Assembly (NCBI RefSeq): GCF_003002815.1
Contig: NZ_PVTF01000014.1
Span: 1 to 64,000 of the forward strand
From: Umezawaea tangerina
GTDB taxonomy: Bacteria; Actinomycetota; Actinomycetes; Mycobacteriales; Pseudonocardiaceae
DNA length: 64,000 nt
Direction of reading: 5' to 3'
Part shown: positions 1-64,000 of the stretch, piece after piece
Layout: each line of letters starts with the position of its first letter
Position numbering within the stretch: the stretch's first letter is position 1
Position numbers and translations under genes: made by a program
The notes under the pieces: model-generated
The model's input: only the letters and a program-made list of their open reading frames with translations
Told to the model about the DNA's origin: nothing
The model's database searches: none

Positions 1-249
1 CCGGCGTCTGCCACACCTGTCGACAACCCGCCCAGGCCACAACCAACCCACAGAAACCCCAGGTCGACAGCACCTAACGAAGCCCTACTAGGACCTGTTC
101 ACGAATCCCGAGAGGGGAGTGCGTCCCAGCCACCCGCCAGCGGCGACCGAGTAGACGCTTGGGTCCTGGGCCACTCCCACCCTCGGGGTCGGCTGGTTAT
201 TGGTAACCGGCGGGCGCGGTCGCTGTCGGTGAGGACGGGCACGCTCCCT

Positions 250-787
250 CTCCCCGTGCCCGCGCGGACAACCGGGCAGTTGGCCCACGACCTGACGCTG
301 CCCGAGCTGGTCGATTGGTGGCGCGCGACCCAGGACATCCTCACCGACGAGGCGGGCCCAACCAGCAGAGGGGCCGTCGACGTCGGCGCCAGACTCGACC
401 AGGCTGACGCGGGGCGGCGACACGCTATGGGCGATGGCTCAACGGCACATGATCACCGCGACCGGATTGCTGGACTGCCTCGACCTCGACGACCCGGTCC
501 ACCGGCACGTGGCCGTGGAGCAGGCCGCGCAGTTTACCGCGGTGCTCGAGCTGTGCTGGCCCGCCGACCGGGCCGATGGACATCAGCGGCACGTGGCCGA
601 CGCGGTGCGCTGCGCGGCCGACGACCTCGCGGCCGCGACTCGGCTGTGGCACCCTTGCCGACGCCGCTCGCCGCGACTCCGGCTGTCACCAGTTTCCTGG
701 TCGTATTCAGCTTTTGTCGCACTTCGACCGGCCGCAGTTGCCCACTTCAAGCGCCGTCTCGCAAGGTGGATCACCACAGAGCGATGA
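250..787 (+). pseudogene. Possible decayed reading frame
   Basis: Two adjacent + frames look protein-like but neither is a convincing gene alone. The first carries a segment reading LPELVDWWRATQDILTDEAG and then becomes arginine-rich nonsense. The second, from about 434, carries LLDCLDLDDPVHRHVAVEQA and also turns into nonsense after about 75 residues. This is what a single gene broken by frameshifts would give, upstream of the HTH regulator at 806. No family is recognised. The first 250 bases hold nothing I can name. Confidence 0.25.
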
Positions 788-805
788 GACGGACGGGGCA
801 GGGAC

Positions 806-2149
806 ATGGCTGACCAGTTGGGCAGCAGGCCGGGGTTGCTGCAGGATTTCCGGACCCGCGCGGGATTCGCACCGGAAGCGGTGGCGACGAAGCTAGGGGT
901 GGGCCGTACGACCATCTTCAATTGGGAAAATGGTCGTACGGATGGTCCCGACCAGCACCAGTTGAAGGCCTTGGATGAGCTCTACGGTGCAGGCGGTGTG
1001 CTGCGCGACCTGTACCTTGCCTTGCGCACGCCCGACGCATTGCCCTCTGGAGGGCAGTGGTACCACAACTTCCAGGGCGAGTCCGGACCGTGCTGGGCGT
1101 GGGTGCGCGTGAAGGGCGACAAGCACCGCATCGTGTACGTCGATGCCGGGCCGTTCCGGGCGGAGCAAAAAGTCCAGCCCGGAGCTGGAGTTTTCTTACA
1201 AGCGCACGCGTTCGCCCCCAACCCGCCGGTGCACGTGCAGATCGAGGGCGAGGGCTGGGCCGATTTCGGCAAGGGGGTCCTGCCACCCGACATCGGCGCG
1301 CCGGTCGTGAACGCGATCGACATCGCGGTGATCGGCCCTCGTGACACCCCCGACTACGCGCTCGTGATGGCCGGGAAATCGTGGTTGCCGTATACGAAGT
1401 ACAAGGGCATGCCGACCTGGTTTGCCGCTCTGAAGGAGCGCCTCGGCGATCAGGTCGAACGGGCCCGGACTGCTCTCGTGTCCGCCGCGAGGGCGGTGGT
1501 GTCCATGAAGACCGATGTCAGCTCCATGCCCGCGTCGCTGGACGAGGTGCCGCGTCACTGGGGTGGCGAGCCGTACCGCCGGCTGAGGGATGCCCGCGGC
1601 CTGAGTTTGCAGGACATCGCCGAACTCGCCACCAAGCTGGACGCGTCCCTGCCGCCGGTCACGAAAGACCACGTTCACCGGCTCGAGCACGGCTCGACAC
1701 CGCGCGTTCCACAGCTGGTGGAGCGCCTTGACGCCGTGCTCGGCGCCGATGGTCGGACGTGCACGGTCGAGGTCACCGACGTCCAAGCCACCGGGCGGCT
1801 CACTGCGATCACCTTCCCGACCTACTGGATCGGGCCGGTGTGGGTGCAGTTCCTGCGCACAGGGCAGACGGAGGACAACAACGCCACGCTCTTGTGGAGT
1901 CCTTGGCGCAAGAAGCTGACCCTTTGCCATAGCGTTGTGGTGACGACTCGGCGCGCGGAACCGGCACAACCCCCGCTACGGGTAGACCTGCCACCGGGCT
2001 GGGAGGTGCGGGCGGGCGTCGGCGTCCACCCGCGGGCAGTAGATGTCCAGGTGGGCTGGGGGCTGATCAACGTCGACCTGGGCTCCGCCGCCCTCGGCCG
2101 CTACTTCGCGGTCATGAAGCAGGCTTTCGACGGAGCCCGTCCCCGCTAG
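806..2149 (+). CDS. Two-domain XRE-type HTH regulator
   Basis: A 447-residue protein with an N-terminal XRE-like helix-turn-helix (about residues 10-60, including VATKLGVGRTTIFNWENGR) and a second HTH near residues 255-320 (LRDARGLSLQDIAELATKL, then VHRLEHG). The segment between them and the C-terminal 110 residues match nothing I recognise. Two HTHs in one chain would suit binding of a bipartite operator. The gene is monocistronic, with no partner within 70 nt on its strand. The ATG follows a purine-rich GGGGCAGGG. A DNA-binding regulator of the element is the likely role; its target is unknown. Confidence 0.7.
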   Translation: MADQLGSRPGLLQDFRTRAGFAPEAVATKLGVGRTTIFNWENGRTDGPDQHQLKALDELYGAGGVLRDLYLALRTPDALPSGGQWYHNFQGESGPCWAWVRVKGDKHRIVYVDAGPFRAEQKVQPGAGVFLQAHAFAPNPPVHVQIEGEGWADFGKGVLPPDIGAPVVNAIDIAVIGPRDTPDYALVMAGKSWLPYTKYKGMPTWFAALKERLGDQVERARTALVSAARAVVSMKTDVSSMPASLDEVPRHWGGEPYRRLRDARGLSLQDIAELATKLDASLPPVTKDHVHRLEHGSTPRVPQLVERLDAVLGADGRTCTVEVTDVQATGRLTAITFPTYWIGPVWVQFLRTGQTEDNNATLLWSPWRKKLTLCHSVVVTTRRAEPAQPPLRVDLPPGWEVRAGVGVHPRAVDVQVGWGLINVDLGSAALGRYFAVMKQAFDGARPR

Positions 2150-2225
2150 AGATCGACCATCCACTGGTCACGGGCGCGGCTGTCCTGCGTCCGGTAGTTC
2201 AGCACACCCAAAAACAGGAGGAACC

Positions 2226-2668
2226 ATGCGAGCAACAAAGGTCTTCGTCACCGGGATCGCCCTGATCGCAGGGACGCTCTTCACGGCCACCCCGGCCCAT
2301 GCGACCTGGAACGACCCCAAGGTCAACGTCAGCGGCCACCTAGACTGCGGTGGCGCGCAGGAAGCGACGTGGGTGTGGTACGAGGCCTCCAACGGCGAGC
2401 ACGGCTGGGCCGACACGTCGAAGTGGACGTCGGTCAACGGCTGGTGCCGGGCGCATTCCTTAAGCTCATCAAGATCAAGTCCTACCAGGTCAACCTGACC
2501 AACGTGTCCAAGGACGGCACTTGGTTGACCATCAAGGTCGGCTGCAAGGGTGTGCTGGGCGGCCCGACCAAGGAGTATCAGACCGGCTTTGGCGTCGACC
2601 GGCCGACGTTCGGCCGCGGCGTCACCCAGCACGTCTGCGTCGACGCACCGTTGGGCTGCATCTGGTAG
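2226..2668 (+). pseudogene. Small secreted protein, frameshifted
   Basis: The ATG sits 7 nt after a strong AGGAGG ribosome site. The first 27 residues are a clear Sec signal peptide (K/R start, VFVTGIALIAGTLFTA, cleavage after ATPAHA). The frame then reads through CGGAQEATWVWYEASNGEHG to WCRAH near 2455 and stops at 2498 after a serine-rich nonsense tail. The adjacent frame continues sensibly (FLKLIKIKSYQVNLTNVSKD, then VGCKG and QHVCVDAPLGCIW) to a stop at 2668. One base gained or lost near 2450-2460 therefore splits a roughly 145-residue, cysteine-containing exported protein. It is either a recent pseudogene or a sequencing error. Function unknown. Confidence 0.7.
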
Positions 2669-2745
2669 CAGCAGTTCTGGCAGCTACCGCACGCATCTCA
2701 CGATGACAGCTTGGACCAAGCGGTGCTCGAAAGTTCGCTACTACG

Positions 2746-2783
2746 CGTCGTGCCCTCGCCCGAAGTTCGGGGAGGGCACGACG
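2746..2783 (+). terminator. Hairpin after the secreted-protein gene
   Basis: An 11-bp outer stem (CGTCGTGCCCT paired with AGGGCACGACG) continues inward as CCCGAA/TTCGGG. The tail is CT-rich rather than a pure T run, so this is a plausible actinobacterial terminator for the gene ending at 2668. Confidence 0.45.
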
Positions 2784-3089
2784 TCGCTTCTCGCGAGACG
2801 GTGCCTGCGTCAACAGGGGAACCGTCAACCCGCGCTTCGCCGCAGCCATGCAGTGATGCCGTGGGTCCCAGCGTGGACAGTTTCCTGACCTCCGAGCTGG
2901 TGATGACGAGCTAATCAGCGTATCCCCTGGCAGGCAACAGTTTTGGAATCTTGGAATCCGTTGTAACTCTCTCACCTGCGACTTAGGCTCGATCGAGGCA
3001 CTTGGCAGGCGCCTGTCAAGCTTCACGGAATCCGAGCTATTAGAATAATTTAGGATCTTTTTGGAATAACTTGTAAGATTTTGGAGAAG

Positions 3090-3119
3090 TAGGTTCCGCG
3101 CACCTGCTCGCGGAACCTA
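3090..3119. repeat. 11-bp inverted repeat in AT-rich DNA
   Basis: TAGGTTCCGCG and CGCGGAACCTA pair perfectly around an 8-nt loop. The 100 bases before it are AT-rich and contain repeated TTGGAAT(C) words. It could be a terminator or operator; the sequence does not decide. Confidence 0.4.
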
Positions 3120-3276
3120 AAAAATTGTGTTTGGACTGTGGACCAATCGTTTTGCCCAGGCAATGATGAGGGGTGGCGTCACGCTTTAGAGGTCGTAACG
3201 CCACTTGCCGACGGCAGCGTCAACTGCCCGACGCGAGTGTTCCGCCTCCTGCATCGCCGATGCAGCAGCCGCAGCC

Positions 3277-3317
3277 AGCGGGTGGGACGGTCGAGCTCGT
3301 GGACCGTCCCACCCGCT
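3277..3317 (+). terminator. 16-bp perfect hairpin upstream of the membrane-protein pair
   Basis: AGCGGGTGGGACGGTC pairs perfectly with GACCGTCCCACCCGCT around a 9-nt loop. It lies 22 nt before the ATG at 3339, so it argues against any start further upstream for that gene. It may be a terminator or an attenuator for the 3339-4489 gene pair. Confidence 0.5.
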
Positions 3318-3338
3318 CTCGCAGTGACGGAGACCGCA

Positions 3339-3626
3339 ATGGCCGTTCGAGGTTTGGTCCCAGTTCCCGCACCGCCTGCCCGGTCGTCGGGTAAGACACC
3401 GATGCTGACCACCCAGGTCGTGTGGCTGATCGGTCTAGTACTCGGCCTGGGCGCCGTGATGACGCTGGTCGGGCACGTGAACGTGCTCCTCGCGTTCGGG
3501 CTGCCCGTGGCGGTCGTGATCGCCATCCTGGGCGCAATCGGGATCGGCAGGGCCACGAACACGATGTACCGCGATGTCCTCGCGTTCTTCCAGCAGGGCG
3601 GCAACGACGGCCGAGGCACGCCATGA
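3339..3626 (+). CDS. Small two-TM membrane protein
   Basis: A 95-residue protein. After a Pro/Ser-rich N-terminus there are two hydrophobic segments: VVWLIGLVLGLGAVMTLVG, then VNVLLAFGLPVAVVIAILGA, with a short cytoplasmic tail. The start at 3339 is preferred because GGAG lies 8 nt upstream; ATG 3402 is an alternative directly before the first membrane helix. Its stop overlaps the ATG of the next gene (ATGA), so the two are probably translated together. No family recognised. Confidence 0.55.
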   Translation: MAVRGLVPVPAPPARSSGKTPMLTTQVVWLIGLVLGLGAVMTLVGHVNVLLAFGLPVAVVIAILGAIGIGRATNTMYRDVLAFFQQGGNDGRGTP

Positions 3627-4489
3627 CCAGGGTCAGCGTGGTGCGGCCGCAGAAATCCACCACCCCGCGTGCCAGCACGCAGCGGCCTGCCGTAATCAAG
3701 AACGACCCCCCGGTCGTCCAGGCTGGGACGATCGGGGTGGCCCATTTACGCAACGCCAGCCCAGGCAGGTACATCCCGGCGGTGCCAATCCACGCCTCGG
3801 AGTTGCAGGCGACCAGCGTCTCGGAGTTCCTGAACCTGCTACGGGAACTGCTCAAGCGGTCGGGCGTGAACCGCAAGCGGATCGCCGAGCGCTCCGGCAT
3901 CCCACAGTCCACGGTGTACCACCTGCTCAGCCCCAAGACCACCACGCTACCGACGAAGATGGTGCAGGTACGGATGTTGGCGGCGGCGTGCGGCCTCGCT
4001 CCGACCGAGGTGGAGCGGGTGTCCCGGTTGTGGATCGAACTCCGCGAACTGCCCAAGATTGCCGCAGCGGACACCGACGCCGTCGGTGTCGACCAAGCCG
4101 TCGAACCACCCTCTGATCAGCATGTGGTTCGCCCCATGCTCAAGAAACGGCGCGCCATGAAGCTCATGAAGAGGAGCCTCCCGACCCAATTGCTCCCGAT
4201 GTTCTTCATCTTGGTGCCGATACTGCTGAGTGTGATGATGATGGTGATGTCCGAAATGTCCGAGAGAGGCATCATCGCCCTTCCCGTCGTGATCTCCGTC
4301 GCGGCAGGGATGACGGCCGTGTACCGCTCTTGGACCAAGCCGAAGGTCATGGTCGTAGAGCAGCACACGCTGTCCGACGGGACGGTCAGGACGTTGGAGC
4401 GGTACGAACGCTCGAACGGGTCATTCGGATACCTGGATCGGACCGTGGACCCCGAAGGACGGGTCAGCTTCTCCCAGTGCGATGAGTGA
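3623..4489 (+). CDS. Membrane-anchored HTH protein
   Basis: 288 residues. Residues about 70-135 form an XRE-like HTH (LLKRSGVNRKRIAERSGIPQ, then STVYHLLSPKTTTLPTK). After a charged linker come two membrane helices (LLPMFFILVPILLSVMMMVM and IIALPVVISVAAGMTAVY), then a polar tail of about 60 residues. The layout suggests a regulator tethered to the membrane. It begins at an ATGA overlap with the small membrane protein upstream, which suggests that the two products act together. A start further upstream would overlap the membrane gene heavily and is not supported. Confidence 0.65.
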   Translation: MTRVSVVRPQKSTTPRASTQRPAVIKNDPPVVQAGTIGVAHLRNASPGRYIPAVPIHASELQATSVSEFLNLLRELLKRSGVNRKRIAERSGIPQSTVYHLLSPKTTTLPTKMVQVRMLAAACGLAPTEVERVSRLWIELRELPKIAAADTDAVGVDQAVEPPSDQHVVRPMLKKRRAMKLMKRSLPTQLLPMFFILVPILLSVMMMVMSEMSERGIIALPVVISVAAGMTAVYRSWTKPKVMVVEQHTLSDGTVRTLERYERSNGSFGYLDRTVDPEGRVSFSQCDE

Positions 4490-4520
4490 GACCTGCATCC
4501 GTCATTGATCTAGATCGGAT

Positions 4521-4561
4521 GCTTTGGGGGCGTTGGTAAAGGTTGACGGCGCCCCCAAAGC
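4521..4561 (+). terminator. Hairpin terminator
   Basis: GCTTTGGGGGCG pairs with CGCCCCCAAAGC (12 bp, 17-nt loop), 32 nt after the stop of the HTH/membrane gene. The T tail is weak (GTTTCG). Confidence 0.55.
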
Positions 4562-4572
4562 GTTTCGATGGG

Positions 4573-4616
4573 TTATCCACAGTCTTGCCATATCAAAAAT
4601 CGAACATATGTTTGAT
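4573..4616. promoter_or_regulatory. DnaA-box-like site and palindromic operator
   Basis: TTATCCACA (4573-4581) equals the consensus DnaA box. It is followed by an 18-bp near-perfect palindrome, ATCGAACATATGTTTGAT (4599-4616), with one mismatched pair. The 220 bases from here to 4820 are much richer in A+T than the surroundings. This is likely the control region for the gene at 4821. A single DnaA box is not enough to call an origin. Confidence 0.4.
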
Positions 4617-4820
4617 TTGACTTTCGATAAGTGACCCCTACCGGAAGTGAAACGATACAGTCTCGAAAATCACTTTCAGGAGCGACGTGCAGACCAGACC
4701 GGACAGGGCGAGCCGATCCAACCAAGAGTACTTGGATTCGCCCTAAGTGTTTCGAAAGACTATTAAAGACGGAAACCGCTACTAGTAGCCGATTTGGCTT
4801 TTTCTAGTCATGCTGGCTCC

Positions 4821-5804
4821 ATGCTTCCTCCGCGCGACCGCATCGACGACCTGGCTCTGCTCGTCCACCCCGTCCCTCTCCCCGGCGAGGTCGATCCGCC
4901 CGAACTGCTCGACGACGCCCGCGACGACATCGCCGACCGCCGCCGGGAGTACGCCGACAACCTGCGCGCGATGACCGACGACACCGGCGAGGACTCGCTG
5001 CTGGTGGTCCTGCGCGCCGCGGCACGGCACCGCGATGTCAACGACCGCCGCATCCGCGACCTGCTCGCCTACGGCCGGCACTGCACCGGCACCCGCCCGG
5101 ACTACACCTGGGACGCTCTCGCGGCCGCCGCGGGCATGCCCTACTCCACCGTCCGTAAGGCCATCGACCCTGACGACGTCGACCGAGTCCGCGACCTCCT
5201 CGGCGGCGGCCGCGCCGCCCCGCCGACCATCGACAGGCACGTCCCGTTGCGCCACGAGCACCTGGTGGACCTGGCTACGCGGATGAACTCCGTGCTGCGG
5301 CCCGCGACGCTCGGCCCGGACACCCCGCCGCTAACCTCGATCGCCTGGCTGACCCACCAGATCATCAGCTCGCTGGTCGACCTGCTCGACCCGAACCCGT
5401 CCGCAGACATCGACCGCGCCGAACAATTGCACGGCTTGGCCGCCTACGCCGACACCATCCGCCACCACGCCCACCAGCAATGGGCTGGCGAAACCGAAGA
5501 CGTCGACCTCGCAGCCTTCACCGACGGCCGCGCGGCAGCCGAGACTCATCTGGGTATCGCCGCCCACGTCGAAGCCGCGACCCTGACCCTGGTGCTGCCC
5601 GACGGCCGGACCCGGATGACGGTCGAGATGAGTCCGGCCAGGCACCGCGACCCGGAACCGGAAGGTTGGATCCGCTGGCAGGGCGACACGCCGCTGGCCC
5701 CGGTCGACGGCGCCCGACACCTCGCCATCTCCTCGGCACTGACCATACTCAGCGAAGTCGTCACCGCCGCCTTGCCGACGGAACTGCGTAAGCAGAACGG
5801 CTAA
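4821..5804 (+). CDS. HTH-containing hypothetical protein
   Basis: 327 residues counting from ATG 4821. A TTG 27 nt upstream is possible but lies in the AT-rich leader. Residues about 85-115 (YTWDALAAAAGMPYSTVRKA) resemble a helix-turn-helix. The centre is helical. The C-terminal 90 residues are probably a beta/alpha domain, with alternating hydrophobics around AATLTLVLPDGRTRMTVEM. No enzyme motif was seen. It stands alone on its strand, tail to tail with the pentapeptide gene 12 nt away. A role in element regulation is a guess. Confidence 0.55.
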   Translation: MLPPRDRIDDLALLVHPVPLPGEVDPPELLDDARDDIADRRREYADNLRAMTDDTGEDSLLVVLRAAARHRDVNDRRIRDLLAYGRHCTGTRPDYTWDALAAAAGMPYSTVRKAIDPDDVDRVRDLLGGGRAAPPTIDRHVPLRHEHLVDLATRMNSVLRPATLGPDTPPLTSIAWLTHQIISSLVDLLDPNPSADIDRAEQLHGLAAYADTIRHHAHQQWAGETEDVDLAAFTDGRAAAETHLGIAAHVEAATLTLVLPDGRTRMTVEMSPARHRDPEPEGWIRWQGDTPLAPVDGARHLAISSALTILSEVVTAALPTELRKQNG

Positions 5805-5816
5805 CCGCCATCACAG

Positions 5817-6866
5817 TCACTCGACAGCGGGGAGGAACCGCTGCAACTCTGGCGGTACACCACGGTCGAACCGCACAGACTCGAAGTTGGCGTTGTCGGT
5901 GAACGTCGCCGAGCTGAAGTAGGCGTTGTCGGTGAACGCCGCCCAGCCGAAGTAGGCGACGCTGGCGAACGTCGCCGACCTGAAGTTGGCGTCGCCGGCG
6001 AACGTCGCCGAGCTGAACCGGGCCGTCCGGGTGATGCAGTGGTTCAAGTCGAAGTCGATCAGGTGGGCGCCGGTGAGGTCAAGGTCGGTGTCGGGCCAGA
6101 ACGCGGCCACAGGCTGGGAGCCGTCACCTGGTCGCAGGTGGTCTCCCAGGATGCGTTGGGCGGCGACCCGGACCTCACGTTCCTGGACCCGCTCGCGGTA
6201 CACGACCACCGCCGCCTCGTACTCCGGCCCGGTCTCCGGCTGCGGCGGGTCGCCGGGGAGTTCGAACGGCATCCGCAGGTAGGCGCAGAACACGCGGACC
6301 ACGGTCGGCCGCTGGTCGAGGTTGTCCTGGGCCAACCGTTCCAGCGCGTACAGGCCACCCAACCGGACCGCGGCCTTGTCCGACCCGAGCTGCTCCACCG
6401 CTCTGGCGAACAGGTCGGTCACCCGCCGCGCGGCCGCGTCCCGCTCGGTGGCCTCGGCCACCCGCTCGGCGTGCAACCGGTTGATCTCCGCGACCCGCAC
6501 CGCGTGCGCCTGGACGTCGACCGCATGCGCCTGGACGCGTTCCCGCTGCTCCAGTTCGCGTTTGCGCTCCTCGAGCTCCAACTCTTGGGTGCGCTGGCGC
6601 CGGGCGGCCAGGTAGAGCGCGAACAACCCGCCGCCACCGACCGCGATCGACGCGGCGAGCTTGAGCACGTCCAAGTACGCGGCGGCCTTCTTATCCGAGT
6701 CGACGAACGCCAACCCGTCCACCCACCGCCACAACAGCGCCGACGCGACCGCGGCAGCGCCCAGCACCAGCACGGCGACCACCGGCACCGTCCACCGCGG
6801 CAACGGCGCCCGCGCCACCGGACTCGATAAAGTCGGGACTATAGAGGTGTTCTCGGAGTCGACCAT
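5817..6866 (-). CDS. Pentapeptide-repeat membrane protein
   Basis: 349 residues from the ATG at 6866, which opens MVDSENTS. Two N-terminal membrane helices (VPVVAVLVLGAAAVASALLW and LKLAASIAVGGGGLFALYLA) are followed by a charged coiled coil of about 60 residues rich in Glu/Arg. A conserved block follows (DKAAVRLGGLYALERLAQDN). The C-terminus is a short pentapeptide array of the form ATFxxxAxF, repeated about six times. This layout is common in actinobacteria. The coiled coil plus the ALERLAQD block usually links the membrane part to the right-handed beta-helix. Its biochemical role is unknown. A longer start at 7193 would add 109 low-complexity residues and is not preferred. Confidence 0.75.
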   Translation of the reverse strand: MVDSENTSIVPTLSSPVARAPLPRWTVPVVAVLVLGAAAVASALLWRWVDGLAFVDSDKKAAAYLDVLKLAASIAVGGGGLFALYLAARRQRTQELELEERKRELEQRERVQAHAVDVQAHAVRVAEINRLHAERVAEATERDAAARRVTDLFARAVEQLGSDKAAVRLGGLYALERLAQDNLDQRPTVVRVFCAYLRMPFELPGDPPQPETGPEYEAAVVVYRERVQEREVRVAAQRILGDHLRPGDGSQPVAAFWPDTDLDLTGAHLIDFDLNHCITRTARFSSATFAGDANFRSATFASVAYFGWAAFTDNAYFSSATFTDNANFESVRFDRGVPPELQRFLPAVE

Positions 6867-7508
6867 GTTCGTACGATCGCCTGCCCCATGCCCAGCGCTA
6901 CACCTTAGATGAGCATGACCAGCGTCCATCGTCGAACCGATCGGAGCTTCGGGATGTCGCCACGACAAGGACCAAGTGGTCTGAAATCCGGGAAATTCTC
7001 CGCCATGAGTTCGATTCCGTTTGCCAGATGGATCCGGGTCTCCTCCGGGGCAGCGGCCGGTGACGATTCGGATGACTTCGTGCCCGAAGCGGGCAGAATC
7101 TGCTGTTGACGAGGTCGAGACGGCAGTGCTCTTCGTCTCTGGGCTGGAACTGTCGGACAAAGTGAATGGCATGGCAACGAAGCCGATAGCCATCAGTGTC
7201 AGATATACGACGGCTTTACGGGGCGGGTTTCGGTCATGAGATCAGGGTCCACCAGCACGGGCTAGGGTTGACGCGCTACGTGTGCCCTGACGGGTGAGAT
7301 TGTTCCGCCCGATGACCGAACGAAGTCGAGTTCGAGCCACGACCGGAACGAGCGACGAGCACCGCTTGGGCCGGGCCAACATCTCAAGGCTTCGGCCGGT
7401 CGTCGTGGAGCGGCCCACCGCGACGAGGCCTGATCCGTCACCCCATCACGACCAACTGCAGCACGACAATGTCATATTTCTTGGTCAACTGCCTATAGAG
7501 AGGGGGCG
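6867..7508. other. Gene-free stretch
   Basis: 640 bases between two minus-strand genes. No conserved frame, strong hairpin or repeat was recognised. It presumably holds the promoter of the pentapeptide gene at its left end. Confidence 0.4.
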
Positions 7509-9368
7509 CTAGCTGACGGGGTCGCCCAGGATCTCGCTGATATCAAGGGTCTTGCTGATCATTAGAATCTGCATGCGCTTGTGGTCACGCCAGTTCTGCA
7601 CGGTCCGCTCGAATTCCATAAGGTCGGGATCGCAGTACTGGACCCTCAGGCGGAGGTTCTGCACGTCGTCCCCCTCTGCTGGAATCGGGAAAAAGATTAT
7701 CGAGAAGGCGGACTCCGAGGTCTGCAGCGCGGCCACGCCCAGCCGCCATGGCTTCTCACCTGCCGCGATGAGGAAGAAGTGGAGAGCTTGGCCGACGTAG
7801 TAGAGGTGCTCCGCAAAGCTACCGCTGCTCTTCCATGGATCTAGAAGCGTCGCTCTGATATGAGTGACGAGCGGGCCGCACATCTGCACGAAATCCAGCA
7901 GCGGGATGTCGGGACGGTCTTCACGCAGAAGACGAACGAGTGCGAGCACACTCGCGCGGGACCGCTCAGCCGTATGTGCGCCGCGATCATGGGTGCTGTC
8001 GACCACGAGCGTTCTGGTAAGAACTGCGGGCACTGTGAGCTGGTCGTTTTCGATTCTGACCAGGTAGTGGTCCATCAATGTGCGCAGAGCCGAGCGTGCA
8101 AGAATTCGCACGTGGGCGACGTTGGCGTCCTGGAGACCTCGGTGGTTGGCGATGGCCTGCACCACGAACGCGGTGGGAATGGGGCTCGGGTCGAGATATA
8201 CCAGCAGCTCCAGCACCTCGCGGGCGTCCGAACTGAGGCGATCGATCGCCGTCCGATACAGACCTGTCAGCGACGGGAATCCGTCCGCCGTGTCGAGAAG
8301 TCCCGCGATGGTGCGACCCAGATCGCGGCGGAACTCGCTGACATCGGCCTGGTCCTCGGCGATCAGGGCGGCGGCAACGAGCAAAGCCAACGGGTGGTGT
8401 CCCAGGTCATGGGCGAGAGAGGCAGCGTCTGCAGGCGTGATGTCCGGGAGCACCAGTGACAGTAAGGCAGCCGACTCGGCCGGCTCCAGCTCACCGACCT
8501 CGACGTGGTCGACATCGCGCAGGCGGCGTGTGGTGGTCAGCACGACTGTCGTGTCGGTCTTGGTCTGGGTCAGGAACCGTGCGAGTTCGGTGTCCACCGC
8601 GTCCTCGATCACCACGAACCGGGGATTGTTCGGCGAGAGCATCAGTTCCCGCAGTGAGTGCGTCGGCACGTGATAGTTGATGTCCTGAATGGACAGTCGC
8701 AGCAGTTCGGTGATGATCGATTGCTGGAGCGCCTCCTGGCTTGAGCCGATGAGTCGCACGACCGATGAACCGGCAGCCCGGTATTTTTCGGTGAGCCGCC
8801 GTGCCAGCGTCCGCTTGCCGACGCTCGGCAGGCCAGCGAAGGCGATCACCGGCTTTCGGGCATTCACCAGTTCCCGAAACCGGCCCTCCAATCGCGGGCG
8901 GGATACGAATGGTTCCGCCTCGGCTGGAACAGCGACGAGCATGCGCCGACGCTTCTCCACGAGCGCGAGAACTGCTTCCGCTACATCGATGAAGCGCTGA
9001 CGTCTATCCTGCGACTTGCGATATTTGCTGTGGCTGATGCCCAGCACGCCTGCCGCAGCCGTCTCACGCGCGGTGAGATTGGCTTTGTCGGTAGGCGTTC
9101 CCGATGCACCCAACGCGATGATCAATGCCTTTCTCTCGGCGTCGGTGTAGCGCTCGGTGACCGGTTCGAAGTCGATGGCGCCCTGCAGTAGCGCGCTGAC
9201 CACTTTGCTGGCGCGCGGACGGGCACCGACGACGAGGTTCGCAGTGTCCGCCAGCAGCAACAACGGAGCGATCCGGGCATCGTCGTCGCCCAGGTGAGGC
9301 ACGCCCTTTGTCCGGATGTGTTCGAGCACTTCGACGACATGGTCCAGCTGCACGCTCACTCCGATCAC
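7509..9368 (-). CDS. STAND NTPase (NB-ARC-like)
   Basis: 619 residues. About 150 N-terminal residues form a helical domain (TARETAAAGVLGISHSKYRK suggests an HTH-like fold). The nucleotide-binding domain follows, with Walker A GLPSVGKRT (179-187), Walker B FVVIEDAVD (251-259), a sensor-like VVLTTTRRLRD, and a GHHPLALLVAAAL segment equivalent to the GLPL motif. The C-terminal 250 residues are a winged-helix and helical region. STAND proteins are signalling switches. In bacteria many are antiphage sensors or pathway regulators, and the sequence does not say which applies here. There is no obvious effector domain at either end, so it may act through a partner. The GTG start is the longest credible one. 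Confidence 0.75.
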   Translation of the reverse strand: MIGVSVQLDHVVEVLEHIRTKGVPHLGDDDARIAPLLLLADTANLVVGARPRASKVVSALLQGAIDFEPVTERYTDAERKALIIALGASGTPTDKANLTARETAAAGVLGISHSKYRKSQDRRQRFIDVAEAVLALVEKRRRMLVAVPAEAEPFVSRPRLEGRFRELVNARKPVIAFAGLPSVGKRTLARRLTEKYRAAGSSVVRLIGSSQEALQQSIITELLRLSIQDINYHVPTHSLRELMLSPNNPRFVVIEDAVDTELARFLTQTKTDTTVVLTTTRRLRDVDHVEVGELEPAESAALLSLVLPDITPADAASLAHDLGHHPLALLVAAALIAEDQADVSEFRRDLGRTIAGLLDTADGFPSLTGLYRTAIDRLSSDAREVLELLVYLDPSPIPTAFVVQAIANHRGLQDANVAHVRILARSALRTLMDHYLVRIENDQLTVPAVLTRTLVVDSTHDRGAHTAERSRASVLALVRLLREDRPDIPLLDFVQMCGPLVTHIRATLLDPWKSSGSFAEHLYYVGQALHFFLIAAGEKPWRLGVAALQTSESAFSIIFFPIPAEGDDVQNLRLRVQYCDPDLMEFERTVQNWRDHKRMQILMISKTLDISEILGDPVS

Positions 9369-9467
9369 ATATTGGCCAGGATCCTGTCAGAGATGCTGCG
9401 TCTTCCTTGACAGCGTGGGACATGAGCCGGCTCGCACCATTGTCCACACCACCGCCAGGAGATACCC

Positions 9468-9593
9468 ATGACCAGCACCAACCCCCGTCGCGGCAGCCGA
9501 CGGGCCCGCCTCGTTCTCATGGCCGCGGCCGTGCGCGGTACCTGCGCCGGTGTGGTGCGCGCCGTCGCCGAGTACCTGCTCGACCTGTTCTGA
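9468..9593 (+). CDS. 41-residue conserved-looking small protein
   Basis: ATG is preceded by AGGAGA 5 nt upstream and the stop is followed within 9 nt by a terminator hairpin. The product is very basic at its N-terminus (NPRRGSRRARL), followed by a hydrophobic/amphipathic stretch (VLMAAAVRGTCAGVVRAVAE) and LLDLF. A membrane-associated micropeptide is possible. It sits divergently from the STAND gene, about 100 nt from its start. Confidence 0.55.
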   Translation: MTSTNPRRGSRRARLVLMAAAVRGTCAGVVRAVAEYLLDLF

Positions 9594-9601
9594 CAGTGAG
9601 G

Positions 9602-9630
9602 GCCGGGGATCGTTCAAGACGATCTCCGGC
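9602..9630 (+). terminator. Terminator of the small gene
   Basis: GCCGGGGATCGT and ACGATCTCCGGC form a 12-bp stem with one G-T pair and a 5-nt loop. TCTTCATT follows. Confidence 0.65.
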
Positions 9631-10250
9631 TCTTCATTCCGCTATCGCGCCAGCCCTGAACGGGGTTAGCTCTGCGCCGAATCTTCACCCGAACAGCAGC
9701 ACCCTCACCTGCACTCCGGACAACCTTCCAGGCTTCCGGGTAGACCGAAACTCGGAAGTATCTGGTCAGTCTCATGGTGGACGCGCTACGGGTGGGTAGA
9801 GCGTGGTGGCGGGGGCCTCGGCAGCAGAGCTCGGTCGGATGGCCACCATCGGGGCGGGTACAGCCGGTGTCCAAACAGTGGTACATGTTATAAATCAATC
9901 GTTTCTCGACATGATCCACAATTGCAGGTCCGAAACCCGTCCGGCGGGGGGCGAAGTGTTGCAAAAGGTGTTGAGAAATCGGTGTGTTCAACAAGTCGCC
10001 GACCGCCCTTTTTCATAAACTCTGGGGTATGACGCGTACCTGGCCTCCGTCCGACGACTGGTGTGAGGCGGCACCTCGCTGACCTGCGATGCGGCATCTA
10101 GTGTCACCAGGTAGGCGACACTCATTGTCAGTAGATCTGGTCCGCATCTTGCTTCTGGAGTGTCGGTAATGTCGCCTCAGCACTGACGTCCTGGTTGGTC
10201 CACTTCTTCGCCTCGTTGAGCTCGGGTTGCCGTTGCATCGGATGGACGAC

Positions 10251-10350
10251 AATGCCGATAAGTTAAGAATCCAAGTTGATCTTCTGATGTCGCGATACGC
10301 AGGCCGCCTGCCTGCATGTTGATCTTGAAAGGCCTTAACTTACTGGCATT
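10251..10350. repeat. Imperfect 17-bp inverted repeat, 66-bp spacer
   Basis: Left arm AATGCCGATAAGTTAAG (10251-10267) and right arm CTTAACTTACTGGCATT (10334-10350) are complementary except at two positions. Both arms are flanked outwards by GGATGGAC, and GTTGATCTT occurs twice inside. It could be a miniature element, a structured RNA or a paired operator. The rest of 9631-10586 holds no gene I can support. Confidence 0.45.
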
Positions 10351-10586
10351 GGGATGGACGAATGCGGATGGATTGGCCTCTGAGCTGCGGTAATGCCCAA
10401 CTCCTTAAAGTCGGAGCCGGGTTATGTGTGAGGGCTTGGCGTTGGATCAGACCTATTCGATGAGGAGGTAGAGGTCGTTCACGGATGGGATGACAGCCAA
10501 CTCGGAGTCAACCGCAGCAGCGAACAGGTAGTGTTGATCATCGGGGCGTACTCGCCCGCAGTCGGATCGCTGTTCAAGGAGCAGGC

Positions 10587-10847
10587 ATGAGCCAACCGAT
10601 GGGATGGGCGCCGAACGGTGCTCCGTGTTTCGCCAGCGGTACCGCGCCGTCGTTTTTATGGATGGAGAAGCAGCTGCGCGAGCATGGCCTCCGGCCCGCT
10701 ACCGGCGTCGCGGATGCGTTCGTCCAGTCGCAGCACGGTCCGGCGGCGCTCTACCTGATCACCACATGTGTCCTGGAGAACCCGGACGCGTGGCCACCGC
10801 TTCGTCCCGCCGATGACGCGCCCGCGGCGAGCACGCCGCCACGATGA
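10587..10847 (+). CDS. Small hypothetical protein
   Basis: 86 residues, with AAGGAG 7 nt before the ATG. The pattern GxAPxG...LREHGLRPATG loosely resembles the small RRQRL-motif zinc-binding proteins of actinobacterial mobile elements. However, the RRQRL sequence itself is absent and the cysteines are few, so I do not assign it. The tail is Pro/Ala-rich. Confidence 0.45.
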   Translation: MSQPMGWAPNGAPCFASGTAPSFLWMEKQLREHGLRPATGVADAFVQSQHGPAALYLITTCVLENPDAWPPLRPADDAPAASTPPR

Positions 10848-10923
10848 TCATGGCGAGCAGTCGACTTGATAATCGCCGGGCGACCACGGCGCTTGCGCAT
10901 GAGCGCACCGGTGGAGCAGGACT

Positions 10924-11604
10924 GTGACCGGCGCCGGTTTCCCGGAGGTACCGGAGATCGAGAAGGCCTGTCGCACAGCCTATCGGGCGCTGTCGGCTCT
11001 CGTCCCTGGCTGCGTCACCGCCGAGGAGGAGTCGTCGCTGCCGGAGATCCTCTCCCAGTTCGGGTTTCTGGTCGACCGGGCCGATCTGGTGATCATCGGT
11101 CAACTCGGCCCGGCGGTGTCCTGGCAGGCACCGCCCCCAGGAGACGACTTCGACTTCGACCTGATGATGTCGGGCGTAGACCTCGACGACGACTTCCACA
11201 CCTTCGGTGACGTCCGGCTCGGCGATGATGTGTTCACCGGCCCGGCCCGGACGTGGTACGACAGCCCGCTCAACCGTGCGGCTCTGGCGTACAAGCGACT
11301 GTGCGGATGGGATTTCGCCCCCGGTGAAGCGGGCGTGTGGTTGGTGATGCTGGCACCGATGTCCGCCAGCGGCGGAGAGGACGGACCGTGGTTCTACGGC
11401 GGACGGCTCGTCGGCTTCTTGGTGGTCTATGACCGCGACGAGGACGGGATCTATGAGTCGATCGGTCACATCTGGACCGCGACGGCCTGGCAGCGTCGCG
11501 GAATCGCCCGCCGTTTGCTGGCCGAGGCACGGTCACGGTTCACCATCACCACCATCGAGGAGCCCCTCACCAGTGCCGGTGCCGCGTTGCTGAAGCGCTG
11601 CTGA
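10924..11604 (+). CDS. GNAT-like acetyltransferase domain protein
   Basis: 226 residues with a GTG start and GGAGCAGG just upstream. The first 130 residues are unrecognised and acidic in places (DDFDFDLMMSGVDLDDDF). The C-terminal 80 residues look like a GNAT core: strand VGFLVVYDRDEDGIYE, then GHIWTATAWQRRGIARRLL, where QRRGIA fits the acetyl-CoA pyrophosphate loop (Q/RxxGxG/A). The last GNAT strand is short, so activity is uncertain. Confidence 0.5.
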   Translation: MTGAGFPEVPEIEKACRTAYRALSALVPGCVTAEEESSLPEILSQFGFLVDRADLVIIGQLGPAVSWQAPPPGDDFDFDLMMSGVDLDDDFHTFGDVRLGDDVFTGPARTWYDSPLNRAALAYKRLCGWDFAPGEAGVWLVMLAPMSASGGEDGPWFYGGRLVGFLVVYDRDEDGIYESIGHIWTATAWQRRGIARRLLAEARSRFTITTIEEPLTSAGAALLKRC

Positions 11605-11663
11605 TCCGGCCATTGCGGTTTCCTTAAGGACCCTGTTGTGGTGGCTGGCATGACCATCATTCG

Positions 11664-11888
11664 TCAACGGCGAGTCGTTCGATCACGCGTTGCTGTCCTG
11701 CTCGATAGGCAGGCCGTAGCGGCCTCGCGTAGCGCAGGCGGAAGATAGCGATCGGCGTTACTGACCCTGATCAGCACTCGCTGGTCGATGGGATGCCACG
11801 CGGTGACCGACTGCCGAGTCCCTTCAACCTGCTGCGAGACGTAGTCGAACTTATACATGTCCGTTATCTCCAGCAATGTCGGTGGCAT
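11664..11888 (-). CDS. Possible small protein
   Basis: 74 residues starting at the ATG at 11888 (MPPTLLEITDMYKFDYVSQQ). Amino-acid usage is natural through VTAWHPIDQRVLIRVSNADRY, then becomes Arg/Thr-rich. It runs divergently from the next gene with about 50 nt between starts. No family is recognised and no strong ribosome site is seen. Confidence 0.35.
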   Translation of the reverse strand: MPPTLLEITDMYKFDYVSQQVEGTRQSVTAWHPIDQRVLIRVSNADRYLPPALREAATACLSSRTATRDRTTRR

Positions 11889-11935
11889 GTGAGAAGCTGA
11901 TGGCAATAAGCCGAGGATCGAAAAGGTGATGCTCA

Positions 11936-12574
11936 GTGGTCGAACTACACCCTTCGACGTACCTGCAAGCGGCAGCATGGGTGCCCGACGACGACCCGGA
12001 GCGTGCCTGGTCGGATGCCGCCGACCTCGCTGCGAACTGGATCTGGGGGCGTAGTGAGATCGAAAAAGTAACGCCCCTCCTGGTGACTAATACCTTCCAG
12101 AATGGTGTGGGCATCGGATGCCTAGACGAGATGGCTCGTCGTGGCGGTCAGGCCACACCGCAGGGTAAGCAACGGTTTGATCGCGGTCCAGTATTGGTCT
12201 ACGTGCCGGATGCCCGGACGCTGAAGTTCGCTCTCGATCTCGCCCACGGCTACTCCCTTGCGATAGTGGAAGCGGTAGGCTTCTCGATTGCCGAGTGGGC
12301 GGCAGGCGCGGGAGCCATTAACCTGCTCGACGGCACCACGAGTACCAGTGGCATTCCGGCGGACGTCAAAGCCGACCTCGATCACGCGGTGTTCTTCGGC
12401 GGCAATAATGGTTGGACCGGGCCGCATGAAAAACAGCACGCCAGTTCTCACCTCGAAACCCATGTCCAGTCCGGCCGACTCACACCAGAACAAGCAGCAT
12501 CCTACGTCATATCACAGGGCGTTTCCGACGCGGGAGCCAAAAGACTGCGCCGACTTCTCGAGAAGTCGGCATAG
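11936..12574 (+). CDS. Hypothetical protein
   Basis: 212 residues, GTG start preceded by AAAGGTG. A natural composition throughout, including DLAANWIWGRSEIEKVTPLL and LDLAHGYSLAIVEAVGFSIA. A repeat of His/Glu (HEKQHASSHLETH) near residue 170 could bind metal, but no known motif is matched. The next frame begins 4 nt after its stop, so the two were probably one transcript. Confidence 0.55.
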   Translation: MVELHPSTYLQAAAWVPDDDPERAWSDAADLAANWIWGRSEIEKVTPLLVTNTFQNGVGIGCLDEMARRGGQATPQGKQRFDRGPVLVYVPDARTLKFALDLAHGYSLAIVEAVGFSIAEWAAGAGAINLLDGTTSTSGIPADVKADLDHAVFFGGNNGWTGPHEKQHASSHLETHVQSGRLTPEQAASYVISQGVSDAGAKRLRRLLEKSA

Positions 12575-12577
12575 CAC

Positions 12578-12805
12578 ATGCAGGAGCTTTATGATCGCGC
12601 GTTTGCACGCCTCGGCCGCGTGGCTGTCAAGCGGCAGGAATTCGCTCAGTGCTGGGCGAGTTACATCTCGATGCACCAATGGGACATTGATGTCCGGGAC
12701 ATCGATGTTACCGAGGTTCTACTCGTTGGCCCGTCGCGGAGCGGACGGAACCCTGCCGTGCGAACTCGGCCGCGACCGGGAACTCGTAGGTGCCGTACGG
12801 GTTGA
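12578..12805 (+). pseudogene. 3'-truncated gene
   Basis: The first 45 residues (MQELYDRAFARLGRVAVKRQ, then WASYISMHQWDIDVRDIDVT) look like the start of a longer conserved actinobacterial protein. The remaining 30 are Arg/Pro-rich nonsense. The break near 12715 likely marks an old recombination junction. Minus-strand DNA just after it (12750-12850) can be read as HVNPYGTYEFPVAAEF, loosely like the end of a Tn3-type transposase, which is too weak to call. Confidence 0.45.
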
Positions 12806-12951
12806 CGTGTGCGACGACCATGCTGTGCTGCTCAGCGTTCAAACTCGTTGAATCGTAGCTTATCTATTCTGCTGCAAGTAAAGACGCGAACCACAGGTGG
12901 TGGCGATCGGCGACAATCGACTCAAATAGATTCGCCGAATCCATCGTCATT

Positions 12952-13920
12952 CTATTCCGCCGGGCGGGTCGATCCGGCGTAGTCGTCGCCGTTGTACCGG
13001 TAGTTCGCGATCTGCACTGGCTGCCCGAAGGTCGGCGCGTTGATCATCAACCCGCCGCCGATGTAGAGGCCGACGTGGTGGATGTTGCCGGGTGTGCCGT
13101 AGAAGACGAGGTCTCCCGGCAACAGTGGCTGACCGGCCGGGACGCGCGAGCCTGCGTCGAACTGGGTCTGCGCGGTGCGCGGCAGGCTCACCCCGGCGGC
13201 GTCGTAGGCGGCTTTTGTGAGCCCGGAGCAGTCGAACCCCGCATCGCCTCCCGCTGGCCCGTTGCCGCCCCATATGTAGGGCAGCCCGCGTTGCCCGCAG
13301 GCGTAGTTGATCGCAGCCAGGGCGATGGCATTGGGGGCCTGGATGGCGTTGCAATCGCCGTTGCCGACGCTGCTGGCGGCGGCCTCGGCGTATTCGGCGG
13401 CCTGCTCGAGGACCATGTCGACGTACCAGTCGGCGTGGTTGTAGGAGAAGATCGCCGCCCGTAGGTCGCCTCGACGTACTCCGTTGTCGCACAACATGAA
13501 GGTTGCGGCGTGGATGGCGTCGTGCGGGTTGTACCGAGAGGGCGGCGAGGCGCCGCCGGGCGGGATCTGGTGTGCGGCGATGACACCGTTGAAGGTCGGC
13601 GCGAGGAACTGCATCGGCCCGCCGGCCCCGGCGTAGTTCTCGCCCTCATGGACACCGGGCAGCGAGGACCGGCCGTGGTCGGTCTCGACCTTACCGATCG
13701 CGGCGAGCACGGTCCAGTCCAGCCTGGGGCAGTCTGGGGCCGCGGTGACGTAGAGCAGGCAGTACTCGGGCGGAATGTCGGCGATCGGTGTCGTGCAGTC
13801 GGCGATGGTGTTCGACGAGCTGCCGAACAGCGCCTCCACCACCGAACTCACGCCCATGCCGAGGAGGATGGGGATGAGCAGCAGTACGGCCGCGGCGCCG
13901 ATGGTGATTTTGGCGAGCAC
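12952..13920 (-). CDS. Conjugation-associated cell-wall hydrolase (SLT + NlpC/P60)
   Basis: 322 residues with an N-terminal signal anchor (ITIGAAAVLLLIPILLGMGV). A soluble lytic-transglycosylase-like domain follows, with catalytic Glu in AAIGKVETDHGRSS and the GGPMQFL motif. A C-terminal NlpC/P60 peptidase domain has Cys in FDCSGL and His in HHVGLYIGGG. It would cut both glycan and peptide bonds of peptidoglycan so that the transfer machinery can cross the wall. It is the last gene of the minus-strand transfer unit and begins (GTG) 4 nt after the preceding stop. Confidence 0.9.
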   Translation of the reverse strand: MLAKITIGAAAVLLLIPILLGMGVSSVVEALFGSSSNTIADCTTPIADIPPEYCLLYVTAAPDCPRLDWTVLAAIGKVETDHGRSSLPGVHEGENYAGAGGPMQFLAPTFNGVIAAHQIPPGGASPPSRYNPHDAIHAATFMLCDNGVRRGDLRAAIFSYNHADWYVDMVLEQAAEYAEAAASSVGNGDCNAIQAPNAIALAAINYACGQRGLPYIWGGNGPAGGDAGFDCSGLTKAAYDAAGVSLPRTAQTQFDAGSRVPAGQPLLPGDLVFYGTPGNIHHVGLYIGGGLMINAPTFGQPVQIANYRYNGDDYAGSTRPAE

Positions 13921-13924
13921 GTTC

Positions 13925-15007
13925 TCACCGCCTCCCCGGCCGACTGGCCCCGCGCGAGGCCCGTGGGCTGGTCGAGGTGGGCGGCATCGGCGAGGGCGGT
14001 GGCGTCATCGGCTGCGGCGAGTCCGCTCCCGCCGGACCTTCCTCGGTGGGCGTGACCGGCGGCGGCACGTGCGGCCAGGTGTCGGGCAGCCCAGACAGCG
14101 CCCGCCTCGACGCTCCGGCGGCGGCGTGCAGCGGTAGCCAGACCTCGTCGGCCGGGCTCGGATGGGTCGCGTCGGGGTTGAGCAGTTCGGCCGCCGAGGT
14201 GGCGACCGGGACCGAGCGCCGGTCGTCGAGCTCGCGCCACACCTTCGCGAGCAGCTGGCGGGCGGCGGCCTCGCGCCGCAAGGTCGGCAGCCACACCAGC
14301 AACGGCGTGGTGATACCGGTGGCTTGTGCGAGGGCGGCGTAGCCGGCCAGTTTCCCGGCGACCTTGTTCAGCGGCTCGGTGCCGAAGTCGTACTCGAGAA
14401 ACCACTCGACCTGCCGGTCACCGTGCTGGTCGTGGTACCTCCAGCGGCCGTAGCCGTCGGGTTTGATCAGGTCGCCGAAGTGGCGCGCGCAACGGGTCTC
14501 CGACCACCACGCCACCAGCTCCCCCTGTTCGCCGGACCGGGGGTTGCGGGCTCGGTCGACCAAGGCGGTGAACCACTCGTTGACGCCGACGGTGTGGGCC
14601 AGGCGCAAGCTGTGCGCGACGCCGAAGACCCGGTCGTGCCGGTAGCCGAGTTCCTTGACGTCCAGGCCGTCCTCGGCGGCGAGCACGGCCGCGCCGGCGG
14701 GCGCCAGGACGTAGTGCATGGGTGCGGTGCCGAGGGTGACGAAAGGCTGGAAGCGGTCGACGACACCCCAGAGGTAGAGCTCACGCAGCCGCATCCGGCC
14801 GGAGCGGAAGCTGGGAAAGGCCAGAGCGGTGATCTGGTGTGCCGTGAGGACCTTGTGTTCCCACAGCATCCGGACGATCCACTTGTCGCGGGGGGTAAGC
14901 CGCCACGCCAGCACAGCTTGGTGCTCGGCGGTGTTCGCGACACGGGGGGTGGGCCGGGTGGGCTTGTGGCCGCGCAGGGCGCGCTGGCGGGTGGGGTTAG
15001 TGATCAT
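13925..15007 (-). CDS. Replication-relaxation family protein
   Basis: 360 residues from the ATG at 15007, which has GGAGGTG 6 nt upstream. The N-terminal winged-helix region (WIVRMLWEHKVLTAHQITAL) and the later GYRHDRVFGVAHSLRLAHTV and VEWFLEYDFGTEPL match the replication-relaxation family found on Gram-positive conjugative elements. Those proteins are thought to help process or open origin DNA. The C-terminal 50 residues are a Pro/Ser/Thr-rich disordered tail. It lies between the coupling ATPase and the wall hydrolase, its usual context. Confidence 0.8.
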   Translation of the reverse strand: MITNPTRQRALRGHKPTRPTPRVANTAEHQAVLAWRLTPRDKWIVRMLWEHKVLTAHQITALAFPSFRSGRMRLRELYLWGVVDRFQPFVTLGTAPMHYVLAPAGAAVLAAEDGLDVKELGYRHDRVFGVAHSLRLAHTVGVNEWFTALVDRARNPRSGEQGELVAWWSETRCARHFGDLIKPDGYGRWRYHDQHGDRQVEWFLEYDFGTEPLNKVAGKLAGYAALAQATGITTPLLVWLPTLRREAAARQLLAKVWRELDDRRSVPVATSAAELLNPDATHPSPADEVWLPLHAAAGASRRALSGLPDTWPHVPPPVTPTEEGPAGADSPQPMTPPPSPMPPTSTSPRASRGASRPGRR

Positions 15008-15101
15008 GGTGGGCACCTCCGAGTGGGCAGAGCGAAGCCGCCCCGGCGCGAGGTGCGCCGGGGCGTGGTGGACAGGCGGAAGGGGCGGAATAGGGGTGCG
15101 G

Positions 15102-17744
15102 TCAGCCGTTGCGGCGGGGGTCGGCGCTACGCGGGCGCGCGACGGCCTCGCTCCGGTTCGTAGGTCGGGCCGAGCCCGAGGTGCCGCAAGGCCGGGTGCT
15201 GGCGTTTCCGACGCCACCCGTGGCGGTCTCGGTCGCGCGAGTGCGAGCCGTGCGGCGCGCCACGCCGCGGATCTCCCGTGCCCGGCCGGGGACGGCAACC
15301 GGGAGGGGTTGGGTGAGCATGGTGAACGGCTGGGTTTCCTCGCCGTTGAGCACGAGGCGGACGGCCGCGTGGTAGACGCCGAGGTGGGCGAGGTCGTGAT
15401 CGGACAGCCGCGGCGCGGTGTGGCGGGACAGCTCGCGCGAGTCCTCGGGGCTGGCGTTGAAGAAGATCTTGCTGCGGGCGTTGGTGGACATGCCTTCCCG
15501 CAGTTCGCGGGGAAGTTGGCCGAGGTGCTGGTGGGCCAGGGTCATCGCGACCCGGAACCCGCGGGCTTCGGCGAGCATGTCCTCGATCGGATAGGGCAAG
15601 TTGAGGAAGTTATGACACTCGTCGATCACCATTGAGGCGTCCCGCCGCTGCCGTTGCGGGGTACGAGCCCGTCCAGTGGTGGCCTGCCAGGTGCGGGCGA
15701 CCACCAGCGACCCGACCAGCCGGGTGGTCTCCTCACCCAACGAGCCCTTAGGGATGCGCACCAGACAGATCCCGCCGTCCAAGACCTCGTTCATGTCCAC
15801 TGTAGAGTGACCGCCCGCGATCGCGTCACGGACGAAGGGCCGCAACAGGAACGCGCGGAGCTTGTTCATCAGCGGGCTGATGACCTGGGAGCGGGAGGAG
15901 TCGGTGAGTTCCTCGTACCAGGACCAGAACCCGCGCAGGACGGGGTCGGTGACCCCGGCGATGACCCGGCTGCGGAACGCCTCGTCCGTGAGCAGCTTGG
16001 GCAGGTCCGCCAGGGTGGCGACGCCTTCCTGGGTGCGCAGGGTGAGGCAGGCGGCGCGCATGACGTCGTCGGTACGCGGGCCCCAGAACGCCGAGTAGAC
16101 CCGGCGGAAGACACTGACGAGGTTGTCGACGGTCAGGTCGGTCTCCCCGCCGTCGAGCGGATTCAAGCAGGGCGGCCGGGACTTGCTGTCCGCATCGAAG
16201 ATCACGACTTGATCGGCCGCCGACTTGGGAAGGCGGGACAGGACATCGGTGACGAGGTCGCCCTTGGGGTCGATCAGCACGATCCCGCGTCCGGCCTCGG
16301 CGTCGGCCAGGATCATGTTCCCCAGCAGTGTGCTCTTGCCGGAACCGGTGGCACCGATGACGTGCAGGTGGTGTCGCGCGTCGGGGACTCGTAGGGCGAC
16401 GGGGCGCTGGTGGCCGGTGTCGCTGACCCCGAGCGGCTTGGCCTCCGGCCCTGGGGCCGCGATCCCTGGCGGCGGGGCGATGGCGCGGGCTCCGGCACGT
16501 TGGATGCCGGGGATGGCCTCGTCGGTGGGCAGGTGCGCGATCGCCGCCAGCTCGGGCACCGACAAAAGGTCGCCACGTCCGAGCCGCCGGGAGTCGACCA
16601 CGACGCCGGGGTGGCGGACGCGGTGGCGGGTGTAGTGGTTGTGCTCTGTGTAGGAGGCGAACGACGCCGCCAAGGCGTGCGCCCGGCCGCGAGCGACCTC
16701 CCGCGCCCGGCGAACTTCGCCCTCGTCGGCGTCGGCAGGCAGCAGGGTCGCTACGGCGTAGCGGATGACGGTCTCGAACTGGCTGCCACGCTGCTTGCCG
16801 ACGATGGCGCGGTTCTGTGCGGCATATTCCAGCGAGGTCTGCGGGTCGCTGTACAAGGCTCCGGTCTTCGACCGCGCTGCAGCCGTCCGCCGTGAGCGGC
16901 TGCCGGTGCCGGGGGTGACTGCGTCGAGCAGCCGGCCGACCAGCCGGGTCGAGCCTCCGGTGTGGACTCGACGAGCGGCGCGGCGCGCCTGCTGGACGCG
17001 GCGGCCGGTGACCGGCCGGGCCAGCACCTGTACACAGGCGTACTCCTCACGCCCCAGTCCGACCGGCGCGCCGATCAGCGCGCGGATCGGGTCGGCGTCG
17101 AAGGCGCTGCGCAGCGGCAACGCCTCCGGCCGGGCCAGCCGCAATTCACCGCCGACCACCAGCCGTCGCTGACTCTTGCCCGGAGTCGGCAGGGGTGGCT
17201 CGGCCAGGCCGACGCGGGTGTGTGCGCCGGGCCAGGCTGCCTCGACGGCGCGTTCGACCAGGCCGGGTGGGATGACGCCGGGCACCCACAGCCGGATCGC
17301 GACCCCGGCTTCGGAGAACACGTACTCGCACGCCACGTGCGGCTGGCCGGTGAACGCCCGCCGCCACCCAGGGCGGAGCAGGCCGACGAGGTTGGACCAC
17401 AACGCGGCGCCGCCCGCGGGATCCACTGTGGGCGGGGCGAGCACGGTGACCTGGCGGGCATCAGCCAGCAGCAGTTCGTGGCAGCGGCGTGCCCACCACC
17501 GTCGGCCGAGCACGATCCCGGTGATGAGCACCGCGAGGACCGGCGCCGCGATCGGGCCCCTGTCCAGGGCGAGGTTCCGCAGCCGTGTCAGCAATGCGAG
17601 CAGGGCACCGCCGGGGTCGCGCAGGTAGTCCTCCATCCACCCGGCGGCGACAGCGGTCGACGAATGCGTGGACGGCATGGTGAGAGGTGGTTGCGGTGGC
17701 TGGTCAAGGCCAGCCGATATCCAGGTCAGTGGTCGGGGCAGCAT
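15102..17744 (-). CDS. VirD4/TraG-like conjugal coupling ATPase
   Basis: 880 residues. A membrane helix lies near residues 65-85 (GPIAAPVLAVLITGIVLG). The C-terminal half is a FtsK/HerA-type motor with Walker A IGATGSGKST, a following GIVLIDPKGDL, and Walker B MVIDECHNFLNL, then MTLAHQHLGQLP and a Ser-rich arginine-finger region. It would recruit and pump DNA through the transfer channel. The last 60 residues are low-complexity. AAGGGA lies 8 nt before the ATG, 48 nt after the VirB4 stop. Confidence 0.88.
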   Translation of the reverse strand: MLPRPLTWISAGLDQPPQPPLTMPSTHSSTAVAAGWMEDYLRDPGGALLALLTRLRNLALDRGPIAAPVLAVLITGIVLGRRWWARRCHELLLADARQVTVLAPPTVDPAGGAALWSNLVGLLRPGWRRAFTGQPHVACEYVFSEAGVAIRLWVPGVIPPGLVERAVEAAWPGAHTRVGLAEPPLPTPGKSQRRLVVGGELRLARPEALPLRSAFDADPIRALIGAPVGLGREEYACVQVLARPVTGRRVQQARRAARRVHTGGSTRLVGRLLDAVTPGTGSRSRRTAAARSKTGALYSDPQTSLEYAAQNRAIVGKQRGSQFETVIRYAVATLLPADADEGEVRRAREVARGRAHALAASFASYTEHNHYTRHRVRHPGVVVDSRRLGRGDLLSVPELAAIAHLPTDEAIPGIQRAGARAIAPPPGIAAPGPEAKPLGVSDTGHQRPVALRVPDARHHLHVIGATGSGKSTLLGNMILADAEAGRGIVLIDPKGDLVTDVLSRLPKSAADQVVIFDADSKSRPPCLNPLDGGETDLTVDNLVSVFRRVYSAFWGPRTDDVMRAACLTLRTQEGVATLADLPKLLTDEAFRSRVIAGVTDPVLRGFWSWYEELTDSSRSQVISPLMNKLRAFLLRPFVRDAIAGGHSTVDMNEVLDGGICLVRIPKGSLGEETTRLVGSLVVARTWQATTGRARTPQRQRRDASMVIDECHNFLNLPYPIEDMLAEARGFRVAMTLAHQHLGQLPRELREGMSTNARSKIFFNASPEDSRELSRHTAPRLSDHDLAHLGVYHAAVRLVLNGEETQPFTMLTQPLPVAVPGRAREIRGVARRTARTRATETATGGVGNASTRPCGTSGSARPTNRSEAVARPRSADPRRNG

Positions 17745-17792
17745 GAACGAATCCCTTCACGGGAGATGTACGAGGCGGTGGTGCGCGCGCAG

Positions 17793-19697
17793 TCAGACGG
17801 CGTCGAGGTGGACCTGGTCGTCGGAGCCGAACTCGTCCTCGTCGGTGTCGTCGAAGCCCAGGTCGACGAACGCGGCCTCGGCCTCGTCGACCGGTCCGGC
17901 GGTGTCGGCGTAGGCGGCGAGTTCGGCCGGGTTACTGGTGACCAGGTAGTGCTCGGTCGGGGAGGCGATGCTCTGGAACGCCACCCGCTGCGTACCCGCA
18001 GACAACAGGCCCTGGCCGCGGTCGGCCGAGAGCAGGAACGCCCGCTCCCCGGCGGACAGGTCGAAGGTCCGGGTGATCTCGTCGATCGCCTGCGAGGCCT
18101 GCCGCAGCAGGATCTGCGTGGCCGCGTTCGCCACGACCGCCTTGCCCAGATCGCTGCCGAGCACGTCGGCGGTGTCCTGGGTCGCCACGGTCAGACCCGC
18201 CCAGTGCTTGCGCGACGCCTTCGCCATCCGGAACAGGAACTCGGCGCCGGACTTCTCCTTCATCAGCAGCCACGCCTCGTCCACCACGACCAAACGCGGG
18301 CGGCGGATGGCCGGGTTGGACACCCGCCGCCACACCGCGTCCAGCGTGAGCAGGGTGCCGATGCCCTTGAGCTCGTCGGGAAGGTCACGCAGGCTGAACA
18401 CGGTGAGGTGGCCTTCGGGATTGATGCTGCTGGGCCCGTCGAACAGTTGCTTGAAAGCGCCCTCGGCGAACGGGTGCAGCCGCCCCACCAGCTCGCCCGC
18501 GGCCCGGTCGCCAGCCTGCCCGGCGACCGCGAGCTGGTCCCGCAAGACCGACAATGTCGGGGACGGGCGGGTCCACGTCCGGGCGTCGGCAGTGATCCCC
18601 ACGCTCTGGTACGTCGCGGCGATCGCCCGGTCCAACGCCGCCCGCTCCGCTGCCTCGGACTCGCCTCCGATGAGGACGGCGATGACGGTGTGCAGGAACA
18701 GCGACCGGCGCACGAGCGCGTCTTTCGGGGCGGTGCGGCGGCCGTCGGCGCGGGTGTGGATCGGTAGGTCGAAGGGGTTGAGGCGGACTCCTCGCGCGCC
18801 GAGGTGGACGTAGGTGCCGCCGACCGCGGCGGCCAGCCTGGCGTACTCGTCCTCGGGGTCGATGACGGCGATCTCGATGCCCCGGTACAGCGACCTCAGC
18901 AGCTCCAGCTTGACCAGGTAGGACTTGCCCGCGCCGGAGCGGCCGAGGATCACCGAGTTGTGGTTGTGCATCCCGTCGCCGAACCGGTCCCAGTGCACCA
19001 AGCCTTGAGAGCCGACGTTGTAGCCGTAGAGCACCCCGGACGGCGCGGCCACGCTGGTCGGGTCCGGTGCGGGGAGGTCGGGGCTGGTGAACGGGAACGC
19101 CGCGGCCAGCGCCGAGGTGTCGAAGGTGCGCCTCATGCCGATCAGGTCCAGCCCCATCGGCAGCGTCGACACCCAACCCTGGAGGCTGCGGTAGGTGGTG
19201 TGCTTGGCATCAAGCAGGAGGCTCGCGCACAGCGACCGCAGCGCGGCCGCTTCATCCGCGAGGATCGTCTCGGAGACGGCGTGGATGGTCAGGTAGAGCC
19301 CGACCCGAAACAGCTTCCCCTCACCGCGGGCCACCTGCGAGGACAGGTCGTAGGCGTCCTCGGTGGCCGCCTCGACATGGGGATCGAATAGGCGGCCGTG
19401 CTCCGCGGTGTGACGGCGCCCGGACTCCAATTTCGCCAACTGCTTCTTCAACCGCGACGCGGCGGTCACCGGGTCGATCGGCTCGATGTGCACCGACACG
19501 TCCAAGCGGCCGGGGTAGGTCAGCAGCGGTGCCAGCCAGCCGGGATGCACCTCGCGCGGGAATCCGATGACGGCGAAGCTGGAGACCCATTCACCCCCCA
19601 CCTCCAAGTGCCGCGCGGCCACCGACAAGGCATCGGGAGTGAACGCGGCAGCTGCCGAGGTGGCCGGACTGTTGCTGTGTCGTGTGCGGGAGGCCAT
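17793..19697 (-). CDS. VirB4-like transfer ATPase
   Basis: 634 residues. The N-terminal half is the VirB4-type domain (SSFAVIGFPREVHPGWLAPL). The ATPase domain has Walker A VILGRSGAGKS, then IEIAVIDPEDEYARLA, and Walker B LVVVDEAWLLM, followed by LTVATQDTADVLGSDLG. It powers assembly and substrate movement in type IV-like secretion channels. The acidic C-terminus (DTDEDEFGSDDQ) is unusual. The start ATG shares a base with the upstream stop (TGATG), so it is co-translated with PrgI. Confidence 0.9.
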   Translation of the reverse strand: MASRTRHSNSPATSAAAAFTPDALSVAARHLEVGGEWVSSFAVIGFPREVHPGWLAPLLTYPGRLDVSVHIEPIDPVTAASRLKKQLAKLESGRRHTAEHGRLFDPHVEAATEDAYDLSSQVARGEGKLFRVGLYLTIHAVSETILADEAAALRSLCASLLLDAKHTTYRSLQGWVSTLPMGLDLIGMRRTFDTSALAAAFPFTSPDLPAPDPTSVAAPSGVLYGYNVGSQGLVHWDRFGDGMHNHNSVILGRSGAGKSYLVKLELLRSLYRGIEIAVIDPEDEYARLAAAVGGTYVHLGARGVRLNPFDLPIHTRADGRRTAPKDALVRRSLFLHTVIAVLIGGESEAAERAALDRAIAATYQSVGITADARTWTRPSPTLSVLRDQLAVAGQAGDRAAGELVGRLHPFAEGAFKQLFDGPSSINPEGHLTVFSLRDLPDELKGIGTLLTLDAVWRRVSNPAIRRPRLVVVDEAWLLMKEKSGAEFLFRMAKASRKHWAGLTVATQDTADVLGSDLGKAVVANAATQILLRQASQAIDEITRTFDLSAGERAFLLSADRGQGLLSAGTQRVAFQSIASPTEHYLVTSNPAELAAYADTAGPVDEAEAAFVDLGFDDTDEDEFGSDDQVHLDAV

Positions 19698-20896
19698 CAG
19701 GACCGCCCACCCTCATCGCCGTCGTCCTCGTACTCCCAGTCGTCGAAGTCCTCCTCTTGACCCGCTTGCGCTAGGCCGGGTGGGAAGAGTGAGCCGTCAT
19801 CGAAGTCTCCCTCACCGAGACCGGCACTGGAGGTGGTGATGACCTCGTCCGCGCCGGCCAGCCCCGCGGAGGGCGGCAGCAGGCTGTCGGGATTGCACGC
19901 CGACGCCAGCACCGACGTCGCCTGACCGGCATCGAGCGGGGTGACCACGATCCCGGCCGGGGACAGCAGTTCGATCGCCTCGCCGAGGCGACGCACCAGA
20001 CGCGATTCCGCCGCTCGGCGGGTTCCGGTGTCGACCTGCTCACCGGACTGCTTGCGGTGCCTGCCGGCCATCGACCCGAGTACCGCCAACGGGCCGGGCC
20101 CGCCCAGGCCGTCGGTGGGGGAGGCGACGCCGAGTGGTTCGCGCAGCACGAGCAGGACTTGGCGGCGCAGCAGGTCGGACTGCTGTCCGAGCTGGGCCAA
20201 GTAGTCGGCGTGCTCGACCGCCGCGGCCTCCAACGCGGGGTGCGGAAGCCCGCCCGAGCGCTCACGCAGCTCGGCGATCTGGGCGGACAGGTCGAGCCGT
20301 TCGGTGCGCACGAGCACCTGCACCGGAGCGGTCAGCGAGTGCAGGTAGCGGCCGAACGAGGCGACCAGCCCTTCCTGCTCGTTCGGGGTCCGCAGCGCGA
20401 AGTTCACCGTCGAGGCGACCGCGACCACCGCCAGGCCGTCGGCACCCAGGTCGACCACGCCGGTCTCGGTGACGGCCTCGGCGGGAAGCCGCAGCGCCGA
20501 GGGCGAGACCGGCTCCGGCCGCGATACCCGGCCGTCGCCCGTGCGGCGACTCGCGGCCTGGTCGGTGTCCGGGATGAGCCAGGCGGGTGCCGGGCGCACA
20601 CCCTCGGGCGCGGCGACCCGGTGCCGTGGTGCGACCCGCTGGCGGATCGCGGCGACGAGCAACCTGTCCATCGGCATCCCGTCACGTGTGCCCAGCGCGA
20701 GCATCGCCGAGGCCGCGCCGATCGGGACGGCGACGGCCAGGAACACCGGGATCGGAACGAACGCGCGGGTGGCCGCCCAGATCAGGTACAGCACCGTCCC
20801 GGCGGCAGTGAGGATGGCGAGTTGGCGTGCGGTCAGAGGGCCGAGGACACGGTCGCGCATGTCGACGTCGGCGGGGATGCGGACTGGTGCGGTCAT
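19697..20896 (-). CDS. PrgI-like (VirB3-type) membrane protein
   Basis: 399 residues. The N-terminal 80 residues are the PrgI pattern: VRIPADVDMRDRVLGPLTAR, then two membrane helices (LAILTAAGTVLYLIWAATRA and IPVFLAVAVPIGAASAMLAL). The remaining 300 residues are a soluble domain typical of actinobacterial fusions. PrgI/VirB3 proteins partner VirB4 at the inner membrane, and here the genes overlap. The start overlaps the VirB6 stop (ATGA). Confidence 0.85.
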   Translation of the reverse strand: MTAPVRIPADVDMRDRVLGPLTARQLAILTAAGTVLYLIWAATRAFVPIPVFLAVAVPIGAASAMLALGTRDGMPMDRLLVAAIRQRVAPRHRVAAPEGVRPAPAWLIPDTDQAASRRTGDGRVSRPEPVSPSALRLPAEAVTETGVVDLGADGLAVVAVASTVNFALRTPNEQEGLVASFGRYLHSLTAPVQVLVRTERLDLSAQIAELRERSGGLPHPALEAAAVEHADYLAQLGQQSDLLRRQVLLVLREPLGVASPTDGLGGPGPLAVLGSMAGRHRKQSGEQVDTGTRRAAESRLVRRLGEAIELLSPAGIVVTPLDAGQATSVLASACNPDSLLPPSAGLAGADEVITTSSAGLGEGDFDDGSLFPPGLAQAGQEEDFDDWEYEDDGDEGGRS

Positions 20897-23208
20897 GAGG
20901 TCTTACCTCCTGGCTTGGGCTTCGGCGGTACCGCTGGCGGTGAACTGAAGACCGGTGCCGTCGTCGGCGGCTTGGATGGCTTGGGCAGGTCCAGCGGTAG
21001 CCGCAACTGCCGTCCCGCTCGCGAGACAGGGCGAGGAGGTGTCACCGGCGGTGGAGCGGGAGCGGCATTGGGAGCGGGAACCCGACGCACACCCTCGAGT
21101 GGCAGCGGGTACTGGCCACCGCGATCGGCCCGGTTGCCCTTATAGGGATCGAAGGGCAACTCCGGCTGCACCACCCGGTTGCGGCCACGCGATGGCGGGG
21201 GTGGCGGCGGACTCATGGGGCGAGGTGTTCGACGCACTCCCTCCAGTGGCAGCGGGTATTGCCCGGACCGGGTGGGCCGGTTGCCCTTGAACGGGTCGAA
21301 CGGCAACTCCAACTGGACTCCACCGCGACGCCCCGGACGCGAGGGAGTCGCTGCTGCGCCGGGTGGGGTTGCCTTCGTGCGCTTCACATCCAGTGGCAGC
21401 CGGTACTGGCCGTCGCGTCCGAGTACGGGCTTGTTCTCCGGCCAGTCATCGCCCAGCGGCAACGCCAACTGCTTGCCCTGAACCGAAGGCGACGTCGACG
21501 AAGCCCTGCCCTTCGCCTGCGCTTTGTTCCCCGACTGGGCTTTGCCCGTCGGGGTCGCGGGCGCGGTGGACTTCTTGGCGCCCGATCGGACTCGGCGCAC
21601 ACCGGGCAGGGGCAAGATGTACTGGCCGGTGGAGGTGGTGCGGGTTCTCGCGAACGGGCTCGGTGGCTTCTTGGCACGAGCGCGCCCAGCGGGGTACGGG
21701 GTGCGGTTGCCCCGGCCACCGAGAAGACCGAAGGTCTTGTAGGCCAGGAACCCCTTCACCACCGACCCGAGCAGCGAGCGTCCGCCGCCACCGCCTCGGA
21801 TCGACGACATCACCCAGAACGGGATCTTGAACAGGATGTAGATCAACGCGATGGCGACCAGCAGGTTGACCAGGCCGGTGTCGGTCGGCCCGAACAGACC
21901 GAATCCGCCGGGCGCCAGGAACACTTTCAACGCGGTGATCAGCGCGAGGCTCTGACCGACCTGGATGGCCAGGCACCCGCCGTAGGTCTTCCACCACCAG
22001 TAGGCGATGCCCTCGGTCTGGGGGAGTGCGTGGAACATCATCGCCAGCGGCGCGCCGCCGATCAGGATGATCGTCACCGCCACCCGCACCGCGTAGGTGA
22101 TCAGCAACGCGACGAGCAGCCCGGCCAGGACGATGCCGATGAACGCGATCCACACACCGCCCTGCGTGGTCGAGTTCACGACCATGTTGCGCAGCGTGCG
22201 GGCTGCGGAGTCGGCGTCGACGCCACCGTCCATGACGGCCTCGACCACGGCGTTGGCGATCTGGATGCCCTTGGTCGCCACCCACAGCGACAGCGCACCG
22301 GCCAGGAACCCGACCACCAGACGCGGGGCGAGTTCCTTGATGGAATGCCGGGTCTGCAGGGACTGGTAGCTCATCGCGATGACCCCGGCGATGAGCACGA
22401 GCAGCCCGTAGGAGACCAGCAGGATCTGCCAGGAGTTGTCCCACAACTCACCCACCCGCGGCAGCGAGTCCGGCATCGGCGTGGTCAACAACGTCGTGGA
22501 CAGCAAGTCCAGCAGCGGGTTGAGCGCGTCGGTGACCAGGCCCTGGAAGAAGCCGTTGATGGACTCGGTGACGCAGGCGCCGATGTCGGTGATCCCGCAG
22601 TCATCCTCGGTCGCCTGGCCTTGGCCGGGTTGGCCGTTTCCGGGGGTGGTGGGCAGCGTGGTGGTCGCGCCGGGCCGCGGGATGCAGCCCTCGCCCGAGC
22701 ACGGTGTGGACGGCGTGGTGCCAGTGGGAGCGCACTGCTGCAACGGCAGAGTCGGGTCGCACGGCGGCAGCGTCGGAACCGCGGTCGGCAGCGGCAGCCC
22801 CGTCATCGGAAGCGTCGTGGTCGGCCGCGGCAGGGTGCAGATCGGCATCGGCGGCGAGCCGGGACCACAAGGGTCCGGATCGACCGTCGGCAGCGGCAGC
22901 GGGAGCTGCGCCGCGGCCACCGGCACCACCTGTGGTCCAGAGTGCGGACCGAGTGCCGCGGAGGCGAGTGAGCCGCCCAGCAGGACGACCAGGCTCACCT
23001 CCAACGCCACCAGCGCTCGGCTTCGTGTGAAGCCGAAGATGCGCCCGATCCGGTGGGCCTGCCTAAGGCTCACCGACGGAGGCGCGAGCATGTCCTGGCG
23101 GGCCGCCGAACATGCCCGGCTTCGCGTGATGGGCGTTGCGTCGTGCGGTGAACCGACGGTGGGTCCGACTGGTGTGCGGCGAGTGGTGGACCTGATCGAC
23201 GGGCGCAT
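20893..23208 (-). CDS. VirB6/TrbL-like channel protein with repetitive tail
   Basis: 771 residues from the ATG at 23208, 4 nt after the pilin stop; ATG 23091 is an alternative. It has an N-terminal hydrophobic segment (ALVALEVSLVVLLGGSLASA), then a long Pro/Thr/Cys-rich extracellular stretch. The core has at least six membrane helices (including ILLVSYGLLVLIAGVIAM, VWIAFIGIVLAGLLVALLIT and LVAIALIYILFKIPFWVM), as expected of the DNA channel. The last 250 residues are a basic, Pro-rich cytoplasmic tail containing about eight spaced QxxLPL/QxxLPF modules such as GQYPLPLEGVRR and VQLELPFDP. The stop overlaps the PrgI start. Confidence 0.8.
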   Translation of the reverse strand: MRPSIRSTTRRTPVGPTVGSPHDATPITRSRACSAARQDMLAPPSVSLRQAHRIGRIFGFTRSRALVALEVSLVVLLGGSLASAALGPHSGPQVVPVAAAQLPLPLPTVDPDPCGPGSPPMPICTLPRPTTTLPMTGLPLPTAVPTLPPCDPTLPLQQCAPTGTTPSTPCSGEGCIPRPGATTTLPTTPGNGQPGQGQATEDDCGITDIGACVTESINGFFQGLVTDALNPLLDLLSTTLLTTPMPDSLPRVGELWDNSWQILLVSYGLLVLIAGVIAMSYQSLQTRHSIKELAPRLVVGFLAGALSLWVATKGIQIANAVVEAVMDGGVDADSAARTLRNMVVNSTTQGGVWIAFIGIVLAGLLVALLITYAVRVAVTIILIGGAPLAMMFHALPQTEGIAYWWWKTYGGCLAIQVGQSLALITALKVFLAPGGFGLFGPTDTGLVNLLVAIALIYILFKIPFWVMSSIRGGGGGRSLLGSVVKGFLAYKTFGLLGGRGNRTPYPAGRARAKKPPSPFARTRTTSTGQYILPLPGVRRVRSGAKKSTAPATPTGKAQSGNKAQAKGRASSTSPSVQGKQLALPLGDDWPENKPVLGRDGQYRLPLDVKRTKATPPGAAATPSRPGRRGGVQLELPFDPFKGNRPTRSGQYPLPLEGVRRTPRPMSPPPPPPSRGRNRVVQPELPFDPYKGNRADRGGQYPLPLEGVRRVPAPNAAPAPPPVTPPRPVSRAGRQLRLPLDLPKPSKPPTTAPVFSSPPAVPPKPKPGGKTS

Positions 23209-23212
23209 CGCC

Positions 23213-23731
23213 TCAGGCCCCCACGATGCCTTTGAGGACGGTGACGACCAGCGGCGCAAGCGCGGCCAGGGCGTAGCCGATCCCGGCCGCCTTGAAGCAC
23301 TCCTTGGCCTTCTCCTGCTCGCCGGGGTCACCGCCGCCGAACACGCGGCGGACACCGCCGATGGTGAGGAACACCGTCGCCAGGGCGGCGAGGATGCCCA
23401 TCAGCCAGTTGCGGATGTTGGTCAGGACCTCGTCGACGCTGCCCGCGATCGCCAGCACCACGGTGTCCGCGTGCGCGGTCGCACCGGTGGCCACCAGGAC
23501 TACGGCGACCAGTTCGGCAACCAGCAGGACGTGACGGCGGGTGCATCGGCGGCGGACACCGAGCGGCGTTGTCGTTGACGGTGTTGTGGTCGGCCGGTGC
23601 GAGGCCGAGTTCGTGGATGTCTGGGCCCGCAAGAATGCTTCGTGGCGGCTGAGATCAATCCCGCAGTAGGGCTGGCGGTCACCGGACCGGCGGTTGTTAC
23701 GCGGACGAGCAGAGGTATGGGTCAGGCGCAT
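23213..23731 (-). CDS. VirB2/TrbC-like pilin-type membrane protein
   Basis: 172 residues from the ATG at 23731. After about 65 polar residues come a signal-like helix (LLVAELVAVVLVATGATAHA) and two further hydrophobic helices (WLMGILAALATVFLTIGGVR and GYALAALAPLVVTVLKGIVG) flanking a short GGGDPGEQEKAKECFK loop. This is the normal VirB2/TrbC shape. It overlaps the end of the sigma-like gene by 10 nt and precedes VirB6 by 4 nt. Confidence 0.75.
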   Translation of the reverse strand: MRLTHTSARPRNNRRSGDRQPYCGIDLSRHEAFLRAQTSTNSASHRPTTTPSTTTPLGVRRRCTRRHVLLVAELVAVVLVATGATAHADTVVLAIAGSVDEVLTNIRNWLMGILAALATVFLTIGGVRRVFGGGDPGEQEKAKECFKAAGIGYALAALAPLVVTVLKGIVGA

Positions 23732-24753
23732 CGCGACGCTCCCGGAGTCGTGCCCGACAGCCGCTGCGCTGACTGCGGCGGCGTGGGCGAAGAGGTGGTG
23801 TGCGCGGGAGTGGCTGGACTTCTCCCGCACCCCTGAACTCCGGAAAATCGGCCCTCCGGGGACACGCGATCTCCGACTTTCGTCGCCGCGGGCGCGCCCA
23901 GTTCGGTGACCCTGCGTGATGGCAAGGAATCAGGAGTCGCGTGATCGGCGGCCGTGGCGATGATCAGCGCGTTGGCAGCCTGGGTCGCCAGGTCGTGTTC
24001 GGCCACGCCATCGGGGACGTCGTCGAGCAGGTAGGCGACCAAGCGGTGCTCGGCGCGCAGGCGCGCTTTCTTGATTGCTTGGTAGGAGAGATTGCGCTCG
24101 GCCGCAGCACTGGCAAGCGGCACGCCTTCGAGCCGGGTGGAGCCGATGAGCTCGGCGTCCGCGGCGGTGATGGCCCCCTCGGCGACGGCGCGGGCGAGGA
24201 CGAAGTCCGGATGGCCCTGCGGGAGCGTCGGCAGCGTCGAGCGGAGACCGTGCCCCGAGGGCACCGGCGCGTCGAGTGCCTCGCGCACAGCGGCATGGCC
24301 GGCGCGGTACGCGGCCCACCGAAGGCGCAGCATCACGCGCGGGCGGCGCAGGTCGATCTCGCCGAGTTCGACGACGAACCCGGCGAGGACCGCGGCGTGG
24401 ATATCGCTCGGGTCACCGGCGAACTTCGCCGACAGCGTGGCGGCGATGGAAGTCAGAGCGGGCAACGCGACGCCGACCGCGCCCACGGTCCACGTGCCGC
24501 CTTCGGTGCGGGCGAGCAGGACCAGGTGCGCCCACGCCGCGTCCCGCAAGGTCTGCGAGCAGCCGCGTCGCAGCAGCCGGTCACGCAGCTCGTTCAGCGG
24601 CACCCGCCGCGCCGGAAGACCAGCGAACAACCCGCCGTCCACCGACACCGGGTGCGGACCGGCGACCAACCACTCGAACGCCGACCGGGCAGCGTCCAAC
24701 GCATTGGAGTCACGCTCGAAACCCGAGCGCGGAACAGCATCAAGTGAACTCAT
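23722..24753 (-). CDS. Sigma-factor-like HTH protein of the transfer module
   Basis: 343 residues from the ATG opening MSSLDAVPRSG. The central and C-terminal part resembles sigma region 4: ITAADAELIGSTRLEGVPLA, then AAERNLSYQAIKKARLRAEH. Proteins of this form commonly head actinobacterial transfer operons. Whether it acts as a sigma factor or simply binds DNA is not known. It is the first gene of the minus-strand transfer unit, downstream of the boxed control region at 24808-24862. Confidence 0.65.
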   Translation of the reverse strand: MSSLDAVPRSGFERDSNALDAARSAFEWLVAGPHPVSVDGGLFAGLPARRVPLNELRDRLLRRGCSQTLRDAAWAHLVLLARTEGGTWTVGAVGVALPALTSIAATLSAKFAGDPSDIHAAVLAGFVVELGEIDLRRPRVMLRLRWAAYRAGHAAVREALDAPVPSGHGLRSTLPTLPQGHPDFVLARAVAEGAITAADAELIGSTRLEGVPLASAAAERNLSYQAIKKARLRAEHRLVAYLLDDVPDGVAEHDLATQAANALIIATAADHATPDSLPSRRVTELGAPAATKVGDRVSPEGRFSGVQGCGRSPATPAHTTSSPTPPQSAQRLSGTTPGASRCA

Positions 24754-24807
24754 GGAAGGGCTCCCGAAGCAAGTCGGAATCAACGACTTCTCCAGGACGC
24801 CACGGCG

Positions 24808-24862
24808 GGTAGTACCAACCGATAACCAAACTGGTACCGACCTACTACCGGCGAGGTACCGG
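24808..24862. promoter_or_regulatory. Boxed control region upstream of the transfer operon
   Basis: GGTAGTACC (24808) is followed by two perfect GGTACC palindromes at 24833 and 24855, starting 25 and 22 bases apart, with TACTACC at 24843 as the inverted partner of GGTAGTA. Repeats two helical turns apart, 55-110 nt before the transfer-operon start, look like operators for a dimeric regulator. Confidence 0.45.
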
Positions 24863-24996
24863 TGATGTCTGCATGCGCACGAAGGGCGTCTGAAGATCTA
24901 TTTTTGGAAGCTTTCCGGCTAACTCGAAACACAAGTACAAGATCGAAGCCATTTGGTCGGTAATACCTGTTCAGCTGGCGTTATGTGCTCGCGGTG

Positions 24997-25233
24997 CTAG
25001 CTCGGTACCAGGTTGACGTCAGCCACGAGCGGGCCGTCACGCTCCTGGTTGGCCGCCAACAGAAGATTCTGACGAGATTTGGGAAAGTGTTGTGCGCATC
25101 CCTCTCGCTGGCCATCCACCTCGTTACATGAGAACAGGTGTACGCGCGCCACTTCGTCGCAGTGAGAGTCAATGAAAAAGTCTACGAGTGCGTGTCCCCA
25201 AAGGGTCTGTATTTCGGAGTTCAGGGGTGTCAT
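24997..25233 (-). CDS. Possible small protein
   Basis: 78 residues from the ATG at 25233. The chain has natural composition (IQTLWGHALVDFFIDSHCDE, then FSCNEVDGQREGCAQHF) and lower G+C than its neighbours. No motif or family is recognised. It is divergent from the methyltransferase-like gene at 25280. Confidence 0.4.
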   Translation of the reverse strand: MTPLNSEIQTLWGHALVDFFIDSHCDEVARVHLFSCNEVDGQREGCAQHFPKSRQNLLLAANQERDGPLVADVNLVPS

Positions 25234-25279
25234 CAGCGCCTCACACCACCGGCGCACCCACTTCGACGAAGGGACACCC

Positions 25280-26353
25280 ATGACCCAGCCCGACCACTCC
25301 GACCGTCGCGCACCCCGACAGCGCACCGGCTCCACCCACCCGACCCCGACCCGCCCCGACGGGCGACGCGGTGGCGACCGTCGCCCCTGGCCCACTGCCC
25401 CGACCACTACCCGCGTCAGCCCCGGCAAGCCCATCTCTGCCACAAGCCGTTCACGGTCCCGCGGGTCGGCCTCGACACCGACTCCGGCGACCGTCTGGAC
25501 CGCAGGCACCAACCCGATCGCCCTCGACGCCACGTGGCCCGCGGCACTCGTCGAGCGGATCGTGACCTCGTTCAGCAAACCCGCCGCACACGTCGTTCTG
25601 CTTGCCCGGCCGGCCCCGAACCGCACCAGTCCGACGCTCACCGCAGTCGGATCCGACGAAGTCGTCGACCACGTCCCCTATACCGAGCCGGACCTCGAAC
25701 TCGGGGACGCTCTGGCCGCCGTCGAACGCCTCGACCGCACCGCACGCATCGAGTACGTCGCGGTCGATCCGACCTTGGTCGGCCCCGCCTCCCGCCCCTT
25801 CTACGCGGACTTGGTCGACGGGCCCGATGTGGCTCCCGCACCCGCCACCACGGCAACGGCAACCACCATTGGCAGGTTCGCGCCGGACACGATGACGGGA
25901 GCTTTCGACCGCGCCGACCTGATCGTCACCAGCCTGCCGCCGCACCACTCCGGCGACCACGGCGCAGACCTCGTTTCGCTCTACGCGGCACAGCAGCTGC
26001 GCGTCGGCGGCATCCTCGTCGTACTCACGCACTGTGACTGGACGACGGGTGAGTTGACCGACCTGACCGGCGCGATCGTGACCGCCGCGCAGAACGCCGA
26101 CCTGCTCTACCTCCAGCACGTCGTCGCCCTGCACACACCCATCCGCAGCGGCCACCTTGACCTCGTCGACACACACCAGGATCTTTCCGACGGCGCCGCT
26201 CTCGGAGAGGCTCGCGCGCGCCAACTAGCCGCGGTGCGCGGACTGCCCGCACCGCATCGGCGCATCCACTCCGACGTCCTCGTCTTCGCCCAGCCGCACG
26301 ACCACCAGCCGCTGCACGCAGACGCGGTCTCGCAGCGCGACGACCTCCGATGA
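25280..26353 (+). CDS. Methyltransferase-like protein, probably catalytically dead
   Basis: 357 residues. The first 80 are disordered and Arg/Thr/Pro-rich. The rest has the spacing of a Rossmann-type DNA methyltransferase: FDRADLIVTSLPPHH sits where the active enzyme downstream has ALVVTSPPYGP, followed by LYAAQQLRVGGILVVLTHCD, equivalent to LKPGGHIAITIRPWR. The catalytic aromatic residue of the SPPY tetrad is replaced (SLPPH) and no clear motif I (DPxCGxGT) is visible. Inference: a degenerate partner or regulatory subunit of the methyltransferase at 26397, 43 nt downstream on the same strand. Confidence 0.55.
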   Translation: MTQPDHSDRRAPRQRTGSTHPTPTRPDGRRGGDRRPWPTAPTTTRVSPGKPISATSRSRSRGSASTPTPATVWTAGTNPIALDATWPAALVERIVTSFSKPAAHVVLLARPAPNRTSPTLTAVGSDEVVDHVPYTEPDLELGDALAAVERLDRTARIEYVAVDPTLVGPASRPFYADLVDGPDVAPAPATTATATTIGRFAPDTMTGAFDRADLIVTSLPPHHSGDHGADLVSLYAAQQLRVGGILVVLTHCDWTTGELTDLTGAIVTAAQNADLLYLQHVVALHTPIRSGHLDLVDTHQDLSDGAALGEARARQLAAVRGLPAPHRRIHSDVLVFAQPHDHQPLHADAVSQRDDLR

Positions 26354-26396
26354 ACACCGCACCGAACCGCGACTTCACCGTCAGGAAGGCACGCCC

Positions 26397-27518
26397 GTGA
26401 CACGCGACGCCAACACCTCACCCACCGCCGAGCCCGTCGGCGACGAACCGACCCAGCGCATCCCGCGCGCCCTCGTCCCCGCACTCGACGCCTCACCCAC
26501 CGCTGTGGACAACCCTGTGGACAACAGCGGGGACGCTTCGGACCCATCTGCGGTGTCGGTGTGGACGACCGCACAGGCATCGCCAGCCGCGCAGCGCAAG
26601 AACAAGTACACGCCCGAGTCGACCGCGCACCCGGCCAAGATGCTGCCCGAGGTCGTCCGCCACGCCGTCACCCACTACACCCAGCCGGGCGACCTTGTGC
26701 TCGACCCGATGTGCGGCATCGGCACCACCCTCGTCGAAGCCGTCCGTCTCGGTCGCCGCGCCGTCGGTGTGGAGTACGAGCCCCACTGGGTCAAGGTCGC
26801 CAACGCGAACCTCGACCTCGCACGAGCGCAAGGCATCGGCGGCGCCGACGGGATCGACGCGCGGGTGTTCCAGGGCGACGCCCGCCAACTCCTGACACTT
26901 CTGCCGCCCGAGCACGTGGGGCAGGCGGCGCTCGTGGTCACCTCCCCGCCCTACGGCCCCTCAACCCACGGGCAAGTATCGGTATCGCCGGGGCAGGGGG
27001 TGCAGAAGTACCACCACCTCTACGGCAACCAGCTGGACCGTGGCAACCTCGCCAACATCGGCCACCACCGACTACTCGCCGGATTCACCCGCATCCTCGC
27101 CGCCCTGCGCACCTTCCTCAAACCCGGCGGGCACATCGCCATCACCATCCGCCCCTGGCGCGAACACTCCGAACTGATCGACCTGCCCTCCCAGGTGTTG
27201 GCCTGTGGACGCGCCGCCGGCCTGATCCCGGTCGAACGCAACGTCGCGCTGTTGGCCCGTGCCGCCGAGACCGATCTCGTCGCCCGCGGGTCGTTCTTCC
27301 AGCGGGACTTCATCCGCAAACAGCGCGAGGCCGGACTGCCGCTGCACCTGATCGCCCACGAGGACGTCCTGGTGTTCCGCACCGCGCTGCACAAGACCAC
27401 CAGCCACACCACCGCTGGTCGCTCGGCGGTCGACGTGATCGAACTCGGGTGGCGCCGCTCGGCGCGACCTAAGACGGTTGTGAACGACTGTGCGAATGAG
27501 TGGGGCCGGACAGCATGA
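26397..27518 (+). CDS. DNA methyltransferase (TSPPY type)
   Basis: 373 residues, GTG start with AGGAAGG upstream. After a disordered leader come KYTPESTAHPAKM and AdoMet motif I (LVLDPMCGIGTTLVEAVRLG), then the acidic VGVEYEP. The catalytic motif is VVTSPPYGPSTHG, followed by LKPGGHIAITIRPWREHS. Motif I precedes the catalytic SPPY motif; the tetrad is compatible with amino-methylation of adenine or cytosine, and specificity cannot be read. There is no nuclease gene alongside, so this looks like an orphan modification enzyme of the conjugative element, perhaps protecting it in new hosts. Confidence 0.8.
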   Translation: MTRDANTSPTAEPVGDEPTQRIPRALVPALDASPTAVDNPVDNSGDASDPSAVSVWTTAQASPAAQRKNKYTPESTAHPAKMLPEVVRHAVTHYTQPGDLVLDPMCGIGTTLVEAVRLGRRAVGVEYEPHWVKVANANLDLARAQGIGGADGIDARVFQGDARQLLTLLPPEHVGQAALVVTSPPYGPSTHGQVSVSPGQGVQKYHHLYGNQLDRGNLANIGHHRLLAGFTRILAALRTFLKPGGHIAITIRPWREHSELIDLPSQVLACGRAAGLIPVERNVALLARAAETDLVARGSFFQRDFIRKQREAGLPLHLIAHEDVLVFRTALHKTTSHTTAGRSAVDVIELGWRRSARPKTVVNDCANEWGRTA

Positions 27519-27639
27519 CCAGCCATTCACTACGACGACGGACGGCACGTTCGCTTGGTCTCGCCTTGGCCCCGGAAGCAACGCCGGAGCCAGGGCAGCT
27601 GGCTTGTCCAGCCACCGCACCTGCTGGTGGAAACCGGGC

Positions 27640-28160
27640 CGTGACGTGCTCGATTCGGTCGAGTTTGGTGTCGAAGTCCGGGTCAGTGGACTCTTTCAGG
27701 TTCGGGTGCGTTGGAAGGTGATTCCGTGGCCGCGCAGGATCTGCCGGAGTCGTTCCCGGCCGACCCTGACTCGTCGGACGAGGTTGCGGGTCAGGTGGTC
27801 GGCGAGCTTGCGCCCGCTCCACCGGGTGAAGGGCTTGCCCAGGTTGGTGGGCCGGGTGATGGCCGTCGCCAGGATGAACATTTCGTCATCGGGGCTGATC
27901 AGGCTGGTACGACCTCCCGCCCACCAACGTTCAGCGTGGCGAGCCCCCGTTCGTCTAAGACGTGGATGACGTCGCGGATGGTGTCCTTGTACGCGACGAG
28001 CAGCCGGGCGATCAAGGCCACCGGAGTCCCGGATGCCGAGGCCAGGATGATCGTCGCCCGCCGCCCCCCGGAGCGACTAGTACTTGCCGCGGTGGGTGAT
28101 CCGCAGAAGCGTGCGGCTCTCGCCCTCGGTTAGTTGTCGTGCTCTGACCGGGTCGGCCAC
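27640..28160 (-). pseudogene. IS630-family transposase remnant
   Basis: Starting from a GTG at 28160 the minus strand reads ADPVRARQLTEGESRTLLRI and THRGKY, then a stop. In other frames it continues with GRKLADHLTRNLVRRVRVGR, ERLRQILRGHGITFQRTRT and then KESTDPDFDTKLDRIEHVTA. These are ordered pieces of the N-terminal HTH half of an IS630 transposase. There are at least two frameshifts and the catalytic C-terminal part is absent. It is inactive. Confidence 0.75.
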
Positions 28161-28164
28161 CTGT

Positions 28165-28211
28165 GTTCCTCCCCCTCGATAACGGTGTCATCGTTATCGA
28201 GGGGGAGGAAC
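28165..28211. repeat. 20-bp perfect inverted repeat
   Basis: GTTCCTCCCCCTCGATAACG and its exact complement face each other across 7 bases (GTGTCAT), starting 4 bases beyond the IS630 start codon. It is probably the transposon end, perhaps two ends abutting. As RNA it would form a very stable hairpin between the remnant and the defence operon, and could block read-through in either direction. The 440 bases from here to 28659 hold no other gene. Confidence 0.6.
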
Positions 28212-28659
28212 GCAGGTCGAGGTCCAGCACCCTGCTCGGCGTGTCATCAACCCGGTGAACCTTCGGGTCAATGTGCTAGTCAGCACGCGCATCCAGGCCA
28301 TGAGCGTGGTGTGTGGCGGCACAGGGCAACTGTTTGCGTTCACCGGAACGGCGAGCCCGTGCGACCCGTCCCCCGCCTAGGTGGCGCTCGCTGGCCACCA
28401 GGCGATTCCGCCACGTGGTCGCTGACGTTTGTGCAGTCCAGTTCGCCGAGACCCGTAACGGAGCGTCGCTCTTTTTCGATCTTCGACATACTTGTCGGGT
28501 GATGGTGTGACGAGAGAGCGGACATGCCTGGGACTGGCCCCGATGTGACCAGAGTCTGGAGTCTCGGGCTCAGGGCATGATCGGTTCGTGTACAGGTTCG
28601 CTCGTCTTGTCGGACTGCGCTACTACTCTCTGTTGAGTCTCAGCATCGGAACAAGGGAT

Positions 28660-31600
28660 ATGGGGGTTGAGAACGCGGTGGATGTCTTCGCGGTGCGTGA
28701 TCGGCTTATCGGTGACTACCGCCGTTACGTCGACGGTTTTCTGCGCGTGCGTGATGAGCGGATCCGCGAGATGGTCGACCGCGAGCTCGACGCCGGGCTG
28801 TTGTGGCCCGAACCGTGGCTTTCCCTCAACCCCGCGTTCGCCAGCGGAGGAGACATCCAGCAGCTGGTAGCCGATGGGGTTCTGCATCCGGCATGCGCCC
28901 AGATCTTCCAGGTGGGGGGACGCTGCCTGCAGTTGCACCAGCATCAGCGGGACGCGGTGGCAGCGGCGCAGTCCGGTGCGAGCTACGTGCTCACTACAGG
29001 CACCGGCTCGGGCAAGAGCTTGTCCTACCTGGTCCCGATCGTCGACCACGTGCTGAGGGAAGGCAGCGGTCGTGGTGTTCGAGCCATCGTCGTCTATCCG
29101 ATGAACGCATTGGCCAACAGCCAGGAGCTGGAACTGGCGAAGTTTCTGGGGGATACCGACCGGCGGGTGACGTTCGCTCGCTATACCGGTCAGGAGAGCG
29201 ACGAGCAGCGAGAGCGGATCCTTCAACATCCGCCGGACGTGCTGCTGACGAACTACGTGATGCTCGACCTGCTGCTGACCCGCCCTGATGAGCGCCGCCG
29301 ATTGGTCGACCAGGCTGGTGAACTGCGGTTTCTTGTGTTGGACGAGTTGCACACCTACCGCGGTCGTCAGGGTGCGGACGTGGCGATGCTCGTCAGGCGC
29401 GTGCGCGACGCGTGCGGCAGCCCATCGGTGCAGTATGTCGGCACGTCCGCGACGCTGGCAGGGCCTGGCACGCTGGAGCAGCAGCGCGTCGCGATTGCGG
29501 AGGTCGCCGAGCGGCTGTTCGGTTCGCGAGTGGAGCCGCAGCATGTGATCGGTGAGACGCTACGCCGGGCCACCCGCAGCGATCCCGCCCCGGACGATGT
29601 CGCCTTGTGCGCCGCGGTCCAGAACGTGGGTCGAGCTGAGGATCTGCGGGATGACCCCCTCGCGGCGTGGGTGGAGTCGACGTTCGGCGTGAGGACGGTC
29701 GACGGGCGGCTCGTCCGCCAGCCGCCCACCAAACTGTCCGACGCGGCATCGGACCTGGCGCGTCGCACAGGGCTGGACGAATCTACGTGCACAGGTTCGC
29801 TTCGGCAGGTGCTCCTTGCCGGCGCGGAACAGCTCGACGATTTCGGCCGTTCGATCTTCGCATTCCGTCTACACCAGTTCATCGGCAAGGGCGACACCGT
29901 CTACTGCTCGATCGAGCCAGAAACCGACCGCTACCTGACAACCCGATATCAAGTGGCGGTTCCGGGCCGCCCTGACGCCGTCCTCGCGCCGCTCGCATTC
30001 TGTCGGGAGTGCGGGCAGGAGTACCTGTCGGTCATCCGCACGTCGGATGGATTCCGGCCTCGACTCCCGGACGATGCCGCCGGTGATGCCCGCAGTGGCT
30101 ACCTGTACGTGGACACCACGACCCCCTGGCCCACTGATCTAACCGAGGTGATGGAGCGCCTCCCTAACGGGTGGCTGGTCGGTCGCCCCGGAGCGGAACA
30201 GGTCGATCCGACCAAAGCTGACCACCTGCCTGTCCAAGTCGTCGTGGGGCCTGACGGACATGAGGTCCTGCACGGGCAGGGAGGCGTCCCCGCGGCGTTC
30301 GTATCCGCCCCATTCCGGTTCTGCCTGCGATGCCGCGTGTCCTACGAGTCCGCGCGCCAACAGGACTTCGCGAAGTTGTCAAGCCTCGGCTCAGAGGGCC
30401 GAAGCTCGGCGACGACGGTTCTGGCCTCGAGCTTGGTGCGAGCACTGCGCGGGGAGGATCTGCGCGATGACGCCCGCAAGGTGTTGTCGTTCACTGACAA
30501 TAGGCAAGACGCCTCACTGCAGGCAGGACACTTCAACGACTTCGTCCAGGTGGGCTTGTTGCGCAGCGCCTTGCACCGGGCCGTGACCGACGCTGGCCCG
30601 GACGGGTTGCGGCACGACACGATGGCCAGTGCGGTCGTCCAGGCGCTGGGGCTACCGCGTGAGGAGTACGCGCTACAACCAGACGTGCGGGGCTTGGCCC
30701 GGCAAGAGACCGAACGGGCACTTCGGGAAGCGGTCTCCTACCGGCTCTATCAGGATCTGCAGCGCGGTTGGCGAATCACCATGCCCAACCTCGAGCAGTC
30801 GGCACTGTTGAGGATCGACTACGTCGCGCTGGACGAAGCGTGCGCCGACCAGGAAATTTGGCGTACCGGTCTCTTGGCCGACGTGTCCACAGAACAGCGT
30901 GAGTCCATGGCACGGGTGCTCCTGGACGAAATGCGCCGATCTTTGGCGATCAGGGTGGCGTCACTGAACGCTGATGGTTTCGAGGCCGTCCGCAATCTGT
31001 CCGACCAGCACCTTCGCGATCCCTGGACGATCGCGGAGGAAGAGCGGTTTCTCGCGGGCCGGGTGTGGCCGCGATCCCGACGGCAGGACGACACCAGAGG
31101 CGACGCGTTCATCTCGGGCCTGTCGGCCTACGGTCGATACCTGCGCCGTCAGCTACGAGGGGACGGACCGCGCATTACCGCGGCCGACACCGAACTGACG
31201 ATCGTCGGCATGTTGGACGCATTGGCGCTCTACGGCCTGGTCACCGTCGTGGAGGAGGACCGGGGTGAGCGTGCGTACCAGCTCACCGCGGCGGCTCTGC
31301 GATGGCTGGCCGGCGATGGCGTCACGCGCGCACCGGACCCTCTGCGTAGCGCACCGGGGGAGACCGGTGCCGCTCCGAACCCGTACTTCGTCGATTTCTA
31401 CAGCACCCTCGCGGCCGGGCTGACCGGTATGCGGTCAGCGGAACACACCGCGCAGGTCCCGGCGAGGATCCGTGAAGAGCGCGAAGAAGCATTCCGTCAC
31501 GCCGGATTGCAGGCCTTGTTCTGTTCTCCCACGATGGAACTGGGTGTCGACATCGCGACCCTCAACGCCGTTGTGCTTCGCAACGTTCCGCCAACCCCTG

Positions 31601-33735
31601 CCAACTACGCTCAGCGCTCGGGCCGCGCGGGACGCGCCGGGCAGCCAGCGATCGTGGTTACCTACTGCACCACCGGTAGCGCGCACGACCAGTATTACTT
31701 CCACCGCTCTGCCCGGATGGTGGCCGGCGCCGTCGCCCCGCCCCGTCTCGACCTCGCTAACGCCGACCTCGTGCGCTCCCACATCCATGCCATCTGGCTG
31801 GCAGAGACACGACAGCCCCTCGGGAAATCCTTGGTCGAGCTGCTGGATGTCGGCGGTGAGGATCCGAGCCTGGAACTCGAGCCGACAGTGCAGCACACCC
31901 TGTCCGATCGCGCGGCGGCAGAACGCGCGCTGCACCGGGCTCATCAGGTGCTGGCGACCGTCGAGGAGATTGCCGACGCGCCCTGGTTCGACGAGGACTG
32001 GATCCGACGCACCGTTGATGACGCGGTCGAGGAGTTCGATCGCGCCTGCGATCGGTGGCGCGAGGCGTTCCGGGCAGCGCGGTCCGAGATGGCTGCGGCG
32101 AACCGGGTGCTTACCGACGCCGCTGCCTCGGCGGACGCCGTCAACAGCGCCAGAGCGCAGTATCTGGAGGCCGCGACGAAGCTGAACCTGCTCCGCAATG
32201 AGTCCGACGATCTGGGCTACAGCGACTTCTACAGCTACCGCTACTTCGCCACCGAGGGCTTCCTACCCGGCTACTCTTTCCCCCGGCTGCCCGTGTCGGC
32301 ATTCATCCCCGCTCGTCCGGGAGGTCGACGTCGCGAGGGCGACTACCTGTCACGCCCGCGGTTCTTGGCGATCAGCGAGTTCGGTCCCGGCGCTTTCGTG
32401 TACCACGAGGGCTCCCGCTACGAGGTCGTGAAGGTGTCGCTACCCTCCCGCGGCGACGCCGACGGCCGATTGGCGCTGGAACGAGCCAAGCGCTGTCAAA
32501 ACTGCGGCACCCTATGGAACGACTCCGACGACCACTGCGACATCTGCAAAGTCGATCTCGGCGCATCCGTCCCGAACCTGCTACGAATGACCACCGCGAC
32601 CACCCGGCGTCGGGAGCGAATCTCCTCCGACGAGGAAGAACGCCGCCGCCAAGGCTTCGACCTCGTCACAGCAGTCGGGCTGCCCACCAGCGGACCCGAC
32701 GCCAGGCGCGAAGCACAGGTGATCACCGCTGACGGCCGTGAGCTCGCGCGGCTCACTTACGCCGACACCGCTACCATCCGCCGGATGAACATTGGCCTGC
32801 GGCGCCGAGCACCCGGTACCCCTGACGGCTACTTCATCAACCCCACCAGCGGCCGCTGGGAGCCGCGGCCTAGCCAGAACCGCCGAGGCCGCGCCGCTGC
32901 CGCAGCGGCTGGGGCGCCGCCCGAACTGGTGATCCCGTACGTCGAAGACCGCCGCAATACTCTCGTCTTGCACTGGTCAGACCAGATCTCCCCGGAGCGG
33001 TTGGCCACCCTGCAATGGGCACTCAAACGGGGAATCCAAGCAGCCTTCGACCTTGAGGACAACGAGCTCGCCGCCGAAGCACTGCCCAACAACCGAGAAC
33101 GACGGCGCATCCTGCTCTACGAATCCGCCGAGGGCGGCGCCGGAGTGCTGCGTAACCTCGTCGCAGGTGAGCATTACGACCTCGGTCTCGTAGCCCGCGA
33201 GGCGCTCGACATCCTGCACTTCAACCAGGACGGTCACGACCGAGGCTCTGCTCAACCCGGCACCGAGCGCTGCGAACGAGCCTGCTACGACTGCCTGCTG
33301 TCCTACGGCAACCAGCCCGACCATCTCCTGCTGGACCGCCACTCGATCGTGACGATGCTGCGTGACCTCGCCGACGCCACCACCGTCCCGACAGGACCCT
33401 CAGTTGGCGCTGTCGTGGCGGACAACCCTGCCAACGGGGTGGTTAGCGACCACCCGTTCATGGAGCTGCTGCGCTCTAAGGGTGCACGACTTCCGGATGC
33501 CGTCGATGTGCTCGTCGAAGAAGCACAGGCACGTCCGCATTTCGTGTACAACCTGGCCGCCGGCCGGTATGGCGTGTTTATCGACGACGGCCACAACGGC
33601 TCCCTCACCGACGAGGACGCCGAAGAACGGCTGCTAGCCCGCCCCCGCTGGCACGCCCTGCGGCTTCGTGAGGGTGAGGACTGGGCCGTGGTCATCGACA
33701 GGATGCCGACCGTATTCGGAGGTGGACGTTCGTGA
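28660..33735 (+). CDS. Giant DEAD/DEAH helicase with DUF1998-type domain
   Basis: 1691 residues from the ATG opening MGVENAVDVFAVRDRL, with AAGGGA upstream; a GTG at 28588 would add 24 residues. The helicase core near residues 100-260 has QHQRDAVAAA, Walker A TTGTGSGKS, DEAH-box variant LDELHTYRG and motif III GTSATLAG. The second RecA lobe comes much later with CSPTMELGVDIATLNAVVLR and QRSGRAGRAGQ. Zinc-like pairs occur at CRECG/CLRC and CQNCG...CDIC. The C-terminus has the DUF1998 signature CERACYDCLLSYGNQ. Large helicase-DUF1998 proteins are cores of antiphage systems: DrmA+DrmB of DISARM, and DruE of Druantia. It heads a five-gene operon. Confidence 0.88.
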   Translation: MGVENAVDVFAVRDRLIGDYRRYVDGFLRVRDERIREMVDRELDAGLLWPEPWLSLNPAFASGGDIQQLVADGVLHPACAQIFQVGGRCLQLHQHQRDAVAAAQSGASYVLTTGTGSGKSLSYLVPIVDHVLREGSGRGVRAIVVYPMNALANSQELELAKFLGDTDRRVTFARYTGQESDEQRERILQHPPDVLLTNYVMLDLLLTRPDERRRLVDQAGELRFLVLDELHTYRGRQGADVAMLVRRVRDACGSPSVQYVGTSATLAGPGTLEQQRVAIAEVAERLFGSRVEPQHVIGETLRRATRSDPAPDDVALCAAVQNVGRAEDLRDDPLAAWVESTFGVRTVDGRLVRQPPTKLSDAASDLARRTGLDESTCTGSLRQVLLAGAEQLDDFGRSIFAFRLHQFIGKGDTVYCSIEPETDRYLTTRYQVAVPGRPDAVLAPLAFCRECGQEYLSVIRTSDGFRPRLPDDAAGDARSGYLYVDTTTPWPTDLTEVMERLPNGWLVGRPGAEQVDPTKADHLPVQVVVGPDGHEVLHGQGGVPAAFVSAPFRFCLRCRVSYESARQQDFAKLSSLGSEGRSSATTVLASSLVRALRGEDLRDDARKVLSFTDNRQDASLQAGHFNDFVQVGLLRSALHRAVTDAGPDGLRHDTMASAVVQALGLPREEYALQPDVRGLARQETERALREAVSYRLYQDLQRGWRITMPNLEQSALLRIDYVALDEACADQEIWRTGLLADVSTEQRESMARVLLDEMRRSLAIRVASLNADGFEAVRNLSDQHLRDPWTIAEEERFLAGRVWPRSRRQDDTRGDAFISGLSAYGRYLRRQLRGDGPRITAADTELTIVGMLDALALYGLVTVVEEDRGERAYQLTAAALRWLAGDGVTRAPDPLRSAPGETGAAPNPYFVDFYSTLAAGLTGMRSAEHTAQVPARIREEREEAFRHAGLQALFCSPTMELGVDIATLNAVVLRNVPPTPANYAQRSGRAGRAGQPAIVVTYCTTGSAHDQYYFHRSARMVAGAVAPPRLDLANADLVRSHIHAIWLAETRQPLGKSLVELLDVGGEDPSLELEPTVQHTLSDRAAAERALHRAHQVLATVEEIADAPWFDEDWIRRTVDDAVEEFDRACDRWREAFRAARSEMAAANRVLTDAAASADAVNSARAQYLEAATKLNLLRNESDDLGYSDFYSYRYFATEGFLPGYSFPRLPVSAFIPARPGGRRREGDYLSRPRFLAISEFGPGAFVYHEGSRYEVVKVSLPSRGDADGRLALERAKRCQNCGTLWNDSDDHCDICKVDLGASVPNLLRMTTATTRRRERISSDEEERRRQGFDLVTAVGLPTSGPDARREAQVITADGRELARLTYADTATIRRMNIGLRRRAPGTPDGYFINPTSGRWEPRPSQNRRGRAAAAAAGAPPELVIPYVEDRRNTLVLHWSDQISPERLATLQWALKRGIQAAFDLEDNELAAEALPNNRERRRILLYESAEGGAGVLRNLVAGEHYDLGLVAREALDILHFNQDGHDRGSAQPGTERCERACYDCLLSYGNQPDHLLLDRHSIVTMLRDLADATTVPTGPSVGAVVADNPANGVVSDHPFMELLRSKGARLPDAVDVLVEEAQARPHFVYNLAAGRYGVFIDDGHNGSLTDEDAEERLLARPRWHALRLREGEDWAVVIDRMPTVFGGGRS

Positions 33736-36548
33736 GTTGGCCAACTGGTTCCCTGGTGCGAGCCCGTGGCCGCGACTGGGTCGTGCTGCCCGACAGCACC
33801 CACGACCTTCTTCTGCTGCGCCCGCTGGGCGGCGGCGCGGACGACATCGCCGGGGTCCTTCCCGACCTTGAACCGGTCCAATCCGCTACCTTCGCACCAC
33901 CGGACCCCGACGATCTCGGTGACGCGGTAAGCGCACGGCTGCTCCGCAGTGCACTGCGACTGGGCTTCCGTTCCAGCGGCGGACCCTTCCGCAGCCTGGC
34001 GCAGATCGCCGTAAGTCCGCGCTCCTACCAACTCGTTCCGCTGCTGATGGCGCTGCGCATGCGCACCGTTCGGCTCCTGATCGCCGACGCGGTCGGCGTC
34101 GGCAAGACCATCGAAGCTGGCCTCATCGTGGCCGAACTGCTCGCGCAGGGCAGCATCGGCCGCTTCACCGTGATGTGCAGCCCCGCCTTGGCCCCGCAGT
34201 GGCAACGGGAACTCGCCGACAAATTCGGGCTCGACGCCGAACTGGTCCTGCCCTCCACCGCAGGGCGCTTGGAACGCGACATGCCCGCAGGAGAATCGCT
34301 GTTCGAGCGCTACCCGTACACGGTGGTATCCACCGACTTCATCAAGTCGACACGGCGCGCGGACGAGTTCATCAGGGCTTGCCCCGGTCTCGTGATCGTT
34401 GACGAAGCACACACCTGCGTCGGGGCCGCCGACGGCCGCACCGCGAGGGCCAGCCAGCAGCGCTACACACTGCTTTCCCGCTTGGCTGCCGACCCCGACC
34501 GGCACCTGTTGCTGCTCACCGCCACCCCGCACAGCGGCAAATCGGAAGCGTTCCGAGCCCTGCTCGGACTGCTGGACAAATCCCTCACGGAGTTGCCCGA
34601 TGACCTGTCCGGCGATGCGCGGCGGCGCGATCGCGAACGTATCGCCCGCCATGTCGTCCAACGTCAACGCGGTGACATCAAGACCTACCTCGACGAAGAC
34701 ACACCTTTCCCCAACCGCATCGCGTTGGAGGACACCTACAAGCTGACCCCGGATTACCGGAAGCTGTTCGACCACGTCCTGCGCTACGCCCGCGAGACGG
34801 TGCGTGACTCGGCCGGAGGCCCAGTGCACCAACGGGTCCGCTGGTGGTCGATCCTGGCGCTGCTCCGGGCAATGGCATCATCGCCAGCCGCTGCCGCCGC
34901 GACCCTGCGCAACCGCAGCGGCGAAGACGACGTCACCAGCGTCGAGGAGGCCGACATTCGCGGTCAGGCTGGCGTTTTGGATCTCCCCGACGAAGACGAA
35001 GCCGTCGACGGCCGCGACACCACTGCCGGAGCGCTGCCTGCAGACGACACCCCACGTGCTCGCTTGCTGCGCCTGGCCAAGGACGCCGATCGACTGCGTG
35101 GCGCCAAAGACTCGAAGCTCAAGAAGGGAATCGGGCTCGTCCGGGACCGCGTGGAAGCAGGCGACGCCATCGTGGTGTTCTGCCGCTACATCGCCACCGC
35201 CGAGTACGTAGGAACCGCCCTGCGCCAAGCCCTGCCGGACGTCGAAGTCGCGTGGGTCACCGGTGTACAACCACCGGAGGAACGTGAACGCCGAATCTCC
35301 GAACTCGGCAAAGCCGAGCGACGAGTCTTGGTGGCCACCGACTGTCTGTCCGAAGGCGTCAACCTGCAAGACCACTTTACCGCAGTCCTGCACTACGACC
35401 TGTCCTGGAACCCCACCCGCCAAGAGCAACGCGAAGGCCGCGTCGATCGGTTCGGCCAGCGCGCCGCCGACGTTTATGCGATCACCTACTACGGTGAAGA
35501 CAACGGCATCGACGGTCTCGTCCTCGACGTGCTGCTGCGCCGCCACCGCGCCATCCAAGCCGACACCGGGGTCGCCGTTCCCGTCCCGCAAGACAGCGAC
35601 GCCGTACTCACCGCCGTGCTGGAAGGCGTGCTACGCGCCGAGACCGGAGGCCAACTCCAGCTGGAAGGCGTCGAGGAAACCGCCCGCAACAGCCTGCATC
35701 AACGGTGGGACGACGCGGCGCAACGGGAGAAGCGCTCCCGCAGCCTGTTCGCCCAGGAACAGATCAAACCCGACGAGGTCTCCCGCGAGGTCGACGCTCT
35801 GCGCGCCGCGCTCGGCGGCCCGGCCGAAACCGAGACCTTCGTCGTGGACGCGCTCACCTCGCTCCGGGCCACCCTGACCACCACGCCCGCTGGCTATGTC
35901 GCCGCATTGGACGGTCTGCCACCGACACTGAAGGAAGAACTCGGTGGTGCCACGGATCTCCCGCTCGTGCGGATCCCGCCCGCCCCTGATAGGGGAGCGG
36001 TACTTACCCGCACCGACCCCACCGTGGAAACCCTTGCCCGCTACATCCTCGACACCGCCCTCGACCCCGATGCAGGGACCGACCGACCCGCCCGGCGGAG
36101 CGGTGTTCTCCTCACCGACGCTGTCGACATACGCACAACCCTGCTGCTGCTGCGCTATCGCCTGCAGCTCACGTTGCCCACCGCGACCGAACGTCGCTCG
36201 ATGGTCGTGGAAGAAGCTCGACTGCTCGCCTTCCGCGGTAGTGCTGGCGCACCTGAATGGCTGCCCGACAACGAGGTCGCTGTGTTGCTCGAGGCCCGCT
36301 CCGCTGGCAACCTCCCCCGCGATCTGGCGGCCGAAGACATCCGCCGGGTGCAATCCCGTCTCACCCGCCTCGATCCCCATCTGGACGACGAGGGAGACCG
36401 ACTGGCCGCCGAACTCCTCTCCAGCCACCGCCGAGTACGCGAAGCCGCTGGCAGCACCGGTGAACTCATCCGCCGCGGCCTCACCGTGACAGCCCAACGC
36501 CCCGCCGACATTCTCGGCGTATACCTCTACCTGCCCGCGGGGACATGA
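33732..36548 (+). CDS. SNF2-type helicase (DrmD-like)
   Basis: 938 residues. The start GTG overlaps the previous stop (GTGA). Motifs in order: LLIADAVGVGKTIEAGLI (about 117-134), LVIVDEAHTCVG (DEAH, about 221), LLLTATPHSGK, then in the second lobe VLVATDCLSEGVNLQ and QREGRVDRFGQ. This is the RapA/SNF2 superfamily-2 arrangement. The 350-residue C-terminal extension is unrecognised. DISARM class 1 carries a SNF2 helicase (DrmD) next to its methylase, which is the same neighbour relation as here. It would translocate on double-stranded DNA without necessarily unwinding it. Confidence 0.85.
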   Translation: MSWPTGSLVRARGRDWVVLPDSTHDLLLLRPLGGGADDIAGVLPDLEPVQSATFAPPDPDDLGDAVSARLLRSALRLGFRSSGGPFRSLAQIAVSPRSYQLVPLLMALRMRTVRLLIADAVGVGKTIEAGLIVAELLAQGSIGRFTVMCSPALAPQWQRELADKFGLDAELVLPSTAGRLERDMPAGESLFERYPYTVVSTDFIKSTRRADEFIRACPGLVIVDEAHTCVGAADGRTARASQQRYTLLSRLAADPDRHLLLLTATPHSGKSEAFRALLGLLDKSLTELPDDLSGDARRRDRERIARHVVQRQRGDIKTYLDEDTPFPNRIALEDTYKLTPDYRKLFDHVLRYARETVRDSAGGPVHQRVRWWSILALLRAMASSPAAAAATLRNRSGEDDVTSVEEADIRGQAGVLDLPDEDEAVDGRDTTAGALPADDTPRARLLRLAKDADRLRGAKDSKLKKGIGLVRDRVEAGDAIVVFCRYIATAEYVGTALRQALPDVEVAWVTGVQPPEERERRISELGKAERRVLVATDCLSEGVNLQDHFTAVLHYDLSWNPTRQEQREGRVDRFGQRAADVYAITYYGEDNGIDGLVLDVLLRRHRAIQADTGVAVPVPQDSDAVLTAVLEGVLRAETGGQLQLEGVEETARNSLHQRWDDAAQREKRSRSLFAQEQIKPDEVSREVDALRAALGGPAETETFVVDALTSLRATLTTTPAGYVAALDGLPPTLKEELGGATDLPLVRIPPAPDRGAVLTRTDPTVETLARYILDTALDPDAGTDRPARRSGVLLTDAVDIRTTLLLLRYRLQLTLPTATERRSMVVEEARLLAFRGSAGAPEWLPDNEVAVLLEARSAGNLPRDLAAEDIRRVQSRLTRLDPHLDDEGDRLAAELLSSHRRVREAAGSTGELIRRGLTVTAQRPADILGVYLYLPAGT

Positions 36549-39500
36549 TGCGCACCTACACCGTCAGCACTATCCGCACCGTCGGCGGTCTGCTACCTCC
36601 TGAAACCCTCGAAGCCATTACCGCCAGCGAACTCGATGGGCTGAAGCCCAGTACCTACGGCCTCGCCGAGTCCGAAACGGTACGCGAAGCAGCCAACCGC
36701 TCCTGGGAGCGACTCCGGGGAGCCTGGCTTGCTTTCCGACGCACTGTTCCACCTGGAGAGGACACCGGTTACCAGGTCGAAACCACCCGATCCCAATGGC
36801 TTCGCGTTCTGTTCGATGAACTCGGTTACGGTCGTCTTCCCGCTGTCCCGGCAGGCGGTCTCGCCGTCGCCGACACCACCTATCCGCTGAGTCACATATG
36901 GCAGTGCACCCCGTTGCATCTGCTAGGAGTTGGTGTCGATCTCGACCGTCTCAATCCCGGAGTATCCGGTGCAGCCCGCCGAGCGCCGCACTCCATGATG
37001 CAAGAACTCCTCAACCGCTCTCCAGACCACCTCTGGGGCATCCTCACCAATGGTCTCGAGCTACGCCTCCTCCGCGACTCGGCTTCACTCGTCCGTCAGG
37101 CATATGTTCAATTCGACCTCGCTGGCATGTTCGACGGCGAGGTATTCGCCGATTTCGCATTGATGTGGCAGCTCTGCCACGCCAGTCGCGTCGAACCTCA
37201 ACCAGACCCTTCAGCCGCGCCCAGCACCTGCTGGCTGGAACGATGGCGCGAAGACTCCACTACCCGCGGAACCCGTGCACTCAAACGTCTCTCCGCTGGA
37301 GTGAAGCAGACACTTAACATTCTTGGTGCCGGATTCCTTGCCGCAACACCCGCGATCCGAGACCAACTTCGCCAAGGCACACTCACCCCAGGGGCCTACC
37401 ACCGGCTAGTGCTTCGCGTGGTCTACCAACTGCTCGTCCTGTTTGTCGCTGAAGACCGCAACCTCCTCCACGATGATAAGGCCACAGCCGAACAGCGTCG
37501 TCGCTACACCGAACACTTCTCCACCGAACGACTCCGACGCAAAGCCCAACGCCGCCACACGACCGAACGCCATACTGACATGTGGACCGCGCTACGCCTG
37601 ATCATCCGCAGCCTCGGCAACGAAGAAGGGCAACCAGCGCTCGGCCTTCCCGGACTCGGTGGCATATACGACCAAGGCACACTCGGGCCCCTCGAAGACG
37701 CAATCCTTACCAACCGCGATCTCCTCGCAGCTGTTCGCGCACTCTCCCTCACCCGCGACGAGACTGGCATGCCTCGAGCGGTGGACTACCGCAACCTCGG
37801 CGCCGAGGAACTCGGCAGCGTCTACGAATCACTACTCGAACTCGTCCCCGACTACGACGACCGGACAGGCCGCTATACACTTGACGTCGCAGCAGGAAAC
37901 GATCGCAAGGAGACCGGTTCCTACTACACCCCTTCGGACCTCGTCGATGTCCTGTTGGACGAGACGCTGAAACCGGTCCTCGACGAAGCGGCGGCCAGCC
38001 GTGACCCCGAGGCAGCACTGCTCGCTATCACTGTCTGCGACCCTGCCTGTGGTTCTGGACACTTCCTCGTCGCCGCAGGGCGACGCATCGCACGACGACT
38101 TGCACAGCATCGCACAAGTGAGCGTGAACCACCTGAGCCAGCGCTTCGTGACGCTATGCGCGATGTCATCAGGCATTGTCTCTACGGTGTCGACCTCAAT
38201 CCCCTCGCAGCTGAGCTGGCAAAGGTAGCGCTGTGGCTCGAAGCTCTCGAACCGGGTCGCCCCTTGTCATTCCTCGATGCGCACATCAAGGTCGGCAACG
38301 CCCTACTCGGAACTACTGGGCCAGAACTCGTCGATGATGGTCTGCCTGAAGCAGCCTTCACATCTCTGACTGGTGATGACTCGGCCATTCTGACGAAGCG
38401 CAAGCGTCGTAACCGTGAAGAATCTATTCACTCTGAACAAGGCGAGTTCGACTTCGGTGCACCTTCACAAGACTTCGGTAGGGCGTTTCAGGATGTGGCC
38501 AGTGCCCCTGAAAACACCCTACTTGACGTACACGCTAAAGCTGCAGCCTGGCAGGCTGCAGAAAAAGAGCCTGCACTTATCCGTGCTCGACTCGTGGCAG
38601 ACGCTTGGTGTGCGGCTTTCCTCTGGCCTCACTTGCCGGATGCCACACCTGGTCTTACTGTTGGTGACATTCGTCGAATCGCCAGCCAGGGACAATCGGG
38701 GATCACGTTCGATCAGGTAGTCCAGGTTGGCTACCTCTGTGAAGAGTACCGGTTCTTCCACTGGCACCTTGAGTTTCCTGAGATCTTTCCCCGCGGATTT
38801 ACCTGCATTGTGGGTAATCCGCCATGGGAACAGGTCGAATTTCAAGACAAAGAGTTCTTTGCGACCGTCGCGCCGGAGATTGCCTCGGCTGAGACGACGG
38901 CCAAGCGTAAGAATCTCATAGTCGCGCTACAGTCGCTGCGTCCAGCCTTGTGGGATCGGTATCAGCGTGCACTTCGATTTGTCGATGCCGAGAAGTGTTT
39001 TTATCAAGCAAGTGGGCGATTCCCAACCACCGCGCGCGGTCGTATAAACACCTATGCGCTGTTTGCTGAAGTTGGTACTTCTATCGTTAGTCAGGCTGGT
39101 CGGGTCGGTCTCATATTGGAAACGGCAATAGCTACCGGTGATTCCACAGCGCTTTTCTTTAGCAAGCTTGTCGAGACTAGCACTGTCGCATGTTTCTTCG
39201 ACTTTGAGAACGAAGCCAAGATATTTCCAAGTGTAACCAATAAGTTTCGATTTGCGATCCTTGTTGCGACAGGTGGAGTGCCGATCGCAGAAGCTTCGTT
39301 TGCTTTCTCGGTTCGTCATGTACGCGACCTTCCTATGCGTCGATTTGCGCTGCAACCCTCCGAGGTGCTACAGGTAAACCCGAATAGCGGAACACTGCCG
39401 GTATTTCGAAGCCGCCGCGATGCTGAGATTACCATCGGAATTCATGGTCGCGTTCCGATTTTTTGGGCGAAGGGTGCGGGTGAGGACAACCCGTGGGACG

Positions 39501-40477
39501 TCGACTTTGATCAAGGCTTGTTTAATATGTCGTCCAAATCGGATCTATTTTCCGACATGGAGACACTTGTTCAGGAAGGCTGGAGGTCTGAGGGCGGAAG
39601 CTTTTTGCGGAGTAACGAACGCATGATGCCGCTGTTTGAGGCTAAAATGATTCACCATTTTGACCACCGCTGTGCTACGTATGAAGGGGCCACGCAAGCT
39701 CAGCTAAACAAGGGGACGCTACCTAAGCTGACAGTTGAACAACATCGAGATCCGTTTATCGTATCTCTGGCTCGCCACTGGGTTCATCAATCACTTGTAT
39801 ACAAAGAGCTGAAAAATAGGTGGGATCGCAGCTGGCTGCTTATTTGGCGTGACGTCGGGCCATCGGCGAATGAGCGATCAATGATTGCAACTGTGATGCC
39901 GATTGCAGCTGTAGGCCACACGGCGCCGCTGATCTACGTTCAGAACGAACCGGTTGCGTGCCTACAGGCCAACTTGGCAGCGCTTGTCCTGGATTACTGT
40001 GCGAGGGTAAAACTGAGTGGAAGTCACCTTACCTTCGGTCTGGTTAGGCAGCTGCCAGTTCTTTCTCCTTCCGTCTATTCGAACAAGTTGCAGTGGAGTA
40101 ATGAACCTGCAACTCTGGGGGACTGGATTACCTCACGCGTTCTCGAGTTGTCGTACACTGCGTGGGACCTCCAGTCATATGCCCAACATTTGGGCGACAA
40201 AGGTGCACCATTTCAATGGGATGAGAGTCGGCGTGCCCAGATGCGCGCCGAGCTAGATGCCGCCTACCTGCATCTCTACGGGCTGAGCCGAGAAGATGCT
40301 GAACATGTAATCGATTCTTTCTTTGTGCTGCGCAAGAATGAACAAAGAAAGTATGAGGAGTTTCGTACCAAGAAACTTGTCCTGACTGCGTACGACGCGA
40401 TGACCGAAGGTGAGTTCGTCAGTCCGCTCGATCCCGCACCAGGACAGGGAGAGCGTCACCCGGACCGGAGGTCGTAG
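36545..40477 (+). CDS. Large Eco57I-type DNA methyltransferase (DrmMI-like)
   Basis: 1310 residues, start overlapping the preceding stop (ATGA). The N-terminal 430 residues are helical. They are followed by GSVYESLLELVPDYDD and KETGSYYTPSDLVDVLL, AdoMet motif I CDPACGSGHFLVAAGRRIAR (about 498), CLYGVDLNPLAAELAKVALW and the catalytic motif IV NPPWEQV (about 758), as in N6-adenine type IIG/Eco57I enzymes. The C-terminal 450 residues should hold target recognition. No PD-(D/E)xK nuclease motif was seen at the N-terminus, so it is probably modification-only. From about 38400 the G+C and codon usage drop sharply until the stop, unlike the rest of the operon. Confidence 0.88.
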   Translation: MMRTYTVSTIRTVGGLLPPETLEAITASELDGLKPSTYGLAESETVREAANRSWERLRGAWLAFRRTVPPGEDTGYQVETTRSQWLRVLFDELGYGRLPAVPAGGLAVADTTYPLSHIWQCTPLHLLGVGVDLDRLNPGVSGAARRAPHSMMQELLNRSPDHLWGILTNGLELRLLRDSASLVRQAYVQFDLAGMFDGEVFADFALMWQLCHASRVEPQPDPSAAPSTCWLERWREDSTTRGTRALKRLSAGVKQTLNILGAGFLAATPAIRDQLRQGTLTPGAYHRLVLRVVYQLLVLFVAEDRNLLHDDKATAEQRRRYTEHFSTERLRRKAQRRHTTERHTDMWTALRLIIRSLGNEEGQPALGLPGLGGIYDQGTLGPLEDAILTNRDLLAAVRALSLTRDETGMPRAVDYRNLGAEELGSVYESLLELVPDYDDRTGRYTLDVAAGNDRKETGSYYTPSDLVDVLLDETLKPVLDEAAASRDPEAALLAITVCDPACGSGHFLVAAGRRIARRLAQHRTSEREPPEPALRDAMRDVIRHCLYGVDLNPLAAELAKVALWLEALEPGRPLSFLDAHIKVGNALLGTTGPELVDDGLPEAAFTSLTGDDSAILTKRKRRNREESIHSEQGEFDFGAPSQDFGRAFQDVASAPENTLLDVHAKAAAWQAAEKEPALIRARLVADAWCAAFLWPHLPDATPGLTVGDIRRIASQGQSGITFDQVVQVGYLCEEYRFFHWHLEFPEIFPRGFTCIVGNPPWEQVEFQDKEFFATVAPEIASAETTAKRKNLIVALQSLRPALWDRYQRALRFVDAEKCFYQASGRFPTTARGRINTYALFAEVGTSIVSQAGRVGLILETAIATGDSTALFFSKLVETSTVACFFDFENEAKIFPSVTNKFRFAILVATGGVPIAEASFAFSVRHVRDLPMRRFALQPSEVLQVNPNSGTLPVFRSRRDAEITIGIHGRVPIFWAKGAGEDNPWDVDFDQGLFNMSSKSDLFSDMETLVQEGWRSEGGSFLRSNERMMPLFEAKMIHHFDHRCATYEGATQAQLNKGTLPKLTVEQHRDPFIVSLARHWVHQSLVYKELKNRWDRSWLLIWRDVGPSANERSMIATVMPIAAVGHTAPLIYVQNEPVACLQANLAALVLDYCARVKLSGSHLTFGLVRQLPVLSPSVYSNKLQWSNEPATLGDWITSRVLELSYTAWDLQSYAQHLGDKGAPFQWDESRRAQMRAELDAAYLHLYGLSREDAEHVIDSFFVLRKNEQRKYEEFRTKKLVLTAYDAMTEGEFVSPLDPAPGQGERHPDRRS

Positions 40478-40479
40478 AA

Positions 40480-42720
40480 GTGCCCTTCCAGAACAGTCGC
40501 CTCTACGCCGCTGCTCAGCGTGTCGTTGACGCGGGCCTGTCCCACGATGACTCCGTATTTACTCCTGGTCGTCAAGTATGGACCAATGAGTCGGCCAGCG
40601 ACCTCCTCCAGCGGTTCGTGAACGCACCCGAACTTGGATCTGCCAGCTTCACTGAGAAGCTGGAACGCCAGCTCGCCGGTGCTCCACAAGAGACAGTCCA
40701 ACTGGCAGCTGAACTGGTGTACTTGCATCTGCTTGCACCGAACGATTTCGGCGGCGCGGCTAAACGCGAGCTCTTGCTGACAGTCTTGGCCTTGGCACCC
40801 CAGCCGACCGCGGTGCCGACGGAACTCGACGTGGCACTTGACAGCGGGTTCGGCCGTGCGGGCACCGCATACCGGACCTACCGCGATCGCCAAATCGCCT
40901 GGCTGGTCCGATTCGTTGTGGCATGGAAGGCACTCGCACCAGAGGCTCGACGGGCTGCCCTCGCTGACCCCTGGGCATTCCGCGGCATCGCCGACTCGAT
41001 CCCGATCAACAGCGCATACAGCCAACGCAACGTGCTGCTGCACCTGGCGTTTCCTGACACCTTCGAACGCATCGTGTCACGTCGCCACAAGCAACTGATC
41101 ATCGAAGGTCTCGCCAAGGATCTGCCGGATCCGACCGGAGACGAGGACCGTGATCTTGCCGTGTTGCGGACCGCGCTTGAACGCCGGAGGGGCGACCACA
41201 TCGACTTCTACGACAGGGACATTGAGAGGCGCTGGCGGCCACGCACTAGTTCCGGAGACGGGGAAACTGAGCTGCGTGGCTGGCTCGTGCGCGGAGCCAA
41301 CGTGCATGGTCGCAATCTCGTCTCCGAGTGGTTGACCGAAGGGTACTGCTCGCTCGCCTATCCCGACCTGGGCGAACTACCAGCGGGGCGCACCCGATCC
41401 CAGATCGACGCAAAGCTCGCTGAGCGGCTCCCCGAGCTCACGAGCAAACAGCGGTCCATCCACGTTGGTGTGCTCAACCGGTTCCTCAACGAGATGCAGC
41501 CGGGCGACATCGTCGCCACGGTCGACGGCGCCAAGGTCTATGTCGGCACGATCACCAGCGCGCCGATGTGGACTGAGACACCTGAACATCTGAGCAACCG
41601 CCGCCGCACGGTCCAATGGGCCAACGCGAACACACCGTTCGCCCGAGATCAGCTCCCTGGCTCAACCAGGGATCGTCTGTCCGGCCAGATGACCGTCAGC
41701 AGCCTCGGCTCCGAGGTCGCCGAGTTCGCCTCATTGACCGGCATCGATCCTGACCTCGACCCGGCCGAAGTGACCCCCGAACCACCGGTCAACGAACCAG
41801 TCGTGCTACCGGAACCCACCGCTGAACTTGCAGATGAGCTGCTCATCGACCTCGACTGGCTGTCCGAGACAGTTGACCTCCTACGGGAAAAGAAGCAGAT
41901 CATCCTCTACGGACCACCAGGAACAGGAAAGACCTACATCGCCCAAGAGCTGGCGCAGTTCCTCACCGAACAGACCGGCGGCGAACATCGCCTCGTCCAG
42001 TTCCACCCGTCCTACGCCTACGAGGACTTCTTCGAAGGCTTCCGGCCGCAACGCGGCGCGACACCCGGCACCGTCTCCTTCGAGTTGGAAGACGGCCCGC
42101 TGAAGCTGCTCGTCAACGAAGCCAACAAAGACGTCACCCGCGCCTACGTGTTGATCATCGACGAGATCAACCGCGCCAACCTTGCCAAGGTCTTCGGCGA
42201 GCTCTACTTCCTGCTCGAGTACCGCAGCCGCTCAGTGCAGCTGCAGTACTCACCAACCGAGGACTTCAGGCTCCCACCCAACCTCTATCTCATCGGCACC
42301 ATGAACACCGCGGATCGATCGATCGCACTCGTCGACTCGGCCATGCGTCGGCGGTTCTCCTGGCAGGGGCTCTTCCCCGGAGAGACACCCGTCGCCGACA
42401 TGCTGCGTCGATGGCTGCACGCGTACGGCCTGCCAGCCGACCGCGCCGACCTGCTCGATGCCCTCAACGAACGCATCGCCGACCGCGACGCCGCGATCGG
42501 CCCCTCATACTTAATGAATCCACGGGTTGGCACCGAGGCAGGGCTCGCCCGCATCTGGAAACACCACATCATGCCGCTCCTGGAAGAACGGCACATCGGC
42601 GAGAATGTCGATCTCCATGCCCTCTACGGCCTTGACACCCTCCGCAACGGCACCACCCTGCGCGCCCGCACGCGCGAGAAATCCGTACCAGAGGAGGAGA
42701 TCGGCGAGCCGCCAGCGTGA
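40480..42720 (+). CDS. mcrB: McrB-like GTPase
   Basis: 746 residues, GTG start 2 nt after the methyltransferase stop, with GGAGG upstream. The C-terminal AAA+ module has Walker A ILYGPPGTGKTYIAQELA (about 476), VQFHPSYAYEDFFEGFRP, Walker B LIIDEINRANLAKVFGEL (about 558) and the McrB-specific MNTADRS (608), followed by the arginine-rich AMRRRFSW. The N-terminal 430 residues replace the usual McrB DNA-reading domain. They include a segment (GDIVATVDGAKVYVGTITSA) resembling EVE/PUA-like base-reading folds, which often recognise modified bases. With McrC it should form a GTP-driven DNA translocase-nuclease. Confidence 0.9.
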   Translation: MPFQNSRLYAAAQRVVDAGLSHDDSVFTPGRQVWTNESASDLLQRFVNAPELGSASFTEKLERQLAGAPQETVQLAAELVYLHLLAPNDFGGAAKRELLLTVLALAPQPTAVPTELDVALDSGFGRAGTAYRTYRDRQIAWLVRFVVAWKALAPEARRAALADPWAFRGIADSIPINSAYSQRNVLLHLAFPDTFERIVSRRHKQLIIEGLAKDLPDPTGDEDRDLAVLRTALERRRGDHIDFYDRDIERRWRPRTSSGDGETELRGWLVRGANVHGRNLVSEWLTEGYCSLAYPDLGELPAGRTRSQIDAKLAERLPELTSKQRSIHVGVLNRFLNEMQPGDIVATVDGAKVYVGTITSAPMWTETPEHLSNRRRTVQWANANTPFARDQLPGSTRDRLSGQMTVSSLGSEVAEFASLTGIDPDLDPAEVTPEPPVNEPVVLPEPTAELADELLIDLDWLSETVDLLREKKQIILYGPPGTGKTYIAQELAQFLTEQTGGEHRLVQFHPSYAYEDFFEGFRPQRGATPGTVSFELEDGPLKLLVNEANKDVTRAYVLIIDEINRANLAKVFGELYFLLEYRSRSVQLQYSPTEDFRLPPNLYLIGTMNTADRSIALVDSAMRRRFSWQGLFPGETPVADMLRRWLHAYGLPADRADLLDALNERIADRDAAIGPSYLMNPRVGTEAGLARIWKHHIMPLLEERHIGENVDLHALYGLDTLRNGTTLRARTREKSVPEEEIGEPPA

Positions 42721-43889
42721 GGCGCCTGACCCTACCCGAACACAAAGCCCGAGCGTTCAGTCCGATCGCCCGGTCCACAGCCGACGCCCTCACCGCCACC
42801 GGAGTGGTCAAAGTCAGCGCAGACCTCGACGGCCGCACCGTGCTCAAGGCGTCCTCATTCGTCGGCGTACTCCGATGTGACGAGATTGAACTTCGGATCA
42901 CCCCGAAGATCGGCATCCACCGGCTCCTGTGGCTTCTCGGCCACGCCCGCGACCCCAACGGCTGGCGCGACGACGACATTGTGGATCTCTCCATCATCGA
43001 CGACTTGGTCGCCGCAGTTGCCGTGTCCTTCCACGCCGCGGTCCGCCAAGCTCTCACTCACGGAGTCCTCCAGGGCTATCGCACTGTTGAGGAAGCGCTC
43101 CCGCTCCTGCGTGGTCGCCTTCGTGAATCCGACCAACTTCGCCGTCGCCTTGGTCTGGTCGTACCCCTCGAAGTCCGCTACGACGACTACACCGTCGACA
43201 TACCCGAGAATCGGATTCTGCTCGCGGCAGCCCGCCGCCTGCTCCGTATCCCAGGCCTTCCATCCGCGACCCACGCTGGACTTCGTCAACTGCTGACAAC
43301 GCTCGCCGACGTCACGCCCCTCGTTGCAGGAGAGAAGCCGCCCGACACCGTGCCGAGCAGGCTGACGCGGCACTACCAACCTGCGCTTCGGCTGGCCCGC
43401 ATCGTTCTCGCAGGACGCAGCATCGACCAGCCGCCCGGATCCACCGCGGCCAGCGGATTCCTGTTCGATCTCAACAAGGCGTTCGAGGACTGGCTCACGG
43501 TGACACTCCGCCGCGCACTCGAACCCCACGGAGGGCGGCTGCGCGATCAGTATCCCAGCCACCTCGACATCCGGCGGCAACTACGCATCCGGCCCGATCT
43601 CGTCTGGGAAAGGCAATCTCGTCCCACCGCGGTCCTCGACGCCAAGTACAAGCGCGTGCAGGACAACGATCGACCTCATGCCGATCTGTACCAGATGCTC
43701 GCGTACTGCACCGCTCTCGGCGTCCCCGAAGGGCACCTCATCTACGCTTCCGGTGATATACCCGGTTCCCATACGGTGCGCGAGGCCGGCACGCGACTCC
43801 GGACCTGGGTACTTGACTTAACTCGGCCGACGGACCACATCCTGGCGCAAGTCAGCAGCATCGCGCATGCAGTCGTCCTGACCGCCTAG
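42717..43889 (+). CDS. mcrC: McrC-like nuclease subunit
   Basis: 390 residues with a GTG start overlapping the McrB stop (GTGA). It has a beta-rich N-terminal domain, the family-typical LPLLRGRLRESDQLRRRLGL and YDDYTVDIPENRILLAAARR, and a C-terminal PD-(D/E)xK nuclease: IRPDLVWE followed by AVLDAKYKR (D about 308, K about 310), then DLYQMLAYC. McrC binds the McrB ring, stimulates its GTPase and cuts the DNA. All nuclease residues are present. It is the last gene of the operon. Confidence 0.9.
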   Translation: MRRLTLPEHKARAFSPIARSTADALTATGVVKVSADLDGRTVLKASSFVGVLRCDEIELRITPKIGIHRLLWLLGHARDPNGWRDDDIVDLSIIDDLVAAVAVSFHAAVRQALTHGVLQGYRTVEEALPLLRGRLRESDQLRRRLGLVVPLEVRYDDYTVDIPENRILLAAARRLLRIPGLPSATHAGLRQLLTTLADVTPLVAGEKPPDTVPSRLTRHYQPALRLARIVLAGRSIDQPPGSTAASGFLFDLNKAFEDWLTVTLRRALEPHGGRLRDQYPSHLDIRRQLRIRPDLVWERQSRPTAVLDAKYKRVQDNDRPHADLYQMLAYCTALGVPEGHLIYASGDIPGSHTVREAGTRLRTWVLDLTRPTDHILAQVSSIAHAVVLTA

Positions 43890-44009
43890 GCGATGCGAGT
43901 CGATGACCGACCTCGAGCTGACAACACGGCTCCCTAAATCCAAACGTGCGAGCCCGGCATGGTGCACAATGATTGGTTCGCCTTCGTCCGAAATGAACGG
44001 TTGTCACCG

Positions 44010-44861
44010 ATGATGCTTCAGATCAATACCGCACCCAACGACGCACTGGCGTTCGAGCCAGCTCGGCGCGTCCTTCGGCTATGGCCAGCAGTCGGCGGGG
44101 CGCAGATAAATCTGAGCATCACAGCCAGACGTACGTCTGAGCGCAAAGATGCTCCGCCTTACCAGGTATCCGTGGCGATGCTCATCGGCAAAGCCGCCAG
44201 CCAAGAGCGACGACTCCTCACGCACCTGGTGGCGAAAAACTTGGTCAATCCCACCCTGGTTGCCACAGAAGTCACCTTGACAGGCTTTGTCAGCGACGAG
44301 CAACTCCGTGCGGCCGAGGCATTGCGTGAAGGAGCCGAGCACATCTGGGTCACCCTCCAGGTCAGCGTGACCTGCGTGGACGGCGACCCGGCGCAATTGG
44401 TCGGGGGAACGGGAGAGTTCGGTTTCGATCTGCTCAGTGGCGAATGGGCGCAAGAACTTGAGCGCGTCGACGCTGGCTCGTACCTTGAGATCCTCGTGCC
44501 ACTAACCAAAGATAAAGATCACGCGACCGCTGTTCGACGCCTGCGAAAGGCGCGCGAGCTCGTCCGAGACAATCACCTGGAGGAGGCACTCGGCGAAACC
44601 CGCAAGGTCATCGAGGCAATTCGTGCCGCCGACGGTACCCTCGACATCGCGAGGCAGGCTCGCCCGAAACCGCCACGTGACCGTGACCAGCGCGAGCGCT
44701 GGGCCTTCCTTGCCGAAGACCTCTTCTCTCTTCTCAGCGGAGCAGCACACGACGATCCGGGCACCACCGAGCACTTTGTATGGAGCCGTAAGGATGTCCT
44801 TGCCCTGGTTGCGGCCACCGCCGGGTTGCTTAACAGGCTCTCCGAACGCGGCGGACAATAG
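44010..44861 (+). CDS. Defence-companion protein, paralogue of the 53.4-kb gene
   Basis: 283 residues from ATG 44010 (MMLQINTAPNDALAF); ATG 43959 is an alternative and neither has a good ribosome site. The N-terminal half looks beta-rich. The C-terminal 120 residues are helical: RKARELVRDNHLEEALGETR, then KVIEAIRAADG, ERWAFLAEDLFSLLSGAAHD and SRKDVLALVAATAGLLNRLS. The same pattern (N-x4-AL-x3-RK-x2-EAI ... ERWA ... SGAxH ... SR-x2-V-x2-L) recurs in the protein at 53364-54179. The helical half has the look of HEPN-like domains but lacks a plain RxxxxH, so that is tentative. It lies 120 nt after McrC, probably with its own promoter. Confidence 0.6.
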   Translation: MMLQINTAPNDALAFEPARRVLRLWPAVGGAQINLSITARRTSERKDAPPYQVSVAMLIGKAASQERRLLTHLVAKNLVNPTLVATEVTLTGFVSDEQLRAAEALREGAEHIWVTLQVSVTCVDGDPAQLVGGTGEFGFDLLSGEWAQELERVDAGSYLEILVPLTKDKDHATAVRRLRKARELVRDNHLEEALGETRKVIEAIRAADGTLDIARQARPKPPRDRDQRERWAFLAEDLFSLLSGAAHDDPGTTEHFVWSRKDVLALVAATAGLLNRLSERGGQ

Positions 44862-44959
44862 ACAACCACCGCCGTCGCCATCGACAACCTGGGGAGGACA
44901 GGGTCGGCCGTGTCCCACCATGAGTTCTCTCTGGCGAGCCGCAGTACGAGCGTCTTGAT

Positions 44960-45263
44960 CGCTGCTCATGTCGGTGGACGCCCGGTGCGTCGATGGGCGG
45001 AGTAGTCCCACTTGCGGGCGATGAACCTGCGGTTCAGGCGAGCAAGGTGCCAGGCTTGACCGGGAAGATCTTCGGCTAATGGCGACGATCCACCAACTCG
45101 GACAGGGCAGCAACCAGAACAGCTCAGCGGGTTCATAGCGAATCAGCCCCATCAACTGCCGTCGCAGTATTGCGTTCTCGTGCCGCAGCACGAGCAGCTC
45201 GGCAAGCTTGACCGTCTCGCTGTGCAATACCACTGACGGGATAGACAGCAGCTTCCTGGTCAC
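44960..45263 (-). pseudogene. Decayed integrase-core transposase fragment
   Basis: The minus strand reads LAELLVLRHENAILRRQLMG and LIRYEPAELFWL. After frameshifts it continues PKIFPVKPGTLLA and a phrase equivalent to HRRFIARKWDYSAHRRTG. This is the conserved N-terminus of a large family of actinobacterial integrase-core (DDE) transposases. Only about 100 residues' worth is left and it abuts the left end of the IS3 element. Confidence 0.6.
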
Positions 45264-45307
45264 CTCTGGGATTGACCCGTTTTAATGGACAGGGTCGATA
45301 AGTGTGG

Positions 45308-46198
45308 TCAGGCTACCCGGTCCACCAGGTGGTGTCGGGTGGCTTCATAGGCGGCGGGGCTGAGGTAACTGAGGCTGGAGTGCAGGCGGCGGGTGTTATA
45401 CCAGCCCTCGATGTATTCGAAGATCGCTTTGTGTGCCCTGGTCCTGGTGGGCCAGGGCTGCCGGTCGAGCAGTTCGGTCTTGATGGTGGCGAAGAACGAC
45501 TCGGCGACGGCGTTGTCCCAGCATTGGCCCTTACGGCCGACCGACAACCGCACGCCCAGGTCGTCGGCGAGGGTGGCGAGCTGGGCGGATGTGTATTGAC
45601 AGCCCCTGTCGGCGTGGAAGATCACTCCGGGTTCGGGACGCCGTTGGCGCACGGCGTTGTCGAGAGCCTGGGCGACGAGGTCGGTCCGCAGGTGATCAGC
45701 GGTGGCCCAGCCGATCACGCGTCGTGAGGCGATGTCGATCACCGTGGCCAGGTAGAGCCATCCCTCCCAGGTGTGGATGTAGGTGATGTCCCCACACCAC
45801 CGTCTGTCGATATCCGTTGCGGCGCAGACGAAATCGCGTCGGATCAGATCCGTCGGGACGGTCGCGGCGGGATCGGGGACGGTGGTGGTGCGCCACCGCT
45901 TCGGTGCGCGTCCCGCACGTCCCTGCTGCCGTAGGAGCCGCGCGACGCGTTTGCGGGAATGCCGATGCCCCTGCGCTCGCAGCACGGCGTGCACCCTGGG
46001 TGCGCCATAGGTGCCCTTGGATTCGTCGTGAATTGCGACGATCCGCGCGGCCAGGTCTGCATCCTGTCGTGCGTGGTCGGTGGGCGTGGCGGTGCGGTGT
46101 GCATAGTAGGCGGACCGGGAGACCTTCAGCAGCGTGCACGCCCGATGGACGTTGCCGCCGCCCGCTTGCTCCGCCTCGATGAACGGGTAGACGTTCAC
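45308..46198 (-). CDS. IS3 transposase OrfB
   Basis: 296 residues from the GTG at 46198, which overlaps the OrfA stop (GTGA). It has an HTH_21-type segment (KGTYGAPRVHAVLRAQGHRH), then the rve catalytic core with DDE residues in WCGDITYI, HADRGCQYTS and NAVAESFFATIKTE. The C-terminus is the usual YNTRRLHSSLSYLSPAAYE. Full length, so likely active. Confidence 0.92.
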   Translation of the reverse strand: MNVYPFIEAEQAGGGNVHRACTLLKVSRSAYYAHRTATPTDHARQDADLAARIVAIHDESKGTYGAPRVHAVLRAQGHRHSRKRVARLLRQQGRAGRAPKRWRTTTVPDPAATVPTDLIRRDFVCAATDIDRRWCGDITYIHTWEGWLYLATVIDIASRRVIGWATADHLRTDLVAQALDNAVRQRRPEPGVIFHADRGCQYTSAQLATLADDLGVRLSVGRKGQCWDNAVAESFFATIKTELLDRQPWPTRTRAHKAIFEYIEGWYNTRRLHSSLSYLSPAAYEATRHHLVDRVA

Positions 46199-46506
46199 CG
46201 GATCTCCTTGGCGAAGAAAGCCGTGGCGCGCTTGAGGATCTCCACATCGTCGGTCAGGCGGCGATTCTCCCGCCGCAGCCTCGCGAGCTCCTCGCGCTCG
46301 TCGGTGGTCAGCCCGTCGGCTCGGGTACCGGCGTCGCGTTCGGTCTGCACTACCCACTGCCGCACCGCGGTCTCGGTCAGGTCGAAGTCCTTCGCGACCT
46401 GCCCCACCGACCTGTCACCCCGCGAGCACAGCTCGACGATCTCGGTCTTGAACTCTGGGGTGAACGACCGCCGAGGCCGCCGCTTCTTCTTGCCCATGGG
46501 CTCCAT
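46195..46506 (-). CDS. IS3 transposase OrfA
   Basis: 103 residues from the ATG at 46506 (MEPMGKKKRRPRRSF). HTH_8-type DNA-binding domain (FTPEFKTEIVELCSRGDRSV, then FDLTETAVRQWVVQTE) and a leucine-zipper-like tail (RLRRENRRLTDDVEILKRA). OrfB starts inside its stop codon, so coupling is by GTGA overlap rather than programmed frameshift. Confidence 0.9.
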   Translation of the reverse strand: MEPMGKKKRRPRRSFTPEFKTEIVELCSRGDRSVGQVAKDFDLTETAVRQWVVQTERDAGTRADGLTTDEREELARLRRENRRLTDDVEILKRATAFFAKEIR

Positions 46507-46568
46507 GATGGGACATCCCTCCGGGGACACGCGTCCCCTGATCTCAGATGTCCGTCAAAACGGGTCAA

Positions 46569-47446
46569 GCCCACTGGCAAGTTCCATTCGGTATCCCACC
46601 TTCCGAACACACGCGTTGGCGGCCCTGTCAGAGGCGGACACAACGATTGGTCATGCGGCCAGAGCCCAGTCGCTACTCGATCAGGCCCACACCAGCTCGC
46701 GCTCCATCACCAACCAAACCGAGCTTGCCAACGCATTGGCATCAGTGGTCAGGGCACTGGCGTGGTCCGGTGATCACGACCGTGCTGAAGCCGTGGCAGA
46801 TTCCATAGTCGATTCCTATGAGCGGTGCCATGCCTTGGCTTCGATTGCTGAGAGAGTCGCTGGGGCTGGTGAATTCGACCGATCTGTTGCGTTGATCGAT
46901 CGAGCGGCTGAGTCAGCTCGGTCGGGAGATCACCTGCGCATACAGGGTGTCAGCTTGGCTTCGTTGGCAGCTACGGCTGGGAAGATTGGTGCTGTGGACC
47001 GCGCCTTGAACCTGATCAACGAGGTTGAGGCCATTACCTCCACGATCGCTGGCGCTCGTGGACAGAGCCGCTTGCGCATGTCGATGGCACAAGCACTTGC
47101 GGATTTCGGTGAGCTCGAGCGCGCAGAGGCGGTTGCCCAGTCGATCACTCCTTCCGATGACCGGAGCTGGGCGCTGGCTTCCATCGCGTGCGCGTTGGCT
47201 CGGCATGGCGAGTTTGACCGCGCTCAGACGCTTGCAGACTCCCTCATCGGCCCATACCAACACAGCTATGCCCTAACAGAGATCACGAAAGCTCCTGACT
47301 CACGGGTAGCGGCACGTGCGGTTGCCATGATCTTCATACTGGGCGATCGCTGGCGTGGAGTGCTTGCTGCGCTTGCACAGGTACAACCGGGAGCGCTCAC
47401 TGCGATCATCGACGAACTCAACAATCTCGCTAGCCTGGAACGATGA
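46569..47446 (+). pseudogene. 3' part of a helical-repeat (TPR-like) sensor gene
   Basis: The frame is open from the IS3 edge to 47446. It encodes about seven copies of a 30-35-residue helical repeat of the type ALAxxVRALAWSGDHDRAEAVADSI / ALASIAERVAGAGEFDRSVALID. Such repeats usually form the C-terminal sensor of STAND or caspase-type signalling proteins in actinobacteria. The 5' end, with any NTPase or effector domain, is missing and no natural start codon lies at the junction. It was removed by the IS3 event. Confidence 0.65.
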
Positions 47447-47669
47447 CGTGTATGAGGCGGAGCTGTGTCGACCCGCGGCTGCCTGGTCACATCCTGTGGC
47501 CGGTCAGGGCTCGCTCCCATCGTTAGACCTCTGAGCAGACACCATCTTTAGAGGAGTCTGATGTGGAGATACCTACCAGATGCACGTTGAGGACATCCGT
47601 ACGACGGAGTGCTTGTGTCCCAGGCTGTTGCGTCCTCGCTGGCCAGTCTCACACTGTACTAAGTGGAGC

Positions 47670-47711
47670 CTGGCAGTGTGAGGGTCAGGGGTTCGAGTCC
47701 CCTCAGCTCCA
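47670..47711 (+). repeat. att site A (3' half of tRNA-Ala)
   Basis: 42 bases from the anticodon loop (CTGGCAG, anticodon GGC) through the T arm (TTCGAGT loop) to acceptor CAGCTCC plus A. The T at position 70 of the acceptor would make the G3-U70 pair typical of tRNA-Ala. No full 5' half precedes it, so it is a duplicated integration end, not a tRNA gene. Confidence 0.85.
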
Positions 47712-47723
47712 TTCTTTCGAAGA

Positions 47724-47771
47724 GCCCGTCTGATTGAGCGGTTTCCGCTGGTCAGGCGGGTTTCTTGCTGT
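47724..47771 (+). terminator. Terminator after att site A
   Basis: GCCCGTCTGATTGAGCGG pairs with CCGCTGGTCAGGCGGGT around TTT (one bulge), followed by TTCTTGCTGTT. It is equivalent in position to the terminator after att site B, as expected when a tRNA end and its downstream flank are duplicated or supplied. Confidence 0.6.
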
Positions 47772-47788
47772 TCTGGGTCTGATCTTCG

Positions 47789-47920
47789 GTGATCGTCTGT
47801 TGGTCGTGTTGTGGTGACCCTGTGGAGCAGTTCTGGAGCAGGATTCTCCAGCGTGATCGTCGTGCTGGTCGCTGGACTGGGTGATCGTCGTGTCCCTCTC
47901 CCCAACGGTGTGAGGGTCAG
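47789..47920. repeat. Short direct repeats beside the integrase
   Basis: GTGATCGTC occurs at 47789, 47853 and 47881. GTGTGAGGGTCAG (47908-47920) repeats 13 bases of the att core. They lie between att site A and the integrase stop, where arm-type integrase or excisionase sites are expected. Confidence 0.4.
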
Positions 47921-47930
47921 TGGCTATTCG

Positions 47931-49136
47931 TTACGCGGCAAGTGGTCCGGAGACGTGGCGCTGTGACGGCTCGGGAGCCCTCGGGTGCGCTTTCACGTTG
48001 AGGTCTGCTTCGTGCCAGCGGCGTTGAAGGTCGTTGAGGAGTCGGAGTTCGACTTCGGGTGCGACGTGGGAGTAGACCTCGGTGACGCGATTCGATAGGT
48101 GGTGTCCAAGGCGTCTTGCTTGGGCGATTTCGGGTGCGCCTCCGGCGATGAGCCAGGTCTTGTGGCTGTGCCGTAGTCCGTGGAAGGTCAGTCCGGGTCG
48201 GATCGGCACCGTGCGGACGCCTGACTGCGGACGCTCTTCGTTGCCGTTGACCGCGGGTTTGAGGACACGACGGATGAAAGTACTGCGCCACAACCACGTT
48301 CCGCCTTCGGCGGTGAACACGAACTCGTTGTCGTGGCGTTCGAGGTGCTTGCGCAGCATGGTGACGAGGAACGGCGGCAGCGTGATCGTCCGAGCCGATG
48401 ACGCGGTCTTGGGCGAGCCGAGCCAGCGCGTGTGCGCGCTCTCGTGCAGGGACCCGGTGCGGGCGTTGATGATCAGGACGCCGCGGTCGAGGTCGACGTT
48501 GTCGCGGTGCAGGCCGGTGAGTTCACCCCAGCGGCAGCCGGTCCAGGCGGCGGTGATGATCAGCAGGCTGGCGGTGTCGCCGCCGAGTGCGGCGGCCTGT
48601 TCGGCGATGCGAAGCACCTCGGTTGGTGTTGCCCAGACGCGTTCGCGTTCGATGCGGTGGCTGCGTCGTCCTCGGCGGCGGTAGCGGCGGATGGGGTTGG
48701 TGGGGATGAGACCTTCGTCGACGGCGTCGGTGAGGATCATCGACAGGACTTTGACGATGGTGGCTACGGTGGTGTTGGCGTAGCCGAGCTGGCGCAGGTC
48801 GCTGATCCATTTGTTCACGCCGAGTGTCGTGATGGCGTTGAGTGGCGTGGTAGCCCAGCGGAGCAGGATGTGGCAGCGCAGGACGCTGCGGTAGTTGTCG
48901 ATCGTTCGTGGGTCGAGGTCGAGCGCGGCGAACCAGGTCTCGGCCCATTCAGCCACGGTGGTGCGTCCGCGGGTGGGGTCCAGCCAGGTGTTGCGGCGTT
49001 GATCGGTCTCGATGTCGGCGGCGTGGTTGTCTGCTGCGCGCTGGGTGGTGAAGCCGGAGATCGAGACGATATGCCCGTCGCCGGTGCGGTAGCGGACTCG
49101 CCAGGACTGCATGCCGATCTGTTCCGTCCAAGCCAT
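47931..49136 (-). CDS. int: Tyrosine integrase of the island
   Basis: 401 residues from the ATG at 49136, with GGAGGT 6 nt upstream. It has an N-terminal AP2-like/arm-binding region, a SAM-like core-binding domain (TVAEWAETWFAALDLDPRTI) and a catalytic domain with Arg in TGCRWGELTGLH, HxxR in FHGLRHSHKTWL, His in LGHHLSNRVTEV and nucleophile Tyr in EVYSHV. It should recombine at the tRNA-Ala 3' end, the classic target of actinobacterial integrases. It lies 220 bp inside att site A, transcribed towards it. Confidence 0.93.
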   Translation of the reverse strand: MAWTEQIGMQSWRVRYRTGDGHIVSISGFTTQRAADNHAADIETDQRRNTWLDPTRGRTTVAEWAETWFAALDLDPRTIDNYRSVLRCHILLRWATTPLNAITTLGVNKWISDLRQLGYANTTVATIVKVLSMILTDAVDEGLIPTNPIRRYRRRGRRSHRIERERVWATPTEVLRIAEQAAALGGDTASLLIITAAWTGCRWGELTGLHRDNVDLDRGVLIINARTGSLHESAHTRWLGSPKTASSARTITLPPFLVTMLRKHLERHDNEFVFTAEGGTWLWRSTFIRRVLKPAVNGNEERPQSGVRTVPIRPGLTFHGLRHSHKTWLIAGGAPEIAQARRLGHHLSNRVTEVYSHVAPEVELRLLNDLQRRWHEADLNVKAHPRAPEPSQRHVSGPLAA

Positions 49137-49487
49137 GACGACCTCCAGAGGAAGTGGTGATGTCGTCCGTTGTCCGCCGTCACCTGCTTGATCGCAAGTC
49201 TGGATGTAGACAGCACAGGTCCTTGGGGTGCATGGAAACATCAACTCGAACGCCCACTTGAGAACTTCGGCAGTGCGTGCGTCCTGCTAGTCATTTGGGC
49301 AACCTGACGAACGCTAGCTCCGACTCGCACCGTTTATGCAGGTCGTCTCGGCCGAATCAGCGGACGAGGTGGCGAGGGTCGGCAGGGTCGTAGATGCCCT
49401 AGCCGAATGCCTCCATGATGTCCAAGTCGTACGACGATGATCGTTGCTGCTGTTGAGGGGCAGGAGTCCGTCCATCATATGGTTCAT

Positions 49488-49710
49488 TCAGTCCTCCTGG
49501 ATCGCCGCCTCGCCGTCAGGAACGCCCACGTCGGTGTCGAAGCTGAACACGTCTTCCGCGTTTCGCAGTCCTGGGGTCGTATCGAGGATGTCGCTGAGCT
49601 GGGGGTTTGGTGTTCTGGATGGTGATCCATAGCGCGTACTCGTCGGCGAGGCACTGCGGTCGTCCGGAAGTGTTGCAGTTCCTGGACAACGTGGGTGATC
49701 CGCCACAGGG
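49488..49710 (-). pseudogene. Possible gene fragment
   Basis: The minus strand ends with a natural-looking tail (PQLSDILDTTPGLRNAEDVF, then SFDTDVGVPDGEAAIQED). Just upstream in another frame is CLADEYALWITIQNTK. Together they suggest the last 60 residues of a frameshifted gene. The remainder of 49137-49892 holds nothing recognisable. Confidence 0.2.
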
Positions 49711-49892
49711 CTGACCGTGGCTACAGTTGGTGACAGTCGAGCCGGATACAGTCCATTTCGGTGAATTTCTTCGTCCATTAGAGCGCTCAATTCTCGTCGG
49801 CGCATCTGGGTAGAATGGGCCGTTGGGCCGTTTCGGTGAGGTGTGTCGGTTTTCCTGCCGTATCGATTGAGAGTCATGCTTGGCTGGAAGTT

Positions 49893-50318
49893 ATGGACAT
49901 CCCACTCGACGCCACCGCGCTGAGCGCATATGCGGCGCAAACCATGGTGAGCACGATGGTTACCGAGGGCTGGAAAGAGGCAAGGGCATGGCTGGGGAGG
50001 TTCTTCTCGAAGTCCAGCGGTGAGGGGGACGCCGAGCTGGCCGTGATCGACATGAGCGAAGAGCAACTCGCCGAGGCGGACGACGCCGACATCGAGGTGC
50101 TCCGACGAGCTTCGGTGCGAAGGATCTCCTCGCGACTGGAAGGGTTCCTAACCCGAAACCCGGATGCCTTGGAGGAGCTTCGTTCGTTCCTTTCGGAGCA
50201 TCCTCAAGCGTCGAATACCTACACGGTCGGCAGTCAGAACGCGGTTGCCACTAACCATGGACAGGTTTTCCAGTCCGGGGGAGCGCAGACGATCAACCAG
50301 GCTGGGCGGAACTCGTGA
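49893..50318 (+). CDS. Putative amyloid-signalling effector (Bell-like)
   Basis: 141 residues from ATG 49893 (MDIPLDATALSAYAAQTMVS). The first 100 residues are predicted all-helical, beginning with a hydrophobic/amphipathic stretch (ALSAYAAQTMVSTMVTEGWK) followed by acidic and basic helices. This is the shape of the Bell domains described as bacterial analogues of HeLo/MLKL pore formers. After a short linker the C-terminus carries GQVFQSGGAQTIN, a RHIM-like amyloid-type motif. The next gene begins inside its stop (GTGA) and carries the same motif at its N-terminus. Inference: motif templating by the receptor converts this protein into a membrane-damaging state that kills the infected cell. 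Confidence 0.65.
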   Translation: MDIPLDATALSAYAAQTMVSTMVTEGWKEARAWLGRFFSKSSGEGDAELAVIDMSEEQLAEADDADIEVLRRASVRRISSRLEGFLTRNPDALEELRSFLSEHPQASNTYTVGSQNAVATNHGQVFQSGGAQTINQAGRNS

Positions 50319-52270
50319 CGCCAGACGATACCGAGGTCAGGTCGGCCGGAACGACGCTTCACGCGTGGGCCGACAGCGGTGGGCAGGTCTTCCAATCTGC
50401 CGGGCCCCAGACCATCTACGGCCTTGACATGTTGCACCCGGAGCCGATAGCTCCCAACGACTTGACCGTTGCCATGCAGGCCTTCGTCGACCCACCTGGC
50501 ATGCAGTCAGCCCGCGAGGCGCTGGGAATCCATGGTGTCGCGGTGCTTGTAGCGGAACAGGGTGACGGAGCGAGCACGGCAGCGGTCAGACTGCTCGGCG
50601 AGTACAAAGCCAACGATGGTGAGTACGTTGGCAGCTTGCAGACCCTCACTGTGGACTGGGCGATTCCCAACACTTCTCGAATTCCCCGCGAGCCCCGCGT
50701 AGGTTATCTGCTCGACCTGACGGCGGAGGACGAAGAGTTGAGGACGGGTTTCCGTAGCGGGCTTGTGCGCCTGGGATCTCAACTTGTGAACTCTGGATCA
50801 TGTTTGGTTGTCCTGGTGACACGCGATCAATGGGGCGACGTGACGCGCGACCCAGAACTGAAGGGAATCACCGCACCCCTCGGCCGCCCAGACGCACGCG
50901 CACTTGCTATAAAACACGTTAACGCACTCCATAGGCGACCCGATCGGCTGCCATCCCTTGACCGCAACGATATCTCAAATGTGTTGTCGTCGCAGGCGAA
51001 ACCTGGTCTAGCTGCCGAACTGGCGCATGCTCTGGCGATCGCTGAAGGGGAGAACCTTGAGGCACGGCTGCGTGAAGTGTTGGAATGGCGGGAGTACGTG
51101 CGTCAACGCTTCGACGATACCGGCGAGCAATGGGAGAGGGCCTTGTTGTGGACCGTGGCCGCTCTCGATGGCGCACCCAAGCGGGTCATCATCGAAGCGG
51201 CACGCGATCTGCTAAATCGTCTAAAGATCACCATCGATCTTGGTCAGGCGCTGGTGAAACGGGACCTGACCTCGTGCCTGACCACCATCCAAGCAAGGCA
51301 GCACGACGGCACCGTGTCGATCAACGCCGGGATGCCAGGGGTCGCATCGGTGGTACTGGCGCACATCTGGCAGGAGTACGTCGAGTTGCGTGACGTCATG
51401 CTGGACTGGCTGACGAGTATCGGTGCCCGCGGTGGCGTGGCGGCATCGTTCTCACATGAGGTGTCACAAGCGCTTCTTTCGCTTGCCGAGCACGACGACG
51501 GCGGTGCGGTGCTGAGCTCATTATCCGCATGGGTGAACGAGAACACCGGCCGCCGCGACCTCATCGCCAGGTTGTTGGAAGACGCGGCTTTTGAGGGAAA
51601 GGTTGAGCGGCCTGCTCGCAAGTTGCTCCTGGACTGGGCGAAAACGACCAACACCGCACAGCACGCCGTTGTGGCACAGGTCTGTGGCGGGCGGTTCGGC
51701 CGCAGATACCCCGAGCGGGCACTCGTGCGCCTGAGGTGGTTGTTCATCAAGGGTGGCGAGGAGTCCAAGCAACGGGCTGGCGATGCCCTCCGAGCGCTGT
51801 TCGTGAGCAACGAAGACATCAACTGCGCGGTGCTCAACACGGTGCTTGCTTGGGACGTCGAGGTAGCGCTCGCAGCGTTCACCATGACCATTACGGCAAC
51901 AACGACGACGTTACCTCAGCTTGCCGTGCTGCTTGATCCCGTGCGCGATCCAGCCGGAGAGGTCGAGCGAGCGCTGGTCGTCGGCTGGCGAATCATCTTT
52001 AGCAGCAGGGAGAATGCCGCAGATCAGGTGGCAGCGCTGCGCAGCTGGTTCGACGCCGCTGGTACCGGAGCCTTACCAGGCGACCGAGTCATGGCGATCC
52101 TGCGAGCGGCAGGATCATCGGTGTTGGGCGGGAGTTCGGTCATCGGTCTCGCGATCAAGGCGACGCAGGATTCCGGCGGTGCAGGAGCCGACGCTTGTGC
52201 ACAACTGATCAATGGATTGATGGCCGACGTAGCCGCCGACGCCGGAGCGCTGAGCGGACGTGTTGGGTGA
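50315..52270 (+). CDS. Putative amyloid-signalling receptor
   Basis: 651 residues. Residues 23-34 read GQVFQSAGPQTI, matching the effector's C-terminal motif. A P-loop-like region follows (VAVLVAEQGDGASTAAVRLL) in which the expected Lys is missing, then GYLLDLTAEDEEL and SCLVVLVTRDQWGDV in Walker-B and sensor-like positions, so nucleotide binding is doubtful or atypical. The rest is helical, with no clean TPR, WD40 or HEAT pattern. NLR-type receptors paired with Bell effectors carry the amyloid motif at the N-terminus exactly like this. What it senses is unknown. Both neighbours overlap it by 4 nt. Confidence 0.6.
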   Translation: MTPDDTEVRSAGTTLHAWADSGGQVFQSAGPQTIYGLDMLHPEPIAPNDLTVAMQAFVDPPGMQSAREALGIHGVAVLVAEQGDGASTAAVRLLGEYKANDGEYVGSLQTLTVDWAIPNTSRIPREPRVGYLLDLTAEDEELRTGFRSGLVRLGSQLVNSGSCLVVLVTRDQWGDVTRDPELKGITAPLGRPDARALAIKHVNALHRRPDRLPSLDRNDISNVLSSQAKPGLAAELAHALAIAEGENLEARLREVLEWREYVRQRFDDTGEQWERALLWTVAALDGAPKRVIIEAARDLLNRLKITIDLGQALVKRDLTSCLTTIQARQHDGTVSINAGMPGVASVVLAHIWQEYVELRDVMLDWLTSIGARGGVAASFSHEVSQALLSLAEHDDGGAVLSSLSAWVNENTGRRDLIARLLEDAAFEGKVERPARKLLLDWAKTTNTAQHAVVAQVCGGRFGRRYPERALVRLRWLFIKGGEESKQRAGDALRALFVSNEDINCAVLNTVLAWDVEVALAAFTMTITATTTTLPQLAVLLDPVRDPAGEVERALVVGWRIIFSSRENAADQVAALRSWFDAAGTGALPGDRVMAILRAAGSSVLGGSSVIGLAIKATQDSGGAGADACAQLINGLMADVAADAGALSGRVG

Positions 52271-53043
52271 GCTGGTTTCGCCGCAAAGTCAGCGCCATGG
52301 ATCACGTCCCGCCGTCAGCGAGTGAATCGGTCTTTACCACGGTGCTGCCCAGCCAGTTGCCAGGTCTACGATTCCAAGCCCAGATCGCCGTTTCTTGGAG
52401 AGAGGATGCGGATCCTGGCATTGGTGGACCAGCGGCACGCGCCGAAGTCCGTGCTCGCGCGCATATTCGACGGCTTGCCGCCCGGATCACGAGCCGGTGC
52501 ACCGTGCTGGACTGTGAGCAAGCTGCTGACGAAGTGCTTCTCGGACTGTTCAAGCCTGCTGCGGTCCCAGGCTTGCCCGCGATGAGCACATGGATCCGCG
52601 ACATCAGCCTGCAGGCGTCGCATGCGGACGTGGCCCAAGCCGAAGAACACCTGGCCGCTCAACGTCACGAGCACTTGCGGGCGTACCGAGTGCGGACGCA
52701 GGCCGAGAACGTGCGTGCCCTACTGTCCGAACCCGGTCTGGCTCACGCGTGGTTCCTGGCTAGCGGACGAGCCGAGCCGAACCTTGACGCGCTCAAGGTC
52801 CTCAAGGAGGCGTGTGACCTCGTCGTAAAATCCGGAGCCCTGACCGAGGCCGGTCCATCGACGCACGATCCGCTCTCGCACACCGTTTCCTTGCTGCTTA
52901 GCAGACTTGATACCACTGAGCGACAGGTTTTGCTTGACAGGTTGCCCGCATTTTTAGAAATGTTCGGCCAGGGGGAACTCGGGGACCAGATGCGCAGCGG
53001 CGACTCAGGCGGCGATCTGCCAACCCAGTGGCACATGGCATGA
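52267..53043 (+). CDS. SPFH-like (stomatin/prohibitin-type) protein
   Basis: 258 residues from the GTG at 52267, which overlaps the receptor stop (GTGA). The centre reads as an SPFH-like domain: LRFQAQIAVSWRED (strand), then AHIRRLAARITSRCTVLDCE, a helix pair, MSTWIRDISLQASHADVAQA and a long charged helix (EHLAAQRHEHLRAYRVRTQA). Proteins of this layout occur in actinobacterial signalling clusters. There is no membrane helix, unlike true stomatins. As the third member of the effector-receptor operon it may scaffold or restrain the pair at the membrane; that is inference. Confidence 0.45.
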   Translation: MSWFRRKVSAMDHVPPSASESVFTTVLPSQLPGLRFQAQIAVSWREDADPGIGGPAARAEVRARAHIRRLAARITSRCTVLDCEQAADEVLLGLFKPAAVPGLPAMSTWIRDISLQASHADVAQAEEHLAAQRHEHLRAYRVRTQAENVRALLSEPGLAHAWFLASGRAEPNLDALKVLKEACDLVVKSGALTEAGPSTHDPLSHTVSLLLSRLDTTERQVLLDRLPAFLEMFGQGELGDQMRSGDSGGDLPTQWHMA

Positions 53044-53363
53044 GCAGCTGTGACTCACGCACAGCATGTACACCGAGTTCGGCGGGCAGCGCACAGCGCA
53101 TGGACCGTGGACGTGTCGGTGACCCACTCTTGGGGCACGCTGGTCTGTGACGTCGGCATGTGGGCGTTGAGGCAGATGCGGTGCAGACACTCAGCGCCGC
53201 GTGTCCATCCAGAACGCCGTCGGCCTTCACCACATACGGCGCGTTCATGACCCGCAGGGCACTGGCCACGTTCGTGTCAACTGCGCCGAAAACCAGTCAC
53301 GCCCACGGATCTTGGGTGACACAATCAGCTCTCTGCAGAAGCAGGAGAAAGGGAAGTGCCGCC
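53044..53363. other. Gene-free stretch
   Basis: 320 bases between the SPFH-like gene and the companion gene. Nothing recognised except the presumed promoter of the next gene. Confidence 0.4.
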
Positions 53364-54179
53364 GTGGACCAACTGAAGTTCGACCCAGGGCTCGGGACCT
53401 ACGTCGTTAATGTCGCCCCGGACAGCGTATGGATCTCGAAGGGGATGGGTGCACACAATCTCCAGCTTCAACTGGAGGTGGGTATCCCGGAAGTCGGCGT
53501 GGAGGCTGGCAGGTTGCTGTCCCTGGAAACGACCCTCTACGCCCTACAGAGCGCTGGCCCCAGCGTTCCTCTTGGCTCGGCCAACGTGTCGATCCCCTTC
53601 ACTCCCAACGGCGAGACGCGTCGGCAGCCTCTCCAATACCTCATCACAAACGCTCAGCTGTTGGCCCTCGAACAGAGCCGGGCTGGCGATCTGCGCCTGG
53701 AATTGCACGTGCGCGGGTTCCTACCGCAAGCGTCTGGCTTCCCCGGCGGTCCCGTGGCCACCGAACACATCAGCATCGCCGAAAGCCGGTGGCGCCAGCA
53801 ACTTGCTGGCCTCGGCCGCACCCTCGGCGTCGAGATGATGATCCCCTTCCCCGCGGACGACGAGCCAGTCAGGGGCATCGCCGAGTTTCTGCGTGAGGCA
53901 CAGCGACTGCTCTGTGGCAACGAGATCGATAGCGCCATGCTCCAGGTACGGAAGGCACTCGAAGCCATCAAGGCAACGAGCAGCTGGAACTGGCCGGGGA
54001 AGAAGAACAAAGTCGACTGCACCGCCGACGAGCGATGGGCACTGATTCGCTCGGCGCTGGAAGACCAAGCCAGCGGGGCCATGCACGGCGACGCGGGCAC
54101 CAAAGACTACGACTACAGCCGGGCAGAGGTCGAGGTGCTGATCGCCATGACCGCGGCTCTGCTACGCATCGTGTCCTGA
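53364..54179 (+). CDS. Defence-companion protein, paralogue of the 44.0-kb gene
   Basis: 271 residues from the GTG at 53364, 8 nt after GGGAAG. The N-terminal 150 residues look beta-rich (VWISKGMGAHNLQLQLEVGI). The C-terminal 120 residues repeat the pattern of the 44010-44861 product: LREAQRLLCGNEIDSAMLQV, RKALEAIKATS, DERWALIRSALEDQASGAMH, and SRAEVEVLIAMTAALLRIVS. Spacing between the two proteins is nearly constant over this half. Both copies sit downstream of a defence operon. Function unknown; a shared regulatory or abortive role is possible. Confidence 0.6.
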   Translation: MDQLKFDPGLGTYVVNVAPDSVWISKGMGAHNLQLQLEVGIPEVGVEAGRLLSLETTLYALQSAGPSVPLGSANVSIPFTPNGETRRQPLQYLITNAQLLALEQSRAGDLRLELHVRGFLPQASGFPGGPVATEHISIAESRWRQQLAGLGRTLGVEMMIPFPADDEPVRGIAEFLREAQRLLCGNEIDSAMLQVRKALEAIKATSSWNWPGKKNKVDCTADERWALIRSALEDQASGAMHGDAGTKDYDYSRAEVEVLIAMTAALLRIVS

Positions 54180-54259
54180 CCGGTGGTTCCCCACCATGGC
54201 ATAGAGAGAACTGGCAGGGATCGGCTCGTAGGGTCAACTTGGCGATAGGAGGGTGAGGG

Positions 54260-56689
54260 ATGGCACGGCGCAATCCCGTTGCCCGGTTTCTGGGCAATCT
54301 CGATCCTGCACATCTGGGTGACCCGTTGACCGAGATCGGCCTGTTCCGTGATTGCGGGAGCGCCGCCGACGCTCGTGGGGTGCTTCACGGTGAGGTGGTC
54401 GCTGAGGTCGATGAGATGCTCAAACTCATCGAGGATGCCGACGCGTTCGACGTCATCGAGCTAATGCGGCTGCGGGAGTTCCCGTCGGTCCCGGACCCGA
54501 ATCTCGAATGGGATGGGTCGGCGCTCAACGTTGAGATCGTCGTCGCGATGCTGCTCGGCCGCGGTTCCCGCAAGCCCACTGACACGCCAAGGATGGACAC
54601 CCGTCCGCACGAAGCCATCAGCGAGCTCCACAGCCGCGCCCAACGCCTCGGGCGGCTGTCCATCTACCGGCAGCAGTTCGAGGCGCGAATCAGCGACGAC
54701 CCGCTCGCGCCGCTGGCGGCGGAGTATCAGGGTGCGGTTCTCCACATTCGAAACCTTCAGCATGACACGATCCGCGAGGCCCACGAGAGCCAGCTGTTCG
54801 ACAACGCCATCGTTGCCCCGCTCATGGCCGAGCACCTCGGCTACACCTACCCCGACGTAATCGCGGTTCGCAACTCCATGCGCCAGCTCGGTGGCGACCG
54901 GATGACCAGGCTGCGTGACGACACCGGCGCGATCGTGATGCAGCACCACGGAACACCGCCAGACCAGGTCCCCGACGAGGCGATGCGAGAGTTCGTGGCG
55001 GCCATGGTCTCGTTCATGTTCCTGCCAGCCGACCGAGCCGTCATCACCGCCGAGGACATCGCCGCTGATTCCGGCGCCGACGTGGAAGTGGTCCGAGCAG
55101 TCCTGGAGTCCTACTCGCAGACGTTCGACGACAGCATCCTGCCCGCCCGCCGGGTTTACGACCTCCTCACGAGTAGCAACCCGTTTCTGATCACGCCTCT
55201 GGTTTCAGATGGTGCTGGCAACTACGTGGAAACCACGACCGGCGTGGGACTGGACTCGCTCCGGCGGATCGTGGAGACCGCTCTGGCCGGGACGAAGCAG
55301 TTCCACAACTACGACAAGAAGGTCCGTCAGGTCGTCAGCGAACGACTCGCAACCTCCTCACTCGAGAAGTTGCTGCGGACCCCGCCAAGGTTCGCTGGGT
55401 TCACGTACTACGCACCCAACGACAACGAAACCCACACCCTCCTCAGCCGCGACTGCGTAAGCCTGAAGACTGTTGGAAAGCAGGTCGAAGGAGACGGCCT
55501 GTTCATCGTCGGCGATGTCGCGATCTGCGTCGAGGTAAAAGGCAAGTCCATGGCGCTGGCCGCACGCCGGGGCGACGTCAAGCGACTCTGGAGCGACCTC
55601 AAGGCCACCATCGGCGACGGCTGCAAGCAAGCCGCCCGCCTCCAAGCACTCATCGAGACCAACGCTGGCCTTTGGCTCGAGGACGGTACCTGGCTCGACT
55701 TGTCCGATATTCGCGAAGTACGGTCCGTCGTCGCACTCCTCGACGACATCGGTCCCCTCGGCACCAGCCTTGGCGACCATCGCGAAACCGGACTGCTTCC
55801 CGTCGAACGCACACCCTGGGTCACGTCCCTGCACGACCTCGAAACCATCGCGCAGGTCTGCGACCGCCCCTCCGAGTTCCTCCTGTACCTACGCCGCCGC
55901 ACTGACTCCGACGTCGCCACCTACTACAAGGCGGCCGACGAACTAGACCTCTTCATGCTCTTCATGAACGCCGACCTCTACGTCGAACCCGACCCTGACA
56001 AAGTCCGCGCCGAACACCCCACAAGCGGCCGGGTCACCAGCCGAGATCGAAAAGAGCGGGCTCGCAGCGCCATCCCCACGAGGGTCGGCGAACAGTGCCG
56101 CCCCCTCAACGCCTGGATGGGCCGCGAACAAACTCAGGACTCCGCCGACGACGGTCGCCCCTTGAAACCGACCTATCGCGCCCTGCCGCGCATCCTCGAA
56201 CTCATCGACGTGATCGACGCTCACAGCGATCGCATGGTTCGCTTCGGCGCTGACATCCTTGCCCTATCCGGCGACGGCCAGCGACGTCTGCTCAGCACCA
56301 TCGACAAGTGCATCCGCCGCGCCCGTAAAGACGGCCGACCACACGACGGCATGTTTTCCCTGGCGGGAGCCTGGGGCCATCCCACCGTGTTCATCGGCTC
56401 CCGCCCACGTGGAATCCCTCTGGAGCCATCCCGAAAGCGCCTTCAAGCGTACATGTACGTCAAGCGCCACCTGATGAAGTCGGACCGGTCCTACGGCCTG
56501 CTGTTCAACGACGCTGGCAACCTCGAGCTCGCCATCTACAACAACCGTCCGGCTGGAGAGGACGCCGAACTCGATGCACTCGTTGACGAGCATGGTTTGA
56601 GGCCCGTGGCTGACACCTCGCCACCAGGTTCACCGTCTGCGCGGCGCACCACACGCCGCTCGCGGGGGAAGAAGAAGCGCCGGAAGTAG
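54260..56689 (+). CDS. PD-(D/E)xK nuclease-like defence protein
   Basis: 809 residues. The ATG has a strong AGGAGG 8 nt upstream. The first 370 residues are mostly helical and unrecognised. Around 415-435 is GDGLFIVGDVAICVEVKGKS, which fits the D-x-n-ExK nuclease core (GD then EVK) seen in NERD and restriction-endonuclease-like proteins. A later stretch (DVATYYKAADELDLFMLFMN) is helical, and the C-terminus is a basic Arg/Lys tail suited to DNA contact. It is the last cargo gene of the island. A nucleic-acid-cutting role is inferred from one motif only. Confidence 0.5.
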   Translation: MARRNPVARFLGNLDPAHLGDPLTEIGLFRDCGSAADARGVLHGEVVAEVDEMLKLIEDADAFDVIELMRLREFPSVPDPNLEWDGSALNVEIVVAMLLGRGSRKPTDTPRMDTRPHEAISELHSRAQRLGRLSIYRQQFEARISDDPLAPLAAEYQGAVLHIRNLQHDTIREAHESQLFDNAIVAPLMAEHLGYTYPDVIAVRNSMRQLGGDRMTRLRDDTGAIVMQHHGTPPDQVPDEAMREFVAAMVSFMFLPADRAVITAEDIAADSGADVEVVRAVLESYSQTFDDSILPARRVYDLLTSSNPFLITPLVSDGAGNYVETTTGVGLDSLRRIVETALAGTKQFHNYDKKVRQVVSERLATSSLEKLLRTPPRFAGFTYYAPNDNETHTLLSRDCVSLKTVGKQVEGDGLFIVGDVAICVEVKGKSMALAARRGDVKRLWSDLKATIGDGCKQAARLQALIETNAGLWLEDGTWLDLSDIREVRSVVALLDDIGPLGTSLGDHRETGLLPVERTPWVTSLHDLETIAQVCDRPSEFLLYLRRRTDSDVATYYKAADELDLFMLFMNADLYVEPDPDKVRAEHPTSGRVTSRDRKERARSAIPTRVGEQCRPLNAWMGREQTQDSADDGRPLKPTYRALPRILELIDVIDAHSDRMVRFGADILALSGDGQRRLLSTIDKCIRRARKDGRPHDGMFSLAGAWGHPTVFIGSRPRGIPLEPSRKRLQAYMYVKRHLMKSDRSYGLLFNDAGNLELAIYNNRPAGEDAELDALVDEHGLRPVADTSPPGSPSARRTTRRSRGKKKRRK

Positions 56690-57042
56690 TTCGGAGCCGA
56701 GAATGCTAGAAGCGTCGCTGGTCCATATGGGGGCACATCCACCCGGCGTGAACCAGACGTGAAAGGCGCGACCGCTCATCGGCGTGTGCGGACGTGCACG
56801 CCGGGTCGGGCAGAACGATCAGCTCGCGGCTCGTAGATCGCCGTGAGCACAGTCTGCCTTGGAGGACAGAAAGTGTGCTTGACGTGGTAGCGCCTTGATG
56901 GCCGCGGGAGTAGCCTGATGAGGTGAAGTGTCCACGTTGGTGCCGCAGCTCTGTAACCCTTGGGTCGCAGGCGTTTCGTGCGGCCTCGGGCGTCTCTCAC
57001 GCTGAACGTGATGGAGCGAAACTGGAGCACGGCAGGGAGCTG
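56690..57042. other. Gene-free stretch before the island's right end
   Basis: No credible gene. Minus-strand frames here and across att site B are the well-known antisense-of-tRNA artefact (RGLEPLTLTLPV). Confidence 0.5.
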
Positions 57043-57088
57043 AACGTCGCCGAACGGCTCGCAACGGCGCTGAACGGCGGTCAACGGC
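57043..57088. repeat. Five direct repeats phased at 10 bp
   Basis: AACGTC at 57043, then AACGGC at 57053, 57063, 57073 and 57083, each exactly 10 bases after the last and so all on one face of the helix. They end 57 bases before att site B. They could be arm-type integrase or excisionase sites, or iterons. Confidence 0.65.
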
Positions 57089-57144
57089 TCTGGGTTTCCT
57101 GGGGCAATCGGGTTTTCGCAGGTAGAAGTCCTTTGTGGACCAAA

Positions 57145-57186
57145 CTGGCAGTGTGAGGGTCAGGGGTTCGAGTCCCCTCAGCTCCA
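57145..57186 (+). repeat. att site B (3' half of tRNA-Ala)
   Basis: Identical over 42 bases to att site A. It marks the right end of the 9.5-kb island and the left end of the next segment. Confidence 0.88.
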
Positions 57187-57205
57187 CAACGTAATATGGA
57201 ATACA

Positions 57206-57250
57206 AATCACCCGCTGACCTGGACTTATCTGGTCAGCGGGTGATTTTGT
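57206..57250 (+). terminator. Rho-independent terminator after att site B
   Basis: AATCACCCGCTGACC pairs perfectly with GGTCAGCGGGTGATT (15 bp, 11-nt loop), followed by TTGTTTG. This is the expected terminator of the tRNA gene whose end is duplicated here. Confidence 0.8.
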
Positions 57251-57473
57251 TTGTGCGTCCACCGTGGACTGCGGCTCCCAATCTGGAGCAAATCTGGCGC
57301 ACGGCGTGGAATGACCCGAAACAGGGGCAGCCATATTGCTCCAGGACCGTTCACCGGTGTCGGGTTGTCTATCACCGCGACTCTTCGCGCCCCGCTAACC
57401 TCGACCATGCTGGTTGCGTACCGGAACCGTGTCAGCGTGGGCTGTGCCGCAATGTCAGGGTTACTGGGCGATC

Positions 57474-57785
57474 CTACGCCAGGTGCTGTCGCCGACGTCG
57501 GCGATCGCCGTGTCCCACCGATCTTGCAGGCACTGAAGAAGCTGGACGGTGACTGCCGGTGCGACGTGGGAGCCGAGAGCAGTTCTTCGAGCATGGCCAC
57601 CGACACCGTCGCGTACTGGCCCGGCAGGCGGTCTGCCCCCAGCAGGTCGGCCACAGCAGACCGCTGCTCCTCGTCGAGGGGCCGACTTTGACCCGGCTGA
57701 CCTGCCGTCCTGAGGACATCCGCTCGTGCACGGCCTTCCACAACGGCATCAGGGCAGGCGATCCGAGTCGGTCCAACGCGCGCAC
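57474..57785 (-). pseudogene. TIGR02679/JetD-like N-terminal remnant
   Basis: The minus strand reads LDRLGSPALMPLWKAVHERM and SSGRQVSRVKVGP, then in the adjacent frame LDEEQRSAVADLLGADRLPG, QYATVSVAMLEELLS. This resembles the start of TIGR02679 proteins, the JetD-type nuclease subunit of Wadjet-like loci. Only about 100 residues remain, with one frameshift. There is no accompanying SMC-type gene in the window. It is a relic. Confidence 0.45.
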
Positions 57786-57815
57786 GACCCCAACCTTGCA
57801 AGAGCCGGTCGTCGA

Positions 57816-59124
57816 TCAGCGCTCCGGCACGACGTGGCCCAACCTCAGCAGGGCTTTGCGGAACTTCAGCTCCTGATCCGGGCGGACGGCGAGATGGCGG
57901 TCGCCGATCGGGCGGCACAGCCCGCGCAGAGCGCGGTCGTGGGTGATCAACACGGCGAGCGCGGGGTCGGCGCATTCGATCAGGCGGACCTGGCCGAGGT
58001 CGGTGAGCTGGGCGCTCCGCCGGTTGACGTCCTCGACCAGGACGCGAAACGCGTCGGGCAGGCCGTGTTCGGTCCGTTCGGCCAAGAAGTCGGCGAACTC
58101 GCGGAGAGCACGGCCGTTGCCGAGCGCGGAGAGCAGGCCGGCGGCCGACACCGCCCAGACGCGGTCCGCGGTTTGCTCCGCCCAGGCGGACAGGACAAGC
58201 CGGTCCGCGGCGGTGACATCCCCTGTGGCGACGATGTCGAGGTTGGTCAGCACCTTGAGCGGCCGGGAACCGGTCACCGGGGGCCGGTAGGTGTCGACCA
58301 GCCCGAGGGCGTAGGCGCCCAAGGCGGTGAGCCTGATCTCCTGGAGGCCGTCGTAGCGGCTCAGCGCGTCCAGGTCGTCGGCGCCCCAGTTGTCGCGGAA
58401 GTCGTAGCGCGCCTCGGCAGCAGGGGTGTACTTGAGGTCGACCAAGCCCAACGTGCCCGCGTACTCGAACAACACGGCCAGGGTGTAGCGGCCTTCGAGC
58501 AGTTCCCACTCGTGGTAGCCCTCGTAGCCGAGACTGCCGTACTCCGGGTCGACGAGGTAGAGCTTCCACAACGCCCTGTCGGAGCGGACGACGGTGGGGC
58601 TCATATTGCCGTGCCGCATCCTGGTGAACAGGACGCCCACGTCCAGCCAGTCACCTTCAGGACAGGTGGCCAACGCCGGTGGCTACCATCCGTCGTCGGG
58701 TCTTGGCCGAGGTGAGCACGTTGGGAGCGTGCTGGCCCTTGATCTGCTCGATCCGGCTGAACTCGTCGATGACCGCGTGGGTGAGCCAGCGCCGCCACAG
58801 GTGCCGGATGCTCTCCGCGGATGGTTTCCCCAGTACCGAGCGGCCTTTCGGGGTCAGTCGGAGGCGGGTGCCGTCGAGCGCGGCGAAGCCACCGGCTTGC
58901 AGCAGCAACGGCCACGCGAACGCGGCGATGGGGTCCTCGGCGTAGAAGTCGCCCTGTGCGAGGTGCGAACCGATGGTGCGGATGGTCGCGGCGGACGGGC
59001 GGCTGGTCTTGTCGCTGCACTTCACCTCCCCGGCCGCGCACAGTTCGAGCACGGTGCGCAGGTTGGCGAAAGCCTCCTGCTCGGTGAGCCTTTCCAGCTC
59101 AGGAGAGGAATCCACCCGGTTCAC
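57816..59124 (-). pseudogene. XPB/Ssl2 N-terminal-like helicase-associated protein, frameshifted
   Basis: Two minus-strand frames join into one protein of about 435 residues. The first (GTG at 59124) runs through LTEQEAFANLRTVLELCAAG to RRRMVAT, then stops at 58657. The second picks up ATCPEGDWLDVGVLFTRMRH and runs to 57816. The switch is near 58670-58680 and needs one base change. The C-terminus (LPDAFRVLVEDVNRRSAQLT, then ADPALAVLITHDRALRGL and LRLGHVVPE) matches the domain found at the N-terminus of XPB/Ssl2-type helicases and in stand-alone actinobacterial proteins. Pseudogene or sequencing error. Confidence 0.6.
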
Positions 59125-59250
59125 GTTCCCTCGCCCGGTGGAGGATCGGGCGAGGCCGGTTCCGAACGGTTCACGCGGTCAGGTTTCCACATCCGCCGGA
59201 GGACTCGTGGGCGACCTGCACCTCCGGTGCGCGTGGTGCCAGGTCGGTGG

Positions 59251-60411
59251 TCACAGGTTCACGCGTGCCAGACGGGCGATGAGGCTGGGCTTGTTCTTGT
59301 GCGCTAGTCGGAGGGCAGCGTGGCGCCGGGCGAACTCGTCCGGGCGGTCTTCGCGGTCGGCCAGGGTTCGCAGGTCGACGAGGAGGGCGACGGCGGCGTC
59401 GTAGTCGGCGGGTTTGCGGGTGGCGATCAGGGCGTCGACGCGTGTCCAGGCGGCTTGCTCGTCCTGCGCCAGCTCGTCCAGCCGCCGCTCGCGGGCAAGG
59501 GTCCTCTCGCGCTCACGGCGGGCTTCCTCCTCAGCGCGCTCGGCCTCTTTCCGCTGCTGTTCTTCGGCGCGCTTGCGCGCCGTCTCGTCCAGGAGTTCGC
59601 CCACGGTGCGCCGCGGTGGTGTGGCGGCGGGCGGGGTTGTGCCGTTGTGGAATCGACGCAGCAGCTCCATCCGCACGGTCGCCGCCTGGTCCTGGACGAC
59701 GCGCAGCAGCAGGCGGTCCTTCTCGGTGCCGGGCAGTGCCGTCAGCCAAGCCGCCAGCCGGTCCGGGACGTCGGTGGTCCCGTCGAGCGGTGGGCTCGCC
59801 TCGGCGGCGACCGCGAGCAGGTCGTCGTCGAGGCGGAGGAAGTCGGCCAAGGCGCGCTGTGCCGCGGTGAGTGCGCGCAATCCAGCGGGCACGGGTGGTT
59901 CCGGCTCGTCGTCCTCGGCGCGGTCGAACGCTTCCTCGTCGCGATCCCAGGTGCCGTACCCTGCCAGCCACGCCAGGTACAGCGCGCGGTGGTCACCGGC
60001 GGCGAGTTCGTTCCGCACACCGACGATGGCGGACAGCGCTCCCTGCGGCTCGTAGTCCCAGTCACCGGTCCCGTCGTGGTTGTGCAGGTCGAGAACGAGG
60101 TGGGTGTCCGTCGTCCAGGCTTCGATCTGCTCGTCCACGAGGTAGGGCTCGACCGCGTCCAGATCGAGCAGACCGCGCGGCAGACGCAGCAGGAGGCGTC
60201 GGGTGCCCCAGTTGGCGAGGTAGAGGTGCGCGTCGTAGTGGCGTTCCACCAATCGGCCGGGGTCGCCCCGAAAGTCGCCCCACTCGTACTCGTTGACGAA
60301 GCTGGTGGCGGTGATCCGTGCGCGGGTGGACAGGGCGCGGACCTCAGCCTGCGCCTTCGTGTTGAGCGGCTGGTCCAGCGCGACGAATTCGTAGTACTGG
60401 TACTCGCTCAA
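59251..60411 (-). CDS. Conserved protein of unknown function (SEYQYYEF family)
   Basis: 386 residues from a TTG at 60411 that overlaps the upstream stop (TTGA). The N-terminus (SEYQYYEFVALDQPLNTKAQ, then TSFVNEYEWGDFRGDP and HLYLANWGTRRLLLRLPRGL) is a conserved bacterial family of unknown role. The C-terminal third is a charged coiled coil (about 80 Glu/Arg-rich residues) followed by a short helical domain. I recall such genes next to SWIM zinc-finger proteins and SNF2-type helicases; neither is in this segment. Confidence 0.6.
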   Translation of the reverse strand: MSEYQYYEFVALDQPLNTKAQAEVRALSTRARITATSFVNEYEWGDFRGDPGRLVERHYDAHLYLANWGTRRLLLRLPRGLLDLDAVEPYLVDEQIEAWTTDTHLVLDLHNHDGTGDWDYEPQGALSAIVGVRNELAAGDHRALYLAWLAGYGTWDRDEEAFDRAEDDEPEPPVPAGLRALTAAQRALADFLRLDDDLLAVAAEASPPLDGTTDVPDRLAAWLTALPGTEKDRLLLRVVQDQAATVRMELLRRFHNGTTPPAATPPRRTVGELLDETARKRAEEQQRKEAERAEEEARRERERTLARERRLDELAQDEQAAWTRVDALIATRKPADYDAAVALLVDLRTLADREDRPDEFARRHAALRLAHKNKPSLIARLARVNL

Positions 60412-60770
60412 CGCCCGTTCCGCTTCCCGGTCTCGGTGAGCGGTGCGGCGAGGAAGCCCGAGTCTTCTCCCAAGTGGATGAACAGGTGCCCAGCGAGCGT
60501 GCCGTTCTCGGCGAGAACGGCCCAGCCGCGCCCGCTGGCCGGGTCCATCTCGTCGTTGCCTTCCCAGGTGAACTCGACGAAGGGCCGGCCGTCGCGCTCG
60601 CTCCAGCGGCAGTCCATCCACCCGTTGACGGCGATGAACCCGAACTCACCGGTCCCGTCCCGCGTGAATTCGATGAACCCCGGCTCGACGAGGTCGATGG
60701 CGTCCTGATCCCACTGGTCCATCTCCACGATCCGCCAACGACCGGTCGCACGCCCCGCGAGCTCCGCCAC
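60408..60770 (-). CDS. Conserved small protein
   Basis: 120 residues, GTG start with GAGG 7 nt upstream. It is beta-rich with a regular pattern (GRWRIVEMDQWDQDAIDLVE, GFIEFTRDGTGEFGFIAVNG, then FTWEGNDEMDPASGRGWAVL). This is a widespread bacterial small protein of unknown function. It is translationally coupled to the downstream gene by a 4-nt overlap. Confidence 0.65.
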   Translation of the reverse strand: MAELAGRATGRWRIVEMDQWDQDAIDLVEPGFIEFTRDGTGEFGFIAVNGWMDCRWSERDGRPFVEFTWEGNDEMDPASGRGWAVLAENGTLAGHLFIHLGEDSGFLAAPLTETGKRNGR

Positions 60771-61166
60771 TCGTCATCCTCTCGGATCTGAGTCGATCCG
60801 GACAGGACGAATTGCGTTCCGAGCCGGCCGGGTGGAGGTAAAGGGTAGTACCGAGTCGTGGAGGGCGACCGAGCAGCTGCGCAGCGGGCGAACAGGGCCT
60901 CTGGGCGACGACAGCGCCGTGGCGTGCGCGAGGCGAGTGGTTAACCGCGGAACCATGGAAGGCGAACCGAGCTTCGCACCGCGCGTGGGAACGCGTATTC
61001 GACGGTTGAGCTCGACCTCCATCCCTCTTCATGCTGTGGTGTGTGGAGCAGATCCGGAGCAGGCGGTGGAGTTGAACGAAGCGCGACGGTTTCGAACAGC
61101 GGTGAATTGCGCCGGCTGACGTGGCGGTTCTCTGTTCGCGCTGGTCAGGGGGCTTGTTGAACAGCA

Positions 61167-61207
61167 CTGGCAGTGTGAGGAGCCGTGGTTCGAGTCCCCT
61201 CAGCTCC
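61167..61207 (+). repeat. att site C (degenerate tRNA-Ala 3' half)
   Basis: Matches att sites A and B at both ends (CTGGCAGTGTGAGG and GGTTCGAGTCCCCTCAGCTCC) but differs in the variable-loop/T-stem centre. It is probably the oldest integration end, or the site of a related element with a slightly different core. Confidence 0.7.
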
Positions 61208-61967
61208 GCAATTTGATATAGCAACGGGCGATTCCCGGTTATCCGTCTACTGTGGACTGTCGTTGGGTGGAGTGATCCAGAGCCCCATGGTCGTATCCGG
61301 GGGACGGCTGTGTCCGACCCGTGGCGGTTGTGTCGTCCCCGTAGTACCGCGTGCGCCTTGGGGCGACGCATGGTGACGAGTGGTCGGTAAATCCAATATC
61401 CGCTATCAGGGTGAAAGTTGTATTCGACTTGGGTTGCATCGGATGTACTATCCGCACTTTTGCGGTTTAACTTCGCGTTCCCGAAACGTTACGCAGTGAT
61501 GGGTAACGTCCGGTGGCTTGTCCGCGAATTTACCTATCGACGCGTGGTTTCGTGGGCGCTTGTGTTGCGGAAAGATGTGATGAGGTATTGACGAGCGACG
61601 TGTGAAAGATTCTCGACGTGGAGTGGCGCTCTGACCCTGTCCGCCATTACCATGCCTTCTTCGTGTTTGTCATGCGATCTGGCTTGTCGGTGCGTGGGGT
61701 TGAGGTCGGCGACTGTGGCCAGCGGAATTGCTGCGATCGGGCCGAATGTCGGTGGTGGGAGCCGCAGTCCTGAGTGGGCGGTTGACGGCAAATATTCGGC
61801 CCCTGTGATTAGGGTTTTGCGCTTCTGGATGCTGCTGAGGGCTTTATTCTTTTCCAGTGCGACATGAATAATCTGCTGCTAAAAAGAGGTTCAATCAAAC
61901 GGCCGCCTCTCGGATCTGGGGCGGTCTATCGGCCTGCCCGGGATGTTCGATGTGAAAGGGGCGGGAC
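61208..61967. other. AT-richer gene-free stretch
   Basis: 760 bases with lower G+C than the rest. No tRNA terminator as strong as those after sites A and B, and no credible gene. It presumably holds the promoter of the methyltransferase gene that follows. Confidence 0.4.
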
Positions 61968-64000
61968 GTGGCTGAGTTCACGATTGACGACTTCTTGGCC
62001 GATAGTGACGTGCAGGAAATCGACTGGATGCGCCCTGGTGGTGCTCCCACGTCACTTCGGCCCGTCCGGATCAACATCGGCTGGGGCGCGGATGCGCTTG
62101 AAGTCGCGCTCGCGACGTCGGAGAACGTGCCTCGCATGGATGACGTTCGGCGACTTTGGGCTATGCGCTGGCATCGGCGGGCCGCACCGGTGCTCCTCGT
62201 GGTCGGCTACGAGAGGGCCGGTGGTTGGGAGGCGACGGTTTGCGGGCCGGGTGACGATCCAGCGGCCATAGCGGGGCTTGATCTGCGGCAGGTCGACAGG
62301 ATCTGCACGGCGGCGTTGGCGGAGGCCAATCCGTCGGCCGCGAGGCGGACTCTGCAACGGCTGTTGGACGGTCTCAAGGACCAGTTGATCGCGGGGTTGA
62401 CCAACCAGGGGCTGTTCGCCTCGCACGAACTCCGCCACGGTGTCCCGATCCGTCCCGACTGGCAGGACGCCCGCACCGCCGGTGAGGCGCTTCTCGACAA
62501 GACCGGACTCGACCTCATCTCCGGCCTTGGCTACCAGGTCAGCCCGCACGGATCCGTGGCGCAGGTGTTGACGGCGGACGGTAGTAGGCAAGCGGTGGCG
62601 GTGCTGCTCCACGAAGAGGAGTTGTTCGACCGGCCCGGTCAGCGATTCGGGACCGTTTCCCCCGTCATGAGGGGCCTGGCCATCGCGCAAGACCAAGGAC
62701 TTCACTGGCTCATCGTGGTCAGGGGGACGCAATTGCGCCTCTACCCGGCCAACCCCGATGTGGGCGTCGGTCGGAAGGGGCGGTCTGAGACCTTCGTCGA
62801 ACTCGACCTGGCTCTTCTGACGGAGGAGGAAGCGGGCTATCTACCCCTGCTGTTCGCACCTTCCGCGCTCGCCGACAACGGAACCGTGGTCGAGATACTC
62901 GCGGCGTCCGTCGACCACGCCAGCGCACTCGGCACCAGACTTCGCGAGCGCGTTTACGTCGACGTGGTCCCGGCGCTCGCTGTCGCCGTCGCCAGGGCCA
63001 TGAAAGCCGATACCGGCTCGGAACTCGACGAGGCGGAGTTGCACGAGGCGTACCACCGCACGCTCGTCATCCTGTTCCGGCTCCTCTTCGTCGCGTACGC
63101 CGAAGATCGCGGGCTGCTGCCGTACCAGCGCAACCCGCGCTACACGAAGAAGGCGCTCAAGAGCTTCGCCCGCGAATTCACGAACAACCCCGTCCTCGAG
63201 TTCGACGCCGAGTCGCACGACCGGTGGGACGACCTCCTGGCGGTCTGGCACGCGGTCGACGACGGCAACCGCGACTGGGGCGTTCCCGCTTACAACGGGG
63301 GCCTTTTCGCCGATGATCCCGAACTGCACCCCTCGGGTGACGCCATCGGTCGCATGCGGCTCACCGACGCGGAGATCGGCCCGGTTCTCAAGGCGCTCGT
63401 CATCGACGTCAGCAGTGATGGTGAACCCGGCCCTGTGGATTTCCGTTCGTTGTCCGTCCGCGAGTTCGGCACCATCTACGAGGGGTTGCTCGAATCCTCG
63501 CTCTCGGTGGCGCCTGGTGACCTCACGATCGACCCCAAGAGCAAGGCATACCTGCCGGCCAAGTCGGGTGACCGCGTCGTCGTCCCGGCCGGGGCGGTCT
63601 ACTTCCACAACGCTTCCGGTGCCCGCAAGGCAACGGGTTCCTACTTCACGAAGGCGTTCGCGGTCGAGCACCTCCTGGACACCGCGCTCGAACCCGCCCT
63701 GGTCGACCACTTGGCGACCGTCGGAAGGCTTCTGACCGCGGAGGACGAGGCGGGAGCCGCCGACAAGTTCTTCGACTTCCGCGTCGTCGACCTGGCCATG
63801 GGGTCGGGTCACTTCCTCGTGGCCGCCATCGACCGCATGGAGAACCGGTTCGCGACGTTCCTCAGCGATCACCCGGTGCCTGCCGTGAACGACGAACTAC
63901 TCCGCCTGTCGCAGGCGGCGGAGAAGGCGCTCGGCGACGCGGGTGGGCAGGTGGAGATCGACATCTCCATGCTCCTGCGCCGCCAGATCGCCCGGCGCTG
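61968..64000 (+). CDS. Large Eco57I-type DNA methyltransferase, 3' end outside the window
   Basis: The frame is open from GTG 61968 (AEFTIDDFLADSDVQEIDWM; GAAAGGGG upstream) to the window edge, 677 complete codons. The N-terminal 500 residues contain HRTLVILFRLLFVAYAEDRG and FGTIYEGLLES, then KATGSYFTKAFAVEHLLDTA and AdoMet motif I VVDLAMGSGHFLVAAIDRME near residue 605. This is the standard order for large adenine-methylase/type IIG proteins of defence islands. The catalytic NPPY/W motif and any nuclease lie beyond 64000. It is not closely similar to the methylase at 36545 outside the core motifs. The start lies beyond att site C, so it belongs to a third segment. Confidence 0.82.
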   Translation, partial: MAEFTIDDFLADSDVQEIDWMRPGGAPTSLRPVRINIGWGADALEVALATSENVPRMDDVRRLWAMRWHRRAAPVLLVVGYERAGGWEATVCGPGDDPAAIAGLDLRQVDRICTAALAEANPSAARRTLQRLLDGLKDQLIAGLTNQGLFASHELRHGVPIRPDWQDARTAGEALLDKTGLDLISGLGYQVSPHGSVAQVLTADGSRQAVAVLLHEEELFDRPGQRFGTVSPVMRGLAIAQDQGLHWLIVVRGTQLRLYPANPDVGVGRKGRSETFVELDLALLTEEEAGYLPLLFAPSALADNGTVVEILAASVDHASALGTRLRERVYVDVVPALAVAVARAMKADTGSELDEAELHEAYHRTLVILFRLLFVAYAEDRGLLPYQRNPRYTKKALKSFAREFTNNPVLEFDAESHDRWDDLLAVWHAVDDGNRDWGVPAYNGGLFADDPELHPSGDAIGRMRLTDAEIGPVLKALVIDVSSDGEPGPVDFRSLSVREFGTIYEGLLESSLSVAPGDLTIDPKSKAYLPAKSGDRVVVPAGAVYFHNASGARKATGSYFTKAFAVEHLLDTALEPALVDHLATVGRLLTAEDEAGAADKFFDFRVVDLAMGSGHFLVAAIDRMENRFATFLSDHPVPAVNDELLRLSQAAEKALGDAGGQVEIDISMLLRRQIARR

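What the first reader, a model, noticed from the sequence alone, without database searches (positions are those of the whole stretch)
28660..43889. Composite defence operon: helicase-DUF1998 + SNF2 + methylase + complete McrBC
Seen: five genes, four junctions, all 4-nt overlaps or a 2-nt gap, so one transcript and coupled translation. Known: DISARM combines a helicase (DrmA), a DUF1998 protein (DrmB), a SNF2 helicase (DrmD) and a large adenine methylase (DrmMI), usually with a phospholipase-D nuclease (DrmC). Here DrmA and DrmB functions appear fused in one 1691-residue protein, also reminiscent of DruE of Druantia. No PLD protein is present, and an intact McrB-McrC pair fills the nuclease place. 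McrBC normally cuts modified DNA, which would be self-destructive beside a resident methylase unless McrB reads a different mark. A modification-sensing and modification-setting system in one operon is the best candidate here for an undescribed system.
Basis: partly seen in the sequence, partly recalled or inferred. Interest (0 to 1): 0.92.

Follow-up and report, generated by a model that had tools for sequence, protein, structure and literature searches.

The report
ARMADA defence operon carrying McrBC nuclease
This is a bacterial anti-virus gene set of the recently named ARMADA Type I kind, joined in one operon to a McrBC DNA-cutting pair; the pairing recurs in many bacteria and is already on record, but here the helicase's own cutting domain looks worn out, leaving McrBC as the only intact-looking cutter that was recognised.

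Summary
The five genes are real: YprA/DUF1998 helicase, SNF2 helicase, PglX-like adenine methylase, McrB, McrC, joined by three 4-nt overlaps and one 2-nt gap. A sixth gene follows mcrC here and in the three closest relatives. It is not DISARM or Druantia: gene order and a YprA tree place it in ARMADA Type I (PMC12458937), whose authors already report frequent McrBC linkage. In my census McrB directly follows the core in 38 of 132 usable loci, within 6.5 kb in 14 more, and is co-inherited with it. Not found in the passages I read: (1) the helicase's C-terminal Vsr-like nuclease keeps only 2 of 5 conserved positions here; such loss is commoner beside McrBC (26 of 38 against 18 of 75), but kinship-aware support is mixed; (2) 37 of 38 adjacent McrBs match a profile of an EVE/YTH-like reader domain; (3) the methylase specificity region differs sharply between close relatives while the McrB reader does not. 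Best reading: two-sided restriction, a self-marking core plus McrBC against foreign-modified DNA. Known kind, interesting variant.

The parts
28660..33735 (+). YprA-family DEAD/DEAH helicase with DUF1998/MZB domain, ARMADA Type I group (1691 aa; frame open from GTG 28588)
33448..33729 (+). degenerate Vsr/DUF559-like nuclease domain at the C-terminus of the YprA helicase (2 of 5 conserved E/D/D/H/D positions kept)
   Evidence: relaxed dN/dS
33732..36548 (+). SNF2/RapA (BrxHII-like) helicase
36545..40477 (+). PglX/DrmMI-like N6-adenine DNA methyltransferase (DPACGSG, NPPW); first ~440 residues unassigned
38717..40216 (+). putative target-recognition region of the methylase (residues about 725-1224), 46-64% identical to close relatives against 84-94% over residues 25-624; GC about 0.51-0.56
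40480..42720 (+). McrB, NxxD-type GTPase with two N-terminal modules
40480..41265 (+). McrB N-terminal all-helical module of unknown function (other modules, e.g. Mrr_N or DUF4357, in other ARMADA-linked McrBs)
41266..41814 (+). EVE/YTH-like (PUA superfamily) putative modified-base reader domain of McrB
42717..43889 (+). McrC PD-(D/E)xK nuclease (RPDLV...DAKYK)
43959..44861 (+). sixth co-directional gene, no Pfam, NCBIfam or PADLOC match, homologue directly after mcrC in the three closest relatives

Best explanation
An ARMADA Type I phage-defence operon with an integral McrBC arm, giving two-sided restriction. The PglX-like methylase marks host DNA at N6-adenine in a motif set by an exchangeable recognition region; the YprA and SNF2 translocases act on DNA that lacks this mark or exposes single strands; the McrB hexamer, through its EVE/YTH-like domain, binds DNA carrying a modification that the host does not make (most likely modified cytosine), translocates with GTP and lets McrC cut. 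Shown: genes, order, co-inheritance, catalytic motifs of methylase, McrB and McrC present, loss of catalytic-type positions in the YprA nuclease, reader fold (predicted, moderate confidence), sharp difference of the methylase specificity region between close relatives. Inferred: mark, target base, self/non-self logic, and how unmarked DNA is stopped if the YprA nuclease is dead (block without cutting as in BREX, or handing over to McrC).
For: Order Y-S-M with YprA first as published for ARMADA Type I; a YprA tree puts the window among 20 ARMADA-I-like rows on one side of a 97* branch, apart from two ARMADA II rows, one Druantia III and one DISARM row. McrB adjacent in 38 of 132 usable loci, 14 more within 6.5 kb. 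Methylase-McrB junction within 20 nt in 33 of 38 and exactly -4 in 14 of 38, against 0.49 and 0.015 for random positions measured the same way (nearest in-frame start is used, so distances lean short). McrBC label needs 12 changes on the SNF2 tree against a mean of 32.6 (least 25) in 100 shuffles; SNF2 and McrB GTPase distances correlate, r 0.87, n 36. Five genes under purifying selection against three 93%-identical relatives, dN/dS 0.06-0.14. Reader: the first 13 Foldseek hits are YTH domains and two proteins that I recall as EVE-family, probability 0.75-0.99; a profile of it matches 37 of 38 adjacent McrBs. Precedent for complementary layers: BREX plus BrxU (PMC8565348, abstract).
Against: No experiment. 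In 80 of 132 usable loci no McrB was seen, so McrBC is optional for the core. YTH domains are best known as m6A readers, and one archaeal McrB YTH binds 6mA (PMC7641849, PMC12707154, passages): if this one read the host's own mark, the cell would attack itself. The YprA nuclease is intact in 11 of 38 McrBC-adjacent loci and 9 of 14 with McrBC further off, and dead in 18 of 75 without. A nuclease in the unassigned first ~440 residues of the methylase (as in Type IIG enzymes) was not ruled out; Pfam recognises none.
Confidence: 0.55

Rival explanations
1. McrBC is the recruited effector nuclease of ARMADA itself: helicases and methylase decide self from non-self, and McrC replaces the decayed Vsr-like nuclease of the helicase in one integrated machine.
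For: Window nuclease keeps 2 of 5 positions; its last 130 residues show dN/dS 0.14-0.25 against about 0.05 for the rest. Dead (3 or fewer of 5) in 26, intact in 11, one lost in 1 of 38 McrBC-adjacent loci against 18, 50, 7 of 75 without (Fisher 2.4e-5, not corrected for kinship). With a stricter cut chosen after seeing the data (2 or fewer of 5): 20 of 38 against 3 of 75, dependent-evolution model p 0.002. With the first cut the full dependent model gives LR 11.0, p 0.027. In the 15 scored loci with an ArmD-like gene (two of them weak matches) and no McrBC the nuclease is intact in 15.
Against: Kinship-aware pair tests are not significant: 8 pairs, 2.6 same way, 0.1 other way, median p 0.25; 2.8 and 0.1, median p 0.25 with the stricter cut; on the smaller first set 7 pairs, p 0.375, and 11 pairs, 3.7 against 1.4, p 0.625 when McrBC further off was counted too. 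A two-degree model with the first cut gives p 0.094. A Streptomyces group lacks E and H without adjacent McrBC; 11 of 38 adjacent and 9 of 14 more distant McrBC loci keep an intact domain. The H position shifts between alignments for some rows.
Confidence: 0.25
2. LlaJI/PcaRCI-like restriction-modification: McrBC cuts unmethylated DNA at a sequence that the operon's methylase protects.
For: Such McrBC-type RM systems exist (PMC8989522 passages; PMC12707154 passage on LlaJI); methylase and McrB are adjacent and closely spaced here.
Against: The methylase recognition region differs strongly between close relatives while McrB modules do not; a cognate nuclease should change with it.
Confidence: 0.1
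3. Chance neighbours: an ARMADA Type I system and an unrelated Type IV McrBC that happened to land in one island.
For: No McrB seen in 80 of 132 usable ARMADA-I-like loci; the neighbourhood holds conjugation-type genes and an integrase and an IS3-like pair (by eye).
Against: Same order in 12 other named genera, junctions, 12 tree changes against 32.6 shuffled, r 0.87 co-inheritance; reader domain at 16 of 16 ARMADA-linked and 9 of 34 unlinked McrC places of the host family (counted by hand; Fisher).
Confidence: 0.05
4. A DISARM-Druantia hybrid.
For: DruE3 profile 335 bits on the helicase, DrmMI 210 bits on the methylase, DrmD 277-299 bits on the SNF2 protein.
Against: NCBIfam DISARM cut-offs missed by far; no PLD match and no separate DrmB among the operon proteins; YprA tree separates it from the DruE and DrmA rows; ARMADA explains the mixed similarity.
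Confidence: 0.03

Closest known systems
ARMADA Type I (Bell et al. 2025 preprint, PMC12458937)
   Same: Gene trio and order (YprA-like helicase first, then BrxHII/RapA-like helicase, then PglX-like methylase); YprA group; [quoted passage not shown] McrBC linkage of such a cassette noted by the authors.
   Different: Type I helicases are described with a predicted active C-terminal Vsr nuclease; here it is degenerate. McrB reader, methylase specificity difference and sixth gene are not in the sections and passages I read; supplements were not available.
McrBC linked to a DISARM-like cassette (Bell et al. 2024, PMC11090510, Figure 2 green group)
   Same: NxxD-type McrB beside a DISARM-like cassette; most likely the same association.
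   Different: In the passages seen it is a sentence and a figure legend; details were left to a forthcoming publication that my searches did not show.
ARMADA Type II (for example L280, E. coli plasmid)
   Same: Same three core proteins.
   Different: Order SNF2-methylase-YprA-UvrD helicase, separate YprA branch, no McrBC annotated in the stretch seen.
DISARM class 1
   Same: SNF2 helicase, large adenine methylase, helicase plus DUF1998 function.
   Different: DrmA and DrmB separate, DrmC PLD nuclease; NCBIfam scores here far below the curated cut-offs.
Druantia III (DruE-DruH)
   Same: Fused helicase-DUF1998 protein related to DruE.
   Different: No DruH among the ten window proteins scanned with PADLOC; DruE row falls outside the ARMADA-I-like group.
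BREX with BrxU (PMC8565348, abstract and outline seen)
   Same: A methylation-based system paired with a modification-dependent nuclease as complementary layers.
   Different: BrxU is GmrSD-type, the core is BREX.

Membership tests
ARMADA Type I | YprA-like helicase of the ARMADA Type I group | tested here: met
   Tree of 24 rows: 20 ARMADA-I-like rows incl. window on one side of a 97* branch, apart from ARMADA II, DruE and DrmA rows. Quick method, long branches flagged; the published Type I reference protein was not in the set.
[quoted passage not shown]
   published order
ARMADA Type I | predicted active Vsr-type nuclease at the YprA C-terminus (described for the type, but the type is named and split by clade and gene set) | tested here: not met
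   Domain recognisable (65.6 bits with the profile of intact homologues) but E, first D and H of the E/D/D/H/D pattern lost. 47 of 127 scored usable loci keep 3 or fewer of 5.
ARMADA Type I | BrxA-like, beta-barrel ZBM and MarR-like insertions in the helicase | not tested
   would need a model of the whole 1691-aa protein (limit 1200 aa)
DISARM | separate DrmA and DrmB, DrmC PLD nuclease, DrmD/DrmA above NCBIfam cut-offs | tested here: not met
   DrmA 14.8/950, DrmD 299/610; fused helicase-DUF1998, no PLD match among the operon proteins
Druantia III | DruE plus DruH | tested here: not met
   no DruH match in the ten window proteins scanned with PADLOC (other window genes were not scanned); DruE row separate
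Type IV McrBC | AAA+ GTPase motifs (Walker A/B, NxxD) and PD-(D/E)xK McrC | tested here: met
   translations show GPPGTGKT, NTAD, RPDLV...DAKYK; motif counts over adjacent loci (McrB 36 of 38, McrC pattern 31 of 36)
Type IV McrBC | cleavage depends on a modified base | not testable with these tools
   EVE/YTH-like reader suggests it
LlaJI/PcaRCI-like McrBC restriction-modification | methylase protects the sequence that McrB recognises | tested here: inconclusive
   Methylase recognition region differs without change of McrB modules, which speaks against it

The most novel reading that the evidence does not exclude
In a branch of ARMADA Type I the helicase's own nuclease has been retired and the McrBC machine, with a near-invariant EVE/YTH-like reader, has become the effector of one integrated system: the methylase and helicases define self, and DNA they engage is passed to McrB-McrC. 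This would be a restriction system whose Type IV nuclease is wired to a methylation-based discriminator rather than acting alone.
Probability: 0.22. Interest if true: 0.75.

Novelty: new variant of a known kind. Interest (0 to 1): 0.45.

Why it matters
ARMADA was named in 2025, and its McrBC partner is mentioned but not analysed in the texts I could read. The locus makes a concrete question testable: how can a DNA-marking enzyme and a probable mark-cutting nuclease live in one operon without suicide? The census also shows an ArmD-like helicase, described for Type II, behind Type I cores.

Tried and rejected
DISARM and Druantia filing: rejected on curated cut-offs and tree. PADLOC's best name for the SNF2 protein, DpdE (927 bits over full length), rejected as a name: NCBIfam DpdE gives 191 bits against a cut-off of 500, and the model evidently covers ARMADA-type SNF2 proteins (inference). 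I made no search for deazaguanine genes.

Simple version of 'McrBC replaces the dead nuclease': the raw table is strong, but pair tests are not significant in any of four runs (twice, 90, 132) and model tests range from p 0.094 to 0.027 with the cut fixed beforehand and 0.002 with a cut chosen afterwards; it stays a rival.

Identifying modules by sequence: profile searches of solved structures gave nothing better than E 0.3 for the middle McrB domain, the first McrB module and the nuclease domain (Vsr 1cw0 at E 0.38 for the last). The whole-McrB fold search was swamped by AAA+ hits, so the N-terminal half was folded apart. The base-binding pocket could not be examined: model coordinates are not in the Python box. 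No promoter or terminator signal above the shuffles.

14 near-copies (97% SNF2 identity) were dropped; of 169 kept loci 37 were not usable (no methylase seen or under 3 kb after it); 5 of the 132 usable lack a scored YprA C-terminus. 'None' means no McrB profile hit in the sequence available: 80 loci with at least 3.1 kb, 72 with 5 kb or more, 28 with 6.5 kb or more; very divergent McrB could be missed. 'Dead' means at most 3 of 5 positions kept; one-lost loci were left out of the tests; the call for some rows, mostly at the H column, depends on the alignment (differ for some).
Full report
What is there. The window holds five co-directional genes with the coordinates given: 28588/28660-33735, 33732-36548, 36545-40477, 40480-42720 and 42717-43889. 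Junctions are 4-nt overlaps except a 2-nt gap before the fourth gene. Family scans give a DEAD/DEAH helicase with the DUF1998 (MZB) domain, an SNF2/RapA-like helicase, an Eco57I/PglX-like adenine methylase, an McrB GTPase and an McrC nuclease. The methylase has DPACGSG and NPPW; the translations show GPPGTGKT and NTAD (the NxxD type) in McrB and RPDLV...DAKYK in McrC. A sixth gene starts 69 nt after mcrC; it matches no Pfam, NCBIfam or PADLOC family, and a homologue directly follows mcrC in the three closest relatives (93% identical in the SNF2 protein).

Host and setting. Two genomes of the same genus have no SNF2 match at the threshold used. The flanks hold conjugation-type genes (15102-19697, Pfam TraG/TrwB/T4SS) and a tyrosine recombinase (47931-49244) and, by eye, an IS3-like pair, so the operon is probably mobile cargo.

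What it belongs to. The helicase is closest to DruE in PADLOC (335 bits). Both facts are what Bell and colleagues report for ARMADA (PMC12458937; I read the outline, sections 7, 12 and 26, and passages): a YprA-like helicase most similar to Druantia's with two further genes shared with DISARM class 1, and in Type I generally the YprA gene first. A tree of 24 YprA proteins puts the window in a group of 20 ARMADA-I-like rows on one side of a 97* branch, apart from two ARMADA II rows (one an E. coli plasmid locus with the published SNF2-methylase-YprA-UvrD order), one Druantia III and one DISARM row (quick tree, long branches flagged). The same authors wrote in 2024 and 2025 that a DISARM-like cassette with a YprA helicase is frequently linked to canonical McrBC (PMC11090510 and PMC12458937, passages). 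The composite is therefore on record as an association; the forthcoming analysis they announce did not turn up in my searches, which cover open-licence PubMed Central papers only.

Is the McrBC linkage meaningful. A YprA ORF lies within 3 kb upstream of the SNF2 gene in 161 of 166. McrB follows the methylase directly in 38 of 132 and within 6.5 kb in 14 more; in 80 none was seen, 72 of them with 5 kb or more to look at. Named carriers of the adjacent form with McrC are Frankia, Actinokineospora, Flavimobilis, Microbispora, Mycolicibacter, Thermocrispum, Amycolatopsis, Rhodococcus, Phytoactinopolyspora, Arthrobacter, Homoserinimonas and a Nocardioides plasmid; outside Actinomycetota a Chloroflexota plasmid has a more divergent McrB and McrC. 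The methylase-McrB junction is within 20 nt in 33 of 38, much like the core junctions (35 and 32 of 38). Because the nearest in-frame start is taken, random positions give 0.49; an exact 4-nt overlap, found in 14 of 38, is expected at 0.015. On the SNF2 tree the McrBC label needs 12 changes against 32.6 on average in 100 shuffles, and SNF2 and McrB GTPase distances correlate (r 0.87, n 36, Mantel p 2e-4). Against three close relatives all five genes are under purifying selection (dN/dS 0.06-0.14). This is a co-inherited operon, not chance; but the core plainly does without an adjacent McrBC in most loci.

The helicase's nuclease. ARMADA helicases are described with a predicted active Vsr-type nuclease at the C-terminus. 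The 19 intact homologues scanned match DUF559 and MTES_1575 (19 of 19 each) and Vsr (5 of 19) and share an E, D, D, H, D pattern. The window keeps 2 of 5; its three closest relatives keep 3, 2 and 3. The domain is still recognisable (65.6 bits; an intact one that belongs to the profile scores 183.5) but the last 130 residues evolve with dN/dS 0.14-0.25 against about 0.05 for the body. So McrC is the only nuclease of the operon that was recognised and looks intact; the first ~440 residues of the methylase are unassigned and were not tested for nuclease activity (Pfam finds none). Across loci the domain is dead (3 or fewer of 5) in 26, intact in 11 and one-lost in 1 of 38 McrBC-adjacent loci, against 18, 50 and 7 of 75 without McrBC; in loci with McrBC further off it is dead in 3, intact in 9, one-lost in 2 of 14. 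Fisher p is 2.4e-5 but ignores kinship. Independent pairs go the same way 2.6 times and the other way 0.1 times out of 8 (median p 0.25); earlier runs on fewer loci were weaker still, p 0.375 and, counting distant McrBC, 0.625. A dependent-evolution model is preferred with p 0.027, a simpler one with p 0.094. With a cut chosen after seeing the counts (2 or fewer of 5), 20 of 38 against 3 of 75 are strongly degenerate and both models give p 0.002, while the pair test stays at 0.25. Contrary cases matter: a Streptomyces group has lost E and H without adjacent McrBC, and 11 of 38 adjacent carriers are intact. I treat replacement of the nuclease by McrBC as suggestive.

The McrB reader. Ahead of the GTPase, McrB has two modules. 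The second (residues 263-445) is modelled with good confidence (mean pLDDT 88.9, pTM 0.67 for the N-terminal half) and its first 13 structural matches are YTH domains of m6A readers and two proteins (1zce, 2gbs) that I recall as EVE-family members (Foldseek probability 0.75-0.99, E 0.05-0.4, none at or below 0.001). Its profile matches 37 of 38 adjacent McrBs (the profile was built from this set). In 200 genomes of the host family it accompanies 16 of 16 McrC places within 15 kb of an ARMADA SNF2 gene and 9 of 34 others (my hand count; Fisher 8e-7). The first module varies: the window's helical module in 23 of 38, Mrr_N in 6 and DUF4357 in 4 of 18 members scanned. The GTPase half matches solved McrB.

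Self-harm or not. EVE and YTH readers in McrB-type proteins are reported for modified cytosines or 6mA (PMC7641849, PMC12707154, passages). Between the window and its close relatives, methylase residues about 725-1224 drop to 46-64% identity while residues 25-624 are at 84-94%, in step with a GC dip to 0.51-0.56 at 38.25-40.75 kb: most simply the recognition region was exchanged. McrB's reader region stayed at 75-88%. A nuclease that depended on that motif, either to cut it or to be blocked by it, should not tolerate this. This also argues against a LlaJI- or PcaRCI-type restriction-modification reading (PMC8989522 passages).

How it most likely works. Two layers in one operon: the ARMADA core handles DNA without the host mark, McrBC handles DNA with a foreign mark, as BREX and BrxU do together on a plasmid (PMC8565348, abstract). 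How the core stops unmarked DNA without its own nuclease is open: a block without cutting, or handing over to McrC. DruE, a studied relative, loads on 3' single strands (PMC13192584, passages), which fits a DNA-structure sensor.

Another partner in the same place. A homologue of the E. coli ArmD-type helicase follows the Type I core in 26 of 132 usable loci (24 with more than 500 bits), in 11 of them together with McrBC; in the passages read it is the follow-up gene of Type II. In the 15 scored loci with it and no McrBC (two weak matches among them) the YprA nuclease is intact. The 3' end of Type I operons thus looks like a slot for alternative effectors.

Verdict. A well-supported member of a kind named in 2025, with a published McrBC association, showing a variant with a degenerate helicase nuclease.

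Noticed in passing
window 61968-64000 continuing to contig position 69416 (L281:1969-9417): A second methylase-plus-SNF2 pair (PADLOC Type IIG-like methylase 622 bits; SNF2 protein nearest to an 'HKD+Snf2' model, 155 bits) about 18 kb downstream on the same strand: another probable defence locus, not ARMADA.
   Followed up: partly
window 15102-19697 (-) and 47931-49244 (-): Conjugation-type ATPases (TraG, TrwB/T4SS-like) upstream and a tyrosine recombinase downstream suggest an integrative conjugative element carrying the operon.
   Followed up: partly
window 45308-46530 (-): IS3-like transposase pair (by eye) between the operon and the recombinase.
   Followed up: no
window 53160-54179 and 54260-56689: A distant paralogue of the sixth gene (E 2.6e-12), followed by an 809-aa protein; neither has a PADLOC match.
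   Followed up: partly
window 26397-27518: A stand-alone N6/N4 methylase-like gene just upstream of the operon.
   Followed up: no
L027, L034, L042, L047, L048, L255, L277 and others: ArmD-like helicase genes follow ARMADA Type I cores in 26 of 132 usable loci, although described as typical of Type II.
   Followed up: partly
L043, L046, L055, L056, L066 (Streptomyces): Streptomyces copies have a longer YprA (about 2,110-2,150 aa frames) with a degenerate nuclease and no McrB profile hit in the sequence held.
   Followed up: no
L005/L284 (Nocardioides sp. JS614 pNOCA01): A DISARM system and an ARMADA-McrBC operon lie side by side on one conjugative plasmid with a cytosine methylase between them.
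   Followed up: no
L006 (Deinococcus radiodurans MP1): ARMADA-like locus with a split methylase and McrBC a few kb on; a paper reports that attempts to delete this mcrBC kept a wild-type copy (PMC10085245, passage).
   Followed up: no
PADLOC model PDLC02853: Named DpdE but matches the window's ARMADA-type SNF2 protein over full length (927 bits) and the ARMADA II one at 135 bits; probably a misnamed model that will mislabel such loci.
   Followed up: partly
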